This document shows, piece by piece, positions 1-64,000 of a stretch of 64,000 nt of DNA. Source of the stretch: Cladochytrium replicatum (lineage: Eukaryota; Chytridiomycota; Chytridiomycetes; Cladochytriales; Cladochytriaceae). Location of the stretch: assembly GCA_025526935.1 (NCBI GenBank), contig JAHLKD010000052.1:303992-367991 (forward strand), written 5' to 3'. A model generated the notes under the pieces. The model searched no databases, was not told the DNA's origin, and saw nothing but the letters and a program-made list of their open reading frames with translations. Every line of letters begins with the position of its first letter. The first letter of the stretch is position 1. Made by a program: the position numbers and the translations under genes.

Positions 1-2
1 CT

Positions 3-152
3 CGAAACGGCAGATTCGCGACAAGAGGCAGTGTATTGGAGTTCGACGTGATCCAACCACACTTCCAGGAAGAGCTGGCAAAGGCGAATCGAGAGCAGAG
101 CCCATCACAATACACGATGATTGTTGCCCAGATCCTTTCAGGAAGCTCATAA
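3..152 (+). CDS. C-terminal end of an unrecognised gene (partial)
   Basis: From base 3 one frame stays open for 49 codons and ends in TAA at 150-152. The other two plus frames also carry stops (one early, one at about 170), so coding is not certain. The peptide has the mixed charged/hydrophobic pattern of a folded protein end, with residues such as VLEFDVIQPHFQEELAKA, and closes in ILSGSS. No family was recognised. The gene body lies left of the window. Confidence 0.35.
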   Translation, partial: RNGRFATRGSVLEFDVIQPHFQEELAKANREQSPSQYTMIVAQILSGSS

Positions 153-1070
153 GTGTGGGCCATCAATAGAAACAGCTCGGAAATCAGCTTCTTTAAAGTT
201 TGACTAAAAGCGATTTGTTATGATGATGAGATGCTTGCCGCTCTCAGTATCCTGGGGTCATTAAACATTGAACTTTTCAAGTAAAATACATTACATAGGA
301 ACATTGCAGATTTTGTAAACAATAGCGTCCCTCAAACTTCGGTAGAATTGTAAGGCAGTGATGAATGTTTGTGTTTATAACAAAAAAAAATAGAAGGAAG
401 TGATACAGAACATCCAGATTGACTCTTGTCATGACAAATCGCTTTTAGTCAAAGATTATGTTTGTCCAAAGTGGTGTACATGGAGGTAATTGAAAAATAG
501 AAAGAAGAAAAATCTTAACCGTGAAATGATATTTCCACAAACGCTCCCAGCCAAATCTAAGTATGTCTCAAAGGAAACATGTGAAATTGACAGCGTCGTT
601 CACGACAACCAAATCGAGAGTGTAATGATTTCGATGCCCTGTTTGTAACTCATCATCTTAAGTCGCCAGAGTTCATCATGCGTAGTTGGAGTGGAAGTGG
701 CAGAAATTAACTACTTCAGCAATCATCACGAAGCAATTTTGACATATTTTAGTTCAAACCGATTTGTTAACAATGGCCTGTTCAAACTGAACCATACAAG
801 GTTCGTCAAAACAAAATAGAGCAGCGTACAGTTGTGTTCCAATTGGGCTGGAAAGGGTATGGAAAGAGAATGGGCGACCGAAAACTCGTCCGTTCGAAAG
901 ATAAGATAACTGGATAAAAAACGCATAGCAAGTGTAAAACAAGGAAAGAAACAAAAGAGCAAGAACCAATGATAGGAACACGATTCGACATGTCAGACAC
1001 AAGTCGGGAAAACAATTTGGAATTTGGAAGTAACAAAGCTGCGCGGATAGGATACCACGGACTACTCTTC
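153..1070. other. Intergenic stretch, no gene supported
   Basis: AT-rich, many stops in all frames. An 18-base or so block (gacaaatcgcttttagtc) at about 433-450 appears in the opposite orientation near 203-220, a small inverted repeat. Overlapping minus-strand frames at 726-1150 are shadows next to the LRR gene. Nothing else seen. Confidence 0.4.
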
Positions 1071-2304
1071 TCACCAATACTTTCTCGGCACCGTTTGTGG
1101 CCGCACAAAACACTTCCGTGCGTCTCCAACCCCCGCCACCGCATCATCAATCCCCATCCGAAAATGACTAGACGAGATCCTCAAATGCTTGATCCCCAAG
1201 ATCGACCTCACAGCTTGCGTCACGACATTAATGCCCTCAGCCCCGATCACGCACTGGTCCATCACAAACCGCCTGAGATTCGCAAACGCGCGTGCAGTGG
1301 ATAGCATGTGTGCGACGTCTTCAATCGCTTCGGGTTCATACAAGTACGCGCATTCAATTTGGAGCGAGGAGATCTGGACAGAGGGATTGGATGCGAGTGC
1401 GCGGATGATGGATCGGATCTCGCGCCATTCGGAGTCCCCGACGTGAGTGTGAACCCAGCCGGGTCGACCTTCGACAAAACGGACCCGGAGATGGGATAGC
1501 GCTGTGGCATGAGAGAGAAATTGGGCGAGGAGGGAGCGGATGTGGTTCGTTGTGGCGACCATGTTTGGCGCAAAATCAATCGACCATTCTAGGCACGTGA
1601 GTTTAGGTGCATGTGCGAGCAAGGCATTGTAAAGCGCTGAACTGGGAACATCGACATGTGAGTCGTGAGTTGATACACGGAGCGTGAGGGATGTCAGGGA
1701 AGGCAGAGACAACAGAAGGTGGGAGAATGTGCTCAGAACAAGTGTACCAGGGCGACTTGAGAAGGAAAGAAGTGTGATATCAATTTTTTGCAAGTACTAT
1801 GGAGAAAAGCAGTGAGAAGACTATGTGGTGTAGAAAATACTTCCCAGAAAGACCACCCTTCCAAACTCTTCAAAACGCCCAATTATCACAATTAAATACC
1901 TCAGAATTCTTGAACACTCTAAGAATGTGTGCTATCGGCTCTGCATATCGATATCCCAATCGTCCGCCGCCGTTCGCGGAAACCTTCAAGTCAGAGATAG
2001 ACCCCGCGGCCAGCGCACTAACGATATCCTCGACCCTGCGAGAGAGCGCGTCTTCCGTTACTTCCAGTTTCGTGAACATTGACAGCAGATCCGGCTTCCT
2101 CAGGAACGCGTCTCTGAACAAGTGGTGTGCCACCACAGAGTGATTCAGGTACAACGAACCCGATCCAAGCCAACGTCTCAAGAACAAATGTCTGAATCTC
2201 TTGTCAGTGTGAGCAAGCCTATGGAACTGGTGGTACGAGAGGTGGAGGGCGATGTGATCATTCCAGATATCGTCGCTGATGTCGTGGATGTGCGTGACAG
2301 CCAT
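1071..2304 (-). CDS. F-box-like / leucine-rich-repeat protein (2 exons)
   Basis: Exons 2304-1900 and 1796-1071 with a 103-nt GT-AG intron that keeps frame; about 376 residues. The N-terminus (DISDDIWNDHIALHLSYHQF then RLAHTDKRFRHLFLRRWL) has the spacing of an F-box: the short helix that binds Skp1 in SCF ubiquitin ligases. The second exon is rich in spaced leucines (SLPSLTSLTLRVS, SSLQIECAYL, IKHLRISSSHF) as in LRR substrate-recognition domains. The role as an SCF substrate adaptor is inferred from this architecture. The C-terminus at 1071 is the first in-frame stop; a further intron there cannot be excluded. Start chosen at the first ATG of the open frame. Confidence 0.6.
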
Positions 2305-3168
2305 GGCGGTAGCGAGTCGAGTTCAGCGCCGTGTTGCGATAAATACAGGCGCACGCTTGGCAAAGTTTAACGCGGTTGGTGATTTTCGCGGGGTTTCAAT
2401 ATTATTATTTGCTGTTGCAGCGTGTGTGACCTCGTGGTGCTTAAAAAATGTGACGGGTTGCAGTCAATCACATCATAAGGGAGACACTGGAGGTGCAGTG
2501 CACACAACTTTGTTGGATGATGCGGTCCGCCATTTGATTGCCTTCGAGGTGGGTTGATTAGCGTGGTGGCAAGCTACAAGAAGGTGTCGCAACCTTATTG
2601 CCACATATGTGAACAAAGCACTTAACAGTTCTGTGATCTCCCACACTGGCGGACTGTATGTACTGGCAAATCAAGCGATTACAGTTGCACAGAGTGTGGA
2701 TATGGTATTCTATGCTTTTGATCAGTGATTATTTAGCACGATTTATACCCGTAAACCTACAAAAGGTACCATGGGCCTCAAACCCTAGCACCATAAGGTT
2801 TTGGCTGGGGTTGAACTGAGTACCCAACCGGACTGCTATTTAGTCTATTTGGTAGAGCTTGTGACTGACTTGTCAGACTCCGCCCCAAGTCTGCAGACTT
2901 CCATGCCGTTTCTCAAACAATATTACAAGCTTGTACGATAATATAATTATGAAAGAGTGTCTGTCTTCACCGTTAGAGTTAATGAACTTGTCCGAGTGCA
3001 ACAGTCATACAATCATGAGGCGAGGAGGCAAAACAAAGTGCAACAAACGAACAAATTGGCAAACATTTTGGGGATTGGGGACGATAAAAAAAGATGCTCT
3101 CGACGAGAGACAAACCTTGGAGCAGAACGCTAAAAATCGTGAAAGCATGCACACGCATATACCAATGG
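2305..3168. other. Intergenic stretch, no gene supported
   Basis: Region between the starts/ends of two minus-strand genes. Only short frames without coding character. 2760-2860 holds a tRNA-like word pattern that does not fold into a cloverleaf (see rejected items). Confidence 0.4.
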
Positions 3169-5125
3169 TTAGGCGTGAAGAACTTTGACATAGTTGGACG
3201 GGAAAGATCCTGACCTCCCATTGCACCTGCCTTCCCACCACTCTGCAGAACTATTCTGGCTCCCCAAAGCTGGCTTTTTGCCATTTACTACCTCAACAAT
3301 ATCCCCGACCGCTAATGGCAAATCACCGCTTTCTTGTGCATCGAACTGGTGCACAACTTCCACCAGGAACGGCACGCTCCCTGCCTTTGACGCAACCATC
3401 GGCTTTTGCGACAGGAATCCAGAGCCGCCTCCGAGAAGGTCTTCCGACTCCCGGATGCTCGACAATCCGCCGCTGCCGTACGAATCGTTTCCCCTTGTCT
3501 GCGCTGATGAGTACGATTGACTCCTGTTCTTACTGATGCTTGCTCCTCCATAACTACTACTCGCCGTGGGCCTGCGCGTCGAGCTGTCAATGCGGGATGA
3601 GTAGTCAGCTGCGTCCGTCGCGTCCCCATCACGGAACTGATCCAAGAACCCTCCGGTCTTTCCATCATCGCGCAACGCCGATCCAGGGTCCATGCTTCCA
3701 TATCGGTCGTTTCTGTTCATACCAGGCGTCGACATCGTCCGCCTGGCGTTGATTGAGGACATTCCAGAATCAACAGAATTGGACCGATCGAACCGTCGGC
3801 CATCGTTGCCAGACTTTCCTTCCGCCGCGTTGCGATAGTAGTCCGCCACATCGTCGGCACCAGAAGTTGATGCACCGTACTCGCTGCCACGTTTACCCAT
3901 GAGCGACTTCATCATTGTCGAAATACGCTTCTTTCCACCACTGCTTCCGAATGAGTCGTTTCTGGATCCACCAAAGCGATCCCTGCCGCCTCCATAAGAA
4001 TCTGCATCCCCGTATCGATCAAAGTCGCCGATCCTGTCACTGCTTCCGAAGCGGTCTGAGTCGTACCGGTCATCGTTTCTATTATTGATACCGAAGCGAT
4101 CCTTCAGACCGCGCATCGGATCCGTGCGAGAGCTGAAATCGTCGCGACTGGATCCGTAATCATCGCGGTTAGATCCGTAATCATCCCGCCCATAATAGTC
4201 ATCCCCCCATGGCTTGGTACGTTCAAAACTAAGTGTGTGATTCATGAAAAGGTTTAGTTTGTTCTCTTACCGTGTTACCACCTCCACACTTGGTCGCCAA
4301 GGTACCGTACAGAGGATGCTCGACCAACGTTGCTGGAAGCTCAACGTTTCCTGACAGAATAGCTGACGGTTTTGACGCCCATTCGTCAATGTAGTAGTTT
4401 TTGTTTGCATTGGTTCGAGCAACGATGGCCGTTCCTTCAAAACTGACCCCAAGGAACAATCCCTTGGACTGTTAAAAGTAAAAGTGGGTGGTGAGTAAAG
4501 CTTACTTTGTAACACAACAATGGGGAGATATGCTGATACCTTGGAGTATGCAAAAATTGGTGCAACATGGATAGCAGACACATCTACCTCTGCATCTCTT
4601 CCTACAGGCCCAACCGACACTAAATACATCGGGACGAGTATTAAAGCTCCCGTTCTCAGGAAAATGGAGTTCCGGAACTAACCATTCATATTAGCCCCCA
4701 GCGTAATGTTTCCCACCGTCTTAAACGCCGAAACAGCGCTAGAGCTGTTCAAGACCATCACAAACTCCACAAGCCCACCTCCGATTTGCGCTCCGCCGGA
4801 CAGCCCTCCAACAGATACACAAGACGGAGGTGTCCAAGCTCCATCACTGGTACGAGCAACTACAATGCCGGACCCTTATAAGTGCATTCCGCGTATTAGA
4901 GTCAATAGCAGTCACACAAAACAACGGATAAAGTATTGTACCAGCCTTAGCGCCAACGACACCAAGTCCAACACGAACGGTCGAGCCGATAACAAGACCT
5001 TTGCAAGAGCGGAGAATCTTTGAGGGAATGATGACTGATTGGTCTGCACCAGTGAACTCGCGCAAGATTTTTGCGGCCTTCCGGCATTCCGCTTCGAGAG
5101 AAGCGGAGAGTGGATTTGCGACCAT
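3169..5125 (-). CDS. YSC84: SYLF (Ysc84) - SH3 actin-patch protein, 5 exons
   Basis: Exons 5125-4942, 4874-4683, 4619-4540, 4468-4271, 4212-3169 sum to exactly 566 codons (565 aa). Residues 1 to about 215 form the SYLF/Ysc84 lipid- and actin-binding domain: start MVANPLSASLEAECRKA, then GLGVVGAKAG joined to SGIVVARTSDGAW, SVGPVGRDAE and KGLFLGVSFEG, all landmarks of the yeast LSB3/YSC84 family. A long linker rich in Arg, Asp, Tyr and Gly follows. The last ~60 residues are an SH3 domain (WWEGRCNGRSGSFPSNYVKV). In yeast the family bundles actin at endocytic patches and binds Las17-type NPFs; that role is carried over by homology. Inside the SH3, 45-48 nt with GT-AG ends near 3260-3305 could be a retained in-frame intron. 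An upstream non-coding or short coding exon is possible. Confidence 0.9.
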
Positions 5126-5322
5126 TACAGCTGTGAATCATATGTGAGCATGCGTGCGCTCCCTCACTCTGTAACTCACTCAGTCTTACTTTGTTCTGTG
5201 GATAAAACAAACACCAGAGTGTCTGACACGTCACCCACGTGAGTTGTGGAGGATCAAATCAAGGTTTGTAGTGCACGAGATATTGTTGGATCGGGCATCC
5301 GGTGACCCTATTACGTATTTCG

Positions 5323-6336
5323 TTAACGGACCCATCGCTCCAACCCCTGCACCATGCTTCCCCGAGCGACAGGACTGATAACCTTTTCGGGTGTCAAATA
5401 CATCTCAATAAACTCTTTCGCAATCCACTCATTTTCAATCGTCACACACTCCATCCCTTCAAACTCTACTCGAAGCGTTGATCCCCTCTTCGTAAACAAG
5501 AACACGGATCCCGGGCGAATCACACCAGCCGGAAACCCGGCGCGGAACTTGTCAATCGCGCTCACCGCTGCGATTTTCTGCTTGTTGCTCATCGACTCCA
5601 TCTGTGCGTTCAGTCTCGCGTTCAGATTGCGGACGAATCCGCCAAGCAAGTGCGCGCCGTTCGTCGTTCGGACCGGTTCTACTCTAAGTGCGAGACTGTG
5701 CTGACGCTTGGAATCCAAAAGGTCATCCAAAAGCACACGCATTTGAGGTGTAGTAGCCTTTTCAGATAGGAACGATGCGGCCGAAAAGCCTCGCCAGACC
5801 GATGACCGTTTAAGATGAGTCGCAAGTGGTGCGTCTCCGTACAGGGACACGGTGTACACAGCCAGACGAACCATTGTCACATCGCGGATTCCGAACCCAA
5901 TCAAGCTCAAAGTTGTCGGCGAGCTCGCTTTGCCTGGAAATGTGACGCTCACTGTCCTCGGTATGATGCGTTTGGTAACAGGCTCGATCTCGTCCGCATT
6001 GCCTGGTGGTGGAGAAGAGTCGGCATAGAGCGTCGAAGACAGGTGCCATGCTGTGAAGACGCCCCCAGCACCCAGCCCCATTGCGACCAATCGTCCGATC
6101 TTGGAGGCATCCCGGGGCATAGCGATGGTAATTGCTCTCGGAGCATCATACTTTTCTCGATGCGTTGCAATGCTTCGAGAAAGCTTAGAGATCGTCCCGC
6201 GACCGTTGGGCACTGAGACACATCGCTTGGTGAAGGGCGCAAGACGTGTGAGACATTCAAAACGAGTCATTCCCGTGGACATGTGACCAGAAACTGAACC
6301 AAGCACGAAGTAAAACGCATTCGTTGAATGAAACAC
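5323..6336 (-). CDS. Chalcone-isomerase-fold mitochondrial protein (AIM18/AIM46-like)
   Basis: Single open frame of 337 codons. The second half carries the chalcone-isomerase-like fold: a strand TVSVTFPG, GFGIRDVTMVRLAVYTVSLY, then FLFTKRGSTLRVEFEGMECV and a C-terminal helix. The N-terminus is Arg/Ser-rich and basic (from the internal Met 19, MSTGMTRFECLTRLAPF), as in mitochondrial presequences, and residues about 81-100 are hydrophobic. Fungal AIM18/AIM46 proteins have this plan and lack plant chalcone isomerase activity; their role is mitochondrial and poorly defined. The true start may be Met 19 (base 6282) rather than 6336. It lies 84 bp upstream of the 3' end of the next minus-strand gene; no intron is needed. 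Confidence 0.75.
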   Translation of the reverse strand: MFHSTNAFYFVLGSVSGHMSTGMTRFECLTRLAPFTKRCVSVPNGRGTISKLSRSIATHREKYDAPRAITIAMPRDASKIGRLVAMGLGAGGVFTAWHLSSTLYADSSPPPGNADEIEPVTKRIIPRTVSVTFPGKASSPTTLSLIGFGIRDVTMVRLAVYTVSLYGDAPLATHLKRSSVWRGFSAASFLSEKATTPQMRVLLDDLLDSKRQHSLALRVEPVRTTNGAHLLGGFVRNLNARLNAQMESMSNKQKIAAVSAIDKFRAGFPAGVIRPGSVFLFTKRGSTLRVEFEGMECVTIENEWIAKEFIEMYLTPEKVISPVARGSMVQGLERWVR

Positions 6337-6420
6337 AAGCAGATACGAAAATGTCTAGATGTCTTGTCGAATGATACTCTAACTTGTCACCTCAAGAACA
6401 CCACTGCATCCATTTCAACC

Positions 6421-7638
6421 CTATTTTTGCTCAACAATCTCAACGGCTTCCACCTGCTTTTGGCTCTCAAGTGTCTCAACTTTTTGCGCGCTCCCAGCTT
6501 CGACATCATTCGCATTTTCTCCCCCTGCGGATACATCGTGCAGCGATGCATCTGTCGTGGCAAGCAACGTGCCTGTCACACTATCGCGCACAATCACAGC
6601 GACATCTTTGCGCTGCCTGTCTCGAATTTTGTGCAATGAAACAGTGATCGCATGGAAAATGATGAATGCAATCACAACTCCGGCAAGAATCACGCCCGAA
6701 AAAGGTGTTTTAGGGTTCAGGAAAGGATAGATGTAAAAGTCGCTAAATCAGGTTTCGATGAGCTCAAAAACAAAACTGCAAAGTTAAAACATTTGGCTTA
6801 CAATCCGACCAATGGAGAGAAGATCACGTTCTGAACGTATGCCCAGGCGAGGTAGAGGAGTGCAGTGATCAAGTAGATTGGCCATTGAGTAAAGAACAGC
6901 GGGATTCGGTTGATGGTAAGTTCGACCAGACAGAACGCCAAGTTCAAAGCATGGAAGCTGACGTTGATGAAAATGCCGTACGGCGTGGGTTCCTTAAGGA
7001 GCGGCCCGGAGAGCACTGACCAGTACACCACGGAGACGACTGAAAAACCACGATTGGTAAAGGGCGTGGGAAGCCGGGAAAATTTGCTCACCCCATGGGA
7101 AGACAGCAACACAAACATAGCTCCCCCATACAATGAGGTTCAAAATCCTGTATCGGTGGTCAAGGTGACGTCCTGTACGGAGATAGTAAACGCCGTGAAG
7201 TACCGCGATCTAGATGTTGGTGAGATTCACGAGTAGTCCACACTGGCAATCCCAACGTACAAAGTTGAAGAGTACAAGCCCAGTCCATGTCAAAGTGGTG
7301 AAGGCGGAAAAATAGACAAAGTCGAAAACTTCAGCTTCCACTGCATGCGCACATTAGATTCAGAGAAAGAAAATGCAGCTGCCTAGCTTACCTTGATATG
7401 CTACGATACATGCGAACAAGTATACCAACACGAAGCAACGCCATGCAAGGAGTGCACGGGGTGACATCCAGCGCGAGGTGACAATGCGTTCGGCGTCATA
7501 GGCAGTGTAGTGCAGGTAAGCGACCTTGCGGTACCACGGGAATTCAGGCGGGCAATTGGCCGCCTTGGTATCTGCTGAATGAGAAGCGACCCCCGTGCCA
7601 GGGTGGGGGTGGCCAGCTTGCATTGTCCTTCCGGACAT
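6421..7638 (-). CDS. Multipass membrane protein, Rolling-stone/AIG1-like, 5 exons
   Basis: Exons 7638-7392, 7340-7261, 7209-7092, 7039-6802, 6742-6421 join in frame to 335 codons (334 aa); introns are 51-59 nt. Residues 30-80 begin with PWYRKVAYLHYTAYDAERIV and the first hydrophobic helix; five or six more helices follow (for example FVYFSAFTTLTWTGLVLFNF, YGIFINVSFHALNLAFCLVE, VILAGVVIAFIIFHAI). The order of helices, the NxxxHxxN-type centre and the late YIYPFLNPKTPFSG motif resemble Rolling-stone/FAR-17a-AIG1-like membrane proteins. The tail of about 60 residues is acidic and cytosolic in appearance. Function is not known from sequence. It is divergently arranged with the plus-strand gene at 7882. 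Confidence 0.7.
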
Positions 7639-7881
7639 TGAGGGTCTTTGCAGTGTGAAGTAATAAAATTGGGGACCCTTGGAGCGAAAATTTGGGAGTC
7701 TGACTTTGGTGTGGCGTGGATGGAGGTTGATGGCGAAAATTTTGGTTTTTATCCCCCCCTTCTTTTGACAATTATTTTAGTCGGCCCGTTGCGTGGAGCG
7801 CAGATAGAAGGGCGGCGACTCCGTGGGCGAAGGGAAGTCTGAACGTCGGTTTTGTCACGATAGTTGCAGCGGATCACAGCA
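7639..7881. promoter_or_regulatory. Shared intergenic region of two divergent genes
   Basis: 243 bp separate the ATG of the Rolling-stone-like gene (-) from the ATG at 7882 (+). The stretch should hold both promoters. No TATA box or obvious operator was recognised. Confidence 0.4.
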
Positions 7882-9465
7882 ATGTCCTCCACCAGCGTTC
7901 GCAGTTTGTCATCTTCATCGACATCCACCACTGCGGCAGCCACGAGAACTTCTCTTGGAGGGGTTCCATCTGTACCAGTACTCACTTCCACACGAACAAC
8001 TTCGAGTAACACCCCTTCCAGCTCAGTTTCAGTCCGCCAATCCCCATCACCATCTCCAAACCCTTCGCCATCACCCCCTAGCAATGCTGCTCTAATTGGA
8101 CTCATAGCTGGAGGTGCAACGTTCGCAATTCTGCTAGCAGTCGCAACGGTATTAATTATCCGAAGAAGAAATAACGGAAGGAGGGCTAATGGCGGGAGAG
8201 GATCGGCATATGGTGCGCAAATGTTCCGGCAGCGATCTCGCAAAGTTGTTGCAATGCCAGAGGAGGCATACCGGTGGAATGCAACAAACGCGAGTACGAG
8301 TGATCTTCACCGTGGCGGTGCCATGAACTTGGCACCAAGCAGCACAGCTGGGCACTCGAGCTCTGGAGTGTCGCTGGGCTATGTCAACGGCCCTGGTACG
8401 GTTACACCATATGAGGATGATTCATACATGTCGACTACCCCGAATGGAAGAAACGGAAATATCAGCTACTTCACATCGCTGGGACGAGGGAAATCCGGAA
8501 GCAATGCAAATGAAGTCAGCGGCATTACTGCACCGACTGGAGTACATCACTTCTCTGTTACTGCACAGGATCCTGCCGCATTCGTGATGGACTCGTTGAG
8601 AGCGGGAAGACTGGGTGCAACAGGGACATCGTATGTCGATTCGCCAAGGCTGGGAGCAACCGGACTTGCCAAATCGTATGGAGCCAGTCAGTTCGACTAC
8701 CCATCGCCATTGCTATCTCAGAGGGCCGTTGGAGCTGCCAACTATTCAGATTCACCAAACACGGGAAGGAGCTCTCGTCCAACAACTCCAACCAAAACAT
8801 TCGGCGCTAATCACTTCGATATATCTTCACCAAACGTGCAAGCTGCATATCCGACATACACTGGCTCACCCAGCATCTCACGACCAGAAGTCACAGCAGC
8901 ATCAGGAACTGACCAGATCAACGGTCCGCCAAAGAACTCCAACCCTCTGTCAAGTTTCCCGAGTTACGGTGTTTCGACGATGCAGCGCCAAGGATCGCGT
9001 CCAACCACACCAACCAAAACATTCGGCGCGAACCAATTTGATACCACTACCCCGTACCTCTCTCAAGATCCAACCGCCGCAAGCCGTCAATCCAACTCAC
9101 ACCCAACACCGACCACAAAAACCTTTGGTGCCAACCAGTTCGACTCTCCCTCCCCGTTCCTAGCCCAGACCCCACTTCCTGCCGCACTATCGAGACCCTT
9201 TCAAGAGACAGGAATGAAGTTCAACACAGATTCTCCTGTATTGTTGCAAATGGCACCCCCTGGAAACAGTAAGCGCAACTTGGCTGGCGCGAGCCAGTTC
9301 GATGCTCCTTCACCATTCCTCTCCCAACGTCCGGGACCGGAATACTCCCCCTCAGGATGGTCACGTCCTATCGCTGACTCGCCGTCGCTGTCATCACGGT
9401 ATCCACCGGGAGGTGTTGCACCTTCGGGCTACGTGAACCCGGGAGGACAGTATGCCGGGTACTAA
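7882..9465 (+). CDS. Single-pass membrane protein with Ser/Thr-rich stalk and repeated cytosolic motif
   Basis: Open frame from ATG 7882 to TAA, 527 aa. Residues 1-65 are almost only Ser, Thr, Pro, Val; residues about 68-92 form a transmembrane helix (LIGLIAGGATFAILLAVATV) followed by basic RRRNNGRR, so the long remainder should be cytosolic. The tail holds five copies of a motif of the form GA-S/N-Q/H-FD-xx-S/T-P-x-L-S/A-Q spread over bases 8680-9340, three preceded by TKTFG. The plan resembles fungal wall-stress sensors (short glycosylated stalk, one helix, signalling tail), but no WSC or Mid2 domain is seen. There is no signal peptide at this ATG; an upstream exon may supply one. Family not recognised. 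Confidence 0.7.
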   Translation: MSSTSVRSLSSSSTSTTAAATRTSLGGVPSVPVLTSTRTTSSNTPSSSVSVRQSPSPSPNPSPSPPSNAALIGLIAGGATFAILLAVATVLIIRRRNNGRRANGGRGSAYGAQMFRQRSRKVVAMPEEAYRWNATNASTSDLHRGGAMNLAPSSTAGHSSSGVSLGYVNGPGTVTPYEDDSYMSTTPNGRNGNISYFTSLGRGKSGSNANEVSGITAPTGVHHFSVTAQDPAAFVMDSLRAGRLGATGTSYVDSPRLGATGLAKSYGASQFDYPSPLLSQRAVGAANYSDSPNTGRSSRPTTPTKTFGANHFDISSPNVQAAYPTYTGSPSISRPEVTAASGTDQINGPPKNSNPLSSFPSYGVSTMQRQGSRPTTPTKTFGANQFDTTTPYLSQDPTAASRQSNSHPTPTTKTFGANQFDSPSPFLAQTPLPAALSRPFQETGMKFNTDSPVLLQMAPPGNSKRNLAGASQFDAPSPFLSQRPGPEYSPSGWSRPIADSPSLSSRYPPGGVAPSGYVNPGGQYAGY

Positions 9466-11246
9466 CAGAGAGTTGTAGCATCACCTGCTTTGGTATCAAT
9501 GGGATATACCAACGTGGCGAGTCACACAATCTAAGCGTTACTGACACCTTGTAAGCACACTTTTCTACATCCCGTGCGGTTTAACATTGGTTTCACAACT
9601 TTCTGAAACGAGATTTGATATGATACCGTAGATTCTCTGTTCCTTTCACGCTGTTTAGTGTGTAGCTCCCACAATTTGTTTTGGTTTCTCCCAAGCTAGA
9701 TACCTCCTTTTGTTTCACATGCGGTTTTGTTTTTCTTTTCTTTTCTTTTCGTTTATGTGATATTTCGATGAATACAATCTAGAGAACCCTTCCAACGTAT
9801 TGCTGCTTCAAAAACTGCAATAAAAAAGCACAAAGAAATCAGAAGTTCCCGAGAAAAAGGCGCAGCAGTCAGAAACTTGCCAAAATGATTATCCCCGTAC
9901 GATGCTTCAGGTGAGCATTCGATGGAAGAAGGGCCTGCCAAGAGGGAGCCTATACATGCACAAAAAATAAAGATAGAGATAGAGATAATGCCGCCATGGG
10001 TGTTGCTGCTTAGCACAATTTGACGACCAGTTGCTGAAACACATCTCTTAGCTGCGGAAAGGTGGTCGGTGACAAGTGGGAGCAGTACGTTCAGCTCATT
10101 CAAGGTGAAATGACCGAAGCCGAAGCGATGGACCAACTCGGTCTTCGACGTTACTGCTGCCGAAGAATGATAATGACCCACGTCGATCTGATCGAGAAAC
10201 TTTTGCAGTACGTCGAAAAATGAGAAGGGATCCTTTCTTTACTTCATTTGACGGTTAACTTTTAGCTACGGTGTGCAGAAGAGGCAGGGATGAGAGTGAC
10301 TCGGTTGTTTGGTATTGGATCCATATTATTGTAATACATTCTCGATTTATTTGATCTGGAACCATCTTGCTCATTTATATCTAAAGCTGAGCCGGAAGAA
10401 TACGGTTATAACTATTGCATTTGAAAACTGGTCATTGGCAAGATCCACGTGTGAAACAGGACCACGATGACATGCTGAAAAGTAAGCACACATTTGCTTG
10501 CTATTGACCATGATGAGCAAAGACGAGATCAAAACAAACTGTACACAGAGATAATTGAGCCCAACTCACCGTTGTTCATAAAGGGATCTGAAGCTTGTGC
10601 ACCGCGGGTGTTTTTGATCATCATTCGCTTGTTTCGCCGATCATCTTTGTTGCACGAGCAAGAACCTAAGATCGACGATGAATGCTTGGCAGTTCTGGAT
10701 GAGGGGAGCGAGTGTAAGTGCCCTCCCACAGCTTTCTCATATTTTCACTGTTGTCTTAAAAACGAAGACCAAAGTTGCTCTATCGGCAAGCATTGCGATA
10801 TCCAGATGATCTTTATTGGAGAGGAAAATGAACGCTAGAGTTGGGTGAAAAGACCGAATGACAATTTGCGATCTTAAAGTTAATCAAATGGGGAAAGGTG
10901 CAATTTTCCAAAATAATCGTTCGAAATGATTGGGAGTGAACAATCGGGGCTAATATATGATGGTCGCTTCATTCTACCCCTCTGTGAGCAAATGGGACGA
11001 ACAACAATTCAAACACAGATACCTGTGCACAAGATTTTTGGAGATTCGTTCAAGGGAAACGACCCAGATGCGTTTCCACATAAGGGCTTGCTCGAGAGCT
11101 CACTCAACAGCCCTTCGAGCGTACAAGTGAACCGAAATGTGTCGCCTAAGCCAACTCATCCAACTCGATCCATTGACCAACCATGTCCGCTTTACCATTC
11201 GACAAGTCTTAGCTCTGATATTGCTCCTAATACCGTCAGCGATGAC
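9466..11246. other. Intergenic region with weak coding hints
   Basis: A pyrimidine tract (repeated cttttctttt) lies at 9728-9750. On the minus strand 10240-10005 one frame is open for about 75 codons with folded-protein character ([37 protein letters not shown]), possibly an exon of an unrecognised gene, without a clear start or splice partner. A plus-strand frame at 10494-10838 (about 114 codons) is not convincing. Confidence 0.3.
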
Positions 11247-12370
11247 ATGTCTACACTAGCCCACCACCGAAACGCGACCGTTCTAACAACCATCATCATC
11301 ATCTTTGTCTCGTACGCCTTGACGGATCGCGCAGATTTCGCACGGTATGTTGGTGCACCGATTCTTGCACTCGGAACCATTGTTTTCGGCATGCCGCACG
11401 GCGCGGTCGACCACCTGCTGTTTTACAAACAGTTTGGAAAAATATCGGTCCAATTCTATCAAAGTTACCTGGGTGTCATGGTGGCGTATGTTGCTCTTTG
11501 GGTCATATCTGCCGAGCTTGGATTCGGAGCGTTTCTCTTGGGATCGTTGTACCATTTCGGAGAGGTACGTTTCCAGAATAAGCATGCGGTTATAAAAGCT
11601 GGTGTGTTGATGCTTGCAAACAGGGTGAGATCAGTTACCTACGCCCACTGTACCGTGTCAGACACAGGAATCATCTTCCCATCCTATTACTCACGCGCGG
11701 CCTTCTCATTCTCGGCGCGATCGTTTCAAGCGATCCCTCCATATCCTACCCTATCGTCCAAGCCGTCCTGCGCCAAACACCGCAGTCTCCGATCCTCACT
11801 CTCTTTTCACAAGATGCGGCTCCATACGTCCGCCTCCTCACCCAACTCCCCCACCTCCTCACCCTCCCGCTAATAGCACCACCCCGCGTCGTCGCCTTCG
11901 AGTCTCTACGTTCCCTCGTTCTCGCGTGGCTCTTTACTGCATTAGGACCGATCTGGGGCTTTGGGGTGTTCTGGAACCTGTGGCACTCAGCAGGGGCCTT
12001 TTTCGTCGAGGCAGCATACCTTTTGAAGAGCCCCTCGCATTCAGAAACTGAGACGAACGGGTGGGGTGAAGGTACCGAAAGTGTCAGCTGGAAGGAATGT
12101 TATTCGCTGTACAACCTCGCGATGCCGTATACCTCCGTCGCTTTCACCGGAATGGCTATCTTTTACTTTCTGCTGCGATATGGGGATACTGCAGGCTCTG
12201 GCGCGGCGCTTGGATACGAAGATGTAATGAAGAGTCAGGGGGGCCAGTCGCTGGCATCATGGTTGATCACTGATGGTGATCTGTGGACTGCCTTTGTTGT
12301 TGTCATCTCTGTACTCACTGCACCTCATATGTGGGTATTCCATCTCCTTAGTGATCAAAACAAAGGATGA
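11247..12370 (+). CDS. Brp/Blh-family carotene dioxygenase homologue (2 exons)
   Basis: Exons 11247-11564 and 11624-12370 (59-nt intron) give 354 aa. The sequence shows the Brp/Blh landmarks: GMPHGAVDHLLFY (His51, His56), LYHFGEGEISYL (His103, split by the intron), FWNLWHSAG (His227) and a late TAPHMWVFHLL, within seven or so hydrophobic helices. Characterised bacterial/archaeal Brp and Blh cleave beta-carotene to retinal for rhodopsins, using membrane histidines to hold iron. The Arg-His that usually follows WHS is replaced here by Gly-Ala, so one expected metal ligand may be missing. The upstream frame continues to 10926, but ATG 11247 directly precedes the first helix and is preferred. No rhodopsin or carotenoid gene is adjacent. 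Confidence 0.75.
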
Positions 12371-12494
12371 TTATACATTTTGACAAAGATTTACTGTTTC
12401 CGAGGGAGTGCTCTGAACATGCATGAAACAGAACTAGTTGACCATCATTAGAGCATTCACGGTATACACGTTAAATACCAAAGATGCACATAAA

Positions 12495-13853
12495 TCACAT
12501 AAGAATTTCGTTCTGGAAGCTCGATTTGAGTTCCTTGTGTGGAAGAACGATGCAGTTCCTAATAACCGTCTCGTCCGCCACCGAAACGTCCTTGCCAAGA
12601 ATGGTCGCAGTCGGGATCTTGAATCCCTTCACGGTTGCGTTGTGTGTCTGAGCATCCCCCGGAGCACCTTCAATACGCGTCCACCCTCCAATCTTGGACT
12701 CCCAGCCAACGACGGCCGAAATAACACACGAATCGTTGCGAACTTCAACTCCGTCGAGAATGATAGAGTCACGAACACGGCATCCACGACCAATGAGCAC
12801 GCGAGGGCCGATGGAGACGTTGGGCCCAATCTTTGCGGTCGGGTGAACGATCGCAGTAGCGTGGATGGTGACAGGCTGGATGAGTTCTGGCCCCGACGGC
12901 GGCGCGCCGCTACGAAGACGCTCCAGATCGTCGTCGGAGAATCGGGTGACGTTCGACAGCCTGCGTGGTGCGGTTAGCCTGAAGTGCTGGAGGTACAGCT
13001 TGTTTGCGGGGATGGTGGACGAGCCGGTCTTGATCTGCATCCAGAAATCCTTTTGCGGGTTGCACACGTAAGCGAAGAGCTTTTGAGAGTTGGTGAGAAG
13101 GGTGAGAACGTCCTGCTCGAGGCGGATGCGCTCGTCTGATGAGCGAGGAAGGGTGGGGACAAACTCAGGGTCTTCCTCCTCACGCTGGCGCTTCTTCTTG
13201 ATAGCGTCGTGGATGACTTTGAAGATCTCCTTGTCGAACAGGTAGATACCACATGAAATGAGGTCGGACACGAAAGTCTCTGGCTTTTCCACAAAGTGGA
13301 GAACTTCGTGCGTGTCTGGCGTGACGACGACACTTCCGTATTTGTGCACGTCAGCACGGTCCACCTGAATGGTGAGTAGAGTACCGAGACTCTTCTTTTC
13401 ATGGTGGGCGGCGAGCATTTCTGGAAGAGGGAAGGAAGTGCAAATGTCTGCGTTCATGACGAACACGCTGTCCGGGTTGCCTCGCAGGATTTCATCGCGG
13501 AAATGATAGATACCACCAGCGGTTCCGAGAGACTGGTACTCTCTGAGATACCTGGGCACAGCAATGTGAGTAATGGCATGGCCCCCGCAATCTAAAATAT
13601 TTCACCTGATGGAAATGTGATAGAACTCCATCTGAACTTCCGTGAGGAAGCGATCAAATATAGATTGATCGAAAAAGCCGACGAGAAGAATTTCCTTCAT
13701 TCCAGGGAGCTTTGCAAGTGCAGCAACATGGTGGTAGACCATCGGTGAGCCAGCGATCGGGAACAGGGGTTTGGGCAGGTCCATAGAGAGCGGACGGAAG
13801 CGAGTTCCGACTGACGGGCCACCGACGAGAACAACACCCTTGAGTACGCTCAT
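12495..13853 (-). CDS. GMPPA: Mannose-1-phosphate guanylyltransferase alpha-type (GMPPA), 2 exons
   Basis: Exons 13853-13606 and 13551-12495 join across a 52-nt intron to 435 codons (434 aa, close to the usual ~420). N-terminal nucleotidyltransferase domain: VVLVGGPSVGTRFRPLS, PKPLFPIAGSPM, FVMNADICTSFPLPEM, VEKPETFVSDLISCGIYLF. The C-terminal third is a left-handed beta-helix of hexapeptide repeats (HPTAKIGPNVSIGPRVLIG). The GGPxxGTRFRPLS form of the signature and the sequence HISIRYLREYQSLGTAGG across the splice site place it with GMPPA, the regulatory/alpha branch, rather than catalytic GMPPB/PSA1. The enzyme complex makes GDP-mannose for glycosylation and cell-wall mannan. A charged insert (KKKRQREEEDPEF) sits between the domains. 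Confidence 0.93.
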
Positions 13854-14226
13854 GATTGACGAGATCTGCGAATCTGTTGTTTGGGACTTAGGAGAAAGTT
13901 GAGCACGCGTTCGTTGGGGACAGCGGCAGTGCTAAGCAGCTAAAAGACGTAAAATAGCATTTGTTGAGGGATGGGATGGGATGGGTTGCACCGTTATCCT
14001 CTCTTTACGTCGCTTTCGCTCTTTCTCTTCCGCTTCTGAACAGTAGAACAGGGCCAGTAGCATAGCATTAATGCCATCTCACTGTCAAATTACCGTTGAT
14101 TACTGCCAATTACTCAGCCATTTCTGTGTGTCTTGGTGAATTCAGCCCACCCCAGACGGTGGATGGTCCCGAATCTCGAAAGAATCGGAATCTCCCCTCC
14201 GTCGACTGAATCTTTCCTTAGACACC
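13854..14226. promoter_or_regulatory. Intergenic region between divergent genes
   Basis: 373 bp between GMPPA (-) and the AT-hook gene (+). A short direct repeat gggatgggatgggatggg lies at about 13968-13986. No core promoter element recognised. Confidence 0.35.
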
Positions 14227-16254
14227 ATGAGTCTCGGCCAGCGATGGGTGCTTCCGTCCTCGGAAACACTATCAAACTCGCAGCATCCCCTTTCTCCAGT
14301 TGATCGTGTGCTTCCTGCGCTTGTGCAGCTGCCTCACCCTCACCCTCGATTCGACCCTCATGGTCCATCGCAGAACCGCTCAACGGCAACGCATCCACCA
14401 ATCGGAACGGACCCAAGTTCTTCCCCTGGCAGTGGTGCTTCTACTCGGCGACCACAGCCTGACCCGCTATCGCCAGACTCTTTGAGTGCCTCGCAACTCT
14501 CACAGGATGCGCCAGACAAACCAATTCCTGCTCAGCCGAATCTGCAACTCAGACCCCTGTACTTGTTGACCCAGCAGAATGCTGGGTTTCCACCGCCTCC
14601 TTCCCCACCAACCCTGCATTCTCCTATTCCCTCTCGGCCCCAGAACTCTCCCTTGGCACAGATGAGCGAAACACCTTTGATTACGCAACAACAGCCACAA
14701 GGTGTTTCATTGCAACGTCGACAATCTGCCACTTCTCAGCTACAAGAGCAACCAAATGCACAACAAAGAACGGATCCTCCATCGTCTGATTCTGCGAAGG
14801 GGTCTCTCCTCACTTCGCAGAATAGAGTGATGTCATGGGATTCGTCGTCGCTTGCCAAGCGATTGAACAATCGAACAAGTTCAGCAGCAGTCGGTGCTGC
14901 AATTACTACCGCAACGCAACTTGCAAATACAGCCAGCGTCCTTCCCGTGGTTGGCCAGGCTCCGAAACGCGGTCGACCGCGAAAGCGTCCGACGGTAGGA
15001 GGATCTACTGATACCGTTCAAATGGAGAAGCCGCCACCGGTCCCTCGATCCTCAAAGTCTCCTTTGAACCCACCACATGGTGACGGTGCATCAAACGAGG
15101 ACAGTGTTCACACCGGTCAGCTGGAATCTCTCCTCCTGCGACGGCCGTTACGTCCCGACGTTGCGCAACCTCCAGCACCCCATCGGTCAAACACATACAG
15201 CGGACAAACACGTCGGGAGCTTGATTCTGATCAGTCCAATAAACTGCTTCCCGGACTGCGGCCACTAGGTCTGGGTCCTGGTGACGGATCCGGCCCAGTA
15301 TCACGACCAGATCCATGGTTTCCACCTGCCCCCAATACTTCTCAACCTAATAGGAAACGGCTGTTCGAAGAAGCCGCTGATACGTCCTCCAAACCCGTGC
15401 ACCGACCGACTCAACCTGTCTCGTACACAGCAGCCGAACTAGAGCGTTATAGGCGCATTTCTAACCCCTCTCCATCGCAAGGGCTAGCTCCGCCAAAACC
15501 AGCCGCTCTCCCGACCAGTCCACGCGCATACGCCTCAAAAGCATCACCCTCGAACCCTCCTCCACCGCCACCTGTCAAGTTGAACTCGGCTGCCGCGCAC
15601 ACCTTCCCGCCTGCCAGCGCCTCCGCCTTTCCTCGCACATTCAGTTCCCCCGCCGGACTCGCGGGTAACAATCCAGCTCTGCACCCGTTCGCCCAGTTTC
15701 GAACAAACAACATGCAACCACCACCACGTACCGCGCCGCCCTCGCAGCAGTCCTCCAGCACAACTAACGAAGTGTCTTCGCTCCAGCCGCGGCTATCCCC
15801 CATCCCAATGACCGTTTCCCCGACGCCCATGCACGCGTCTCCAGCATCGTCACCGGATCCACCGACACACCGCAAGCAGCGGGTACCGGCTGTGTTCCGC
15901 CAGCCTCCGAGCGGCTCTGATGCGCCCGCGGTTGTGCTGATGCCGAGCACGTTGAAACCTGTACCTGCGGTCACGCTCGTGGAAGAATTCGAGGAGTGCC
16001 TTGACAAGCTAGATAGTGTGCTGAATCGGGCCGAGAAGGGTTCGTGGGTGGGGGCTCGTGAAGACGCGGATACGATTGCAGAGAGATCGAGGATTGATAT
16101 TCGGGAGGCGGTAACGGGGGGGATGAGCGCGGTCTTGAGAATGATGCGGGTCGCGTGCGACGTGCTGAAATGGGCGGAGGTTGCAAACGGCAAACTTGAA
16201 GATGGGGGAGATTCCAAGCGACGACGAGTTGAGAAAGCTGACAGTTCTTGTTAA
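14227..16254 (+). CDS. Disordered Pro/Ser-rich AT-hook protein
   Basis: One open frame of 675 aa from ATG 14227. Composition is dominated by Pro, Ser, Gln and Thr, so most of the chain should be disordered. At about residues 244-256 there is a perfect AT-hook core (PKRGRPRKRPT), which in other proteins binds the minor groove of AT-rich DNA. The last ~90 residues change character to an ordered helical block (VTLVEEFEECLDKLDSVLNR, IREAVTGGMSAVLRMMRVAC) ending in a basic KRRRVEK nuclear-localisation-like string. A nuclear chromatin- or transcription-associated role is inferred. No known catalytic domain is present and the family was not recognised. Confidence 0.7.
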   Translation: MSLGQRWVLPSSETLSNSQHPLSPVDRVLPALVQLPHPHPRFDPHGPSQNRSTATHPPIGTDPSSSPGSGASTRRPQPDPLSPDSLSASQLSQDAPDKPIPAQPNLQLRPLYLLTQQNAGFPPPPSPPTLHSPIPSRPQNSPLAQMSETPLITQQQPQGVSLQRRQSATSQLQEQPNAQQRTDPPSSDSAKGSLLTSQNRVMSWDSSSLAKRLNNRTSSAAVGAAITTATQLANTASVLPVVGQAPKRGRPRKRPTVGGSTDTVQMEKPPPVPRSSKSPLNPPHGDGASNEDSVHTGQLESLLLRRPLRPDVAQPPAPHRSNTYSGQTRRELDSDQSNKLLPGLRPLGLGPGDGSGPVSRPDPWFPPAPNTSQPNRKRLFEEAADTSSKPVHRPTQPVSYTAAELERYRRISNPSPSQGLAPPKPAALPTSPRAYASKASPSNPPPPPPVKLNSAAAHTFPPASASAFPRTFSSPAGLAGNNPALHPFAQFRTNNMQPPPRTAPPSQQSSSTTNEVSSLQPRLSPIPMTVSPTPMHASPASSPDPPTHRKQRVPAVFRQPPSGSDAPAVVLMPSTLKPVPAVTLVEEFEECLDKLDSVLNRAEKGSWVGAREDADTIAERSRIDIREAVTGGMSAVLRMMRVACDVLKWAEVANGKLEDGGDSKRRRVEKADSSC

Positions 16255-16506
16255 TTCTATTTTGTTCTTGGGAATGTACTTTTTAAATATTGTCTCTAAA
16301 CATTTGTTTTATTTATATTGACATGTTCATTCTGAAACTTGTGCTTGTGATATCGTTATTTTACCGTTGTTTGCGTTATTTCACATTCTTCATGGTGCGA
16401 AAACATATATCTCTTGCAAAAGTGACAAAATGATGGCCTTTCGAAACTTCAAACCGCAGGCACACAACTGAAAATGAAAGGGGCAAAGTTTGATTAGCCA
16501 GGAGCT

Positions 16507-17605
16507 TTACGGCTTTATGACCTTGGTCGCACTGTACATTGGATACTTCTGAGTTTTCAGCTCGAAATTGAGGATTTCCGGGATTGGATACGTGAAAGAA
16601 AGGAGAGCAAGGTCAGGCAACGATCCAGAACCGAATGGATAAGAACAAAAGTAACTGTGAACGCAGTTAACCGCGGGCTTCAAGGCCAAGGGGAGAATCA
16701 CGTACTGAAAGCCAAACCCTTGACGCTGTTAGGCATCCACCCATGACCACCAGTAGGCCCAACTGGGCTTGCATGAACGGCTGCATGAGTAGTAGCGCCG
16801 AGTGGGGATGGCATCGCCCACTTACCTTTTGGATCTGGTCAGGGTTGTGGTCGGGGAGCTTTTTGGTCCCGAGTTCGAGAGAATAAAGTACTCACTGCCG
16901 TCATTTGAAGCCACGATTTGTCTCACCAGGATGAGGGGATTTCCAATGCACATTGCGAACTGTGCCAAAGATGACGATGGCAACATCATTGGGATGAAGC
17001 AGTTCAACTTTTAAATGTGAACGCCGTAACTGTATGTCGATCTACTTTCCTGAACCAGGTCTCAACAATTCCTGCTTGGGTTTAAGTGTTCGACCAACAC
17101 GAACCCCTCCTCAACAAAGACGACGTCAAACATGTCTTCACTGAACTTGTGGGACATGGATCTGGTTGAGGTAAGGAAGTGATTATGATTGTTTGTAATC
17201 TAACTGTTCAATCCACTTCAGACGTCCATGAAGCTCTTGATGCCAATGTATACCTGTTTGCAATTCTGACGTGAACATCGTCGGTCCTACAAGGGGCCAA
17301 ACCGATAAGTGCTGGTACAACCTGGGCAAGGTGCGTGACGCCCTTCGAAAACTTCCAGTACTGGACGTTTTCCAGACAGCATCTCAGTGTTTGAATCCAT
17401 TGCCGTCGGCTTTGAGGAATGTCGGGCTGAAATCACCGAACTTTTTTTCGTTTTCAACGCCGAATAACTTGCTGTTTTTTTCCGTTTCAACTCCAAATAC
17501 CTCGCTGTATTTGGCTACCCCGGTGTCAACACCGCTGCAGGACGCGGCGTTGCTGTCCTCGTCCTGATGATGATCCAGGGAGTTCGCAGTCTCTGAACTT
17601 CACTG
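16507..17605 (-). CDS. Possible multi-exon gene of unknown function
   Basis: Several minus-strand segments have coding character but could not be joined with certainty. They are about 17605-17395 (imperfect repeats around SEVFGVETEKNSKLFGVENEKKFG), about 17155-17060 (KFSEDMFDVVFVEEGFVLVE), 17007-16822 (LAQFAMCIGNPLILVRQIVA) and 16701-16507 (LALLSFTYPIPEILNFELKT, ending in KVIKP and a stop). Candidate introns of 60-120 nt separate them. No domain was recognised. Exon borders, start and frame continuity are unresolved, so this may also be a decayed gene. Confidence 0.35.
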
Positions 17606-17895
17606 CACAGAGAGGGGTTGGGTCACCCACACATGCAAGCATTCCATTTAATTCTTCATGTTCTTATGGAGAAGGGTGGTGTCAGTTGTTTCTGTGCCCA
17701 CAGAAAGGTGAATACTTTCTTAATCGACGATAGCAAAGCACCGACAATTCCATGGAAACTTCGATAGCTGTTTCGAGCATTATCGCTAGAGAATGTCTAT
17801 GAATCTTTGCATAATTACTGTTTAATGTAATATATTAAAAATGGTTCCCCGCCCAGAAACATAGAGCTTTCAACATGAACTTTGCACCTAATCAA

Positions 17896-20345
17896 TTAAC
17901 CAGACCGGGACGCCATAGCAACACGAGCCTTCTGAATTTGCTTTGCCATCGTGAATTCGGCCATTTCGATGAAATCCAAAGCGCTGGTCATAATGTCATC
18001 CCTGAAAACTCGGTAAGCCTAAAAGTGAGAAAGTATTCAAGAAGAACATACGCATTGCGGTCTCGAGGGTCAGGCCGGAGAGCTTCAGCGACACCCTGGC
18101 GCTCCTCGTCGGTTGCACTGAGCAACGAGAAGGTACTGGCAGAAACAATCTGAAGACCCGCGTCTTTGCTGTAAACGGTCAATCGAAGTGGAACAATCTC
18201 ATCAATCTCCTCTTCATCTTCCTGGGTCTCCTCCGCTGCGGGATCCTCAGTTGCTGCTGCCTCTCCTAAAGTTTAAAGTGAGCCCAAAGCGATGCGAGAA
18301 GGAAATAAACAGGTTCTCACCTTCGGCTTCAGGCTTCGCTTCCTCAGCCTGTTCCTCTCCTGCTTCTTCCACCTCACCCTCATCCTCCCACTCTCCAATT
18401 TCCGCTTCAGCGATCTGCGCTCCAATCTTTGCCTTCGTAATGGCAAACGACTTCAAAATATCCTCGAGCTTTGTCAACCACATCTCCGGCATCTGAGTGA
18501 TCTGCTCCTCACGTGTTTGGTCGCGCACCTTGATCATCTGTACGAACGCGTACACGCGGTAAGTCCCAGGCTCGAGCAGGTCGACTTCAAGCGACACGGA
18601 TCGGGTCGCAAAGAGCGCTTCACTGTCGTCCACTTCAACTTCCTTGTCCTCGACCTGACGCATGAGCTTCAGCTTCAACTTGAACATGTAGGCCCCTTCG
18701 ATTCCACCGAAGAACGACATGTCGAGTTGGGAGAGCGTGATGACGGCTGCCGTAGGGCATTCGACGTTGAGGGTGAAAATTCCGATGTTGTGGGAGGAGG
18801 GGATAGTTGCTTGGAGGTTCAACCAGCGGTTGACAACCGACCACTCGTCACTGAAGAGGCGAGTCTTGTCCAGAACAGCCCACTCACGCAAAAAGTCAGC
18901 GTCTGTTCAAAAGGAATGTAAATATTTTTGCACTTTGGTAATGCTTCGTTTTTGTACTCACATTCCATCCAAAAGACTCCGTCATCTCCGAACTTGTGGT
19001 CAAGAAGCTGCATCCATTCTGGCGTCCACTCGGCAGATCCGTCACCCCAAGGACCCTTCCATTCGAACTTCCCCCAAGGATTCCTGAGCTGCACCATTCG
19101 CTTTCCTTTCACTTCGATCGCTTTCTGGATACTGTAGGCATGACCAAGAACCAAGTCTTTGGAAGTTTTGAGGGTATCGTCGCCACCAACAATGCTGACC
19201 GAGAAAATGCGATCATGGTTCGCAAGCTTCAAGTCCTCCCAAAGCAGTTCCGGGTCCAAGACATCTGCGATTGACAAGGCGGTCGTGAGACCTCCGGTGA
19301 GGTCCTCGACCGCAGCGCCGGGACGACCGCCATCAATCGCCTCATACGATGCATGGAGTTTAGCGTAGGCTGTGCGAACAAACTACTTAGCTTGCGCATC
19401 TCTCGAACATATTGTCGACGATGTACCTTTCTCAAGAAGAGGGAGCCAAGTTTCCTGCGGATTCTTGCATGCAGAATACAACAAGGAATCCGACCCTTTC
19501 ATGTAAACCGACTCGTACTTTGAGCGTTCGAGGCGGGTGTCTGATTTCTCAAAGTCCGGAGAATCGATGAGGAGCTGGTCATCGACGACAACAGATGTCC
19601 ATTCCCCGTCTCGGAAGAATACAAAGCCATAGACTCCGATGCGTTCGTCCCGTGCAACGCAAATGCGCTCGATCAGCTTTGGCATCGCAGCAAGACTGGC
19701 GAGTGCGGCCAAGAAGTAGCAAGTTCCAATTTTACCCTGCCTGATATCGGCAGAGTCGTAACCATCTACGACAAAGCAAGGCTTCTCAAAGATCTGATGT
19801 ACACGGCGAACTGTTGCTTCTTGCGAAGCAGCAAAGAGCTCTTCGTTGTCCGAGCCTGCCTTAAGAACACAGGTGTACGCTCCGCTTCCAAAGTCAAAGT
19901 ATGGGTCGCGGAACTAGAAAAGTTCACAATTCAATCAATACCCAGTTCGCATACCAAGAATGATCAACCGACAAACCTTAACGTTGTGTCGCTTACAGTA
20001 CGACACGATCTGCGAAACCTTTTCATTACATCTCTTCACAGCATCTTCGTAAGAAGCTGTAGCCACCATGGGCTTGCGTGGGTCGAATGAAGCGACGAGA
20101 GCACCACCTTCTTTCTTCTTTTCGGCCTGCTTTCCTTTCTCCGCTGCGAGATGGTCGCGGATTGCACCTTGCAGCCGCTCGGTGAGCTTGTGAGTAGCTT
20201 TAGCCATCAGGCGAGTGACAGCCTTGCCATCGTTTCCGTTTGTGGTTGTCGTAGCAGCACCATCTTCGGTCTGGGTGGAATCCTCTTCCTTCGTGGCTGC
20301 AGGCTTGAATTCACGGGCTTTGCTGATGAGACCCATCATGAGCAT
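17896..20345 (-). CDS. Calpain-family cysteine protease, 6 exons
   Basis: Exons 20345-19977, 19913-19427, 19369-18962, 18902-18321, 18265-18052, 18001-17896 sum to 722 codons (721 aa) with every phase closing. The catalytic domain (about residues 120-405) has the full triad: Cys188 in QGKIGTCYFLAALASLA, His362 in LVLGHAYSI, Asn382 in VQLRNPWGKFEWKG. The usual GDCWF is GTCYF here. A calpain beta-sandwich follows (FREWAVLDKTRL context, then CPTAAVITLSQLD and GTYRVYAFVQM). Near the C-terminus lies a strongly acidic segment (GEWEDEGEVEEAGEEQAEEA). No EF-hand penta-domain is seen, so it is an atypical calpain. Calcium control cannot be judged. Start at 20345; Met 4 codons later (20336) is an alternative. 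Confidence 0.88.
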
Positions 20346-20566
20346 TGTATACGAGTAGATGTAATGGTGTGTTTCTAGCCACGACTTATATTTGTGTTTT
20401 TGTGTGTCTGCTGCGCTGCGGGTGTCTGTGTGCCATCCAACACGTACATTTTTTTTCATTCTATGGTATCAAATCAAATTCGTTCCAAATTCACTAATTC
20501 ACACCTTGTTGTCTCCCCTGCCGTTTGCTCGTTTGCTGGCTCATGCCAGTCCGTTTCAAAGCATCA

Positions 20567-21372
20567 TTAGTCTTTCGAAACTTCCTCCTGCGCATTTGTA
20601 TTCCCACGCCGTTGGGCTCGAATTAGAAAGAACCCTTCGGCCTTCCATTCTTCCCAAAACTCTGGCCATTCCGTCACTGGTTCAATGTCAAAGTATTCCT
20701 CCAGCTCCAGAAAAAGTTGATTTCGTCCGTCATTTCCCTCACTTTGTATGCTATGATCACTTCCGCGTCAACAAGTGAACCTTCTGTCAACTGACGTAAG
20801 GTGCTTACAAGCGGATCATGGAGGTGTGGCCAGTATATCTGTGTGTGATATTACCATAAGTCGAAATGAATGAGTCCACACTGAAAAGACTATTTTTCCA
20901 TCGGTTACCCACCACATCTGCTGCAAACACTAAATTCACCCCCTCAGCCTCTAGAGCACTAGGAGTGCGCATTGCGTGACCATTTACTCCCCACTCAAGT
21001 TCTTGAGCCTGAACCGCTTCTTGCAATCCGTTCTCCACCACATTTCGACCAATCAAAGGGATCGCACCGTCGAGATACGTCAGGACGAATTGGCCATACG
21101 ATCCAAGGCAGTGAGCTAATGCAAGACCAGCCAGCCCTGTCCCGGAGTCCAGTTCGATCGCGTGAAAACTTTCGTTGACTGGATTTGGGAATCGCCAGCA
21201 AAAGTATCTTGCGAGCAAAACACTGCAGACGGCCATGTCAAGCCGGCAAGCCCTAAGTTCCGCTCCCCGCTGTCCTCATGAAGCTTCACGACCACTTGCG
21301 GAGAAATTCGCAGCGACCAAAGCCTCGTCGGAAGGTCCGCACATTCTCCAAGTTATCCGGGCCAGTCCATCG
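20567..21372 (-). CDS. Lysine-methyltransferase-like (METTL21 type) gene with two frame breaks
   Basis: Reading right to left, VVVKLHEDSGERNLGLAGLT then WPSA matches the 'GLxxWPAA' entry to the fold. At about 21221-21227 one base must be added to continue into VLLARYFCWRF and the SAM-binding ELDSGTGLAGLALA. An intron 20912-20839 joins FAADV to IYWPHLHDPL, then AYKVREMTDE. At the A-run 20711-20715 one more base is needed to enter the family's end (LELEEYFDIEPVTEWPEFWE), finishing at TAA 20567. No ATG lies in the first frame, so an upstream exon is missing or lost. Family members methylate lysines of translation factors and chaperones. Either a young pseudogene or two assembly indels. Confidence 0.55.
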
Positions 21373-21529
21373 TACTTCAGGTTCAAGGCTAAAATCCGAT
21401 TTCCATTCCTACCTCGTACTTCAAATTCTTTTCTTAAATGTTCCGCCACAGTCCCTATCGGCAGAACGAGGAATGCGCCGCTGCAAGAGCGCTGTTTCCT
21501 CGATCGTCCACGTGTGGCGAATTCCGAAA

Positions 21530-22172
21530 ATGCCACCAAATCAACCAGGTACCGCGAGCACAGGCACATGGGCGTCATGGCTGCCATGGTCGAGCCCAAA
21601 AGAGCCGAAACCAACGCAAGAAGAGATTGCTGTCCGACAGCGTGAAGCAGAGATTGCAATGGTGCTAAGACTGCAACAGATGGTGAAGAATGAGTGCTGG
21701 CGAAAGATTTTGGCATGGGAAGGGATGACAGATTCTAGGTATGTTCAGGTTTGTCATGGTTTCACGAGGATTTCTGATGTACGGCTTTCAGCAAATGTGG
21801 CGGGCCAAAGGTCATCAAGTACGAGAAAGTGACGAAATACACTCCCAAAGCTAGGGTTAACCATCTTTTACTTGGGTAACGACGATTTCTATTTAAAGAA
21901 ATGAAAGATCTGTTGGTCTCATCTTGGCTCATTTAAACAGGCACAAGCTCCCGTTTGACCGACAAGATTGGACAATTGATCGATGCGGTAAAACGGTTCG
22001 CTACATTGTTGATTTTTATCCCGGAGAGAAGCCGAAGGACGACTGGCAACTTCAAAACGCGGATACGCACGGTCTGAGCATGTACATGGATGTGAGACCG
22101 GCGGTGGAAGGACCAGGATCAATATGGCATCGGATCAAAATGTGGTGGAACACAGGATCTGGTCTTTGGTAG
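21530..22172 (+). CDS. Short cytochrome c heme-lyase (HCCS)-like protein, 3 exons
   Basis: Exons 21530-21738, 21792-21875, 21941-22172 give 174 aa. The family's second half is clear: WRKILAWEG, KCGGPKVIKY, TPKARVNHLLLG, KLPFDRQDWTIDRCGKTVRY, IVDFYPGE, MDVRPAVEGPGSIWHRIKMW. HCCS (yeast CYC3) attaches heme to cytochrome c in the mitochondrial intermembrane space. Two features differ from the canonical enzyme. The N-terminal half is short (MPPNQPG is kept, but the Cys-Pro motifs and the WVYPSEQMF block are absent), and the position aligned with the heme-ligand His154 of human HCCS is Gln (VLRLQQMVKNECW). It may therefore be a derived paralogue. An in-frame upstream extension exists before ATG 21530. 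Confidence 0.75.
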
Positions 22173-22278
22173 ACAATTCGTAGGGCAGTTTTTAGGCAAC
22201 TGTGCGGACAAACAAAGTTGCCGGATGAGGCGAGAAAACTACTCTATTTTCGCCGCTTTGATTGCAATCACTATTACA

Positions 22279-22584
22279 TTAACAATCATCTTTGAGCATC
22301 GAGAAATATGTCCGAATAGCCAATCCTCGACATATTTGAGCGTGAAGTTGTTCACAAGATGTTATCGTTGGGCAGTCGGCGAGCTTTCGATAGAGTTGCA
22401 CATGTTGTAATGATGCTGATTGAGTGGAGAGAGTGCAAAGGCCCGAGAGCGCTGAGTAGGACAACGGAACACCTGCAGCGGACGAGCGAAGGGGTGAGCA
22501 TCGACCCGCACGAAGGAAAAGTCTCGCAGTCGAAGGGATCATCTTGTGGTGAAGGTTTAATTTATTCGACGCCACACCACACAA
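22279..22584 (-). CDS. Possible small protein with mitochondrial-type N-terminus
   Basis: From the internal ATG about 42 bases in, the frame reads MIPSTARLFLRAGRCSPLRS and continues Ser/Leu/Arg-rich without acids, the pattern of a mitochondrial presequence, to a stop at 22279. Only about 85 codons. No family recognised, and it could be the first exon of a gene otherwise lost. Low support. Confidence 0.25.
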   Translation of the reverse strand: MCGVASNKLNLHHKMIPSTARLFLRAGRCSPLRSSAAGVPLSYSALSGLCTLSTQSASLQHVQLYRKLADCPTITSCEQLHAQICRGLAIRTYFSMLKDDC

Positions 22585-22719
22585 AGCATCATAGTGCGCA
22601 AGAAGATGCTGTGCTCATACCCGCCCTTGCAACATCATTCGTTTTGGAGATAGCTGAGTTATGAAATAAAACGATTACCTCAAGAAACGAGACGAGTGTG
22701 CGGCTTCTGCACGTTCCAT

Positions 22720-23500
22720 AGATCAACATTTGTACCTCGTCCAGCAAGTTAATCCCCCAATAATATCTTCTGCATGAGAATCAAAACCTTCAGAGACCAG
22801 GTTAGTGGCCAAACGCCTGTATGCGAGCACGCGCCAAGCGCGAAACGTGTTTTCTCCACTCTTTGGAGCCCTTACCCTCAAACGGATATCGGATTATCCC
22901 TTCGCTCCCGTTTCCATGATGAACATCTAGTAATCGTGAATAAGAATCATACGACTAAGGTTTGCACAGACCTTACCGAAATCAAAGATCCTACTTGCTC
23001 ACTGCATGGTACGCACCGACGTTCACAAAGCAGAAACTACTCTCGCCAGAGTCACTGTCTACCCCATCCCATTCAGAATGATGAGCCGGAGGTAGGACAA
23101 TACACTCAGCAGAATCATCTTCATTTTAAAATATCAATCGACCGCACGAATAACTGCTCCAGCACTGTACAGAGCTGCGTCGATACTCTCACTTCCAAGA
23201 AACGAATTCTCTCCCCAAAGGCCCGTGAAATGTGGCGATACGGAGCTTTGGAGGGATCGAGAGCAAACGAGTCACATATGGACGCTATGAACCTTCCATA
23301 GATCACTTAGATCGGCAGGGTTATGATTTGTATCCAACAGGAGCCCCAAAAGCAAGTGTGATTCCATGTTAATATCACTAGCGGTAGCCACTTCCCCTGG
23401 TTCATCCTTGAAGCTTGCGTTTCCGAGCGTTCGAATCAAATTTGGTGTTTCGTTTTTCATGTCGCACCAATGCGTCCTTGATTTACGCCCCTTGCTTCCT
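22720..23500 (-). pseudogene. Histone-deacetylase (class II-like) relic
   Basis: One minus frame from about 23490 carries DLSDLWKVHS, a TGA (23274-23272), then SPHFTGLWGENSFLG, DAALYSAGAVIRAVD and a second TGA (23136-23134). After a frame change near 23120 it continues ECIVLPPAHHSEWD and FCFVN. Further left come DVHHGNGSEG (about 22930-22900) and FRAWRVLAYRRLA ... VSEGFDSHAEDIIGGLT (about 22840-22755). These are the ordered land marks of an HDAC: VHS, the GAVxAVD helix, the PPGHH active-site His pair, the zinc ligands of DVHHGNG, and SAGFDAH. Two in-frame stops, at least one frameshift and an extra 2 bases before DVHHGNG make an intact product unlikely. Some breaks could be unmodelled introns. 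Confidence 0.65.
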
Positions 23501-23794
23501 GTAAGTGATCTGCTATTCCTGGAAGAACAGCAATACAACGTGATGGCTGATACCACTACTGATGATACTAGCCTGATCCATGGAAAGCATTTCGAAATTC
23601 TTCAGGAACACCGAGATCCAGCTTCGTTGGCCGTCTACATGCCGACCTTTTTCGCTGCGCCATAACGCTCGTTTTTTTGGCATGGAGGATGCTAAGAGGG
23701 ATGATTTCGACGCCTGGATTTTGCCGGGACACCTTAAAGTCAATGTTGATGCTGGAAAGGTTTGCACAAACATTGAAATTTGCAACTGGGACAA

Positions 23795-25935
23795 ATGACA
23801 TCTTTTCTCGTCCAGTATCCATTCCCGTACGAAAAGGAAGCATCGACCACGCAAGGCTCGGGAGAATCTTCCCAAGAGCATTCTCTTAAAAGAAAGGCTG
23901 AAGAAAATGTTTCTTCGCGTGACGCTCTCGCCAACCCTGAGACCGATGATATTACTGCTGTTACAGAAGCTGATGCTGAGAGTCGAGCTGTGAAAAAGCA
24001 AAAAGTTCGAGGACAGAACAAGAACCGCCCGGCCACCGTACAGCACGAGTCTATTCGGATCTGCAACGAGTTCGCAAGCTCGGGGACATGCTCCCGATTG
24101 ACAGCGGATGGGAAAGGGTGCAAGTATGAACATGACCTTCGGGCCTTTTTCGACTCGAAAGGTCCTGATCTCGGACCTGTTTGCCACAATTACGAGAAAT
24201 TTGGAAGCTGCCACTACGGGGTTAGGTGCCGGTGGGCTATGCACCACACTGATCCAGTTACGCTCCATCAACGCGTCGAAGAAGACAAAGTTAAAGCAGC
24301 AGAGGAAAGAGGTCCGGAAATTCTTAATGGAGAGATATTGGGACGTGCCTTTTTCAAAGATGTGAAGAAGAGACAGATACCCACACCAAAATCGGACGAA
24401 TTTGAAGCGATTGCAGATGCCTTCTTGAAAGAGAGAAAGGATCGGAATGCAGCTTTGTTGGAGGCTGCAAAGAAACGAAAAGCCCTCAAAGCTCAGGAAG
24501 ATGAAGCCGCATCAGAAGGAAGACAGGATTCGGTAGAAAAAAGCGGTGGTGTCCCGATGGAGGATGATTCATCAACGAATAAGGGTTTGGAGGGAGTGTC
24601 GCTCACGGTCGAAACAACAAACGATCATGGGGCTAAGGTTCTTAAATATGCCGATGAACAACCCACTGCGATTCGGATCGCTCGCCCGGAGAAGAAGAAA
24701 TATGAGTTTGCCGGAAAGTCCTACCTCGCTCCACTTACCACTGTCGGGAACCTGCCCTTCCGACGCATCTGCAAATCCTTCGGCGTCGATATTACGTGCG
24801 GAGAAATGGCCATGGCGTTCGATCTCTGCAGTGGGGAGGCGCGTGACTGGACCTTGATGCGTCGCCACCGGAGTGAGGACTTCTTCGGTGTGCAACTCGC
24901 AGGCAATGGGCCAAACGTCGTGAACCCTCCGTGCGAGATCATTTCACGGGACTTCAACGTCGATTTTATTGACCTCAACTGCGGGTGTCCTCTTGAACCA
25001 GTTACGAAGAAAGGAGCAGGCGCATCACTGCTTGAGCGACCCGCAAAACTGGCTGATATCGTACGTGGAATGAACTATGTCACGGGTCATACCCCTGTGA
25101 CAGTCAAGTTGCGCACAGGTTTCTATGACTCAAAGCCACTTGCTGAGAAGCTCATTCCTCGGTTACGACAATGGGGCGTTTCTGCTATAACCGTGCACGG
25201 ACGATCGCGAGAAGCTCGTTACTCAAAGCTTGCTGACTGGAAGTACATTTTGGATAAAATTACTCCACACGCATCAGCCGAGATGATTGATGAGCAAGGA
25301 GAGGTTATTCCCCCCGTTGCGATATTCGGCAATGGTGATGTACTACACTCCAGCGACTATTGGGCTCGTATGATGGGGATGCGTGATCTTAGTAATGAAA
25401 GCGAACTTACTCACGTTTTGGATGCTGCAAATGGTGGCGGCACTCAGACTGGTGGAGTTGCCGGAGTTATGATCGGCCGTGGAGCACTGATTAAGCCATG
25501 GATCTTCACCGAAATTAAGGAGCGCCGTGTCTGGGACATTTCGTCGGGGGAGCGGTTTGACATGCTGAGAGACTTCACCAACTACGGACTCGAGACGTGG
25601 GGGTCGGACACAATGGGGGTCAGTACAACACGCCGATTTTTGTGTGAATGGATGTCATTCCTGTGCCGATACGTCCCGGTGGGGCTACTCGAGCGACCTC
25701 AAAAGCTCAATCACCGGGTTGGTACGTTCTACGGACGGAACGATCTGGAAACCTTGATGGGCTCCCCAAAGTCGTCTGACTGGATTAAAATCTCGGAAAT
25801 GCTGCTGGGTCCTGCGCCCGATTTCAAGTTTGTCCCAAAGTAAGCAATCACATAATCTCCTTGAGCTATCAGAACTGAGTCACCTTTCTCAATAGGCATC
25901 GATCCAGTTCCGGTGACTCCCAAGACCAGGGGTAA
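23795..25935 (+). CDS. DUS3: tRNA-dihydrouridine(47) synthase (NAD(P)+)
   Basis: Exons 23795-25839 and 25896-25935 give 694 aa (yeast Dus3 is 668). Two CCCH zinc fingers lie at about residues 88-140 (CNEFASSGTCSR... CKYEHD and CHNYEKFGSCHYGVRCRW), typical for Dus3 and used for tRNA binding. After a charged linker the FMN-binding TIM barrel begins at YLAPLTTVGNLPFRRICKSF. It contains the catalytic cysteine in DLNCGCPLEPVTKKGAGASL, the TVHGRSREARYS loop and GVMIGRGALIKPWIFTEI. It reduces U47 of cytoplasmic tRNAs to dihydrouridine. The short last exon restores the family's end (KFVPK then HRSSSGDSQDQG); without it the frame stops right after FVPK. ATG 23795 chosen; the open frame extends 15 bases upstream without an ATG. 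Confidence 0.93.
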
Positions 25936-27997
25936 CTTCAGTGTACCTTTGTACTACAAATTATGCAGATGGACTGTCTTTCGACCAGTTTCTTCTTATG
26001 ATGTAGAAGTAATAACAGTGAATGAATTCAAAACGATGTTTGTCCGGCCAGGAAGTGTTTTATTGGTTAAAGGGAAACACCTGAAGAACTTTTAAGATGG
26101 CAGATTTGCGTTTTCTCTATACTTGGTTGTGTTATTTGTTTCGACGATGTTGGGGTTCTTGTTGTGTTTGTGGCTTTCGGTGGTAGTTGTTGAATTTGGA
26201 GTTGGGCCGATCCGTCCTGTTTGTTGATTATTTTCACACTCGTTGGTTTATCATCCCCATTATTGGTTTTTTCCCCCGTAGTTTATCGTTCCTATTCCAT
26301 TCTTTCCTCATCTATCTTGTTTGTTGTTCATTTTGTATTTTCGTTGGTGTTGATCGGGTCGTTTGTGTTGTCGTTGTGGAAGTCATTTTGCCTTTTATTC
26401 TTGTCATAGAACTGTTCTCTTGACTTTGTATTGTAACGATCGTCGAATCCTTTCGTCATACACATCTTGTCTTTCGTCTTTTATCTTTTGATTTGATGTG
26501 GTATGGGTTGTCGTTCTCGACTCAGTTGTTTCGTTATCGTCGGTGGGATTTTGTTGTTATTGTTTTAAATATTTTGGTCGTTAGTCGGTGTTGTCAGCTG
26601 TGATGATCCAGGGTAGTTTAATGTTTGTGGATGTCACGGTTGTCAAGGTTCCCTTCCCCTGCTTTGTCGCCTGTTCTTGTTACATACTCTAGAATTTTTC
26701 TATCATTTTTTGTTTGTTATCGTCGTCGGCTTCTTTTCATATCTGTCGGTTTGGCTGGGCGTGGTGGTTTGGCTTTGAATTGCTTGGGGGGTTCGTTTAG
26801 TCTTTCTGTTGTTGATGTTGACAATTTTCGTCTCAGGTTTTGATCTTACTTTGTTTAAAACTTTTTTGGTTTGTTTTGTCCATTATTATATTGCTACATT
26901 CACTCATCTGAAGGCAGAAATTTGCGAACTATCAGCATTCAGTTTGCCAGTCTAAATCACAACATTTGCCTTCGTAATTTGAGCTCAAAAAGAGGATGTT
27001 AAGTAAAATATCTTTACTAAGACAGACTAAAGACAACAAACTAGCCATGATCCGTATGTACAGCACAAAAGCATGGTTCGGCAACCACAAAGTACGTCAG
27101 ATCGGGCACCAGTTGTAAACTCCCATTCGGACATGTGCGTGACGGTTGAGGCTATGATTTGATTCCGTTTCGTTTGACAAAAATCTCGGTCGCCCAGCTT
27201 CAGCCTGAGCACGATGTTTTCTCAACCACGCTTCCGAATACGCGGTCCCGCCTTCGGAGACTGATCAGCTGGAATCGGTCCAGCAGAGGCGAGATTCATA
27301 AGATCGTCGAAAGCGGAAAGAAGATAGACGAGGCGAACCTTAGCTGGATGAGAAAATTCCTTAGAGATGGTGACGATACTCTGCTTTTGGCACCAAAGTA
27401 CACTGCCCCAAACGTTTCACCGAAAAAGTATCTCACTTAGCAATCCAATCCCCATGCCCCTAAACGGCCCCTAAACCAATCCCAGTCCTTTCGTCGTGAT
27501 AACATAAGTTCCAACATCACACTCGTGCTAGCGAGCCTTACTGGCTCAAGAGTCTCACCAACCCCATATTTGAGTAACGCAGGGAAGGTGATTTCTCCAT
27601 AAAATATGGTCGACTCGTCCTCGCGGATACATCGATCGAGATAGAAATCTTGTCAATACAGTTGTCGGTGAACAGGGCGGCTACCATTGGTTTCCAGCCA
27701 AAGGAAGAATTAACGAGCTTCTGAGAACCATGCTGAAGCATCCGTCCAATCTATTCATTCCTATGTCCAAAAGCCACACCCATTCCCAATCCGCGGTTTC
27801 GGTTCACCACCCGAAGAGCGCCTTCGTGTTGGGCAACGCACCACTGATCAGCTCTGGAGGAATCGCCATTTCTGCTCTTGTTTAAACTCTGATATTAGGG
27901 TAGAGATATCCTTGTTGTCAAACCCGCCTTTTATACTGACTTTCGCTCCCTTCAACGTGATCATCACCACCCACTCTTCTCAGACAATTACTTCACA
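25936..27997. other. Gene-poor stretch with strong strand asymmetry
   Basis: About 26100-26880 is rich in T and G and poor in A on the plus strand (runs such as ttgttgttcattttgtattttcg). Frames here are hydrophobic artefacts. 27160-27440 (+) holds about 90 open codons (LRRLISWNRSSRGEIHKIVE) and 27741-27538 (-) about 67. Neither has a start, splice partner or recognised family. Confidence 0.35.
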
Positions 27998-29003
27998 ATG
28001 GCTCGTCGCTACGACTCCCGAACCACAATTTTCTCGCCAGAAGGTAATCTCTGCTTTCTCTGCTCCGTCAAACCTCCTGCTCTACATCCCAATCGAACTT
28101 CCCGCTGTTCTCCCAAACAGGGCGATTATACCAGGTTGAATACGCCATGGAGGCAATCTCACACGCCGGGACCGCCCTCGGAATTCTCGCAGACGATGGG
28201 ATCGTTCTTGCTGCCGAGAAGAAGGTGACTTCGAAACTTCTCGAGCAGTCTGCTTCCGCTGAGAAGGTTTACGTGCTCAACGAGTTAAGCGAAGTGCGGA
28301 AATTGATGGGACAGCGGTGCTGAATATTGGAATTTTTTGCTGGTTATGATAGCACGATGGCGTGTGCGGTCGCTGGCATCACGGCCGATGCAAACACATT
28401 GATCACCTACGCGCGTCAGCAGGCACAGCAGTACCTCTACACCTACAGCGAAGAGATTCCTGCAGAGCTCTTGGTCCAGAGGATGTGTGACTTGAAGCAG
28501 GGGTACACACAATACGGAGGTTCGACTAAAAGTGAGATATCATTGAAGGAGACTGATGTGCAGTTTTGTAGGACTTCGTCCTTTTGGCGTGTCATTCCTG
28601 TATGCCGGCTGGGACTCTCACTTTGGATTCCAGCTCTACCACTCCGACCCCAGTGGCAACTACTCGGGCTGGAAGGCCACCTGTATTGGCGCAAACTCAT
28701 CTAACGCACAGAGCATCCTGAAGCAGGACTACAAAGAGACTGGGATAACTCTTGCGAATGCTAAAAGCTTGGCGGTGAAGGTGCTTGCGAAGACTATGGA
28801 TTCTACCACCCTTGGCAGTGACAAATGTGAGTTCAAAACTGTCGATGAGAGCGTCACATCCTGACTTTCGCGGTGTAGTGGAATTCGCGACCGTGAGCAA
28901 GGGGAACGACGGGAAAATTGCTTTCCATTTGTTCAGTGCGGAGGAGATTGACCAGTTGCTGAAGGACGAGAATGTCGCGCAGTTCCAGGAGGAGGATAGC
29001 TGA
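27998..29003 (+). CDS. PRE9: 20S proteasome alpha subunit (alpha 3/PSMA4 type), 5 exons
   Basis: Exons 27998-28043, 28121-28283, 28353-28519, 28572-28826, 28879-29003 join to 252 codons (251 aa; usual 250-261). The N-terminus [20 protein letters not shown] is the alpha-subunit signature and, with [20 protein letters not shown], the PSMA4/PRE9 type. Later blocks [47 protein letters not shown] and SILKQDYKE fit the same family. As an outer-ring alpha subunit it gates the 20S core and contributes to docking of the regulatory particle; alpha subunits lack the catalytic Thr. Introns are 50-77 nt. It is convergent with the dihydrofolate synthase gene, 116 bp away. Confidence 0.95.
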
Positions 29004-29119
29004 ACGATTCAAATTGAAAGCGATTCACTCTCTGTATAGGACATTGAACTGTACTAGTAATATATCGGCTAAGAACTTCTCCAAATGTCATCCTCACTAT
29101 GTTACAAAGTTTGACTGGT

Positions 29120-30577
29120 TTACTCCTTGCCAATAGATCGGTACAGTTGTGCAACCAAGTATAGAGAACCCGCAACAACTGTCACGTCCCTCCCAGCCAT
29201 CTCTGCCGCATCAACAGCCGCACCCACGTTGTCAAATGCCCTCGCTCGAACATCCTCATGGTGCTTCAACACAGCATCCCGGATTTCATCCGGCTGTACA
29301 CACTTCACCCATGGCATATCCACTGGACTCTCAAAGGGTGCGGAGAAGACAATGTCTCCAGGTTTCAAGAGCAATTCCAGAATTCCTTCCACTTTCTTTC
29401 TGGACGAGAATCCCAAGATCCAACACGCATTCTTTGCTCCGGGTGTCCGCGAAACATGCAGGTCGACAAACCGACGAAGTTCGATCGCTGCATCGGCATT
29501 ATGTGCCCCATCGACGAGTACGGAATGCGTGGAATTGGGAACATGAACCCACTCGAGCCGTCCAGGCCAACGAGTTCGCTCGATTCCGGAAACTAGCTGT
29601 CGCATGGTCAATTTGAACCCGAGAAGTTTTGGTGCAACGACAGCGATCGTGTTCAGCGCAGTCCCAACGTTCTCAAGCTGAAAGTCACCATGCAACGGCA
29701 TCCTGAACCGAATTTTCTTGACTGGCGTTGCCCCACCTTGCGGAGCTCTGGGCTGTGCTCCCTGTTTTGACACTTCATGCACGATCCAGTCACTGAGGAG
29801 TGGAAATGAGGCTTCCGCCATGCCAGCGCCGACATCCGCAGCTGGCGACACATGATCAGTCGACTCGAAGCGGATTGCCATTTTGACTTCCTCATCCGTA
29901 AGTCTCCGAGCCGGCTGTGCCAGATGTACTTTAACTCTATTACCCGGCTTCTCCCCGCTCGCATTCAAACCCTCCACAAATTCCTCGACCGTCCTCGTCG
30001 CTTCCGTATACCTCTGCGGCGCGACCACTACATCCTCAACACCAACCTTGACAATACCCGCCTTCTCCCTCGCAATCGCCTCAACAGAATCACCAAGAAA
30101 CTCCACATGATCGAGGCCAATGCACCCAACCACAGCCGCCAGGACATTCTTCGGCGGAAACACGTTCGTAGCGTCCAGCCGCCCTCCAAGACCGACCTCC
30201 ACGACCGCAACGTCGACTCTGTGCTCCGCGAAATGCATGAATGCGATACACGTGTTGAGTTCGAATGGCGAAGGCGGTGTGCCGCCTGTAAACGCCTCGG
30301 ATGCGGCGAGGGCGTATGAGCGCGTGGACTCGTATTGCGACAGTGTCATTGGATTACCGTTGATGCGGATGGCGTCGCGAGGGTGGTGGAGGTGCGGGGA
30401 GGTGTAGGTGCCGACATTGGAGATGGACGGGGAGGAGCGCAGGATGGAGGTTGTGAGTGCGACGATGGAGCCTTTGCCGTTTGTTCCGGCGACGTGGATG
30501 ACTTTGAAGCGGGTCTGTGGGGAGTCGACGGCCCTCAGCAGGGCAGTGATGCGTTGGAGGCCGAGGTTGATGGACAT
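29120..30577 (-). CDS. FOL3: Dihydrofolate synthase / folylpolyglutamate synthase family
   Basis: Single frame, 485 aa from ATG 30577, which gives the standard start MSINLGLQRITALL. The ATP loop is HVAGTNGKGSIVALT (about residues 29-43), followed by YTSPHLHHPRDAIRINGNPM. The Mur-ligase-type centre has VVEVGLGGRLDATNVF and GLDHVEFLGDSVEAIAREKAGI, then RWPGRLEWV and LVDGAHNADAA of the C-terminal domain. The short N-terminus right before the P-loop and the length fit fungal FOL3, which adds glutamate to dihydropteroate; FPGS activity cannot be excluded by sequence. The frame stays open upstream to 30739 but the added residues are not family-like. Cytosolic; folate biosynthesis. Confidence 0.92.
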   Translation of the reverse strand: MSINLGLQRITALLRAVDSPQTRFKVIHVAGTNGKGSIVALTTSILRSSPSISNVGTYTSPHLHHPRDAIRINGNPMTLSQYESTRSYALAASEAFTGGTPPSPFELNTCIAFMHFAEHRVDVAVVEVGLGGRLDATNVFPPKNVLAAVVGCIGLDHVEFLGDSVEAIAREKAGIVKVGVEDVVVAPQRYTEATRTVEEFVEGLNASGEKPGNRVKVHLAQPARRLTDEEVKMAIRFESTDHVSPAADVGAGMAEASFPLLSDWIVHEVSKQGAQPRAPQGGATPVKKIRFRMPLHGDFQLENVGTALNTIAVVAPKLLGFKLTMRQLVSGIERTRWPGRLEWVHVPNSTHSVLVDGAHNADAAIELRRFVDLHVSRTPGAKNACWILGFSSRKKVEGILELLLKPGDIVFSAPFESPVDMPWVKCVQPDEIRDAVLKHHEDVRARAFDNVGAAVDAAEMAGRDVTVVAGSLYLVAQLYRSIGKE

Positions 30578-31037
30578 TTCCCGGCGCGTGCTGCGGAACG
30601 AAAGAAAATTGTTACAAAAGCTGACCAGAAAAATTTGTTTGTGGAGGAAAATGTTGATATGAAGTGCCGTTTCATCCACGAGAAGCACAATTGTTTTAAT
30701 TATATTGTTCCAATTTGGCGCTTCCAAGAGAATGATCATTTTGATTGTGTCTCAAAGCTGACTGGACATCTTGGAGTCAATAAAGCACATTTGACAACAA
30801 TCTCTGCTTCATTATCACTTCAAAACACTTCGTCCCGTATATTGTACTCCCAAGCAGTCACCTATTTGTTGCTTTCAGTCATCTTTCCGCACAGTTGCAT
30901 CCCTTCACAAAGTTCCTCCAGGTTGTTGCACTAAGGTCTCTGCGACGGTTATCGTATTTGGAGAGTGGGAGGTCGGAGTATGTTTCAATCGATCATTCTG
31001 TTGATATTCAAACTAACAGTCATTCTCTTCTCTTCAG

Positions 31038-31900
31038 GAAAGGATCTCGGCGGGCTCTTACGGTGAAGTCTTTGCAGCTAGAAGTATCATTGACAGTTCG
31101 CTGCTATCAAAAGGGAGCGGATTGATCGTCCCCACCATACCACTGCCCACGAACGTAAGAGCCAAGTCACATTGATGGACGTTGCTCGCTTAGTCCGCTA
31201 GTTTCTTCGTGGGTATCTACAAAGATTTACAGCGTCGTAGGTGTGGTGGGTTCGCTTATATGCACTCCATGGTGTGCATGAAGACTATAACGTTGTTGTA
31301 AGTAGACTTTTGCCTTGAATTGAGATATACCTGCTGAAGTTACTTGTGTTGCTGAAGGTGATGGACAGACTTGGACCGAGCATTTGGCATCTGTTGAACA
31401 ATATACCCAATAGAAGGCTGCCGATGCGGACGGTTGCGTATCTTATGAAGCGGATGATCGATCAAGTAGAAGAATTACACCCAAGGTGTTCTTCATTGAT
31501 CTGGTATGTTTGGTCTCATAATCTTTCCGCAGAAGGCTGAATTTTGTTTGTTCAGAAACCCGACCAGTTCTGTGTCGGCCGCTACGGGGAGCCGGTCGGG
31601 TTCGACCATAGACCGGATTACGCAGGAATTGCGAAGGAGTTTGTAGAACTTGGAATGCTGCACTCGGGAACAGACGGTCTTAAAGAGAGTATTAATCTTG
31701 GAAATGGTCGGCTTTTGCTTCAATTGACCACATCGGCGAAAGATAAATGTGCCATGACAGTGCAGTGGGTCTTCGGGATGTCCGTCCTCTTACCCCAAAA
31801 GCAACACCTGAGAAGGACATTGTATGCCGCCATGTTCCGATTGACGCACAGGAGCCAGCAACACGTTTAGGTCTCCGAGGCGTCACCCAGCTGCACCGTG
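31038..31900 (+). pseudogene. Casein-kinase-1-like kinase relic
   Basis: Pieces appear in kinase order but in changing frames. After an AG acceptor at 31037: ERISAGSYGEVFAAR (glycine loop), then no VAxK lysine strand before a GTAAG donor. About 31253-31303: VRLYALHGVHEDYNVV. About 31355-31485: VMDRLGPSIWHLLNNIPNRR and MKRMIDQVEELHP. The catalytic loop is broken (ggtgttcttcattgatctg reads GVLH-stop unless two bases are restored), and after an intron KPDQFCVGRYGEPVG follows. The 'LGPSxxxLL' helix and 'xHxxxDYNVxV' hinge are CK1 hallmarks. Missing lysine plus at least two frameshifts make it a pseudogene. The 3' limit is vague; 31580-31900 is open but not recognisably kinase. Confidence 0.5.
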
Positions 31901-32653
31901 CACTAGGCACCGTTTTCGTTAGTCTTTTAACAGGGGTTTCCGGTTGATTTTAGTGTATTAATGGACCGATGTTTTATATTAATGGAGAGTGATTGTTTTG
32001 GTGATCGGACCACTTACAACCATACGACAAAGCTTATTCCAACTTGCTTAAATCTCAGACTCAAAGAGCCGGTCCGACCACCACTAATATAATCTCTGGT
32101 TCCGAGAAGAATGGACATTGTGATGATGGGTATCGAAACGCTGCGATTATGTTGAAGGAATTTCTGAGATTAAGTACCTTCGTTTTATGTGATCTACAAT
32201 ACATCCATTTTTATCTCACAAAAAAATCTGCCTCTCTGAATTACTTAGCCCGCTGGATCAACTTTCTTATTAGCACGGCGGTTGCAAGCAGCTGTGACGG
32301 CCGAACGAGATTTGAACTTGGTTGTGTTTCAGGTTCTAGAAGTTGAACGTTTTCCAACAGCTTTAGCGTGGTGGGTTTACCACCAGTCATTAGACTCAAA
32401 GGTAATGGATTTGAATCTGAGGAACGACAAACTTCTTTTTACATCCTCAATCGAACTTATGTTTGTTTTCTAATGTTATTTCTTTTCAACTTTCAAAGAA
32501 AAGAGCCTTTATTCAGAAACGGGGGAGTGTTGAGTGTTTGTCCTTTTCATAAAAAGTTTTCTTTCTCCATTTAGAAGGAATGAAACATGATTGGTGTGTC
32601 CTTCAAGAAACAAAAACAAAGAAATCAAGGAGATCAAAAATCAAGAAGCTATC
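31901..32653. other. No gene supported
   Basis: Short frames only. At about 32520-32540 a G-run followed by tgttgagtg has the look of a polypurine tract and LTR start on the plus strand, possibly an edge of the decayed Copia copy next to it. Confidence 0.3.
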
Positions 32654-34640
32654 CTAATCTTTGCTCTTCTTCTCCTTCAACGTATCCAATATCCCTAGTA
32701 GATCCATCAGTTTTTCATGTCGACTTCGTGCCAACCCCTTAGTGAAGATGTCCGCCACTTGATCCTCAGTTGGACATATGTTTCACCCATATGAGCTCGT
32801 CACTCGCCATGGACAGTGCAACGTACTCCGCTTCTGCAGTCGAACTCGCCGCCGAAGTTTGAAGTTTGCTTCCCCAGGCAACAGCTCCCCCGTTGATCAA
32901 GATCATATATCCCGTTGTCGATTTTGTTGCTATCTGAATCCCCAGCGTGATCCGCGTCGGCATGGCAGACCAGTTCTAAGCGATCACGTTGTTCGTACCG
33001 GATTCCAATCGAGGAAGTGTGGAGCAGGTAAGCCAATAGTCGTTCTGCTGCGCGCCAACAGGTGTACTGAGGTGCATTTTGGTAGCACGCAACAGTGCTG
33101 GTGGCGAACGCAATATCGGGTCGAGTGCTGGTAGAGGCGTGTAGAAGTTGCCCGACGACTGTGCGATATCGAATTTCGTTCGCTCGTCCTCTACTTCCGC
33201 TCCCATGTCGTTGAAGATCCTGATCCCGGTTTCGACTGGAGTTTTACGCTCGAAGTTGAGCTTGCATTTCTCAGCCGACATCTTGATGTACTGAGATTGC
33301 GAGATGGTGAGTGTACCGCCGTCCTTGTCGTAGTAGTCAACTTCCCATCCTAATTAATACTTGGAGTTCCGGCTTCACTTACTTCGAATCGTCGCTTCAT
33401 CATGTCTTGATTCTGTCCACCTCACCCTCATCAGTCGATGCCACCAAGATATCATCGGCATAGATGATGACAAGGGTAAGTGTCGATCCCTCTCAGCGGA
33501 AATACAGGCAAGGACCGCTGTCGGAACGCATCAGCTTCACCACGGTCACCGGGAAATCATCGAAAAGGCTGTTCGATTCACGAGGAGATTGCTTCAAACA
33601 AACCCAGTCTTCTTTTCCTGGTTCAACAAATCCTTGCGGTTGTTCGTTATAGAGCTCGTGGTCGATAATGCGCGCGTTGAGGAACGCAATCTTGATGTCA
33701 TACTGTCGCATCACCATCTGCTCAAACGTCACAAGCGATAGTACGATCCGAACCGTTTGCTTTCGAGCTACCGGAGAAAGCATCTCGTCGAAATCTTCGC
33801 CCTTGCGCTGTGAGTAGCCCTTCGCGATGAACCCTGCCTTGTGTTTAACTATCTTGCCGTGCCTTGTGTCTAACTATCAAGGGATTGTGAACGTAGGCCA
33901 CACATCCCCAATTTCGCAGCTTGCTGACAACCGGGTTCTTCCCCGTAGCAGCCTCCAATGGCGTCATTCTCTTGTCTCCGGTCTTGTGTGGGAGTCTGTT
34001 TTTGAGGTAACCCGCAGTTACCATAGCTCGGCCCCAAAGGTTACTGTCCGCTCCTGATTCTGCAAGGAGGGCCCGCGTCGTCTCTTGGAGGGTTCGATTC
34101 GCTCGTTCCACAGGTCCATTCTGCTTGGGGGAATAAGGCATAACCGTGTTGGGTTGAATTCCTTGATCTCGTGTCAACGCCTCGTACTTCTTCGAGATCA
34201 ATTCTCTTGCGTTATCCGCAACGATCACTTGTACCTCGCCGTTGGTATGGTCCTTGGTCTTGATGGGGCGAACGACCAGGATTCCAGTGTTCTTGTGAGC
34301 GGCAACTCCAGCGTATCCGGACCGTCCAGCATGTCTTTGGAAGTAGCTGATTTGGCGACCAGTGATAGAACAACCTTGCTGAGCTTGCCGATGATCTTGG
34401 ATCGAGCCTTGCGATCGTTCATGATCTTTCCTCGTAGGAAGCGAATTCGGCCTTGCCATTTCTGAGGTTACATCGAATCCGGTAACGGTGCGAGGGTCTG
34501 TCGGGAACGTTTCCAGGGAACCGTTGATGCTCTTTGGAGAGAATATAACAGAAAGACGGGAGAAACTTCCAATGACAGTGCTGATTCTGGACGCAAACGC
34601 TTGGTAAGTTTGAGGGACAGTCAGCTACTAATACATTCAC
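32654..34640 (-). mobile_element. Decayed Ty1/Copia retrotransposon, internal region
   Basis: Copia domains in 5'-3' order on the minus strand, in shifting frames. Integrase core 34460-33845: VIVADNARELISKKYEAL, YSPKQNGPVERANRTLQ, LWGRAMVTAGYLKNRL. Reverse-transcriptase start 33783-33493: SPVARKQTVRIVLSL, QYDIKIAFLNARI, YNEQPQGFVEPG. RNase H 33040-32766: QIATKSTTGYMILINGGAVA, STAEAEYVALSMASDE. The usual Copia end PTEDQVADIFTKGLAR stops at TAG 32656-32654. In-frame gaps (part of SLYGLKQ, and about 30 residues before PTEDQ) and many frameshifts show inactivity. No LTR pair or target duplication was found. It is a different family from the element at 61182-64000. Confidence 0.75.
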
Positions 34641-35021
34641 GCACGTATTTAAGCTGTGATACAGAACCGATCCGAATCAACATCCTGTCATATTTAGAAG
34701 CCAGATGAAATCGTTTGATACGACAATTTCTAACTTCGAGAACAGCCAAAGGAAAGCGCAACTTCTTGTGCCATCGTTCAGTCGCATTTGAGAAGACATC
34801 AAGACAGCATGTCCTGGAGTCTCAGTCAGGGTCACGTTCTGCAAAAGCTGCTGTAGAGCCTCCAGTTGAACATTTTGGTGAACAGGCTCAGCATCAAAGG
34901 TTGCAACGGACGCCGACAGCACTGCTGTTGCCTTGGTTTTCTTGTCCGGTAACGTGCTGGTGCTGGTTAACATGAACTTTGGGCGGTTCCCAGCTCCCTT
35001 TTCGACCATTTTACCTATCAA

Positions 35022-35667
35022 CCAAAGTTTGCCATATCCAAGATAATACTGTCTTCAACCGCTCCGATCGAGTAAAGAAGCTTCACATCAGTCCGCCTGG
35101 CGACAAATGCTCCATACGCTAACCTTAATTTTGATTTTAGTTTGGTTAGAACTTTTGGCGCATTTGAAAAGTGTTGAGCCTGCACTTATCCGTGAATTAG
35201 CTGCATAAGGCGTTGACGCAAACTTTATAATGTGAGACATAGCTGATATAGCTGCGATTTGGCCATGTGAAAGAGGGAATGGTCTCCATAGCCTTACTAA
35301 AGTCCAGCCATGGTTCCTGTCGTTCACCGCCTAATCTTGTGGCCAATACATCACGTCCCGTCATCAAAACGGCAATTGGCTGATTATGCTTGCTAGAGGG
35401 ATACGTTCAGAACAGCATGCAAGTGCTCTATGCAGGAAAACATCAATAGAAATTTTGGGAGCAACATTCACACTAGGACTTCCTTTGCATTTGTGTTTTC
35501 AATAAATTGTTCTATTTTACATGTATTAACGTTGAATTTTGTGGTCACGAAGCTGGCTGAGGGCCGCAAAGTCTATGTTTTGCGAGATCAGTGTTGGTAG
35601 ATACAAAGGATTCGTAAGACTTACATAACTTTCTTTGTACTGGCAAGCTCGGACTCCAGTGACAAAA
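35022..35667. other. No gene supported
   Basis: Mixed short frames between the Copia relic and the next fragment; nothing recognised. Confidence 0.3.
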
Positions 35668-36210
35668 TCATTCCGGCAGCTTCATGTACGACTCTTTTAA
35701 GATCGGACGACTGCCTGGACCGTTGCTGGCGCGAATTCCAAGTTCACTCGAACAGACCCGACGCAGCAGCGGTCTACCCATCCAAAAGAGTCCAACCACG
35801 AGTGCGCTTTCAGTCGCATCGGACGGAACGAGATACAATTCTCCGCCAACAGTGACAGACACAACATCACAGCTTCGCGGCCTTTGCCAACATCGGCACG
35901 AACTGATCGGTTCCAGGCTACATCTGCTTTCTGAAGTGCGTCCTTGAGCCTCGGAAGCTTTCGATGGCCTCGGCCCACGACGTGGGTTGAGATCATCATC
36001 TTGTCCCGGGTTATCCTGATCTGCAAAGATCCGAGCAGCATTGAGCCTGGACAACAAAGCCAAGTCGATTGGTGAAAGTGGCATGACTGTTAAACTTAAG
36101 CACTTCTGAGATACTTTCACGCTACGTATGTGATGGACATTGATTGATCGTTTACCTTTTATCTTCGACGGAACAATGAAAGCAACCAAACTGGAACTTA
36201 AGCTGTTCAC
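35668..36210 (-). CDS. Unrecognised coding fragment(s)
   Basis: An open minus frame from about 36087 (MPLSPIDLALLSRLNAARIF) runs into VVSVTVGGELYLVPSDATES and ends at 35668, while an overlapping frame carries LKDALQKADVAWNRSVRADV, which looks like the natural continuation of the first part. A frameshift near 35940 is therefore likely. Family not recognised; probably a damaged gene. Confidence 0.3.
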   Translation of the reverse strand: MNSLSSSLVAFIVPSKIKGKRSINVHHIRSVKVSQKCLSLTVMPLSPIDLALLSRLNAARIFADQDNPGQDDDLNPRRGPRPSKASEAQGRTSESRCSLEPISSCRCWQRPRSCDVVSVTVGGELYLVPSDATESALVVGLFWMGRPLLRRVCSSELGIRASNGPGSRPILKESYMKLPE

Positions 36211-36316
36211 TTCTGAGTCGCTCGATTGCGGAAGTTAAGGATCGCACGCAAGACTATGTGTGTGCACTTACTTTTTAGTCTCCTCAACTTGCAAGCGAGA
36301 AAAGCGGGGAACTGAG

Positions 36317-36726
36317 ATGGATATGTATGCAGGACTTTTGACAGAAGACGATGATCAAGTCGATCGCCGTTGGACGAAAGCTCGGGAAGACCGAAAAATA
36401 CTACTTTGGAGGTTTGGCCAGGCTAGGTTCCAAAGGATGTAACTGTCCTACCCATGAACGTTTACATGCAAGGTTGGTCACGACGTGTTCTGGGACATGA
36501 GTTGCTCGACTCACTCTCAAATCAGGGCTAGTTTGCGATCAAGTTTTCGCAAAAGAATTTTGGACCATGTTTCATCCGATGAGAAGTAACTGGATAGAGT
36601 CAAACGAGTTTGCTTACAAAACTTATGATTTGATTGGAAGTTGGTCGGCCCTCAACGACGGTGTTCTCGACAGACCTCGTCTGCTCGCATACGCGAAGAG
36701 CTTCGCCAAAAAGCTCTGTCATTAAG
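36317..36726 (+). CDS. Unrecognised two-exon fragment
   Basis: A plus frame reads MDMYAGLLTEDDDQVDRRWT to a stop near 36441. After a TAG acceptor near 36530 a second open frame reads VFAKEFWTMFHPMRSNWIES and ends LLAYAKSFAKKLCH at TAA 36726. Both have coding character, but no donor was found that joins them in phase. No family recognised. Confidence 0.3.
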
Positions 36727-37199
36727 TCGGTGTGCTGAGATCCCTTCACCTGGTATGTCCAGCAAACCGAGGGGTGTGCGTGAACTTACAATTACTCTTC
36801 ACTGAACAGAGCAAAGTGTCCGTTGAAGGGCTCTGCGATCGGAGAAGTAGTTTCCAGGAGCGAGTGACGGATTCTCCCAGGAAGTGATTGCAGAAAGTAT
36901 GAAGAGCAACCTGGGCATACAAAACGAGAAGTGAAGGTGCGGCTGCTCTCAAATATGAGCAAGAGTAGTCCATACTTTACTGGGCCATCCAATAATGTTG
37001 AGCGGATGAGGGCGGTGGCAACAACTGCCTTCCCATTTTAAGCGTTAGAAGTTGAAAATAGTGAAATATTTATGTATCAGGGAGCTGCTCATGCGAGGGC
37101 TCTCAAAACAATGTTCACCGATAGATTAATCCGAAGATAACTTGGAAGTGAAAATTGATGTCGTTTAACCATCGGAAAACTGCAGCAAAAATGACCGAC
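36727..37199. other. No gene supported
   Basis: Short frames only; no repeats or RNA gene seen. Confidence 0.35.
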
Positions 37200-38281
37200 G
37201 CTGACAACTTGTCTCATGAGTCTCCACTCACTTTAACTCAAGACCGCTCCATCTCCATTCCTCCAATACCTGTACATGCCCTGCTTCGAACGCCAATCTC
37301 CTGGCTTCACTGCTCCATTTTATCTCTAAACCACTGTTTTTCCACCAGTCCAACACCTCAGCATGTCAGTTCTCGCTTGCGAGGTCCATTGCGTTATTGC
37401 TCCACAACCACTCAATTTCCACCGACACAGCACAGCAATGTGGCCATTCATGTTCGCACAGTCCATCGCCAGCACTAGGTCCGTTTCACCGATGGCGTCA
37501 TAAACTGTATTCGTCCATTTTATTTCTAGACCGCTCGACATCCACCAATCGACAACTTCGATATGTCCACTTTCGCTGGAAAAATCTATCGCTGCAGAAG
37601 TCCATAAAAGAGCTTTGAGGTCCCCGGAATTTGCGATCGATGCAGAATACCCACATACGACTTCCGCCAATCCAGAACTCGTAAGTTTCTCTTTGTGCTC
37701 GCTCTGTCCATGATGCATCGAAACCGAAGGAAAGCAGAATCATACGCAACCACATGTTGCCGTGATTCCACGCGGCGTTTAGTCCACCTTAGCTCCAGTC
37801 CGCTTCACTTCAGCACATGCAAATGACCATTCTCGCTCGCATAGTCCATCGCTGACAAGGAATATTTCAATTTTAGGTGTCTATTGGTGTTGGTGACATT
37901 TGGAGATGGAACTGCTGTACGACTAGCCCGCGACCGCACGCTTCGTGCATGGACACTTGCTTCATTACGATTCGCCTCTTTGCAAGTAGGTGGCGACTTT
38001 AAACGAAGTTTGCGTATCGCCACCGCCCGCCCCTTCAGCCAAGAGGATGATTGTGCGGCCGATAAGTTGGAGGCTAAGAATAACCATGAACAACGAGTTT
38101 CAATCTTTCTGAGAAAACGATGCTTTCTTTCGAAGAGCAAATCGCATAAATTTCCTAGCATGCACTGATACACATGGGTCGTACGCAAGCTAAAATTGTT
38201 TACAAGCTCAACAGCAACTTCAAGGCGAAAACGTTCCTGGCATTGCTCCATAGTATGCCTTCCCCCTCCGTGAATCGTCAC
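37200..38281 (-). pseudogene. Decayed ankyrin-repeat gene
   Basis: Minus-strand units of the form 'AMDxASENGHxxVLxWWxxSGLxLKWT' recur in different frames. They include AMDYASENGHLHVLK (about 37850-37806), SGLELRWTKRRVES, IMDRASTKRNLRVLDWR, AAIDFSSESGHIEVVDWWMS, AMDCANMNGHIAVL and RLAFEAGHVQVLEEWRWSG (about 37300-37240). These match ankyrin helices. Stops (for example after SGLELK) and frame changes separate them. The upstream 38281-37870 stretch is open but not repeat-like. Interpreted as a decayed ankyrin array; unmodelled introns could explain part of the breakage. Confidence 0.5.
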
Positions 38282-38296
38282 GAGAGCCGTCCGTTA

Positions 38297-39920
38297 CTAT
38301 GTGTTGATTAATGAGATGACATCCAACGATACTGGTACCCGGCAATTACCGATCATATCTGCCTTCATGAGTGTCATTCTCAGAACGAGTGCGCGTGACT
38401 GTGACCTGTACGAATCTCCAACAGAAATTGCCTTCCGGAACGTATCGCAACGCTGATCCGTCTCTTTAACTTTCATCACCTTGTTCAAACTGTCGATCCT
38501 CGCCGCGATCTGTCCTTCCATGATCAGCCCAGCGAGCTCTGGTTCGAGAAGTGCAACGGTGGTGTTGAAAGCTTTCGCCATCCTGTTCAGGTCCACGGAG
38601 AGGAATGGAGAGAAGTATTGAACGAGAGCCTTCTTCCTGATGAGATCGTAGATAACTTCGACGTGGTTGCTAAAGAAGACGTCTAGGAGCAGATCGTTCT
38701 TCATGCGAGTTAGGAACGCAAGTGTATCAAATTGCACACGTTGGGACATACTTTCATTCTGTCGAAAAGTTCAAGGCATTGGACATACTTTGAGTTGTAA
38801 AAGCTTTCGAGAAGCTCTCGGATGTGTGGTTTGAGCTCCAAAAACTGTTTGAAGTCCGAATTATCAAAAACCTTTGACTTCAGCTCCTGTCTGTCGAATG
38901 TTGCGAGGGCAGTTAATCCACCGTAGATTGCGATATCGTTTGGCGAAATAATCTTTAAATGCGATTGATCAACATTTAAGCCGTTCCGCAAAGTACCAAT
39001 CTTCTTACATCGTTGAAGTTATTGCCAAGCTCGAAGCTCGTGTCAAGGAAAAACCGCGCAGCTCTTTTGTACTCTGCATTATCCAATTTCGTCAGACCCA
39101 TGCTGCATTTGAGTTTTCCTTTCGCCACCGCATTTTCTGCAAGATCTGGAGTAGCCTCCGCTTTCAAGACGTAGCTCTGAACATGCGGGAAGTTTCCTAG
39201 CTCCAAACTAGCCTAAAAATAAATTCTTAATATTACGGGCGAAATTAAAACGAATTCTTTGTACCTTTATAACATTTAGACACATGTCAAGCATATGCTT
39301 GGAGGTGGTGCAGTAGTCCCGCATTTGTGAGTAGTATTTCATGGCTTTTGGGAGATCTCCACAGTCGTAGTAGTGATCCCCTAAATCCTTGTAGCCCATC
39401 TGGAAAACAATGCAACCCTTGTCATTCTGATACATCGAAATGGCTCACTTTGAACTCACTCTTATGCTCTCCTTGATCGCATTCGTCTTATAATTCTTCA
39501 ACTCCGCTTCCAACTTGTCTGTCTTTGCTCGCGCTTGTTTCTGGGTTGCATCGACCCACAGAGTGTCCACAGAGACGGCCGGTTTGCCATGCAATGCAAG
39601 CAAATCGTTGAGCTTTGTGTGAACTTGCAGGTATCGCTGCACGTTCAGTGTAGTCTTTAGCTCGTTCAGGGCAGCAGTGTATGCCTCGACCTGGAGCGGC
39701 ACGCATCGCGTTGCAATGTAAACCAAACGATCGACCGTTCCGTGTCCTTGTTTGACAAGGTCAGAGACAGATTCCCGCTGCACATTAACAAACTCCTACC
39801 CGAGTAGTTTGCGATGTACGAGTCCAAGTCGATTCCAGTCGAATCTACCAATCTCACCGTCTTTTTCTTCTTCGAGGCCACCTCGTCGTCCATCATCACA
39901 CTCAGGTTCAGGTTCATCAT
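38297..39920 (-). CDS. CSN1: COP9 signalosome subunit 1, 6 exons
   Basis: Exons 39920-39800, 39746-39460, 39399-39265, 39212-39009, 38952-38752, 38698-38297 total 1350 nt (449 aa), all phases closing. The start region contains [13 protein letters not shown] joined to [18 protein letters not shown], the CSN1/GPS1 signature. Helical repeats follow ([40 protein letters not shown]). The C-terminal PCI domain reads [75 protein letters not shown]1 scaffolds the complex that removes Nedd8 from cullins. ATG 39920 chosen ([14 protein letters not shown]); it is 260 bp from the divergent gene at 40180. Confidence 0.93.
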
Positions 39921-40179
39921 CGTTTGCGTGTTCCTCACTCTGTGGCTTTGACATATTCCAGATTCATAGTTTTCCTAGTATTTTCCTCCCTTTCTATTGG
40001 CTTAGACATCTCCTAAACTTACATTTAAGGGCTTCTTGGACCGTGAAATTTGCCCTCCACTCCGTGTGCCGTTTGTTTAACGCAAAATCTCGGCCTTCCC
40101 GTCAAAGGACTCCATCCCACAAAAAAGGAGGGCGTCCTGAACTGGAAGTGCTTTACCTATATCCACTCTTCCTCTGCCG

Positions 40180-42644
40180 ATGTTGGCGGCGTCGCCAGTT
40201 CAGGGGCTCGAGATTCCGCCGCTGGAACGCACCAATTCGTTCGGCGGGGGTGGTCAAAAGCTTAGATCGGCAACGCCTCCCCATCATTTCCCTCTCCCTA
40301 CCCTAATCTCTCGGGTGGACTCGCAGAGCTCCTCCAATGAAACGGACAACTATCTGAAAGAATTGTACGTCGAGTTTGCAAGGGTTGCTGTGATCGTTTG
40401 GACAAGCCTGCCGGACCCCGAGAGAGAGCTCCTCCAACCTGCCGCTCGCTTATGGATCGAACAATGGACATGCTCGGTCTTTGGACGCTTTGCGATATCG
40501 CGAGTAACTTTGCTGCACGCGGCAAATTTCTTCATGCGATACCTACTGGTCGGAAAGTGGAACAACAAGTTTAAGCGTTTCATGAAAAATAGCTCAAGTG
40601 ATGAAGAGGACGAAATGATGTTCAAAAGGAAGCACGGTACACCCAAAAACAATGACTTCGCAGCATCGAACAAGAACGGTAGCTTCATAGGAATGAATGG
40701 CCAAGGCGAAAGTGGATGGATGCGGGCAAGTGGAAAGATCGGTGTGAACTGTCGTTTTGGAGACTTACTCTTCGCAGCGGTCATCGCAGCTGAAAAGGTT
40801 TGACATGAAATGTGTTCTGTCTCCGCAGTAATTTTGAACGTTTCATTTTGTAGGCCCTGAGTCAGCATCCTCACACTTTAATACAATGGTCGGAAGAACT
40901 TACAGTCACACAAGCCGCTCTTATGGAGGGGCAACAAGATCTTTACAAGGCACTTCGGGGGAGAGTCTCTCGACTTGACCCAATCCAACTCGGTGACTGG
41001 GCTAGCCAATATCAGGACATCATCGATGAAGCTCTTCTCCAAGACAAGTCAGATCAACGAGTTTTGCGTCCCCGTGAGGATGGTTTTAGCTCACCTCCTG
41101 AGCCACGATCGCCGGTGTCACCAACTTATCCACTTTCTCCCACAAGTGACAACGAAAGCGGCGGATTTAGCCCAATATACGCCAGCCACCAACAAAAACG
41201 TTTACGACCAACCTTGATCGCAGCAAAAGACTTGGGATGGACCGATGGAGCTGCTGCTCAATCGTACCCATCACAGTTCTCAAACTGGTTTACGGAGTTA
41301 CGCCGTTCTTCAAGTAGCACAGACGAAATGGGTCGCCAATTCAGTGCACCTATTCAACCAATTACCCTTGGAACATCACCAGGCTCGGAAGGCTTCAGGA
41401 ACCCCAACCCGCCCGTGATGCTCCGGGGACCCAGCGCGTTCAGCAAGAAGCGGAAGCCGACATTGCTTCCTGTAAATGAAGATGTAGCTCAACTGAGCGC
41501 TGGTGGAGTTCGAGTGACGACATTCGAGTCCGCTAGTTTGAAAGAGGGAACTTTGCAGTTCAACGAACCTGTGGGCGATCAATTCTTTACGGGCAAGCAG
41601 GCCTTCCGGGATGCGCTTGCACATTTTGTTGATTCGCGTCAGGCACCTGGTGGAATACTTTCACCGTTATCTCCGCTTTCACCTACCACTGATGGAGGTG
41701 TCATGGATGACGGATCGATGAGTGATTCTGGATATTCACACAGTGGACGTGTACCTCCGCACACTGCCGCAAAGGCCATGGAGAGCATCGTCGCCGAGAT
41801 TACTGGCGCGACCGAATCGATGACGATTGACCCCACGCTTGTGCGAGAGCGACCGTTACGTCAAGCCATTCGGCGGAATTCTGAAGACGCCAACCATGCC
41901 GCACTGCGGTTATTCCTTGATCCAGTTGATCCGCTCATTTCTGCTCTTTCGCCGCTTTCACCGCGGTACCCTTCTCTTGAAGACGAACGAGGTCTTATCA
42001 GTCCAAGCTTTGACTGGGACTCCTCGCGAACGAGTCGTCCAGTCATGATTGGGATGGACAACATCATCAATGAGATCACGGGCTACAACGGAGGGAAACG
42101 ATCCGACAGTCCGTCGAACCTTGAGAGACTCTCCTCCAAGTCGAGTGAATTTCTTCAGTTCGAGACAAATGCGATATTTGAAGCTACGCTGATGTCTGCG
42201 ACCGAACCGGATGGTTCATCCAACCCCCTCCCGATCTCATACACCGGTGTTGACCCCAATTTCGATCTGACCGGCTCCGAACCCGCTTCGGGATCTCCAC
42301 CCGAAGGCACGCTGACGAAGAAACGCAGCGGTGGGCTGAAACCCGTCCGCGCCTATTCGCACCTCTCCCCCCACCGGCGGACCTCCGTCTATCTCATATC
42401 GAAAACGGATCACGGACTCAAGAAAAAGTGCGTTCTGTCGCAGAAGCAGGATGAAACGGGTGTGGGTGATATCGAATCGTTCAGTGCGACGCCGTCGGCG
42501 TGGGTCGGACTCGGCGAAGAGAATGCGAGAGGATGGGATGCGGAGACCGCGCTGGAACCGGTGCGCTACCTACTCTCGAAGGTGATACCGCGGCTGCAGA
42601 AAGCGACGCCGCAAAACAACAACAATAGCAACGATGAACTATGA
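40180..42644 (+). CDS. 802-aa protein of unknown function, 2 exons, Ser-Pro clusters
   Basis: Exons 40180-40797 and 40854-42644 (56-nt intron) give 802 aa. Residues about 65-235 look folded and helical (YVEFARVAVIVWTSLPDP, SRVTLLHAANFFMRYLLVGK, FGDLLFAAVIAAEKALSQHP), with faint similarity in pattern to a cyclin box; this is only a suspicion. The rest is disordered, with clusters such as SPTYPLSPTSDN, LSPLSPLSPTTD and SALSPLSPRYPS, which suit proline-directed kinases. Two short related helices (MESIVAEITG, MDNIINEITG) sit about 95 residues apart. Possibly a cell-cycle or signalling protein; family not recognised. It shares a 260-bp upstream region with CSN1. Confidence 0.65.
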
Positions 42645-43577
42645 TTTTGCGGAGATTACTGTTTGCGTGAAAAGACAATCAAGCCTCAGAGCGTTCTTGC
42701 GGATTTTCGTTTGACATTTTTTTCAAGAAGGAGCATCTGGATTCTCCAAAAACAGAAGAAAAAAACAGCGACAACACCTCGAAGCGCAAACCATATTTTT
42801 ATCTTCGTGCCAGTGGAAAATTGAAGGTACTATGACTCATCATCGAATATTCTTTTTGTGATATGAGCAGTTTTATTGAAACTGGACACCATCTGAAACG
42901 AAAACAACAAACTCACCACAATGTCAACACAAACGCTTTCTTTTTTTGCCCGTTTCTTTTTTCACTTTTTACATCGGATCCGTTGCGTTGCAAAGATGGC
43001 CCTTTGGTGCAGTTGGATGAAAAGTTTCAAGTTTTGCTAACTATTTTTGAAGAAGCGACTGTATTTCTTTCCTCCAGCTGTCTTAATCAAATGTGAAAAA
43101 AATAGATTCCTATCCCCAACACAACTTCGAAGATTCTCTCGGAGTTAGGACGGTTTACATTATCACATGTGGGAATGTTTGGTGTCAAACTTTCCACATA
43201 AGGTATTCTCTAATGCTTTGGATACAGATACCTTGGACGGTAAAATCCAGACGGACATGAGTGAAGTAGAATCACTTTTAGACAAGATATACTTATCTTG
43301 ATTCAATTTTCTCTTTTCTTGTTTGTATCGGACTTTACTCGTGCTGCCTAGTGTCTACCTTTAAATTGCGATCACCTTAATACATATCCAGGGGAGGAAA
43401 AAGTATTCTTTATCCCTTTGATCAAAACTACCATCACTGAGTTGATATATTCGCAACAGTTGGGCATTCTTTTTAGGGAGACCTTCTCCATGCTAGCGAG
43501 AGACGATTGTTATTGGTTGTTCGATACATGCTCCAAGAGAAGAAGTGCCGCCGTGCAACTTCATCCGACCGTGTCTC
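42645..43577. other. Intergenic, no gene supported
   Basis: AT-rich, with A- and T-runs near 42720-42980. No RNA gene or repeat recognised. Confidence 0.35.
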
Positions 43578-45450
43578 TCACGGCTTGAAGCGCCATCGAC
43601 CTTTGTGATGCTGACTGCTGTAGCAAAAGCATACTCCCGTCTGAATGAAACCATACCTGGAAAAATACCGATGCGGCGGAAAAGTAGTCTGGGAAAGTTC
43701 TTGCTTGACAGAGTGTGCTCGGTCCTTTTTGATCCCATGGATTTTTTTGGGAGCGTTCACTTGGGTCATTGATACCAAAGGTGCCTAACTATCTGTAATT
43801 AAGATCTAACCACGCTAACTTTGATTGTGCGAAGTCCATGGTTTGTTGAATCATTGATCGGTAATCAAGCGACAAACAGTTTTTGCAAAAATGAATACGT
43901 TTCCCTTTTTACAAACAAAGCTGGGCTGAGTGAGTTGGATGGAGAAAACTATAAAAGTTCGTCCCAATTCTTGATCAGATGGTTCAGACTCGCAGATCAA
44001 AATGAACTACATCAAAAACATCAGGTCGCCGCATTTGATCTGCGACGAGGACTTTCAATGCCGCGCCGTGCTTTGGAGAAACGCTTGGAGCATCGTATAT
44101 CCTTCCGACGATGCTGGTAATGTACCATACGCACTTTTGCCATCTTTTGATTTGGTGATCTCTAGCTTTCAAGGGCTGCTACCAGGCAAACAAGTCTCAG
44201 AGGATCTCTGGGGGATGCTCTGCGACTCAGAAGACCATTTCCAAGTCCAGAACGATCGTTACGGCATGAACTCTTGCCCACAACACCGAGGATGTCGGCT
44301 ACCCACGTGAGACAAACCTACACACACCCGAACGAGGCGACACGCCGGCACTTGGAGCAAGAACCCATTCCAAGCTCCGGCCCAGCAAGCTCGTTCGACG
44401 CTTCTCCGGCCCAGACATTCTCATAGACGTTGCGACCAACTCTGAAACCACCACTCCAGCTCACCAACGACGGTGGCAACAACTGAACAACTGGGTCAAA
44501 CACAGAGCACACTTTGAAGGTGAAAAGACAAAATGAGAAGCTGAAGCAAAATTTGTGAGTCTAGTGTTCTTGTTCAGAGAGGAGCATGATCACGTGTGTA
44601 TTGATTTACGGCAGTTGGTGTAGAGTGCACGTTTGACAAAACTAATTTTAACAAACTTTCAACAAAATACAACTATATCATCAGCAAAAAACGAGCTCAA
44701 AACTCTTCGGCTCCTTGGACGACGACGAAGTTCACATACCCGCCGACGACGCTGCGTTCAACGTGCGCGGACGCCCTCTATCGATCTGACGAGGGCACGG
44801 CGGACGTCATTCAAATGGACCTGAAGAGGTCGGTCAAGAAGCGAGGTCATAAAGGGAGGAGATGTCGGAGGAGAGGCAGGCGACGGCGTGAGAGAAAATC
44901 AGGTTGGGCAGGCGGAACGGCGGAACAGGCGGAGGCAAAGGCACACGCGAGGTGTATAGCGTTTGCCATTTGTCTTTGTTTGTTGTCGTCGTCGACGTCT
45001 GTGCCTTCAGGTGTATATAGTTGGATACCTGGAGAAAAGTACATTTTTCTCGAATATAACTTGGAATGTTGTTCTTCTTCCTTAGATAGCAGAGCAACTG
45101 CTTTTCCAATCTAGTAAAAAGGGAGAAGATTCATTTTGGCAAAAGATGTTTGTCTCATGACTACCGATCAATGATTCAACAAACCATGGACTTTACACAA
45201 CCGAAGTGAACGGGGTTAGATCTTAATTACCAATGCTTTTGGGGAGAACAGATATTCCTTTCGTGTAACGGCCCAAGTGACCGCTCCCAACGAAAACCAA
45301 TTGGGTCAAAAAGGACCAAGCACACTCTGTCAAGCAAGAACTTTCCCAGACTACTATTCCACCGCATCGGGATTTTCGCAGTTGCGGTTTCATTCAAACC
45401 GGAGTGTGCGTTTACTACAGTAGTCAGCATCATAAAGGTCAATGGCGTTC
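43578..45450. repeat. Inverted duplication with ~340-bp arms and ~1.2-kb spacer
   Basis: The left arm (about 43578-43917, +) matches the reverse complement of the right arm (about 45112-45450) over most of its length at roughly 80% by eye. Identical words include agtagtctgggaaagttctt and ccatggtttgttgaatcatt. The spacer holds a plus frame with some coding character at 44002-44310 (SPHLICDEDFQCRAVLWRNA). No terminal motif or target duplication was found, so origin (foldback transposon, or inverted gene duplicates) is open. Confidence 0.65.
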
Positions 45451-45667
45451 TCAGACAGTCATACACGAATCCTTCTTCGTAAAGCTTGAAGGAAGGCACA
45501 ACTTGACGATACTCAGTGCAATCTCCCCATAATGTCATTGTATGAAAAGTGGACCCACGATCTAAATCTTTCTTCAGAATAGGACAATCAATATCAAGGG
45601 ACCCACATAAACGAATCCTCCTTCGCATATCTGAGGTTGCGAAGACTGGGCAAACTTGGCCGATCAT
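45227..45667 (-). CDS. Hypothetical 146-codon frame in the right repeat arm
   Basis: An open minus frame, beginning MIGQVCPVFATSDMRRR, crosses the right arm of the inverted duplication. Its arm-encoded part (SLGKFLLDRVCLVLFDP) is matched by the left arm on the plus strand (SLGKFLLDRVCSVLFDP at about 43685-43735), without frame breaks over about 50 codons. Family not recognised; may be paralogous gene remains. Confidence 0.3.
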   Translation of the reverse strand: MIGQVCPVFATSDMRRRIRLCGSLDIDCPILKKDLDRGSTFHTMTLWGDCTEYRQVVPSFKLYEEGFVYDCLRTPLTFMMLTTVVNAHSGLNETATAKIPMRWNSSLGKFLLDRVCLVLFDPIGFRWERSLGPLHERNICSPQKHW

Positions 45668-46617
45668 CCTCTTTTCTTATTAACATTAAACGGCGACTGT
45701 GCAATAAATCGTACTTATTTATTTTGTTTTAACACTTCCTTCGTGAAAGTAGACAATAGTCGTGGTTCCCTATTGCAGCTCTGCATGTAGGGTGACTCCT
45801 TAGTGAATGTCGACAAGGGACGCGACGCGATGTCTAACATGGGGGCTCGACAGATGGGTCAGCGTGTTCGGCGGAGGAAGGTTGCTTGGTTGCTGGCAAG
45901 CGTGATCTGGTCATCCTTGATGTACTTCCGCATGTAAGGTGACTCCTTGGTGAAATTCGAAAGATGACTGCACTCGAAACCTCATGTGAGTGGTATGATA
46001 GATGGTTCCTGGTGTTTGGCAGAGGAAAGTGCTGACAGATCGTTCCTCGTGTTTGGCTGAGGAAAGTTCATCGGTTACTGCAGGGCGACATGCCGCGCAA
46101 TCTTTTCATCATTGACTTGATCTGCAATGTCCTGATCATGTTTCATGCAAGCTTTTGTGACAGTTGACAAAAGCCGTAGTGGCGGAGGCGGTCCGTGATA
46201 AATGGATGCTCTTTCGTGAAAGAAGAAAGCCATCGCGGCTGCCTTGGATTCCTGAGCGTGAAATGCTCATCTATGCTGTCACATGCAGCTTGATGGGCGT
46301 GGCTTTCATGTCAGCCTTGACCTTTTGCATATACGGTGCCGTCCGCAAGAAAGTTAATAGAAGCCGAGATTTGCTCCGATTCTTTAATTGCAATAAACCA
46401 TTATTCATTTATGCCAATCTGCTTTCGGCTATTACCAAATATGGTAATTAAAAATCTGACATGTTTCATGGTAATGTCCACTTGACACAGACTTGACAGG
46501 TTGACAGACTGTGGTTCGCAATTTGCCCCTGACTCTGGCGCTGACAATCTTCTCGTTGTCTTTCCCATTCTCTAACTCAGCTACAACAATCTCTTCGAAT
46601 TCTCGGTTGTTGACCAT
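45668..46617. repeat. Degenerate short repeats, no gene supported
   Basis: The phrase gcatgtagggtgactccttagtgaa at about 45784-45808 recurs in altered form at about 45931-45955 (gcatgtaaggtgactccttggtgaa) and weakly near 45735 and 46200. On the minus strand the units read as (T)FTKESPYM. Old tandem repeat or decayed gene. Confidence 0.4.
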
Positions 46618-49600
46618 ATGCTTCCAAACCTCACGTACACCTCCGTTGACTCCTCCGATGCTCCGGTCGTGTCGTTCATGACCACGCCGCTCTCTCCGCG
46701 CATCCTCTCCGTACCATCTGCTCCAACTGTAACAAGGGCTGATGCTGTCGTCATATCTCGACCACACAGAATGCTTTCCGCATCGCGGCACCATCCTAAT
46801 CATAGACCAGAAACACCGACTCCAGAGCCTCAGCATCTCAACTCCCCTGCAGATGACTCTCGGCGCATTTCAGACCCACATCTTGCACGATACGCACCAG
46901 AACTAACCGCCTTGCTGACGCTGTCGCCGGCGGCAGACGATAGACGAGCACAACTCCGGCGAGGATCGAAATCGTCTATAAAGACTGACACCTCACATTC
47001 TTCCGGCTCCACCAGCAGCTACAGAAACCGAAATAATACTACCACCATTAATAGTTCCGAGGAAATGTCGACCGCCCAGAAACGCATGTCCGCGCCGCCC
47101 AACTCACTCGAATTTATCGAACAAACAGCACACTTTTATTCTCCACAGCGACGGCCACTTCGCCCTGAAACGCCATCTACGTCGGACACGTCCAGCGAAG
47201 GAACCTGGGGTCGAGAGTTGCGTGATCGTTCGGTGACTTCGTCCAACGCTGGATCTGATACCTCGTCCAACGTCTCTAGCACTAGCAGCCTAGATTACTC
47301 ACCGCGAGCACGCCATCACTCAGCGTCCAGCGTCCAGAGACCGACCCATCACATTCGTAACACATTTGCTGCTCCATTGTCGGCTGTTCCGATAGAACTT
47401 TGTGCAAATGATCCTTTCACTGCGACCGCATCATCGCCAATTCCAGATATAGAGATAGAGGATACAACCTTGCCGGTAAAGCCTAAGACGGGTGTAGAGA
47501 TATTAGTTCCGGATGCGGATGACGATTGCGATTCGAATGTCGCAACGATCGGTGCAACTGACTTAGACGAGGAGGACCTGCACAGCACCCACACGAAGCG
47601 CAAGAACATTCTCTTCGGGGGACATGTTCAGCCCACCTCGGTCCCCGAAACTATTGCACCTATATCTATCATCCAAAAATCAGCAAGAAAACGCGATAGC
47701 GGCACCATGAGCACATCCTCCACAGCTAGCAGCCAACCAACTCAGCGTAGCTTCACCAAAGACAAGCCAGTCCCGCCTCCCATCGATACGTCCAACGACG
47801 TTCTGTCTCGTCCGACCACCCACGCCGCGCGCGAGGAAGTTCGTCGGGAGAAGGGTGACCTTGGGAACGCCAGCCCTGCCCACGCCGACGACCGTCTCTC
47901 GTGGCCCGTGATGCGACGCTACAACGACGCCGATGACACTGACGACGTAGTTCTCGTCGGCGTAAAGCGTGCGGCCGAAGACGACGGCGATGAGGACGCA
48001 AAGGAGGCGCTGCGACGGAAACGGGTCAGCGTGACGTTCAAAGACGTGCATGAGATAATCCCGAGGTCTCCTTCGACGGTTTCCATTGTTACGACTGACA
48101 CCACGGGATCGGAAGATTCGGTTCCCATGATTCGCGTTTCGAGGCAACCGGTTCAAGCTGTAAAAGCAGCCGTTGTAGCAATGAAAACCGCGCAGCAGTC
48201 TGCCCAGAAGGGACTGGCGTCGAAAGCTGAAGAAGAGATGCTTTCAAAGCGCAAGCGGATTGCAAGGGAGATCCTCGAGAGCGAGAGGCGATATTGCGAC
48301 GACCTCGCGTTGATGAAGCGAGTAAGTTTTCCGCACTATTATACGGCAAAAGCTAATCATTTTGTTGCAGGTCTTCGTTGAGCCGCTGAAGCCACCTTCT
48401 CGAGGCAACGGCCGGATCATTCCGGAGCCAAACCTCTTTGTAGCCCCTATGCTGACGCTGACTCGATCTAATTCGGTCTCATCGTCCTCTACCTCCCGAT
48501 CTTCCAGCACGGCGTCAAACCGCCCTGCAAGCACCGGCTCCTCCATGATCCTAACGAACGAGCAGTTCAACGCCATATTCAGCAACGTCGAGGACATCAT
48601 CCGAGTCAACAACTTCCTCCTCGCCAGACTTGAAGACCGCCTCCAAGGTACATTTGATGTGCCCGTGGAATCAGACTCTGGGGCGTCGAGGTGGACACCA
48701 GAGAACGGCAGGCTCGGCGACGTGTTTTCCCGACTTGTGAGTTTCTTCATGAGCCGTATAATCTTATCTTGCAGATGACTAACACTGTTCTCTGTTTGTA
48801 GGGCCACTTTTTGAAGGTGTACCGCTTTTACATCAAGAACTACGACAGCGCGATCGCGGTCGTGCGAGACCAGAAAGACCGAAACCCGTTCTTTGCGGCG
48901 TTCCTACGGGAGCAAAGCAATGCGGGAATCACGAAAGGGCTGGCGTTCGAGTCGTTCTTGATCATGCCTGTTCAGCGGATCCCTCGGTACCGGCTGCTGC
49001 TTGAGGTGAGTACTCAAAGAATCGAATTTCGCATGAACGAGTTGTTGATGGATGTCAAATTGTAGAATATATACCGGTACACTAGCCCGACTCACCCCGA
49101 TTACCAGGACTTGTCTGTGTCGCTTCGACTTGTGGAGACTGGTAACTGACACTAATACATGGTTTGTTTTGTCAACTAAATCATTAACCTTGTTTATTAG
49201 TTGCACGATGGATGAACGAGAGTATTCGGGAACAAGAGCTATTCATGCAGACTCTGCATGTCCAATCTGCGCTCTACCCTTCAGAGGTGAAATAATAAAT
49301 ATTCATTTTTTGTTTCAAAAGTTCTGAAATTTTTGGTTTCTCAAATCAGAATTTGCTAGAAGCCGGGCGACGATTGTTGCGAGTAGGCAAAATCAACAAG
49401 GTAGAGTAGTTAACCACTTGAGATATGCGTTTACTCATGTTCTCTCTTTTGCTTCGCAGATTTGCAGGAAAAACATCCAGATTAGGTGGATGTACCTGTT
49501 CAACGACATTCTCGTTCTCACCAGGTAAATATTCATTTCGATATTTATTTCAAAGCTGTGTCTGACTTTCTGTGCAGCCCGACGCCGTTCCCGCAGCTCA

Positions 49601-50898
49601 TCAACCACGGCAAGTACGACCTCGAGGACATTTACGTCAGCGACGTGTCGTACATCGAATGCATGCCCACGGTCTTTTCCATCGAGACTCCCACGCGGAG
49701 TTTCCAAGCATACACAGGTGAGACGAATGTGGGTAGGATGATGAACATTGATAACGTAAGAATGATTTTAGACACAAGGGAGGAGAAGGAAGCGTGGATT
49801 GAAGCGATCACAAAGGCAAAAGAAACGCTCGCGCAGAACCGAAAGACGCTCGCGCTTGGTATGTAATAGTTCAAGATTGAAACGGTTGCTCACTGTTTGC
49901 TGATCCTTCCTGATAGGACTGCCGAGTCGCACGCCGTCCACGCAGCTTGCACCGATCTGGATTCCTGACGCAGCAGCACCGCATTGCATGTCTTGCCGGC
50001 GAGAATTTACATTCCTCCGACGTAGGGTAATCAAAAAAGTATGCGTTGAAACTGATTTCAATCGCTGACTAGTTATGACAGCATCATTGCAGGCACTGTG
50101 GTCGAGTCGTTTGTCATGATTGTTCCACGGGGGTAAATTATTCACACAACAAACACTCAGCAACTCAGCATTCGAGCTAACATCTCGTTCTTTGTAGACT
50201 TTTGTGAAGTCAACTTCGGAGCGCGACATTGCCCTTCGAGCATGTGACACCTGCTGCGACCGGATCGAGCGCGAGCAAGTCGGTGTTGTCGTGAACAACC
50301 CTCGTCGCTACAGCGTGAGCGGCTCGTTGCTCTCGCACTCTTCCGAGCCGACACGAAACGCTGAAGCCACAGGCACACGAAGACGTCTTCCTGTACCTAA
50401 CAAGACTTCGCATCGTGTGAGTGCGCCGGCGGACCTAGAGGACGTACTGAGGCTTCGGCCTGGTGAAGGGTGGTTTGAGAGGATGCTAAGATGGGTGTGG
50501 GGCGAGACGAACACGGCCCCTGAATCGACGCTGGAGAAGTGCGGGCTTTGTTCGGAGAACTTTGGGTTGCTAGTTAAGAAGGTAAGATTTTGGGTACAAA
50601 GATCGTTATAGTCAAAGGTGCTCAATATATCTTTGGTTGATATCTGTAGTGCGAGTGCAAAAGATGCGGTCGTGCTGGTGAGTAGAGTTTCGAAAAGAAT
50701 ACGTTTGCTGGTTTGCTGACTCCGTCTGCTTCAGTTTGTGATGGTTGCTCAAAACATCCCGGAGTATGTGATGCATGTCGACATGGCGTTGAGCCTTCTC
50801 GAGTCGTTCCCGCTTGTGACGGATGGAGCTTTGTTGGGGAACTCGATGAGTGCGGTACCACGAGCAGCGATTCGGAAAGTAGCTGCACTGGGAGGTGA
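46618..50898 (+). CDS. DH-PH-FYVE Rho guanine-nucleotide exchange factor, 13 exons
   Basis: Exons 46618-48321, 48371-48736, 48802-49005, 49066-49141, 49201-49286, 49350-49400, 49460-49524, 49578-49858, 49917-50026, 50082-50132, 50198-50581, 50650-50677, 50735-50898; 1189 aa. About 540 N-terminal residues are disordered. The DH domain starts RKRIAREILESERRYCDDLA, carries a Ser-rich insert of about 45 residues, and continues FESFLIMPVQRIPRYRLLLE and TSPTHPDYQDL. The PH domain contains IQIRWMYLFNDILVL and ILDTREEKEAWIEAI. FYVE finger: WIPDAAAPHCMSC, FLRRR joined to HHCRHCGRVVCHDCS, LRACDTC. A second Cys-rich finger (CGLC, CECKRCGRAVCDGC, CDAC) ends the protein and lacks the basic lipid-binding patch. 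FGD-type GEFs activate Cdc42/Rho at PI3P membranes; role inferred from domains. Confidence 0.9.
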
Positions 50899-51536
50899 AT
50901 AGTTGTTTTTGTCGTTTATAGAGGCATCATTCCGAGCTGGGACAATACCCAGGATTTTTATTCTTTGGGAACATTTTCCCTACGTATATTAGTTAATGTG
51001 TTACTCTATTCTCTCTCTAATTTTTTGTTCGGGTTGCAAACTCTTTAGCTTTGTTTCTTGCTTTTCATGCTATTGAGTTTGATCGTGCTGCTTTGGCTTG
51101 TTTGCTTTTTGGGTGCTTCCGTCTCACACTCGTAAAATATACGATTTCGTTTCAAATTCTTTCTCCTTTTCCTAACTTGCATCTTAATGGCAAACTGGAT
51201 TGTTCCAGAGTGATCTCACAGGCTGTGGATAAATTTAAAGCACCAGCAACTAAGAGCTGTTGAATTACAAATGACACTGCCTATCGTAATCCCACCAAAG
51301 TTTGACCGCCAAGGCATGCATAGCTCAGCCCACTGCGTGTCCGCATTCCATACACCCGTCATCCTGTTTCGTCGTGTTCCTCCGCCCCAAATCACCAAAT
51401 CACCAAATCACACCTTCCCAATCGGTGCCACTGCGACAATCCACCTGTGGCACACCTGTGGCACAACGTGGCGCTCAGTTGTATTTAAACCAAGGGACCA
51501 TGTCGTGATCCCACCGTAATTACTCTGATCCCAAGC
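50899..51536. other. Intergenic, no gene supported
   Basis: T-rich 3' flank of the RhoGEF, then a stretch with two tandem caccaaatca units at about 51391-51410 and cacctgtggcacacctgtgg at about 51443-51462. No gene seen; the right part should hold the promoter of the gene at 51537. Confidence 0.35.
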
Positions 51537-51938
51537 ATGTCTGAACAACAAACTGACCGCGGACTCTTCTCTGACCTCGCCGCAAAGGTTCAGACCACCT
51601 TGGCTGCCGTCGAGGGCGAGGGGAAGCAAAACCACACCGGACTGAAGATTGGAGCCGGTGTTCTTGGCGTTGCTGCCGTCGCTGGTGAGTGGGGGGCTGG
51701 GGGTGTGTCATTATTTCTGATGTTTTTTGGATGTATGAGCGTGGATATCGACGTGGATCGTATTGATAGTGTTTCACCGTTTCTTACTGTTCAATATTCT
51801 TCTGATATAGGCGCTGGGTACCTTGCGTACGACCAATGGCTCAAGCACCACAACAAAGAGCACAACGAGGAGGCGGAGGCTGAATTCAAGTCTCTCGCTA
51901 ATGCGGCCGAGCAGCCCCAGAGCCGTGAACTCAAGTAA
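51537..51938 (+). CDS. Small protein with glycine-rich hydrophobic segment, 2 exons
   Basis: Exons 51537-51684 and 51811-51938 (126-nt intron) give 91 aa. MSEQQTDRGLFSDLAAKVQT is followed by a short Gly/Ala/Val hydrophobic segment (GLKIGAGVLGVAAVAGAGYL, split by the intron) and a charged helical tail (HHNKEHNEEAEAEFKSLANA). The hydrophobic part has a glycine-zipper look and could insert in a membrane. No family recognised. The intron keeps frame and has consensus ends, so the gene is probably real. Confidence 0.6.
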   Translation: MSEQQTDRGLFSDLAAKVQTTLAAVEGEGKQNHTGLKIGAGVLGVAAVAGEWGAGGVSLFLMFFGCMSVDIDVDRIDSVSPFLTVQYSSDIGAGYLAYDQWLKHHNKEHNEEAEAEFKSLANAAEQPQSRELK

Positions 51939-52631
51939 CTTCTTTGTGCCGACCTTTAATTTTGGTATTGTCGTGATACTGTGGAGTGCGGAGAATCCGA
52001 ATGCATTTTTGAGATAAAATTAAAATAATGTGATTTTAGTCGAAAGGAGTGCTCGAAGGAGTGAACAAATTTCAAACTGGTATGGATTCGCTTCTTTAAA
52101 GAAAGTATTTTGTTTCGAGCATATATATATTTATGTCCGGACAAATAAGCGCTACGAAAATTTCTGCTGCCTTGCCCTGATCTCATACTCCGCTCCACAA
52201 TATTTGTTTGTTTTGTTCTTTCTTGTTTGGCTTAAATCTACCTCTCATGTTCGATCTTGTTCTATTGACAAATCCCACTCTTTCATCTTCAGTCGCGAGC
52301 ATTCCATCTTCAATCGAACGACCACTTTGACTATGAGTTACTCTTTCTGCAGTATTCGAAGTGAAGTGGTCTTGCATATTCAGATTCATTAATAAGTGAT
52401 CCAGACGAATTCGAATACTGCCCCCTAGCATATGTGGATTCATTAATAAGTGATCCAAACGAATTCGAATACTGCCCCATTACAATCTCAGAGATTTGTG
52501 TTCTCCAAACTTGTGAGTATTTTTCATGTCCAGGCAAGGCAGTGTCACCACATCATACTTCATACTGATTTGGAAACATTGTTATTATTGATGAGGCCGT
52601 TGTTTCTCAAAGCTCACAGTCATGTGTGGAA
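51939..52631. repeat. Intergenic with a 54-bp tandem duplication
   Basis: attcattaataagtgatcca followed by gacgaattcgaatactgcccc at 52384-52425 is repeated with one change at 52438-52479, offset 54 bp. A weaker partial unit (cagtattcgaagtg) lies just upstream. No gene seen. Confidence 0.6.
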
Positions 52632-53120
52632 TGTTGTGGCAGATTGGCATAGTAGGAGTAGGGTATACTCCGTTCAAACGTGATTGAGTAGAGTCGATCC
52701 TGAGATCAGCATTGCATACTCTTATATAGGAGTATGGCTTGATTACTAAACTACTGTTCCCAGTAAGTAAATATTACTATGATTACTAAAGAGTGCTTCA
52801 ATCAGACAATGGATTCTTTGTTCCAAACAGGAACAGAGAATACCTATGAACTAACGTACCGTGTAGTATACGTAATATTACCATATTTGGTAATAACATA
52901 GAAGACACGTACGTACACGTTTCCACCATCATAAATACATATCACTCTTCCTGAGTAAACAATTGTTATCGTCTTAACAGTTATAACTGACAGGTCTCTC
53001 TGCATCCCGCATGGAGAACTCCTGGACGTCTCCAGTCCATCCATTATGAAGTAGTGTGTTATGTGTTTGGTTGTTTAAGTGACTGTAGTAATAGAGTCCT
53101 GTAACGTTCATAATCCAACA
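52632..53120 (-). mobile_element. Copia-type LTR (single copy seen)
   Basis: On the minus strand the 489-bp block starts TGTTGGATTATG and ends CCACAACA (5-bp TGTTG/CAACA ends). It is preceded by a purine tract GGGAGGGTG (53121-53129) as at the start of a 3' LTR, and contains a TATA-like CTATATAAGAG in its last quarter. No second LTR or coding internal region was recognised to its right, so it is the end of a heavily decayed element. It carries the 18-bp near-palindrome attaccaaatatggtaat (minus sense; 52877-52894). Confidence 0.5.
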
Positions 53121-54819
53121 CACCCTCCCAGTTTTGGGCAACCGAGGTGATCCTGGGGTCAAAACAATGTAATTTGATGCTGCAAATTGAATGCCTGTGT
53201 TTGCACTGCACAACAATGCGTATTGACCAAACAACTGCATGTCGAAGTTGCCAAAAGATTAAATTTGCTCAACCAGTCCTTGGCAAGTGAGCTGATCCAG
53301 GGGTCGATAACTATGTAAGATGATGGTGAGAATCAATTGTTAGACAGCAGATTAAGAATTTTAGTAATTCTCTTTCACACGCCGGCAAAACACACAAAAA
53401 TAATTGATTTAAAGTGAATCTGGCCATTAAAAAATGCTTTGTTTTCCTAGAACTCCCACTGTTCCAACTTATTTGAAGATCTCGATTGCAGAATCCCTTT
53501 CTTGTTAGAATAACTACCCTCAAGAACCTTGTACAGATGGACAGAATAACCTTCCTAGTGAGTGAGCATTACTGTAAGACTGAAAAACAACTTGAGTTTC
53601 GGACAGTGCTGAGACCTTTAGGTTTCTGGGATTTATGGACAATGGCCCAAAAAAGTTACAGATTATAGTGATGATTCAAATAGTTGAAAAGGGAATACCA
53701 AGGAGTTCAGTAGAAGCCAGACCCATCCCCATTTTGTCTACACTTGGTAATAACAATCTCAGAATTCTTCAAATCAAACAATACTAATAATCGGAATTAC
53801 ATTGGGCGAAAAAATATTTAACACCTACAGACACAATAACTCCACCAATTCAAGACGATCACTGCTTTATACTCATCAATATTGAACACCATAGTTACAT
53901 CCCATCACACTCTCCACTACAATCCAATTGTGCCAGAGACTTGCTTCTAAGCTGTTATTGTGCCGTCAAAATATTGGACCCTGCTGGTGCCAGTACATGT
54001 TAGCCCTCCCTTTCTATCAGTAAGCAGTAGTGGAGGCGGCATTAGAGGAGGATGTCCCGATGTCGACCTGTCTCCTGAAAGTAAAATAACCTTCAAGTAA
54101 CTGTCCTTGCTTCTACAGCAATCCGCAAGGCAAAGTCCAAACACTGGGAGCAAGCGAACCAACCTACTGCTTCTGAAATCGTCTTCAGGTCACCCAGTAG
54201 TCTATCTAGGATGATCTGTTGCTATTTGCAACGCGTTCTTAGATCTGTGGTCACGTGTTCTACTTTCAAACCCATGAACATAAATCTGAACAAATCAAAA
54301 ATTAATTAAATTCTAAACAAATCAAAAATTAATTGAATTCTAAACAAAGGAAAGGAAATCCCATTCACCCAACTCTTTCCTCAAATCTCTTTCTATGCCA
54401 CATTTGCGGCGCACACCATGACACCGAAGGCAGTGACAGAGAATGCATAGTATTTGGCTCAAGCTGAGGTTGCATGTCTCAACATCACAAGCAGCAAATC
54501 GATTCATGCTCATGCTTATTGACACCGGCACTCCAGACAATTGGCTAAATAAAAACAGATCATCATGATGGTCAATAGATTTTGGTGGACAGACCTCTAC
54601 AGTTTCTTGACCTTCTGTGATCATAGTTCAATTAAATGCTAAACTACATCCAAATAGTGGCGCTTGTATGTGCCATACGGGAAAGGCATATTCTATGATA
54701 GGATTTTATTTCACTTACAGTAACGTGTACACAAGTATGTGTGTGTTCTTTCCATTGTGGAAATTAAAAACACTACCAGTTGTTGTTAACGTAATAAAAA
54801 CACCAGAAAACTTATAGGA
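53121..54819. other. AT-rich stretch, no gene supported
   Basis: Probably decayed element interior near 53121-53330. A 27-bp tandem unit (aacaaatcaaaaattaatt...) is repeated at about 54292-54345. No coding frame of quality. Confidence 0.35.
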
Positions 54820-54901
54820 CGTCAGCAACAGGATTTGAACCTGTGAGCGTAGAACGCAACAGATTTCAAGTCTGTCTCCTTAACCACTCGGACATACTGA
54901 C
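54820..54901 (-). tRNA. tRNA-Ser (anticodon UGA)
   Basis: The minus strand folds as an 82-nt class II tRNA. The acceptor stem GTCAGTA pairs with TGCTGAC (54827-54821), with discriminator G. The anticodon loop CTTGAAA with TGA sits within a GACAGA..TCTGTT-type stem. A long variable arm (TGCGTTCTACGCTCA) follows, then the T arm CAGGTTCAAATCCTG, which is also the B box. The A-box-like TCCGAGTGGTTAAGG is present. No intron. It reads UCA/UCG-type serine codons. A retroelement tail begins within a few bases of its 5' end. Confidence 0.93.
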
Positions 54902-54958
54902 AGTAAGCACATGTGTATTTGTTGGATAATCAATACATATCATGAAAGTTAAAAAAAA
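54902..54958 (+). mobile_element. Extremely 5'-truncated LINE/SINE 3' tail
   Basis: About 57 bp with the same terminal hairpin and poly(A) as the SINE and LINEs further right: atgtgtatt (54911-54919) pairs with aatacatat (54932-54940), the loop shares gttgga-y-aat with the LINE, and A8 follows at 54951-54958. It abuts the 5' end of the tRNA-Ser gene. Confidence 0.75.
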
Positions 54959-54967
54959 CAACACATA

Positions 54968-55254
54968 GTGGCTCAGTCAGTACGAATCCGACTTTTCGAA
55001 GCTAAACTCCGCGGTTCGAATCCTCTAGGGGTCTGGATTCGAATTTCCTACGAAATGTATCTCTCGCAATATCGTGTCACGTGCAAGTACCGCGCCACAC
55101 CTCCTTCGATTCGCCCTTGCCTTCGCTCCTCTTTCCTACGGCTCGCACGGCTCCCCAAGTACTGAAGATTCCAAATCTTGGTTGAAGTACACGTGGGTGA
55201 CATGTACTGATTAAGCATTGTCAATACATGTTATAACATTCAAAAAAAAAAAAA
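54968..55254 (+). mobile_element. tRNA-headed SINE sharing the LINE 3' end
   Basis: The head has pol III promoter boxes (tggctcagtcagt and ggttcgaatcct, the latter a perfect B box) but does not fold as a full tRNA. A body of about 130 bp follows. From 55138 (acggctcgcacggctcccca) the sequence matches the LINE end at 57668 and finishes with hairpin acatgta/tacatgt (55200-55206, 55225-55231) and A13. Interpreted as a SINE mobilised by the neighbouring LINE family. Confidence 0.8.
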
Positions 55255-57794
55255 CCAATAGTTCGCCGTTGCCCTCCGCTCCCATTGTTGCCGCCGCATT
55301 TAGTGGCCTTGCGACGGAGCTACTTACTTGCTCATAAGCACTATTTAGCTGTTTCGTCCTGTGATGATCCTGATCCTGTTTTAGTTGAGTATTGCCGCTT
55401 GGAGCGTGACCGGCTATCGCGTGAGCGTGTCAAAGCTTTTCGTACTTGGTCTCTTTCTCAGCGAGCTCGAGAGGCTTCTGGCGACAATATGTTTAGTTCT
55501 TCTCCTAGTTCTTTAACCGAGGTTAGCAAAGTTCTTTCCACCGCGCGTAGGTGTCATCAACGGCGCTCAGCTGCAAGTGGTTTATTGTCTGATCCTGCCT
55601 CTTTATCTCATTATCGCAATCACTTTGCCTCCGTTTATCAGACTCAGTTTGCACAATCCTCTGCCAGTGCAGAACACGTTCGTCTACATGCGCTGAATGA
55701 TTCTGTGTCAGTTAGTGTTAGTGACTTTGTTTGTGCTATTAGTTCTTCCCCAAACAACTCTGCTCCTGGCCCAAACCATATTCCAGCTGAGTTATTTAAG
55801 CCGTTAGCTTCTGATGTTGCTATCCTTTTTGTTCAACTTTCAAACGCTATTTTCCGTTCAGGTTTGTCGCCCTCTGCCTGGAATGCTGGCTTGTTCTTAC
55901 CTGTTTGGAAGAATAAGGGTTCTATTGGTGATATTAGTCAGTACCGCCCCATTACTTTAACCAATGTTGATAGAAAAATCTTTGAGCGTACCCTGCTTCC
56001 TATGCTTGTAGCTTATGTTGGTAAACTTGACCCTGCCCAAGTTGGTTTCCAGGCCAATCGTTCAGGTGTTGAGTGTGTTTTTGCATTAGATGCTACCCTT
56101 TGACGAGCTTCCTGCACTGCTCTGCCTTATTGTGTTACTTTCTTAGATATTAAAGCAGCGTATGATACTGTGCATAGGCTTCTTTTGTGGGAACGTCTTC
56201 GTCAATTTCCCAGAATTCCAAACCGTTTGATCTCTTTTGATGAGTATGTTTGATCGTTGTTCTTCTCAGGTTGTTATAGAGAATCGTGCTTCTGATTTGT
56301 TTTTGCTTCCACAAAATCTTTTTCAAGGTTCTGTTTTGTCTCCGTTCTTGTATTCAGTTTTCATCAATCCTTTAGCACAGCTCCTTCGTCGTGAATCCTC
56401 TCATCTTGCTAGGTTTTCTTATAACACTCCTGTTTTCAATTCGTTGTTTTTTGCTGATGACATAGCTTTGTTTTCTGCCACCACTGAGCAAGCCCAACGT
56501 GCATTGAAAATTTGTGAAGATTTTGCTTTAGCTTCTCATTTTGTGTTTTCACCTTCAAAGTGTGCTGTGTTACTTCTCAACGGTTACCCACCCCCTTGAA
56601 GCTTCATGGCTCTGCCCTCCCTGTCGAGGTTTCATTTAGATACCTTGGTCACTATTTTACTATTGCAGGGTTTGATCTTGCTGCAACTATTGATCATCGC
56701 TAAGAGAAAGCTCGTGCCTCATGGCATCTTTTTGCACTGTATGTCTCGTACTTTGGTGGGTCTGCTCCTCGTGTTGCCAGGTTGTTGTTTTTGTCTTTTA
56801 TTAGACCTTCACTTGAGTTTGGTTTAGCACTTATTCGGCCTTCCACTGCTCAGCTTCAGGTACTCGAGCGTTTTTATTATCATGCACTGTGTCGTCTGTT
56901 TTCGTTAGCCCATACCACTTCGCCTGTTGGTTTGTTGCCGTTTGCGCAAATTCCTACTTTTGAGTTCAGGCTGAAGTACCTTCAGGCACGTATATTTGCT
57001 CGCTGGTCTAGTGATTCCAGCCCTCTGTTACCAGCTGCTGTGTTGCAATTCTGTCGGTCATATCCAGTTGGTTATGGTTCATCTCCTTATTTTTCCGCTT
57101 GTCACAATGATCTCATTGTTCCTATGCCTGTTGTGCCCCCACTTCATCCGTTGATGTTGCATTTTCAGTCTTTAGCTGTTGCGCATAATGGACCAATTGC
57201 AGTTTCGTTTGCCCCTGTCCGCAATTTGAAACTTCGCCACCCTTTGTTGCTACCCCCACACCAACATCTCCCAACAGTATGTCTTCGTTTGTTCCTGCTA
57301 TATCGGCTTGGCCGCCTGTTTCCAAACCCCCGACCTTATTGTAGGAACTGTCATGATGACACACAGAGACATGGGCACGCAACACTTCAGAGCCTACATT
57401 TGCGTGCTAGTTTGTCTGCTAGTTTTGATTTAGGCCCGCCTGACGATCCCCGCCTACCTCTTGACATTGCAATTGATATGCTTTCACCACGGCCTTTTTA
57501 TCCTTCCCCTGCTTTTTCCCAGTGGGTTCTTGTTCTTCGTGCACTTAACCGCATTTGGTCAAACTGTCTTGGTTATGAGTTAGTTTTGTCTCCAGCTCCT
57601 GATTGTATCTTGTCTGCTTTTGTTGATTTGGATATGCCTTAGTGTTTTGAAACATTTTACTTTTCCAACGGCTCGCACGGCTCCCCATGTGCTGCCAATT
57701 TACGTGTATTTTTACACTTGTATTTGGATTTTGCACCAGCAGGTGATATGTATTGGTTGGACAATAAATACATATTATGAAGTTCAAAAAAAAA
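55255..57794 (+). mobile_element. LINE copy A, 5'-truncated non-LTR retrotransposon
   Basis: Starts at about 55261 in the middle of ORF2 and ends in A9 (57786-57794). The reverse transcriptase is recognisable: SAPGPNHIPAELFK, WKNKGSIGDISQYRPITLTN, KIFERTLLPML, then LDIKAAYDTVHRLLLWERL, LFQGSVLSPFLYSVFINPLA and the catalytic FADDIALFSAT (about 56447-56480). A TGA at 56101-56103 and frameshifts near 56240 and 56600 break the frame, so it is inactive. The C-terminal part (56782-57642) has a CxxC...H-like cluster (YCRNCHDDTQRHGH). It matches copy B closely where they overlap, suggesting recent amplification. Clade was not determined. Confidence 0.9.
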
Positions 57795-60700
57795 GAATGA
57801 TGTGCCAAAAGACCTGCTGAAAACAAATTGCCCCGTGGTCGCTCCCGTTCTCGTCCCCGATCACATCTGCCCAGTGTCCGGGTTCTTGCTGCTGTGGCTG
57901 CTCCCTCAAGTGTTGCATCTCTGGCAGATCTCCGTGTCGTTCTCACTCAAATGCGATCTGTTTGTGCAACCTTTGATCCGTTGGCAATGGTGGATCCTAT
58001 GGTTGCACATTTGCCGAGGGACACTCCTGCTGAATTTTTTAGTGTTTGTCGTGATATGGCCGAGGATCTGGTGGGTCTCTTTGGGAGGCCGCTGCCGTCA
58101 CCTTCACCTCCTTTTGCCCCTGTCTCCCGCCCTGATGATGTGGCTGCATGCCTCCACTCTAGACAACTGCATGGTAATCCTCCAATTTGGGACAATCTTG
58201 GGAACTCTGGTGCCCCTGGCCCTCGCCCCCCGTCTAGTCGACCTGCCCCAGGTGGACCTCCTGGTCTACGCACTTATGCTGCTGCTGCTGCCAGTGCCCG
58301 TGCCTGTGTGCTTGAGAGTCTCCCCACACTGAGTGCTGAATCTCGTACAGAAGCTGTCAGGACTGCCCTTGCTGGTCGTGACCCCACTTCGAATGCCAGC
58401 CTTCGTGGTCCTTGGCCTGTTATATTCTATCCACCGACCTCTCTGCTGCTGGTCTCCCCACCTGCTGATCTTCAGGCTTGTGTGGATTTGACCACTGTGT
58501 ACATCAAGGACATCATGAGACAGCGGCTTGGCTTTGTGCGGACCATGCTGAGGGCTCTTTTGGGTGATGAGGTGGTGTGTGGTATCCGCCACATCAGTTT
58601 TGTTGGTCGCAACATTGCTTCCTTTATCTGTATTCACTCAACCGCAATTGCTCTCCGTGCGCACTTCTCCACCCAGGAAGCTTCCACTGACAAATCAAAC
58701 CCTGACTTTCTTTGCCGAGCCTCTACTCTGCTTTGGAGCAGCGGGAGGCTGTGGTCAGGGAAGTTGTCCACAAGAGATATGCACATATCCTCAGTTCAGT
58801 TACTGATCCTGCTATTTTCCTGTATGTCCGTGGTCAGCTCCCCATGGATGCTCAGGAAACTGTGCTGGACAGTGCCCGCGGGATTGCGCGTCAGCCTCGC
58901 TCAACCCATCTTCGTCAATGATAAGTGTTCAAGTTGGTACCTTCAATTGTCGAAATTTGAGCTTTGGAGTTCTTGATTCACTGTTTCGTTTTATGCGCGC
59001 AAATCACATTGTTTTTCTGCTCCTGACTGAAACACACCTTTTTCCTTTAGACCTGCTGCCTTCCCCAGTTTTGATTTTTGACACTCGTTTTTCTCCTGGG
59101 TCATCAGGTACACAACGGGCTAGTGTGGGAGTCTTGATCAATCGCAGTCTTTGTAGAGCTTCTGATTTCCATCTTGTTTCTAGTTCTGGTGGCACCTCTC
59201 TATGGTTTGCATTTCGTGGGCTTTTGGTGGAGGGTTTTATTTGCCTCCATGTGGTATTGCTCAGGACCCTTCCTTGAAGAGTTTATTGCTTCACTTCCTC
59301 AACATGTCCTGTCGTCTCCGTGCCCTGTTCTTTTGTTGGGCGATTTCAATGCCCGTTTTTTAGCTACTGGTGATCATTCTTCAAATCGTAGGGGTAGGTT
59401 GTTTGGGCAATTTATTTCTGCCGCTAGTTTCTCTCTAGTTAAGCACCCTTCCTGTCATAACCCCACTTTTTCTTCTCACAATGGAGACTCCATTATCGAT
59501 TTGTTGTTTGTCAATCCTCTGCTTCAATGTGATCCTATTTCTTACATAGTTCATAGTCGTCTAGCCGGCGGCGAGTTCATGCCTTGGGCTTCTGACTATT
59601 TTCCGGTTACAGCTGTTTTTTTCTTTTGCTCCTCCCAATGCCAGCGCTCCCATTGCTGCTCCCCCCCACAAGCGCTGGGCTGCTCATCTGTTGCATGAAC
59701 CTGCTGTCTTTCAAGCAATGGAGGATGTGGGACATTTGTATTTTGATCCCACCCTTGCTGATGTCCATGATGCGCTCAGTCCAATTTTAGAAGCTCCCGC
59801 CTTTGCCCAAATGTCTGTGGATGTTGCACAGGGATGTATTGACTCTGCATTAGATACTATTTTGTCCTTTGTTATTTTGTGTGCTGCTTGTGTCATTGGA
59901 CCCCCAGTTTAGTTCGCCGTCGCCCTGCCCTGCCATTGTTGCCGGCGCATTTAGTGGCCTTGCGACGGAGCTACTTACTTGCTCATAAGCACTTTTAGCT
60001 GTTTCTTCCTGTGATGATCCTGATCCTGTTTTAGTCGAGTATTGCCGCTTGGAGGGTGACTGGCTATCGCGTGAGCGTGTCAAAGCTTTTTTCGTACTTG
60101 GTCTCATTCTCAGCGAGCTCGAGAGGCTTCTGGCGACAATATGTTTAGTTCTTCTCCTAGTTCTTTAACTGAGGTTAGCAAAGTTCTTTCCACCGCGCGT
60201 AGGTGTCATCAACAGCGCTCAGCTGCAAGTGGTTTATTGTCTGATCCTGCCTCTTTATCTCATTATCGCAATCACTTTGCCTCTGTTTATCAGACTCAGT
60301 TTGCACAATCCTCTGCCAGTGCAGAACACGTTTGCCTACATGCGCTGAATGATTCTGTGTCAGTTAGTGTTAGTGACTTTGTTTGTGCTACTCGCTCTTC
60401 CCCAAACGACTCTGCTCGGAGACTGCTCCTGGCCCAAACCATATTCCAACTGAGCTGTTTAAGCTGTTAGCTTATGTTAAGTATTTCGATTGATGGACTT
60501 GGCCAATCCAGTCATTGATAGTACAAAAACACAAACGCCCGATATACAGAAATGTCACTCTTCACCGAGCAACATTTCTAACTATTGAACTAAAGCATAT
60601 AGATGATGATCTATTACGAGTTTGGATACCTCCGGTTATTTCTTCATGGGTTATATTTATTGCGGCCATAGGTATAGTAAACTGTCATTACTTTTCTATC

Positions 60701-61181
60701 ATCCACTTGTAGAAGTGAAGCCCGGATCAGATCAGAGCAAAGGTTTACATATGATTAACGCGTTCGTGGGAATCATGTGTGAGAACAATCCTGTTGAGGA
60801 GAGTTAGATCTCACGCACAGCTTAGCATGATTATGCTTCGCTACGCCTGTGAGAAGAAGAGTCAAACCTTATCGCTGCGATCCAGATCTTCTGGAAGGAA
60901 AAGCCAAAACGACCGTACACTTATTTAGAGCCTGTGGCGATACACACAAGGAGCATTCTCTTGCGCTAGCACTTGTGACTCGCAATCTTCTTTATTCATC
61001 TCTTAGCAACATTAACCCGTGAATTAACAACACACACAACCTGAGGATCCAGACCGCAGCTTTGTTCAACAGCTTATGACGTTGCTATTCCTTTTGTTCA
61101 ACTTTCAAACACTATTTTCCGCTCAGGTTTGTCGCCCTCTGCCTGGAATGCTGGCTTGTTACCTGTTTGGAAGAATAAGGG
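57795..61181 (+). mobile_element. LINE copy B, with ORF1 and endonuclease, interrupted by LTR elements
   Basis: Begins directly after the poly(A) of copy A. ORF1-like frame 57828 to about 58740, shifting into the frame that ends at TGA 58919-58921. ORF2 ATG at 58918 overlaps that stop (ATGA). ORF2 opens with an APE-type endonuclease: VQVGTFNCRNLSF, LLTETHL; after a frameshift near 59270, LLLGDFNARF, SIIDLLFVNP, SDYFPVT. RT sequence equal to copy A runs from 59911 to 60474, is interrupted by a solo LTR (60475-61071), resumes at 61072-61181 (GLSPSAWNAGL, after a short deletion-like difference), and is cut by the Copia element. Frameshifts make it inactive. Confidence 0.88.
60475..61071 (+). mobile_element. 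Solo LTR (Copia family of the right-edge element)
   Basis: 597 bp, TGTTAAGTATTTCG ... TTTGTTCAACA, flanked by a perfect 5-bp target duplication GCTTA (60470-60474 and 61072-61076) inside LINE copy B. About 98% identical by eye to the LTR at 61182-61780, in opposite orientation. A solo LTR arises by recombination between the two LTRs of a full insertion. Confidence 0.9.
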
Positions 61182-61780
61182 TGTTGAACAAAGCTGTGGT
61201 CTGGATCCTCAGGTTGTGTGTGTTGCTAATTCACGGGTTAATGTTTCTAAGAGATGAATAAAGAAGATTGCGAGTCACAAGTACTAGCGCAAGAGAATGC
61301 TCCTTGTGTGTATCGCCACAGGCTCCTTAAATAAGTGTACTGTCGTTTTGGCTTTTCCTTCCGGAAGATCTGGATCGAAGCGATAAGGTTTGACTCTTCT
61401 TCTCACAGGCGTAGCGAAGCATAATCATGCTAAGCTGTGCGTGAGATCTAGCTCTCCTGAACAGGATTGTTCTCACACATGATTCCCACGAACGCGTTAA
61501 TCATATGTAAACCTTTGCTGTGATCTGATCCGGGCTTCACTTCTACAAGTGGATGATAGAAAAGTAATGACAGTTTACTATACCTATGGCCGCAATAAAT
61601 ATAACCCATGAAGAAATACCCGGAGGTATCCAAACTCGTAATAGATCATCATCTATATGCTTTAGTTCAATAGTTAGAAATGTTGCTCAGTGAAGAGTGA
61701 CATTTCTGTATATCGGGCGTTTGTGTTTTTGTACTATCAATGACTGGATTGGCCAAGTCCATCAATCGAAATACTTAACA
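61182..61780 (-). mobile_element. 3' LTR of a minus-strand Copia element
   Basis: 599 bp reading TGTTAAGTATTTCG ... TTGTTCAACA on the minus strand, directly after a polypurine tract TGAGGGGGTG (61790-61781). The five LINE bases on its outer side are AAGGG (61177-61181); the matching target duplication should lie beyond base 64000. Confidence 0.9.
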
Positions 61781-64000
61781 CACCCCCTCAGTCATTAGAT
61801 AGGTACAACCGAGAGTATCACTCAACCGATCATAACTTTCTGTAAATGCTGAAGTTGATATTCTATTGAAATAAAGGTGAGTTGTATGGACATCGCCAGC
61901 CGGTCGTTCAAGATAGTATATTAAGTGAAGACTGACTGACTAGCCCCAACGAGCCCCTGTGTTTAAGGTATAATTTACTTCCAAGAGGTTTAGTTAAGAT
62001 GTCCGCGATCATATCAGAAGTATCCATATGGTGTAACTCCTGATGTTTCTGTTCAACTTGGAGATTCACAAATCTCTCGCGAACGTCCATGTGTTTGGTC
62101 CGTTTGTTGTTGAACAGATTGTTTGCGATAGACTCGGTGGATTGATTGTCTTGCCATAAACGGAGCGGATTGAACGACGTAATTCCAATACCCGTCATAA
62201 GATTTTTCATCCACTTCATCTCACGCGATAGTTCGTTCAGCGCATACAGTTCGGCTTCCGACGACGAGGCTGCAATAGTCTGTTGTCGAATCGACTGCCA
62301 ACTGATTGCCGCATTAGCGAACATTACCACGTAACCGGTTCGTGAGTATCTATCTGCATCGCCCGCCCAGTCTGCATCGGCATAACCTTGTGGGTTGTTA
62401 GCCGAATCAAACATGTAGAGACTGTCGGGTCTTAGCATCGGAGACGTGATACCAGTCCGTGTATAGTGTAAACCGTAATCCCAAGTACCGAGTAAATATC
62501 GTTGTAATCGATAGAGAGCCTTTGATTCTGACTGTCGAGGATCAATCTGATGTTGTGCCAAAATATTGACTGCGTATGAAATATCCGGTCGTGTCTTAGT
62601 CGCCACGTACGATATCTTCATTAACATTGATCGAAATTGTGTTGCCTCGGCATCGGACAGTGTTGGTGTGGTCTCATCAAAGATATATGATTTTGACATC
62701 GGTGTTTTGGTCGGTTTGATGTTGGTACCCCATAAATTCGCTTCTTCGAGAATCTTCTTTACGTACAATGCATTGCTAAGGAAATATCCTTCCGTTGTCT
62801 GCAATAACTCCATTTTCAGAATCCATTTCGCCTTCGAAGTACTGCCTACTGTGAACGAAGTTTCCAAATCGGTCTGAAACCGATGATATGCGTTTGGATC
62901 TGTGGAAAAATGTAGTATATCATCGACATGAACGGTAGTGTGTTCGCGGGTATTATTTGTTGGATTGTATCGCCAGAAATGACAGATGTCTGCAATATTC
63001 CGCACGAAACCAACACTGAGATATTGTTTCCAAAGAGTTTTGTACCATTCTCGAGCTGCCTGGTGTAGACCGTACAGACTTTTGATAAGTCTGCAGACGA
63101 TGGGTCGATTCTGGAAATCTACTCGTCCGAAACCATGAGGGAGTTCGACGTAGTTCTCTTCTTCCAGTATCGCATTGAGATATGCACCCTTGATATCAAA
63201 CTGGAATATGATCATGCCGACTAATGTTGCTAATGCAATCAGAAAACGGATCGTGGACGTTTTCGTAACTGGAGAATAGGTTTCATCGAAATCCAATCCT
63301 TCAATCTGTGAAAATCCTCGTACGACCCAACGTGCTTTGAATCGAGTAATATTGCCATGTTCGTCAAGCTTATATGTGAACACCCATTTGCCCGATAATA
63401 AATTCCGTCTATCAGGTAAAAACGTTTCAGCCCAAGTATTGTTGCCGACTAGTTGTGTAACTTCCTCCTTCATCGCCGCTAACCAGAATGGAGCCTCATC
63501 GGATCGTGATAAAGCCTCACGAAGAGTCTTTGGTGCAGTCCGTATATTTCCATTCGCAATTGGTTGTGTTGGATATGAGGAATCGGCCTTCAGGGTCCAA
63601 TCGATATTAGGAACGGACCGGGTAAATAAGGAATTTTGTTTCCTTTTGGCGTTCGACAAATTTGCACTTGCTTGACGTTTTCGTTTTCTTGCTGCATATG
63701 CTTCGTCGACATCTTCTCCAATGAATTGAAGATCACTTTCGAGTTGTGCATCATATTCCTCTACAGGAGATACGGAAGACAAATTCGGAGATTCTTCAGT
63801 AATGGATTGTGGAGTCGATAAATCAGCATTTGGATCATAATCAGCATCGTCTGGGTCATCATCGTCTAGTCCATGTAAATGTTCAACAACATGCATGTCA
63901 CCGGCTTCTTCTAAGCGGTAATATATGGGGTCGTCGTTATATCCTCATCGATTTCTTCGTCTGCAACGGTAGAAATCGGGAAATTGTCTGAGACAAACTC
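61781..64000 (-). mobile_element. Copia internal region, polyprotein 3' part (runs off right edge)
   Basis: Polypurine tract at 61781-61790. The pol frame runs from about 63896 to stop 61908 (662 codons): the end of the integrase linker, then the RT with KWVFTYKLDEHGNITRFKAR, GLDFDETYSPVTKTSTIRFL, QFDIKGAYLNAILEEENYVE, SLYGLHQAAREWYKTL and the catalytic VHVDDILHFS (the usual Y/F of xVDD is H). RNase H follows with GYADADWAGDADRYSRTGYV, SSSEAELYALNELSREMKWM, LWQDNQSTESIAN, NKRTKHMDVRERFVNLQVEQ and SDMIADILTKPLG. At about 63915-63930 the upstream frame (SDNFPISTVADEEIDEDI) needs a one-base shift to join the pol frame, so this copy may be recently disabled. The remainder lies right of the window. 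Confidence 0.9.

Follow-up and report, generated by a model that had tools for sequence, protein, structure and literature searches.

Non-LTR retrotransposons directed to tRNA genes and LINE/SINE pairs that share a tail are both already known. Pairs of the stringent type include eel UnaL2, zebrafish ZfL2-1 and ZfL2-2, and members of the CR1, Tad1 and RTE clades, and for ZfL2-2 the LINE protein binds the stem-loop (passages of PMC4176376). Among tRNA-directed elements, Dictyostelium TRE5, which encodes ORF1, an APE and an RT, is described in passages of PMC5911963 and PMC5006619 as lying upstream of tRNA genes in the opposite orientation, and the same passages place NLTR-A of Dictyostelium purpureum 2-6 bp upstream of tRNA genes. 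NeSL-1_TV targets tRNA-Pro, and the planarian elements LIN15_SM and LIN25_SM target tRNA-Arg and tRNA-Glu (passages of PMC4640811). A SINE that takes both its tail and its tRNA address from a LINE was not found in the literature searched. For LINEs with nearly unrestricted insertion it is difficult to tell whether a SINE takes the enzyme alone or also the target; in the system described here the target is narrow, and each SINE copy therefore reads out targeting.

The window, a stretch of 64,000 nucleotides from the chytrid Cladochytrium replicatum, contains a chain of LINE and SINE copies that is touched by a tRNA-Ser gene, the 5' end of the tRNA being the anchor of the chain:

54817..54902, minus strand: tRNA-Ser (TGA) gene (ARAGORN; Rfam RF00005, 59.6 bits, 54820-54901)
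54903..54958, plus strand: first tail (T1), a LINE A-like 3' end with poly(A) (model R1, 65.3 bits, a self-inclusive score since T1 was among the 9 rows used to build the model)
54964..55254, plus strand: SINE with poly(A) (at least 46 genomic matches)
54969-54980, plus strand: box-A-like motif TGGCTCAGTCAG in the SINE, read by eye
55013-55023, plus strand: box-B-like motif GGTTCGAATCC in the SINE, read by eye
55138..55157, plus strand: SINE 3' box, common with the LINE (identity and genome matches)
55197..55234, plus strand: SINE terminal hairpin (fold z = -3.26; 123 genomic matches)
55259..57794, plus strand: LINE A copy ending in poly(A) (97.0% to L087 unit 2471-5000)
57668..57687, plus strand: LINE A 3' box, common with the SINE (identity and genome matches)
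57743..57778, plus strand: LINE A terminal hairpin (fold z = -2.25; 12 pairs)
57804..60474, plus strand: LINE B, a second LINE A-family copy (94.9% to L087 unit 352-3026; repeats D1-D4 and D7)

LINE A is an APE-type non-LTR retrotransposon, with endonuclease and reverse transcriptase behind a first ORF. A scan of the copy at locus L087 returned Exo_endo_phos_2 (1.3e-13) and RVT_1 (5.6e-31); the first ORF had no Pfam match, and no RNase H match was found in the 609-aa RT frame of this one copy, whose ORF2 is split by frame breaks. The LINE A copy in the window is 5'-truncated with broken reading frames. Nine extra bases separate its poly(A) from LINE B, which contains the ORF1 region, the APE region and the start of the RT and is interrupted by an LTR-like insertion. 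The SINE is 97.9% identical to the majority of 37 rows, in which overlapping loci are unmerged. Its head gave no Rfam tRNA match at E <= 1 (cmscan) and lacks the recognisable structure of a tRNA-derived head, the box A- and B-like motifs being read by eye only. T1 is 5'-truncated and decayed, starts at most about 10 bp away from the 5' end of the tRNA and resembles other tRNA flanks in layout. A genome search with 30 nt of it (<=3 mismatches) gave a single match. T1 thus represents either decayed sequence or a very rare family, and as a candidate third active family it was dropped from the covariation evidence. Elsewhere in the window are Dus3-like, beta-carotene dioxygenase (BCD) and chalcone-isomerase-like genes and a copia-type pol. 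The region 43000-46000 on the minus strand, considered as a similar LINE, holds merely short LINE-like patches between decayed inverted-repeat arms, with no tail by eye.

The SINE and LINE A carry the same 20-mer, acggctcgcacggctcccca, at 55138 and 57668, within a 33-nt match of 91% (55132-55164 and 57662-57694). The initial annotation had reported this identity together with three tails that end alike, and its coordinates for the 20-mer, the tails and the hairpins were all correct on re-examination; the arms of a stem-loop could be located ahead of the poly(A) in T1, the SINE and LINE A. When the 50.5-Mb assembly was searched with reversed patterns as controls, the common box as a 19-mer (<=3 mismatches) had 414 matches against 23 for the control, the SINE hairpin pattern (<=3 mismatches) 123 against 0, and the LINE A-type 3' arm (<=2 mismatches) 370 against 8. 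The 3' ends of the copies are uniform and their 5' truncation variable, as target-primed reverse transcription gives. The proposal that the LINE is the partner of the SINE gains from this 3' end common to hundreds of copies, from like orientation and insertion sites, and from mixed chains: LINE A is very probably that partner.

The LINE A stem pairs 57743-57754 with 57767-57778 in 12 pairs. In the SINE, 55197-55208 pairs with 55223-55234 at 11 of 12 positions, leaving one C-A mismatch, and in T1 54911-54919 pairs with 54932-54940 (9 of 12). The change from T-A in the LINE to C-G in the SINE was seen, as were the G-T wobble of the first tail and the loop GTTGGA-Y-AAT common to that tail and the LINE. 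Of the earlier claim that these three tails covary, the single two-sided change that separates the LINE from the SINE stands, but three tails are too weak a basis: LINE A against the SINE alone is not significant (simulated p = 0.07 counting two-sided changes, 0.15 for pairing alone), and T1 contributes only a one-sided wobble, its outer pairs being lost. Nor did covariation appear among genomic copies, where it had been looked for. Within families, changes are one-sided or pair-breaking, the sole exception being a G-C to U-G change at locus L037; copies with stem deletions (L050, L106, L111, L122/L125) were left out. This is expected of dead copies, yet gives no support. Because such copies are not source elements, covariation was tested between the LINE A, SINE and LINE D families.

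LINE D is a second, diverged LINE family, with 400 tail matches in the assembly against 1 for the control and 41-46% identity to LINE A over a C-terminal stretch of 39-56 residues. It carries a similar box and hairpin, and the terminal stems of all three families occupy an equivalent place. LINE A against LINE D gave p = 0.001-0.003 for two-sided changes and 0.002-0.005 for pairing alone. Three stem pairs are altered on both sides between the families: pair 4 (A-U/U-A) and pair 8 (G-C/U-A) in LINE D, and pair 5 (U-A/C-G) in the SINE. Compensatory change thus maintains the stem-loop across three families, not in the comparison of LINE A with the SINE alone, and the covariation support rests on LINE D with its two extra compensated pairs. 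All 12 stem pairs are present in the L014 subfamily of LINE D (hairpin z = -2.42), and the main type keeps 8 basal pairs; one tail of that type, L029, folds at z = -1.36, and 26 of its 200 shuffles do equally well. Complete 3' ends beat shuffles modestly (LINE z = -1.57, SINE z = -1.41). Taken from sequence comparison, these data support a terminal hairpin that is probably conserved as structure, under structural constraint. Of the 400 LINE D tail matches, 100 were listed and 11 of those fetched with about 400 bp upstream: LINE coding sequence was present in 9 of the 11 stretches, and none of the 11 contained a LINE D-specific SINE or a tRNA gene.

To place the elements relative to tRNA genes, 60 of these genes were picked without regard to elements, with 40 tRNA 3' flanks and nine 5S/U6 5' flanks as controls. 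In 36 of the 60, LINE A or the SINE begins no more than 60 bp from the 5' end of the tRNA, in every case antisense to the tRNA; neither begins that close in the 3' flanks (0/40), and no such start was found in the 5S/U6 flanks (0/9). Under equal settings the contrast between 5' and 3' flanks was 36 versus 0 unmasked, 32 versus 0 with low-complexity masking, and 33 versus 0 after dropping matches consisting only of a (CT)n LINE start, by which L130, L137 and L147 were lost (Fisher p = 2e-11 to 1e-9). When all repeats known from the element loci were counted, 46 of 60 5' flanks had a start within 25 bp versus 0 of 40 3' flanks (p = 3e-16). The insertions occupy a fixed window: 33 of the 36 near cases have their first aligned base at -1 to 21 bp from the tRNA, and the targeted genes span at least ten isotypes. 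Of the nine intact SINE heads at the box-pattern loci, six lie behind the 5' end of a tRNA and three behind a LINE D poly(A) tail. LINE A and the SINE have a common target, the 5' flank of tRNA genes, which the initial annotation had overlooked. In 14 of the 60 flanks no repeat starts within 25 bp, and two, L092 and L147 (the latter flank a (CT)n run), have no repeat across 330 bp with masking. At L010 the orientation is exceptional, the LINE 3' end adjoining the tRNA 5' end. A clear target-site duplication was seen at one of 21 loci examined (L024). Telomeric or subtelomeric arrays, suggested by early matches near contig ends, lacked support: the assembly contains no (TTAGGG)4, and none of 18 contig-end stretches holds a telomere array, several showing copia or LINE sequence by eye.

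These observations lead us to an explanation that we regard as likely with good confidence, namely that LINE A copies the SINE through a common 3' structure and that both are delivered upstream of tRNA genes. At the 3' end of LINE A RNA, ahead of poly(A), lie the conserved box, a helix upstream and the terminal stem-loop, and the reverse transcriptase, which may bind the hairpin, most likely begins copying at this structure. The SINE, short and with pol III box-like motifs, bears a copy of the LINE A 3' end and would be copied by the LINE A machinery, so mobilised by LINE A proteins. Delivery would mostly be to the 0-20 bp in front of tRNA genes, with the element antisense and pointing away and the gene presumably recognised either through its DNA or through bound factors. 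Reuse of the address, perhaps with insertion into earlier tails, would then produce head-to-tail LINE/SINE chains such as that at tRNA-Ser.

Other readings of the tail and target were weighed. The SINE tail could be a piece of LINE A captured once, with poly(A) recognition of the relaxed type moving the pair and the hairpin idle. Every tail does end in poly(A), which also fits a relaxed poly(A)-primed mechanism, ancestry alone accounts for the 20 identical bases, the LINE/SINE covariation by itself reaches only p = 0.07, and many shuffles fold as well as the main-type LINE D tail examined. However, LINE D, diverged from LINE A, has the same layout and a stem that is still paired, two of its pairs being compensated, and the SINE hairpin is stabler than 199 of 200 shuffles. 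Pure poly(A) recognition offers no reason for keeping a hairpin, and we consider single capture unlikely. More doubtful still is the reading in which AT-rich, near-palindromic sequence forms the stem by chance. It would suit the LINE stem, nearly self-complementary to the point that model R1 also matches the reverse strand (E = 0.02), and the unremarkable folds of T1 (z = -0.28, no better than shuffles) and the main-type LINE D tail, but not the pairs kept in LINE A (12), the SINE (11), the L014 subfamily (12 of 12) and main LINE D (8 basal), the two-sided changes, or the z scores of the SINE, LINE A and L014-type hairpins. The least probable of these alternatives, to which we give very little credence, is untargeted insertion followed by selection sparing only copies beside tRNA genes. 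Gene-dense genomes would favour element survival in safe places as a general matter; selection does not, however, predict starts on one side and in one orientation, mostly 0-20 bp away (36/60 versus 0/40), and at least ten isotypes are targeted.

How chains grow is a closer question. It is quite possible, if somewhat short of an even chance, that only the first copy is tRNA-directed and that later ones enter an earlier poly(A) or join by template jumping in one event. Across the 46 distinct junctions listed, the gap between one poly(A) and the element after it is 0 to about 30 bp, a tRNA piece between elements was seen by eye at L024 only, and the piece closest to the tRNA has diverged more at L102, L099/L035 and L111. 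Yet at L024 the tRNA-Ala 5' end with a few bp of flank (23-24 bp) is repeated between a LINE poly(A) and another LINE, so a copy entered between the tRNA and a copy already there; at L141 the piece closest to the tRNA has diverged less (100% then 93%), and the upstream copy is nearer the reference in five LINE-LINE junctions from the box-pattern loci (L042, L044, L047, L050 and L055; L063 was left out for its overlap with the reference, and L053 because its downstream piece consists of the (CT)n start). As a test of growth models, relative age along chains was set aside: the result was mixed and the sampling uneven, loci having been ranked by tail identity.

Returning to delivery by LINE A, we find it moderately likely that several LINE families (A and D, and probably others more distant) make up a guild with the SINE, sharing one RNA code, consisting of box, upstream helix and terminal stem, and one repeatedly used address, the roughly 20 bp in front of tRNA genes, most of which would carry an antisense chain. 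If so, the SINE parasitises both the copying and the targeting steps of its LINE. Paired LINE and SINE ends offer a natural mutant series for 3'-end recognition, and equal preference among SINE copies would place the address in the LINE protein and not in the RNA body.

Compared with known tRNA-directed elements, LINE A resembles TRE5 in being a non-LTR element placed antisense upstream of tRNA genes, whereas TRE5 lies about 40-54 bp upstream, outside the 0-20 bp that predominate here; passages of PMC5911963 and PMC5006619 mention no SINE partner of TRE5. NLTR-A is the closest match in distance in those passages, but has RNase H behind its RT, for which the one LINE A copy scanned gave no match; the word SINE is absent from PMC5006619. 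NeSL-1_TV, LIN15_SM and LIN25_SM are likewise tRNA gene-specific non-LTR elements, treated in passages of PMC4640811 alongside the NeSL group and each limited to one isotype, in contrast to the APE-type endonuclease and at least ten isotypes found here. Ty3 and other LTR elements also use a narrow window near the tRNA transcription start but, as LTR retrotransposons with an integrase, differ in mechanism (passages of PMC5911963). With the stringent-type pairs of PMC4176376, as its passages describe them, LINE A and the SINE have a common 3' tail; unlike those pairs, they combine it with a plain poly(A) end, a second LINE family of the same layout and a common tRNA target.

The shared 3′ end lies in a chain of elements at 54903-60474 on the + strand, arranged head-to-tail in the order T1, SINE, LINE A and LINE B; the window forms the end of contig C52 (assembly: 50.5 Mb, 198 contigs). 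LINE A is an APE-type non-LTR family and T1 a decayed LINE A-like 3′ end. The features are:

54817-54902, minus strand: tRNA-Ser(TGA) gene, adjoining the start of the chain
From 54903, + strand: T1, short decayed tail, first in the chain
Between T1 and LINE A, + strand: SINE, complete copy
55259-57794, + strand: LINE A copy, 5′-truncated
From 57804, + strand: LINE B, same family as LINE A, cut short at 60475, where an LTR-like sequence is inserted

LINE B is interrupted by two copies of an LTR-like sequence of ~600 bp in opposite orientation (60475-61071 and 61182-61780), and the 110 bp separating them are a piece of LINE. A copia-type pol (61908-63944, minus strand; RVT_2, 9.7e-49) adjoins the second copy, and the contig ends within the element carrying it. 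Elsewhere in the window, a large decayed inverted repeat (arms 43591-43745/45293-45447 and 43795-43909/45116-45230) encloses LINE-like patches. A beta-carotene 15,15′-dioxygenase gene occupies two overlapping frames at 10917-12370, probably split by an intron; we take it as a possible hint of a rhodopsin-using host.

The initial annotation had described a 20-mer common to SINE and LINE and a terminal stem-loop in all three tails. The 20-mer is present at 55138 and 57668, and the three stem-loops and their base changes were confirmed in the sequence. Across the assembly, the 19-base box (the shared 3′ motif) gave 414 matches at ≤3 mismatches (reversed control, 23), the SINE hairpin 123 (control, 0) and the LINE-type 3′ arm 370 (control, 8). 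T1 is unlike the other tails, with a single match in the assembly and three outer pairs unformed.

The same account missed the target: both LINE and SINE insert at the 5′ flanks of tRNA genes. We took the 5′ flanks of 60 out of 62 tRNA genes, these being the best candidates of the Rfam tRNA model chosen irrespective of elements. LINE A or SINE started no more than 60 bp from the tRNA 5′ end in 36/60 flanks and within 330 bp in 45/60, uniformly antisense to the tRNA; 29 of the 36 near cases began 5-17 bp away. When any repeat known from the element loci was counted, 46/60 flanks had a start within 25 bp and 58/60 a repeat within 330 bp. Two of the 60 flanks (L125 and L139) are duplicates, and their removal alters little. 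In contrast, none of 40 tRNA 3′ flanks had a LINE A or SINE start within 60 bp, with matches farther out in 3/40 (LINE/SINE) and 6/40 (any repeat). At equal settings the difference was significant unmasked (36/60 versus 0/40, Fisher p = 2e-11), after subtracting matches solely in the (CT)n LINE start (33/60 versus 0/40, p = 4e-10) and with low-complexity sequence masked (32/60 versus 0/40, p = 1e-9); counting every repeat that starts no farther than 25 bp away gave p = 3e-16. Some remaining flanks (L108, L117, L121 and L140) showed protein-level similarity to more distant LINEs, so that further LINE families probably use the same site. In L089 and L123 the tRNA is separated from the first LINE by degenerate tRNA-like stretches (seen by eye, within ~115 bp of the tRNA), which may be remnants of old tRNA duplications.

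As a pol III control, 8 5S and 3 U6 matches were listed (the third U6 under the cut-off). LINE A and SINE were absent from the 5′ flanks of the 7 5S and 2 U6 genes examined (0/9; p = 0.0007 versus the unmasked 36/60), although the 5S flanks are nearly identical to one another and hence not independent. The control favours tRNA genes over pol III genes as a whole as the target.

The SINE heads agree in position. In a set of 25 rows representing 23 places in the loci fetched, all intact heads (alignment beginning within the first 8 bases) were preceded, in the same orientation, by another element's poly(A) tail or a tRNA gene 5′ end; loci L001-L008 and L009-L038 are biased toward an upstream tail because their queries contained the upstream tail or the LINE tail. 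Loci found by the box pattern only (L039-L068) behaved likewise for 9/9 heads: six followed tRNA genes and three followed tails of LINE D, a diverged second family. Box motifs were visible by eye in the SINE head, and an Rfam search gave no tRNA match there. Many SINEs have GACCT in front of CATAG, and some copies of the LINE have it in front of the (CT)n run; LINE A and SINE may also have their 5′ start in common (loci L087, L109, L136, L096 and L041). An extreme 5′ truncation occurs in L026 (1474-1495, minus strand), where an 8-nt SINE remnant (TAACATTC) plus poly(A) sits between two LINEs.

The covariation claimed for the stem held in part. A structure model built from nine tails gave 214 matches in 92/189 sequences searched. 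The best 150 of these were aligned; 22 of the rows are echoes on the opposite strand, produced by the nearly palindromic stem, and a place present in two loci counts twice. The LINE A stem occurred in 72 rows and the SINE stem in 31. Excluding copies with stem deletions, covariation did not appear among genomic copies: single-copy substitutions were one-sided or pair-breaking, except in L037 (G-C to U-G). One-sided changes are expected of dead copies, and the test was therefore moved to the comparison of families, under a null with the number of changes per arm fixed and their placement random. LINE A and SINE stems differ by one two-sided change and one lost pair, which is not enough by itself (p = 0.07 for pairing plus two-sided changes, 0.15 for pairing only).

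LINE D, first recognised within chains via its tail (400 matches in the assembly versus 1 control), was more informative. Upstream of 9/11 sampled tails lay coding sequence sharing 41-46% identity with LINE A across 39-56 C-terminal residues, the box resembles that of LINE A (GCGCTTCCCTATGTGCTG versus ACGGCTCCCCATGTGCTG), and the terminal stem has the same position. The L014 subfamily of LINE D (4 of the best 150 rows) has the stem GUGUUGUUUAUU/AAUAAAUAAUAU versus GUGAUAUGUAUU/AAUACAUAUUAU in LINE A, with two-sided changes in two pairs, one wobble and no pairs lost. This gave p = 0.001 over 12 pairs (pairing only, 0.002) and p = 0.003 over the 8 basal pairs (pairing only, 0.005), which are formed in the commoner LINE D type as well. 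An upstream helix, GUGC/GCAC in LINE A and LINE D and GUAC/GUAC in SINE (by eye), adds one two-sided change, alone not significant (p = 0.11). All these p values are somewhat generous, since the family alignment was made knowing the structure. Folding energies supported three hairpins, those of SINE at z = -3.26, of LINE A at z = -2.25 and of the L014 type at z = -2.42. They weakly supported the entire 3′ ends (LINE, -1.57; SINE, -1.41), and did not support a main-type LINE D tail (-1.36; 26/200 shuffles equally good) or T1 (-0.28).

The 3′ ends are uniform and 5′ truncation is variable, which fits target-primed reverse transcription. The domain scan covered one LINE copy and two frames of the window copy. 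In a copy with a broken ORF2, Exo_endo_phos_2 (APE-type endonuclease, 1.3e-13) lies in one open frame and RVT_1 (5.6e-31) in another; the first ORF had no Pfam match. The LINE reverse transcriptase would begin copying at the box-plus-stem 3′ end, and the SINE would be copied by the same enzyme. In L024, a 23-24 bp stretch made up of approximately the first 19-20 nt of tRNA-Ala plus 4-5 bp of its flank occurs on either side of a LINE and before another LINE. It looks like a target-site duplication and shows an element inserting between the tRNA and a pre-existing copy. It was the sole such repeat among 21 tRNA loci examined, and many chains may therefore grow by insertion into poly(A) or by template jumping. 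Relative ages along chains are mixed, and L010 is an exception in orientation. The LINE unit in L087 (~30-75, minus strand; L063 covers the same place) ends in a repeated GTTC-A(n)-GTTC-A(n) tail, as if the 3′ end had been copied twice at initiation. In L048 (1501-1587) a LINE tail is doubled back as an inverted repeat, perhaps a twin-priming-like product.

LINE/SINE pairs with a common 3′ end are established, with stem-loop binding demonstrated for ZfL2-2 (PMC4176376). Non-LTR elements at tRNA genes are likewise established in dictyostelids, where TRE5 lies 40-54 bp upstream in opposite orientation and NLTR-A 2-6 bp upstream (PMC5911963, PMC5006619). The ORF1 protein of TRE5-A binds TFIIIB subunits (PMC5911963), and by analogy the target here is probably recognised through the tRNA gene or factors bound there. 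Beyond dictyostelids, a few tRNA isotype-specific non-LTR elements are likewise established (PMC4640811). Searches of the open literature, with few subscription papers among it, gave no report of a SINE with its LINE's tRNA target.
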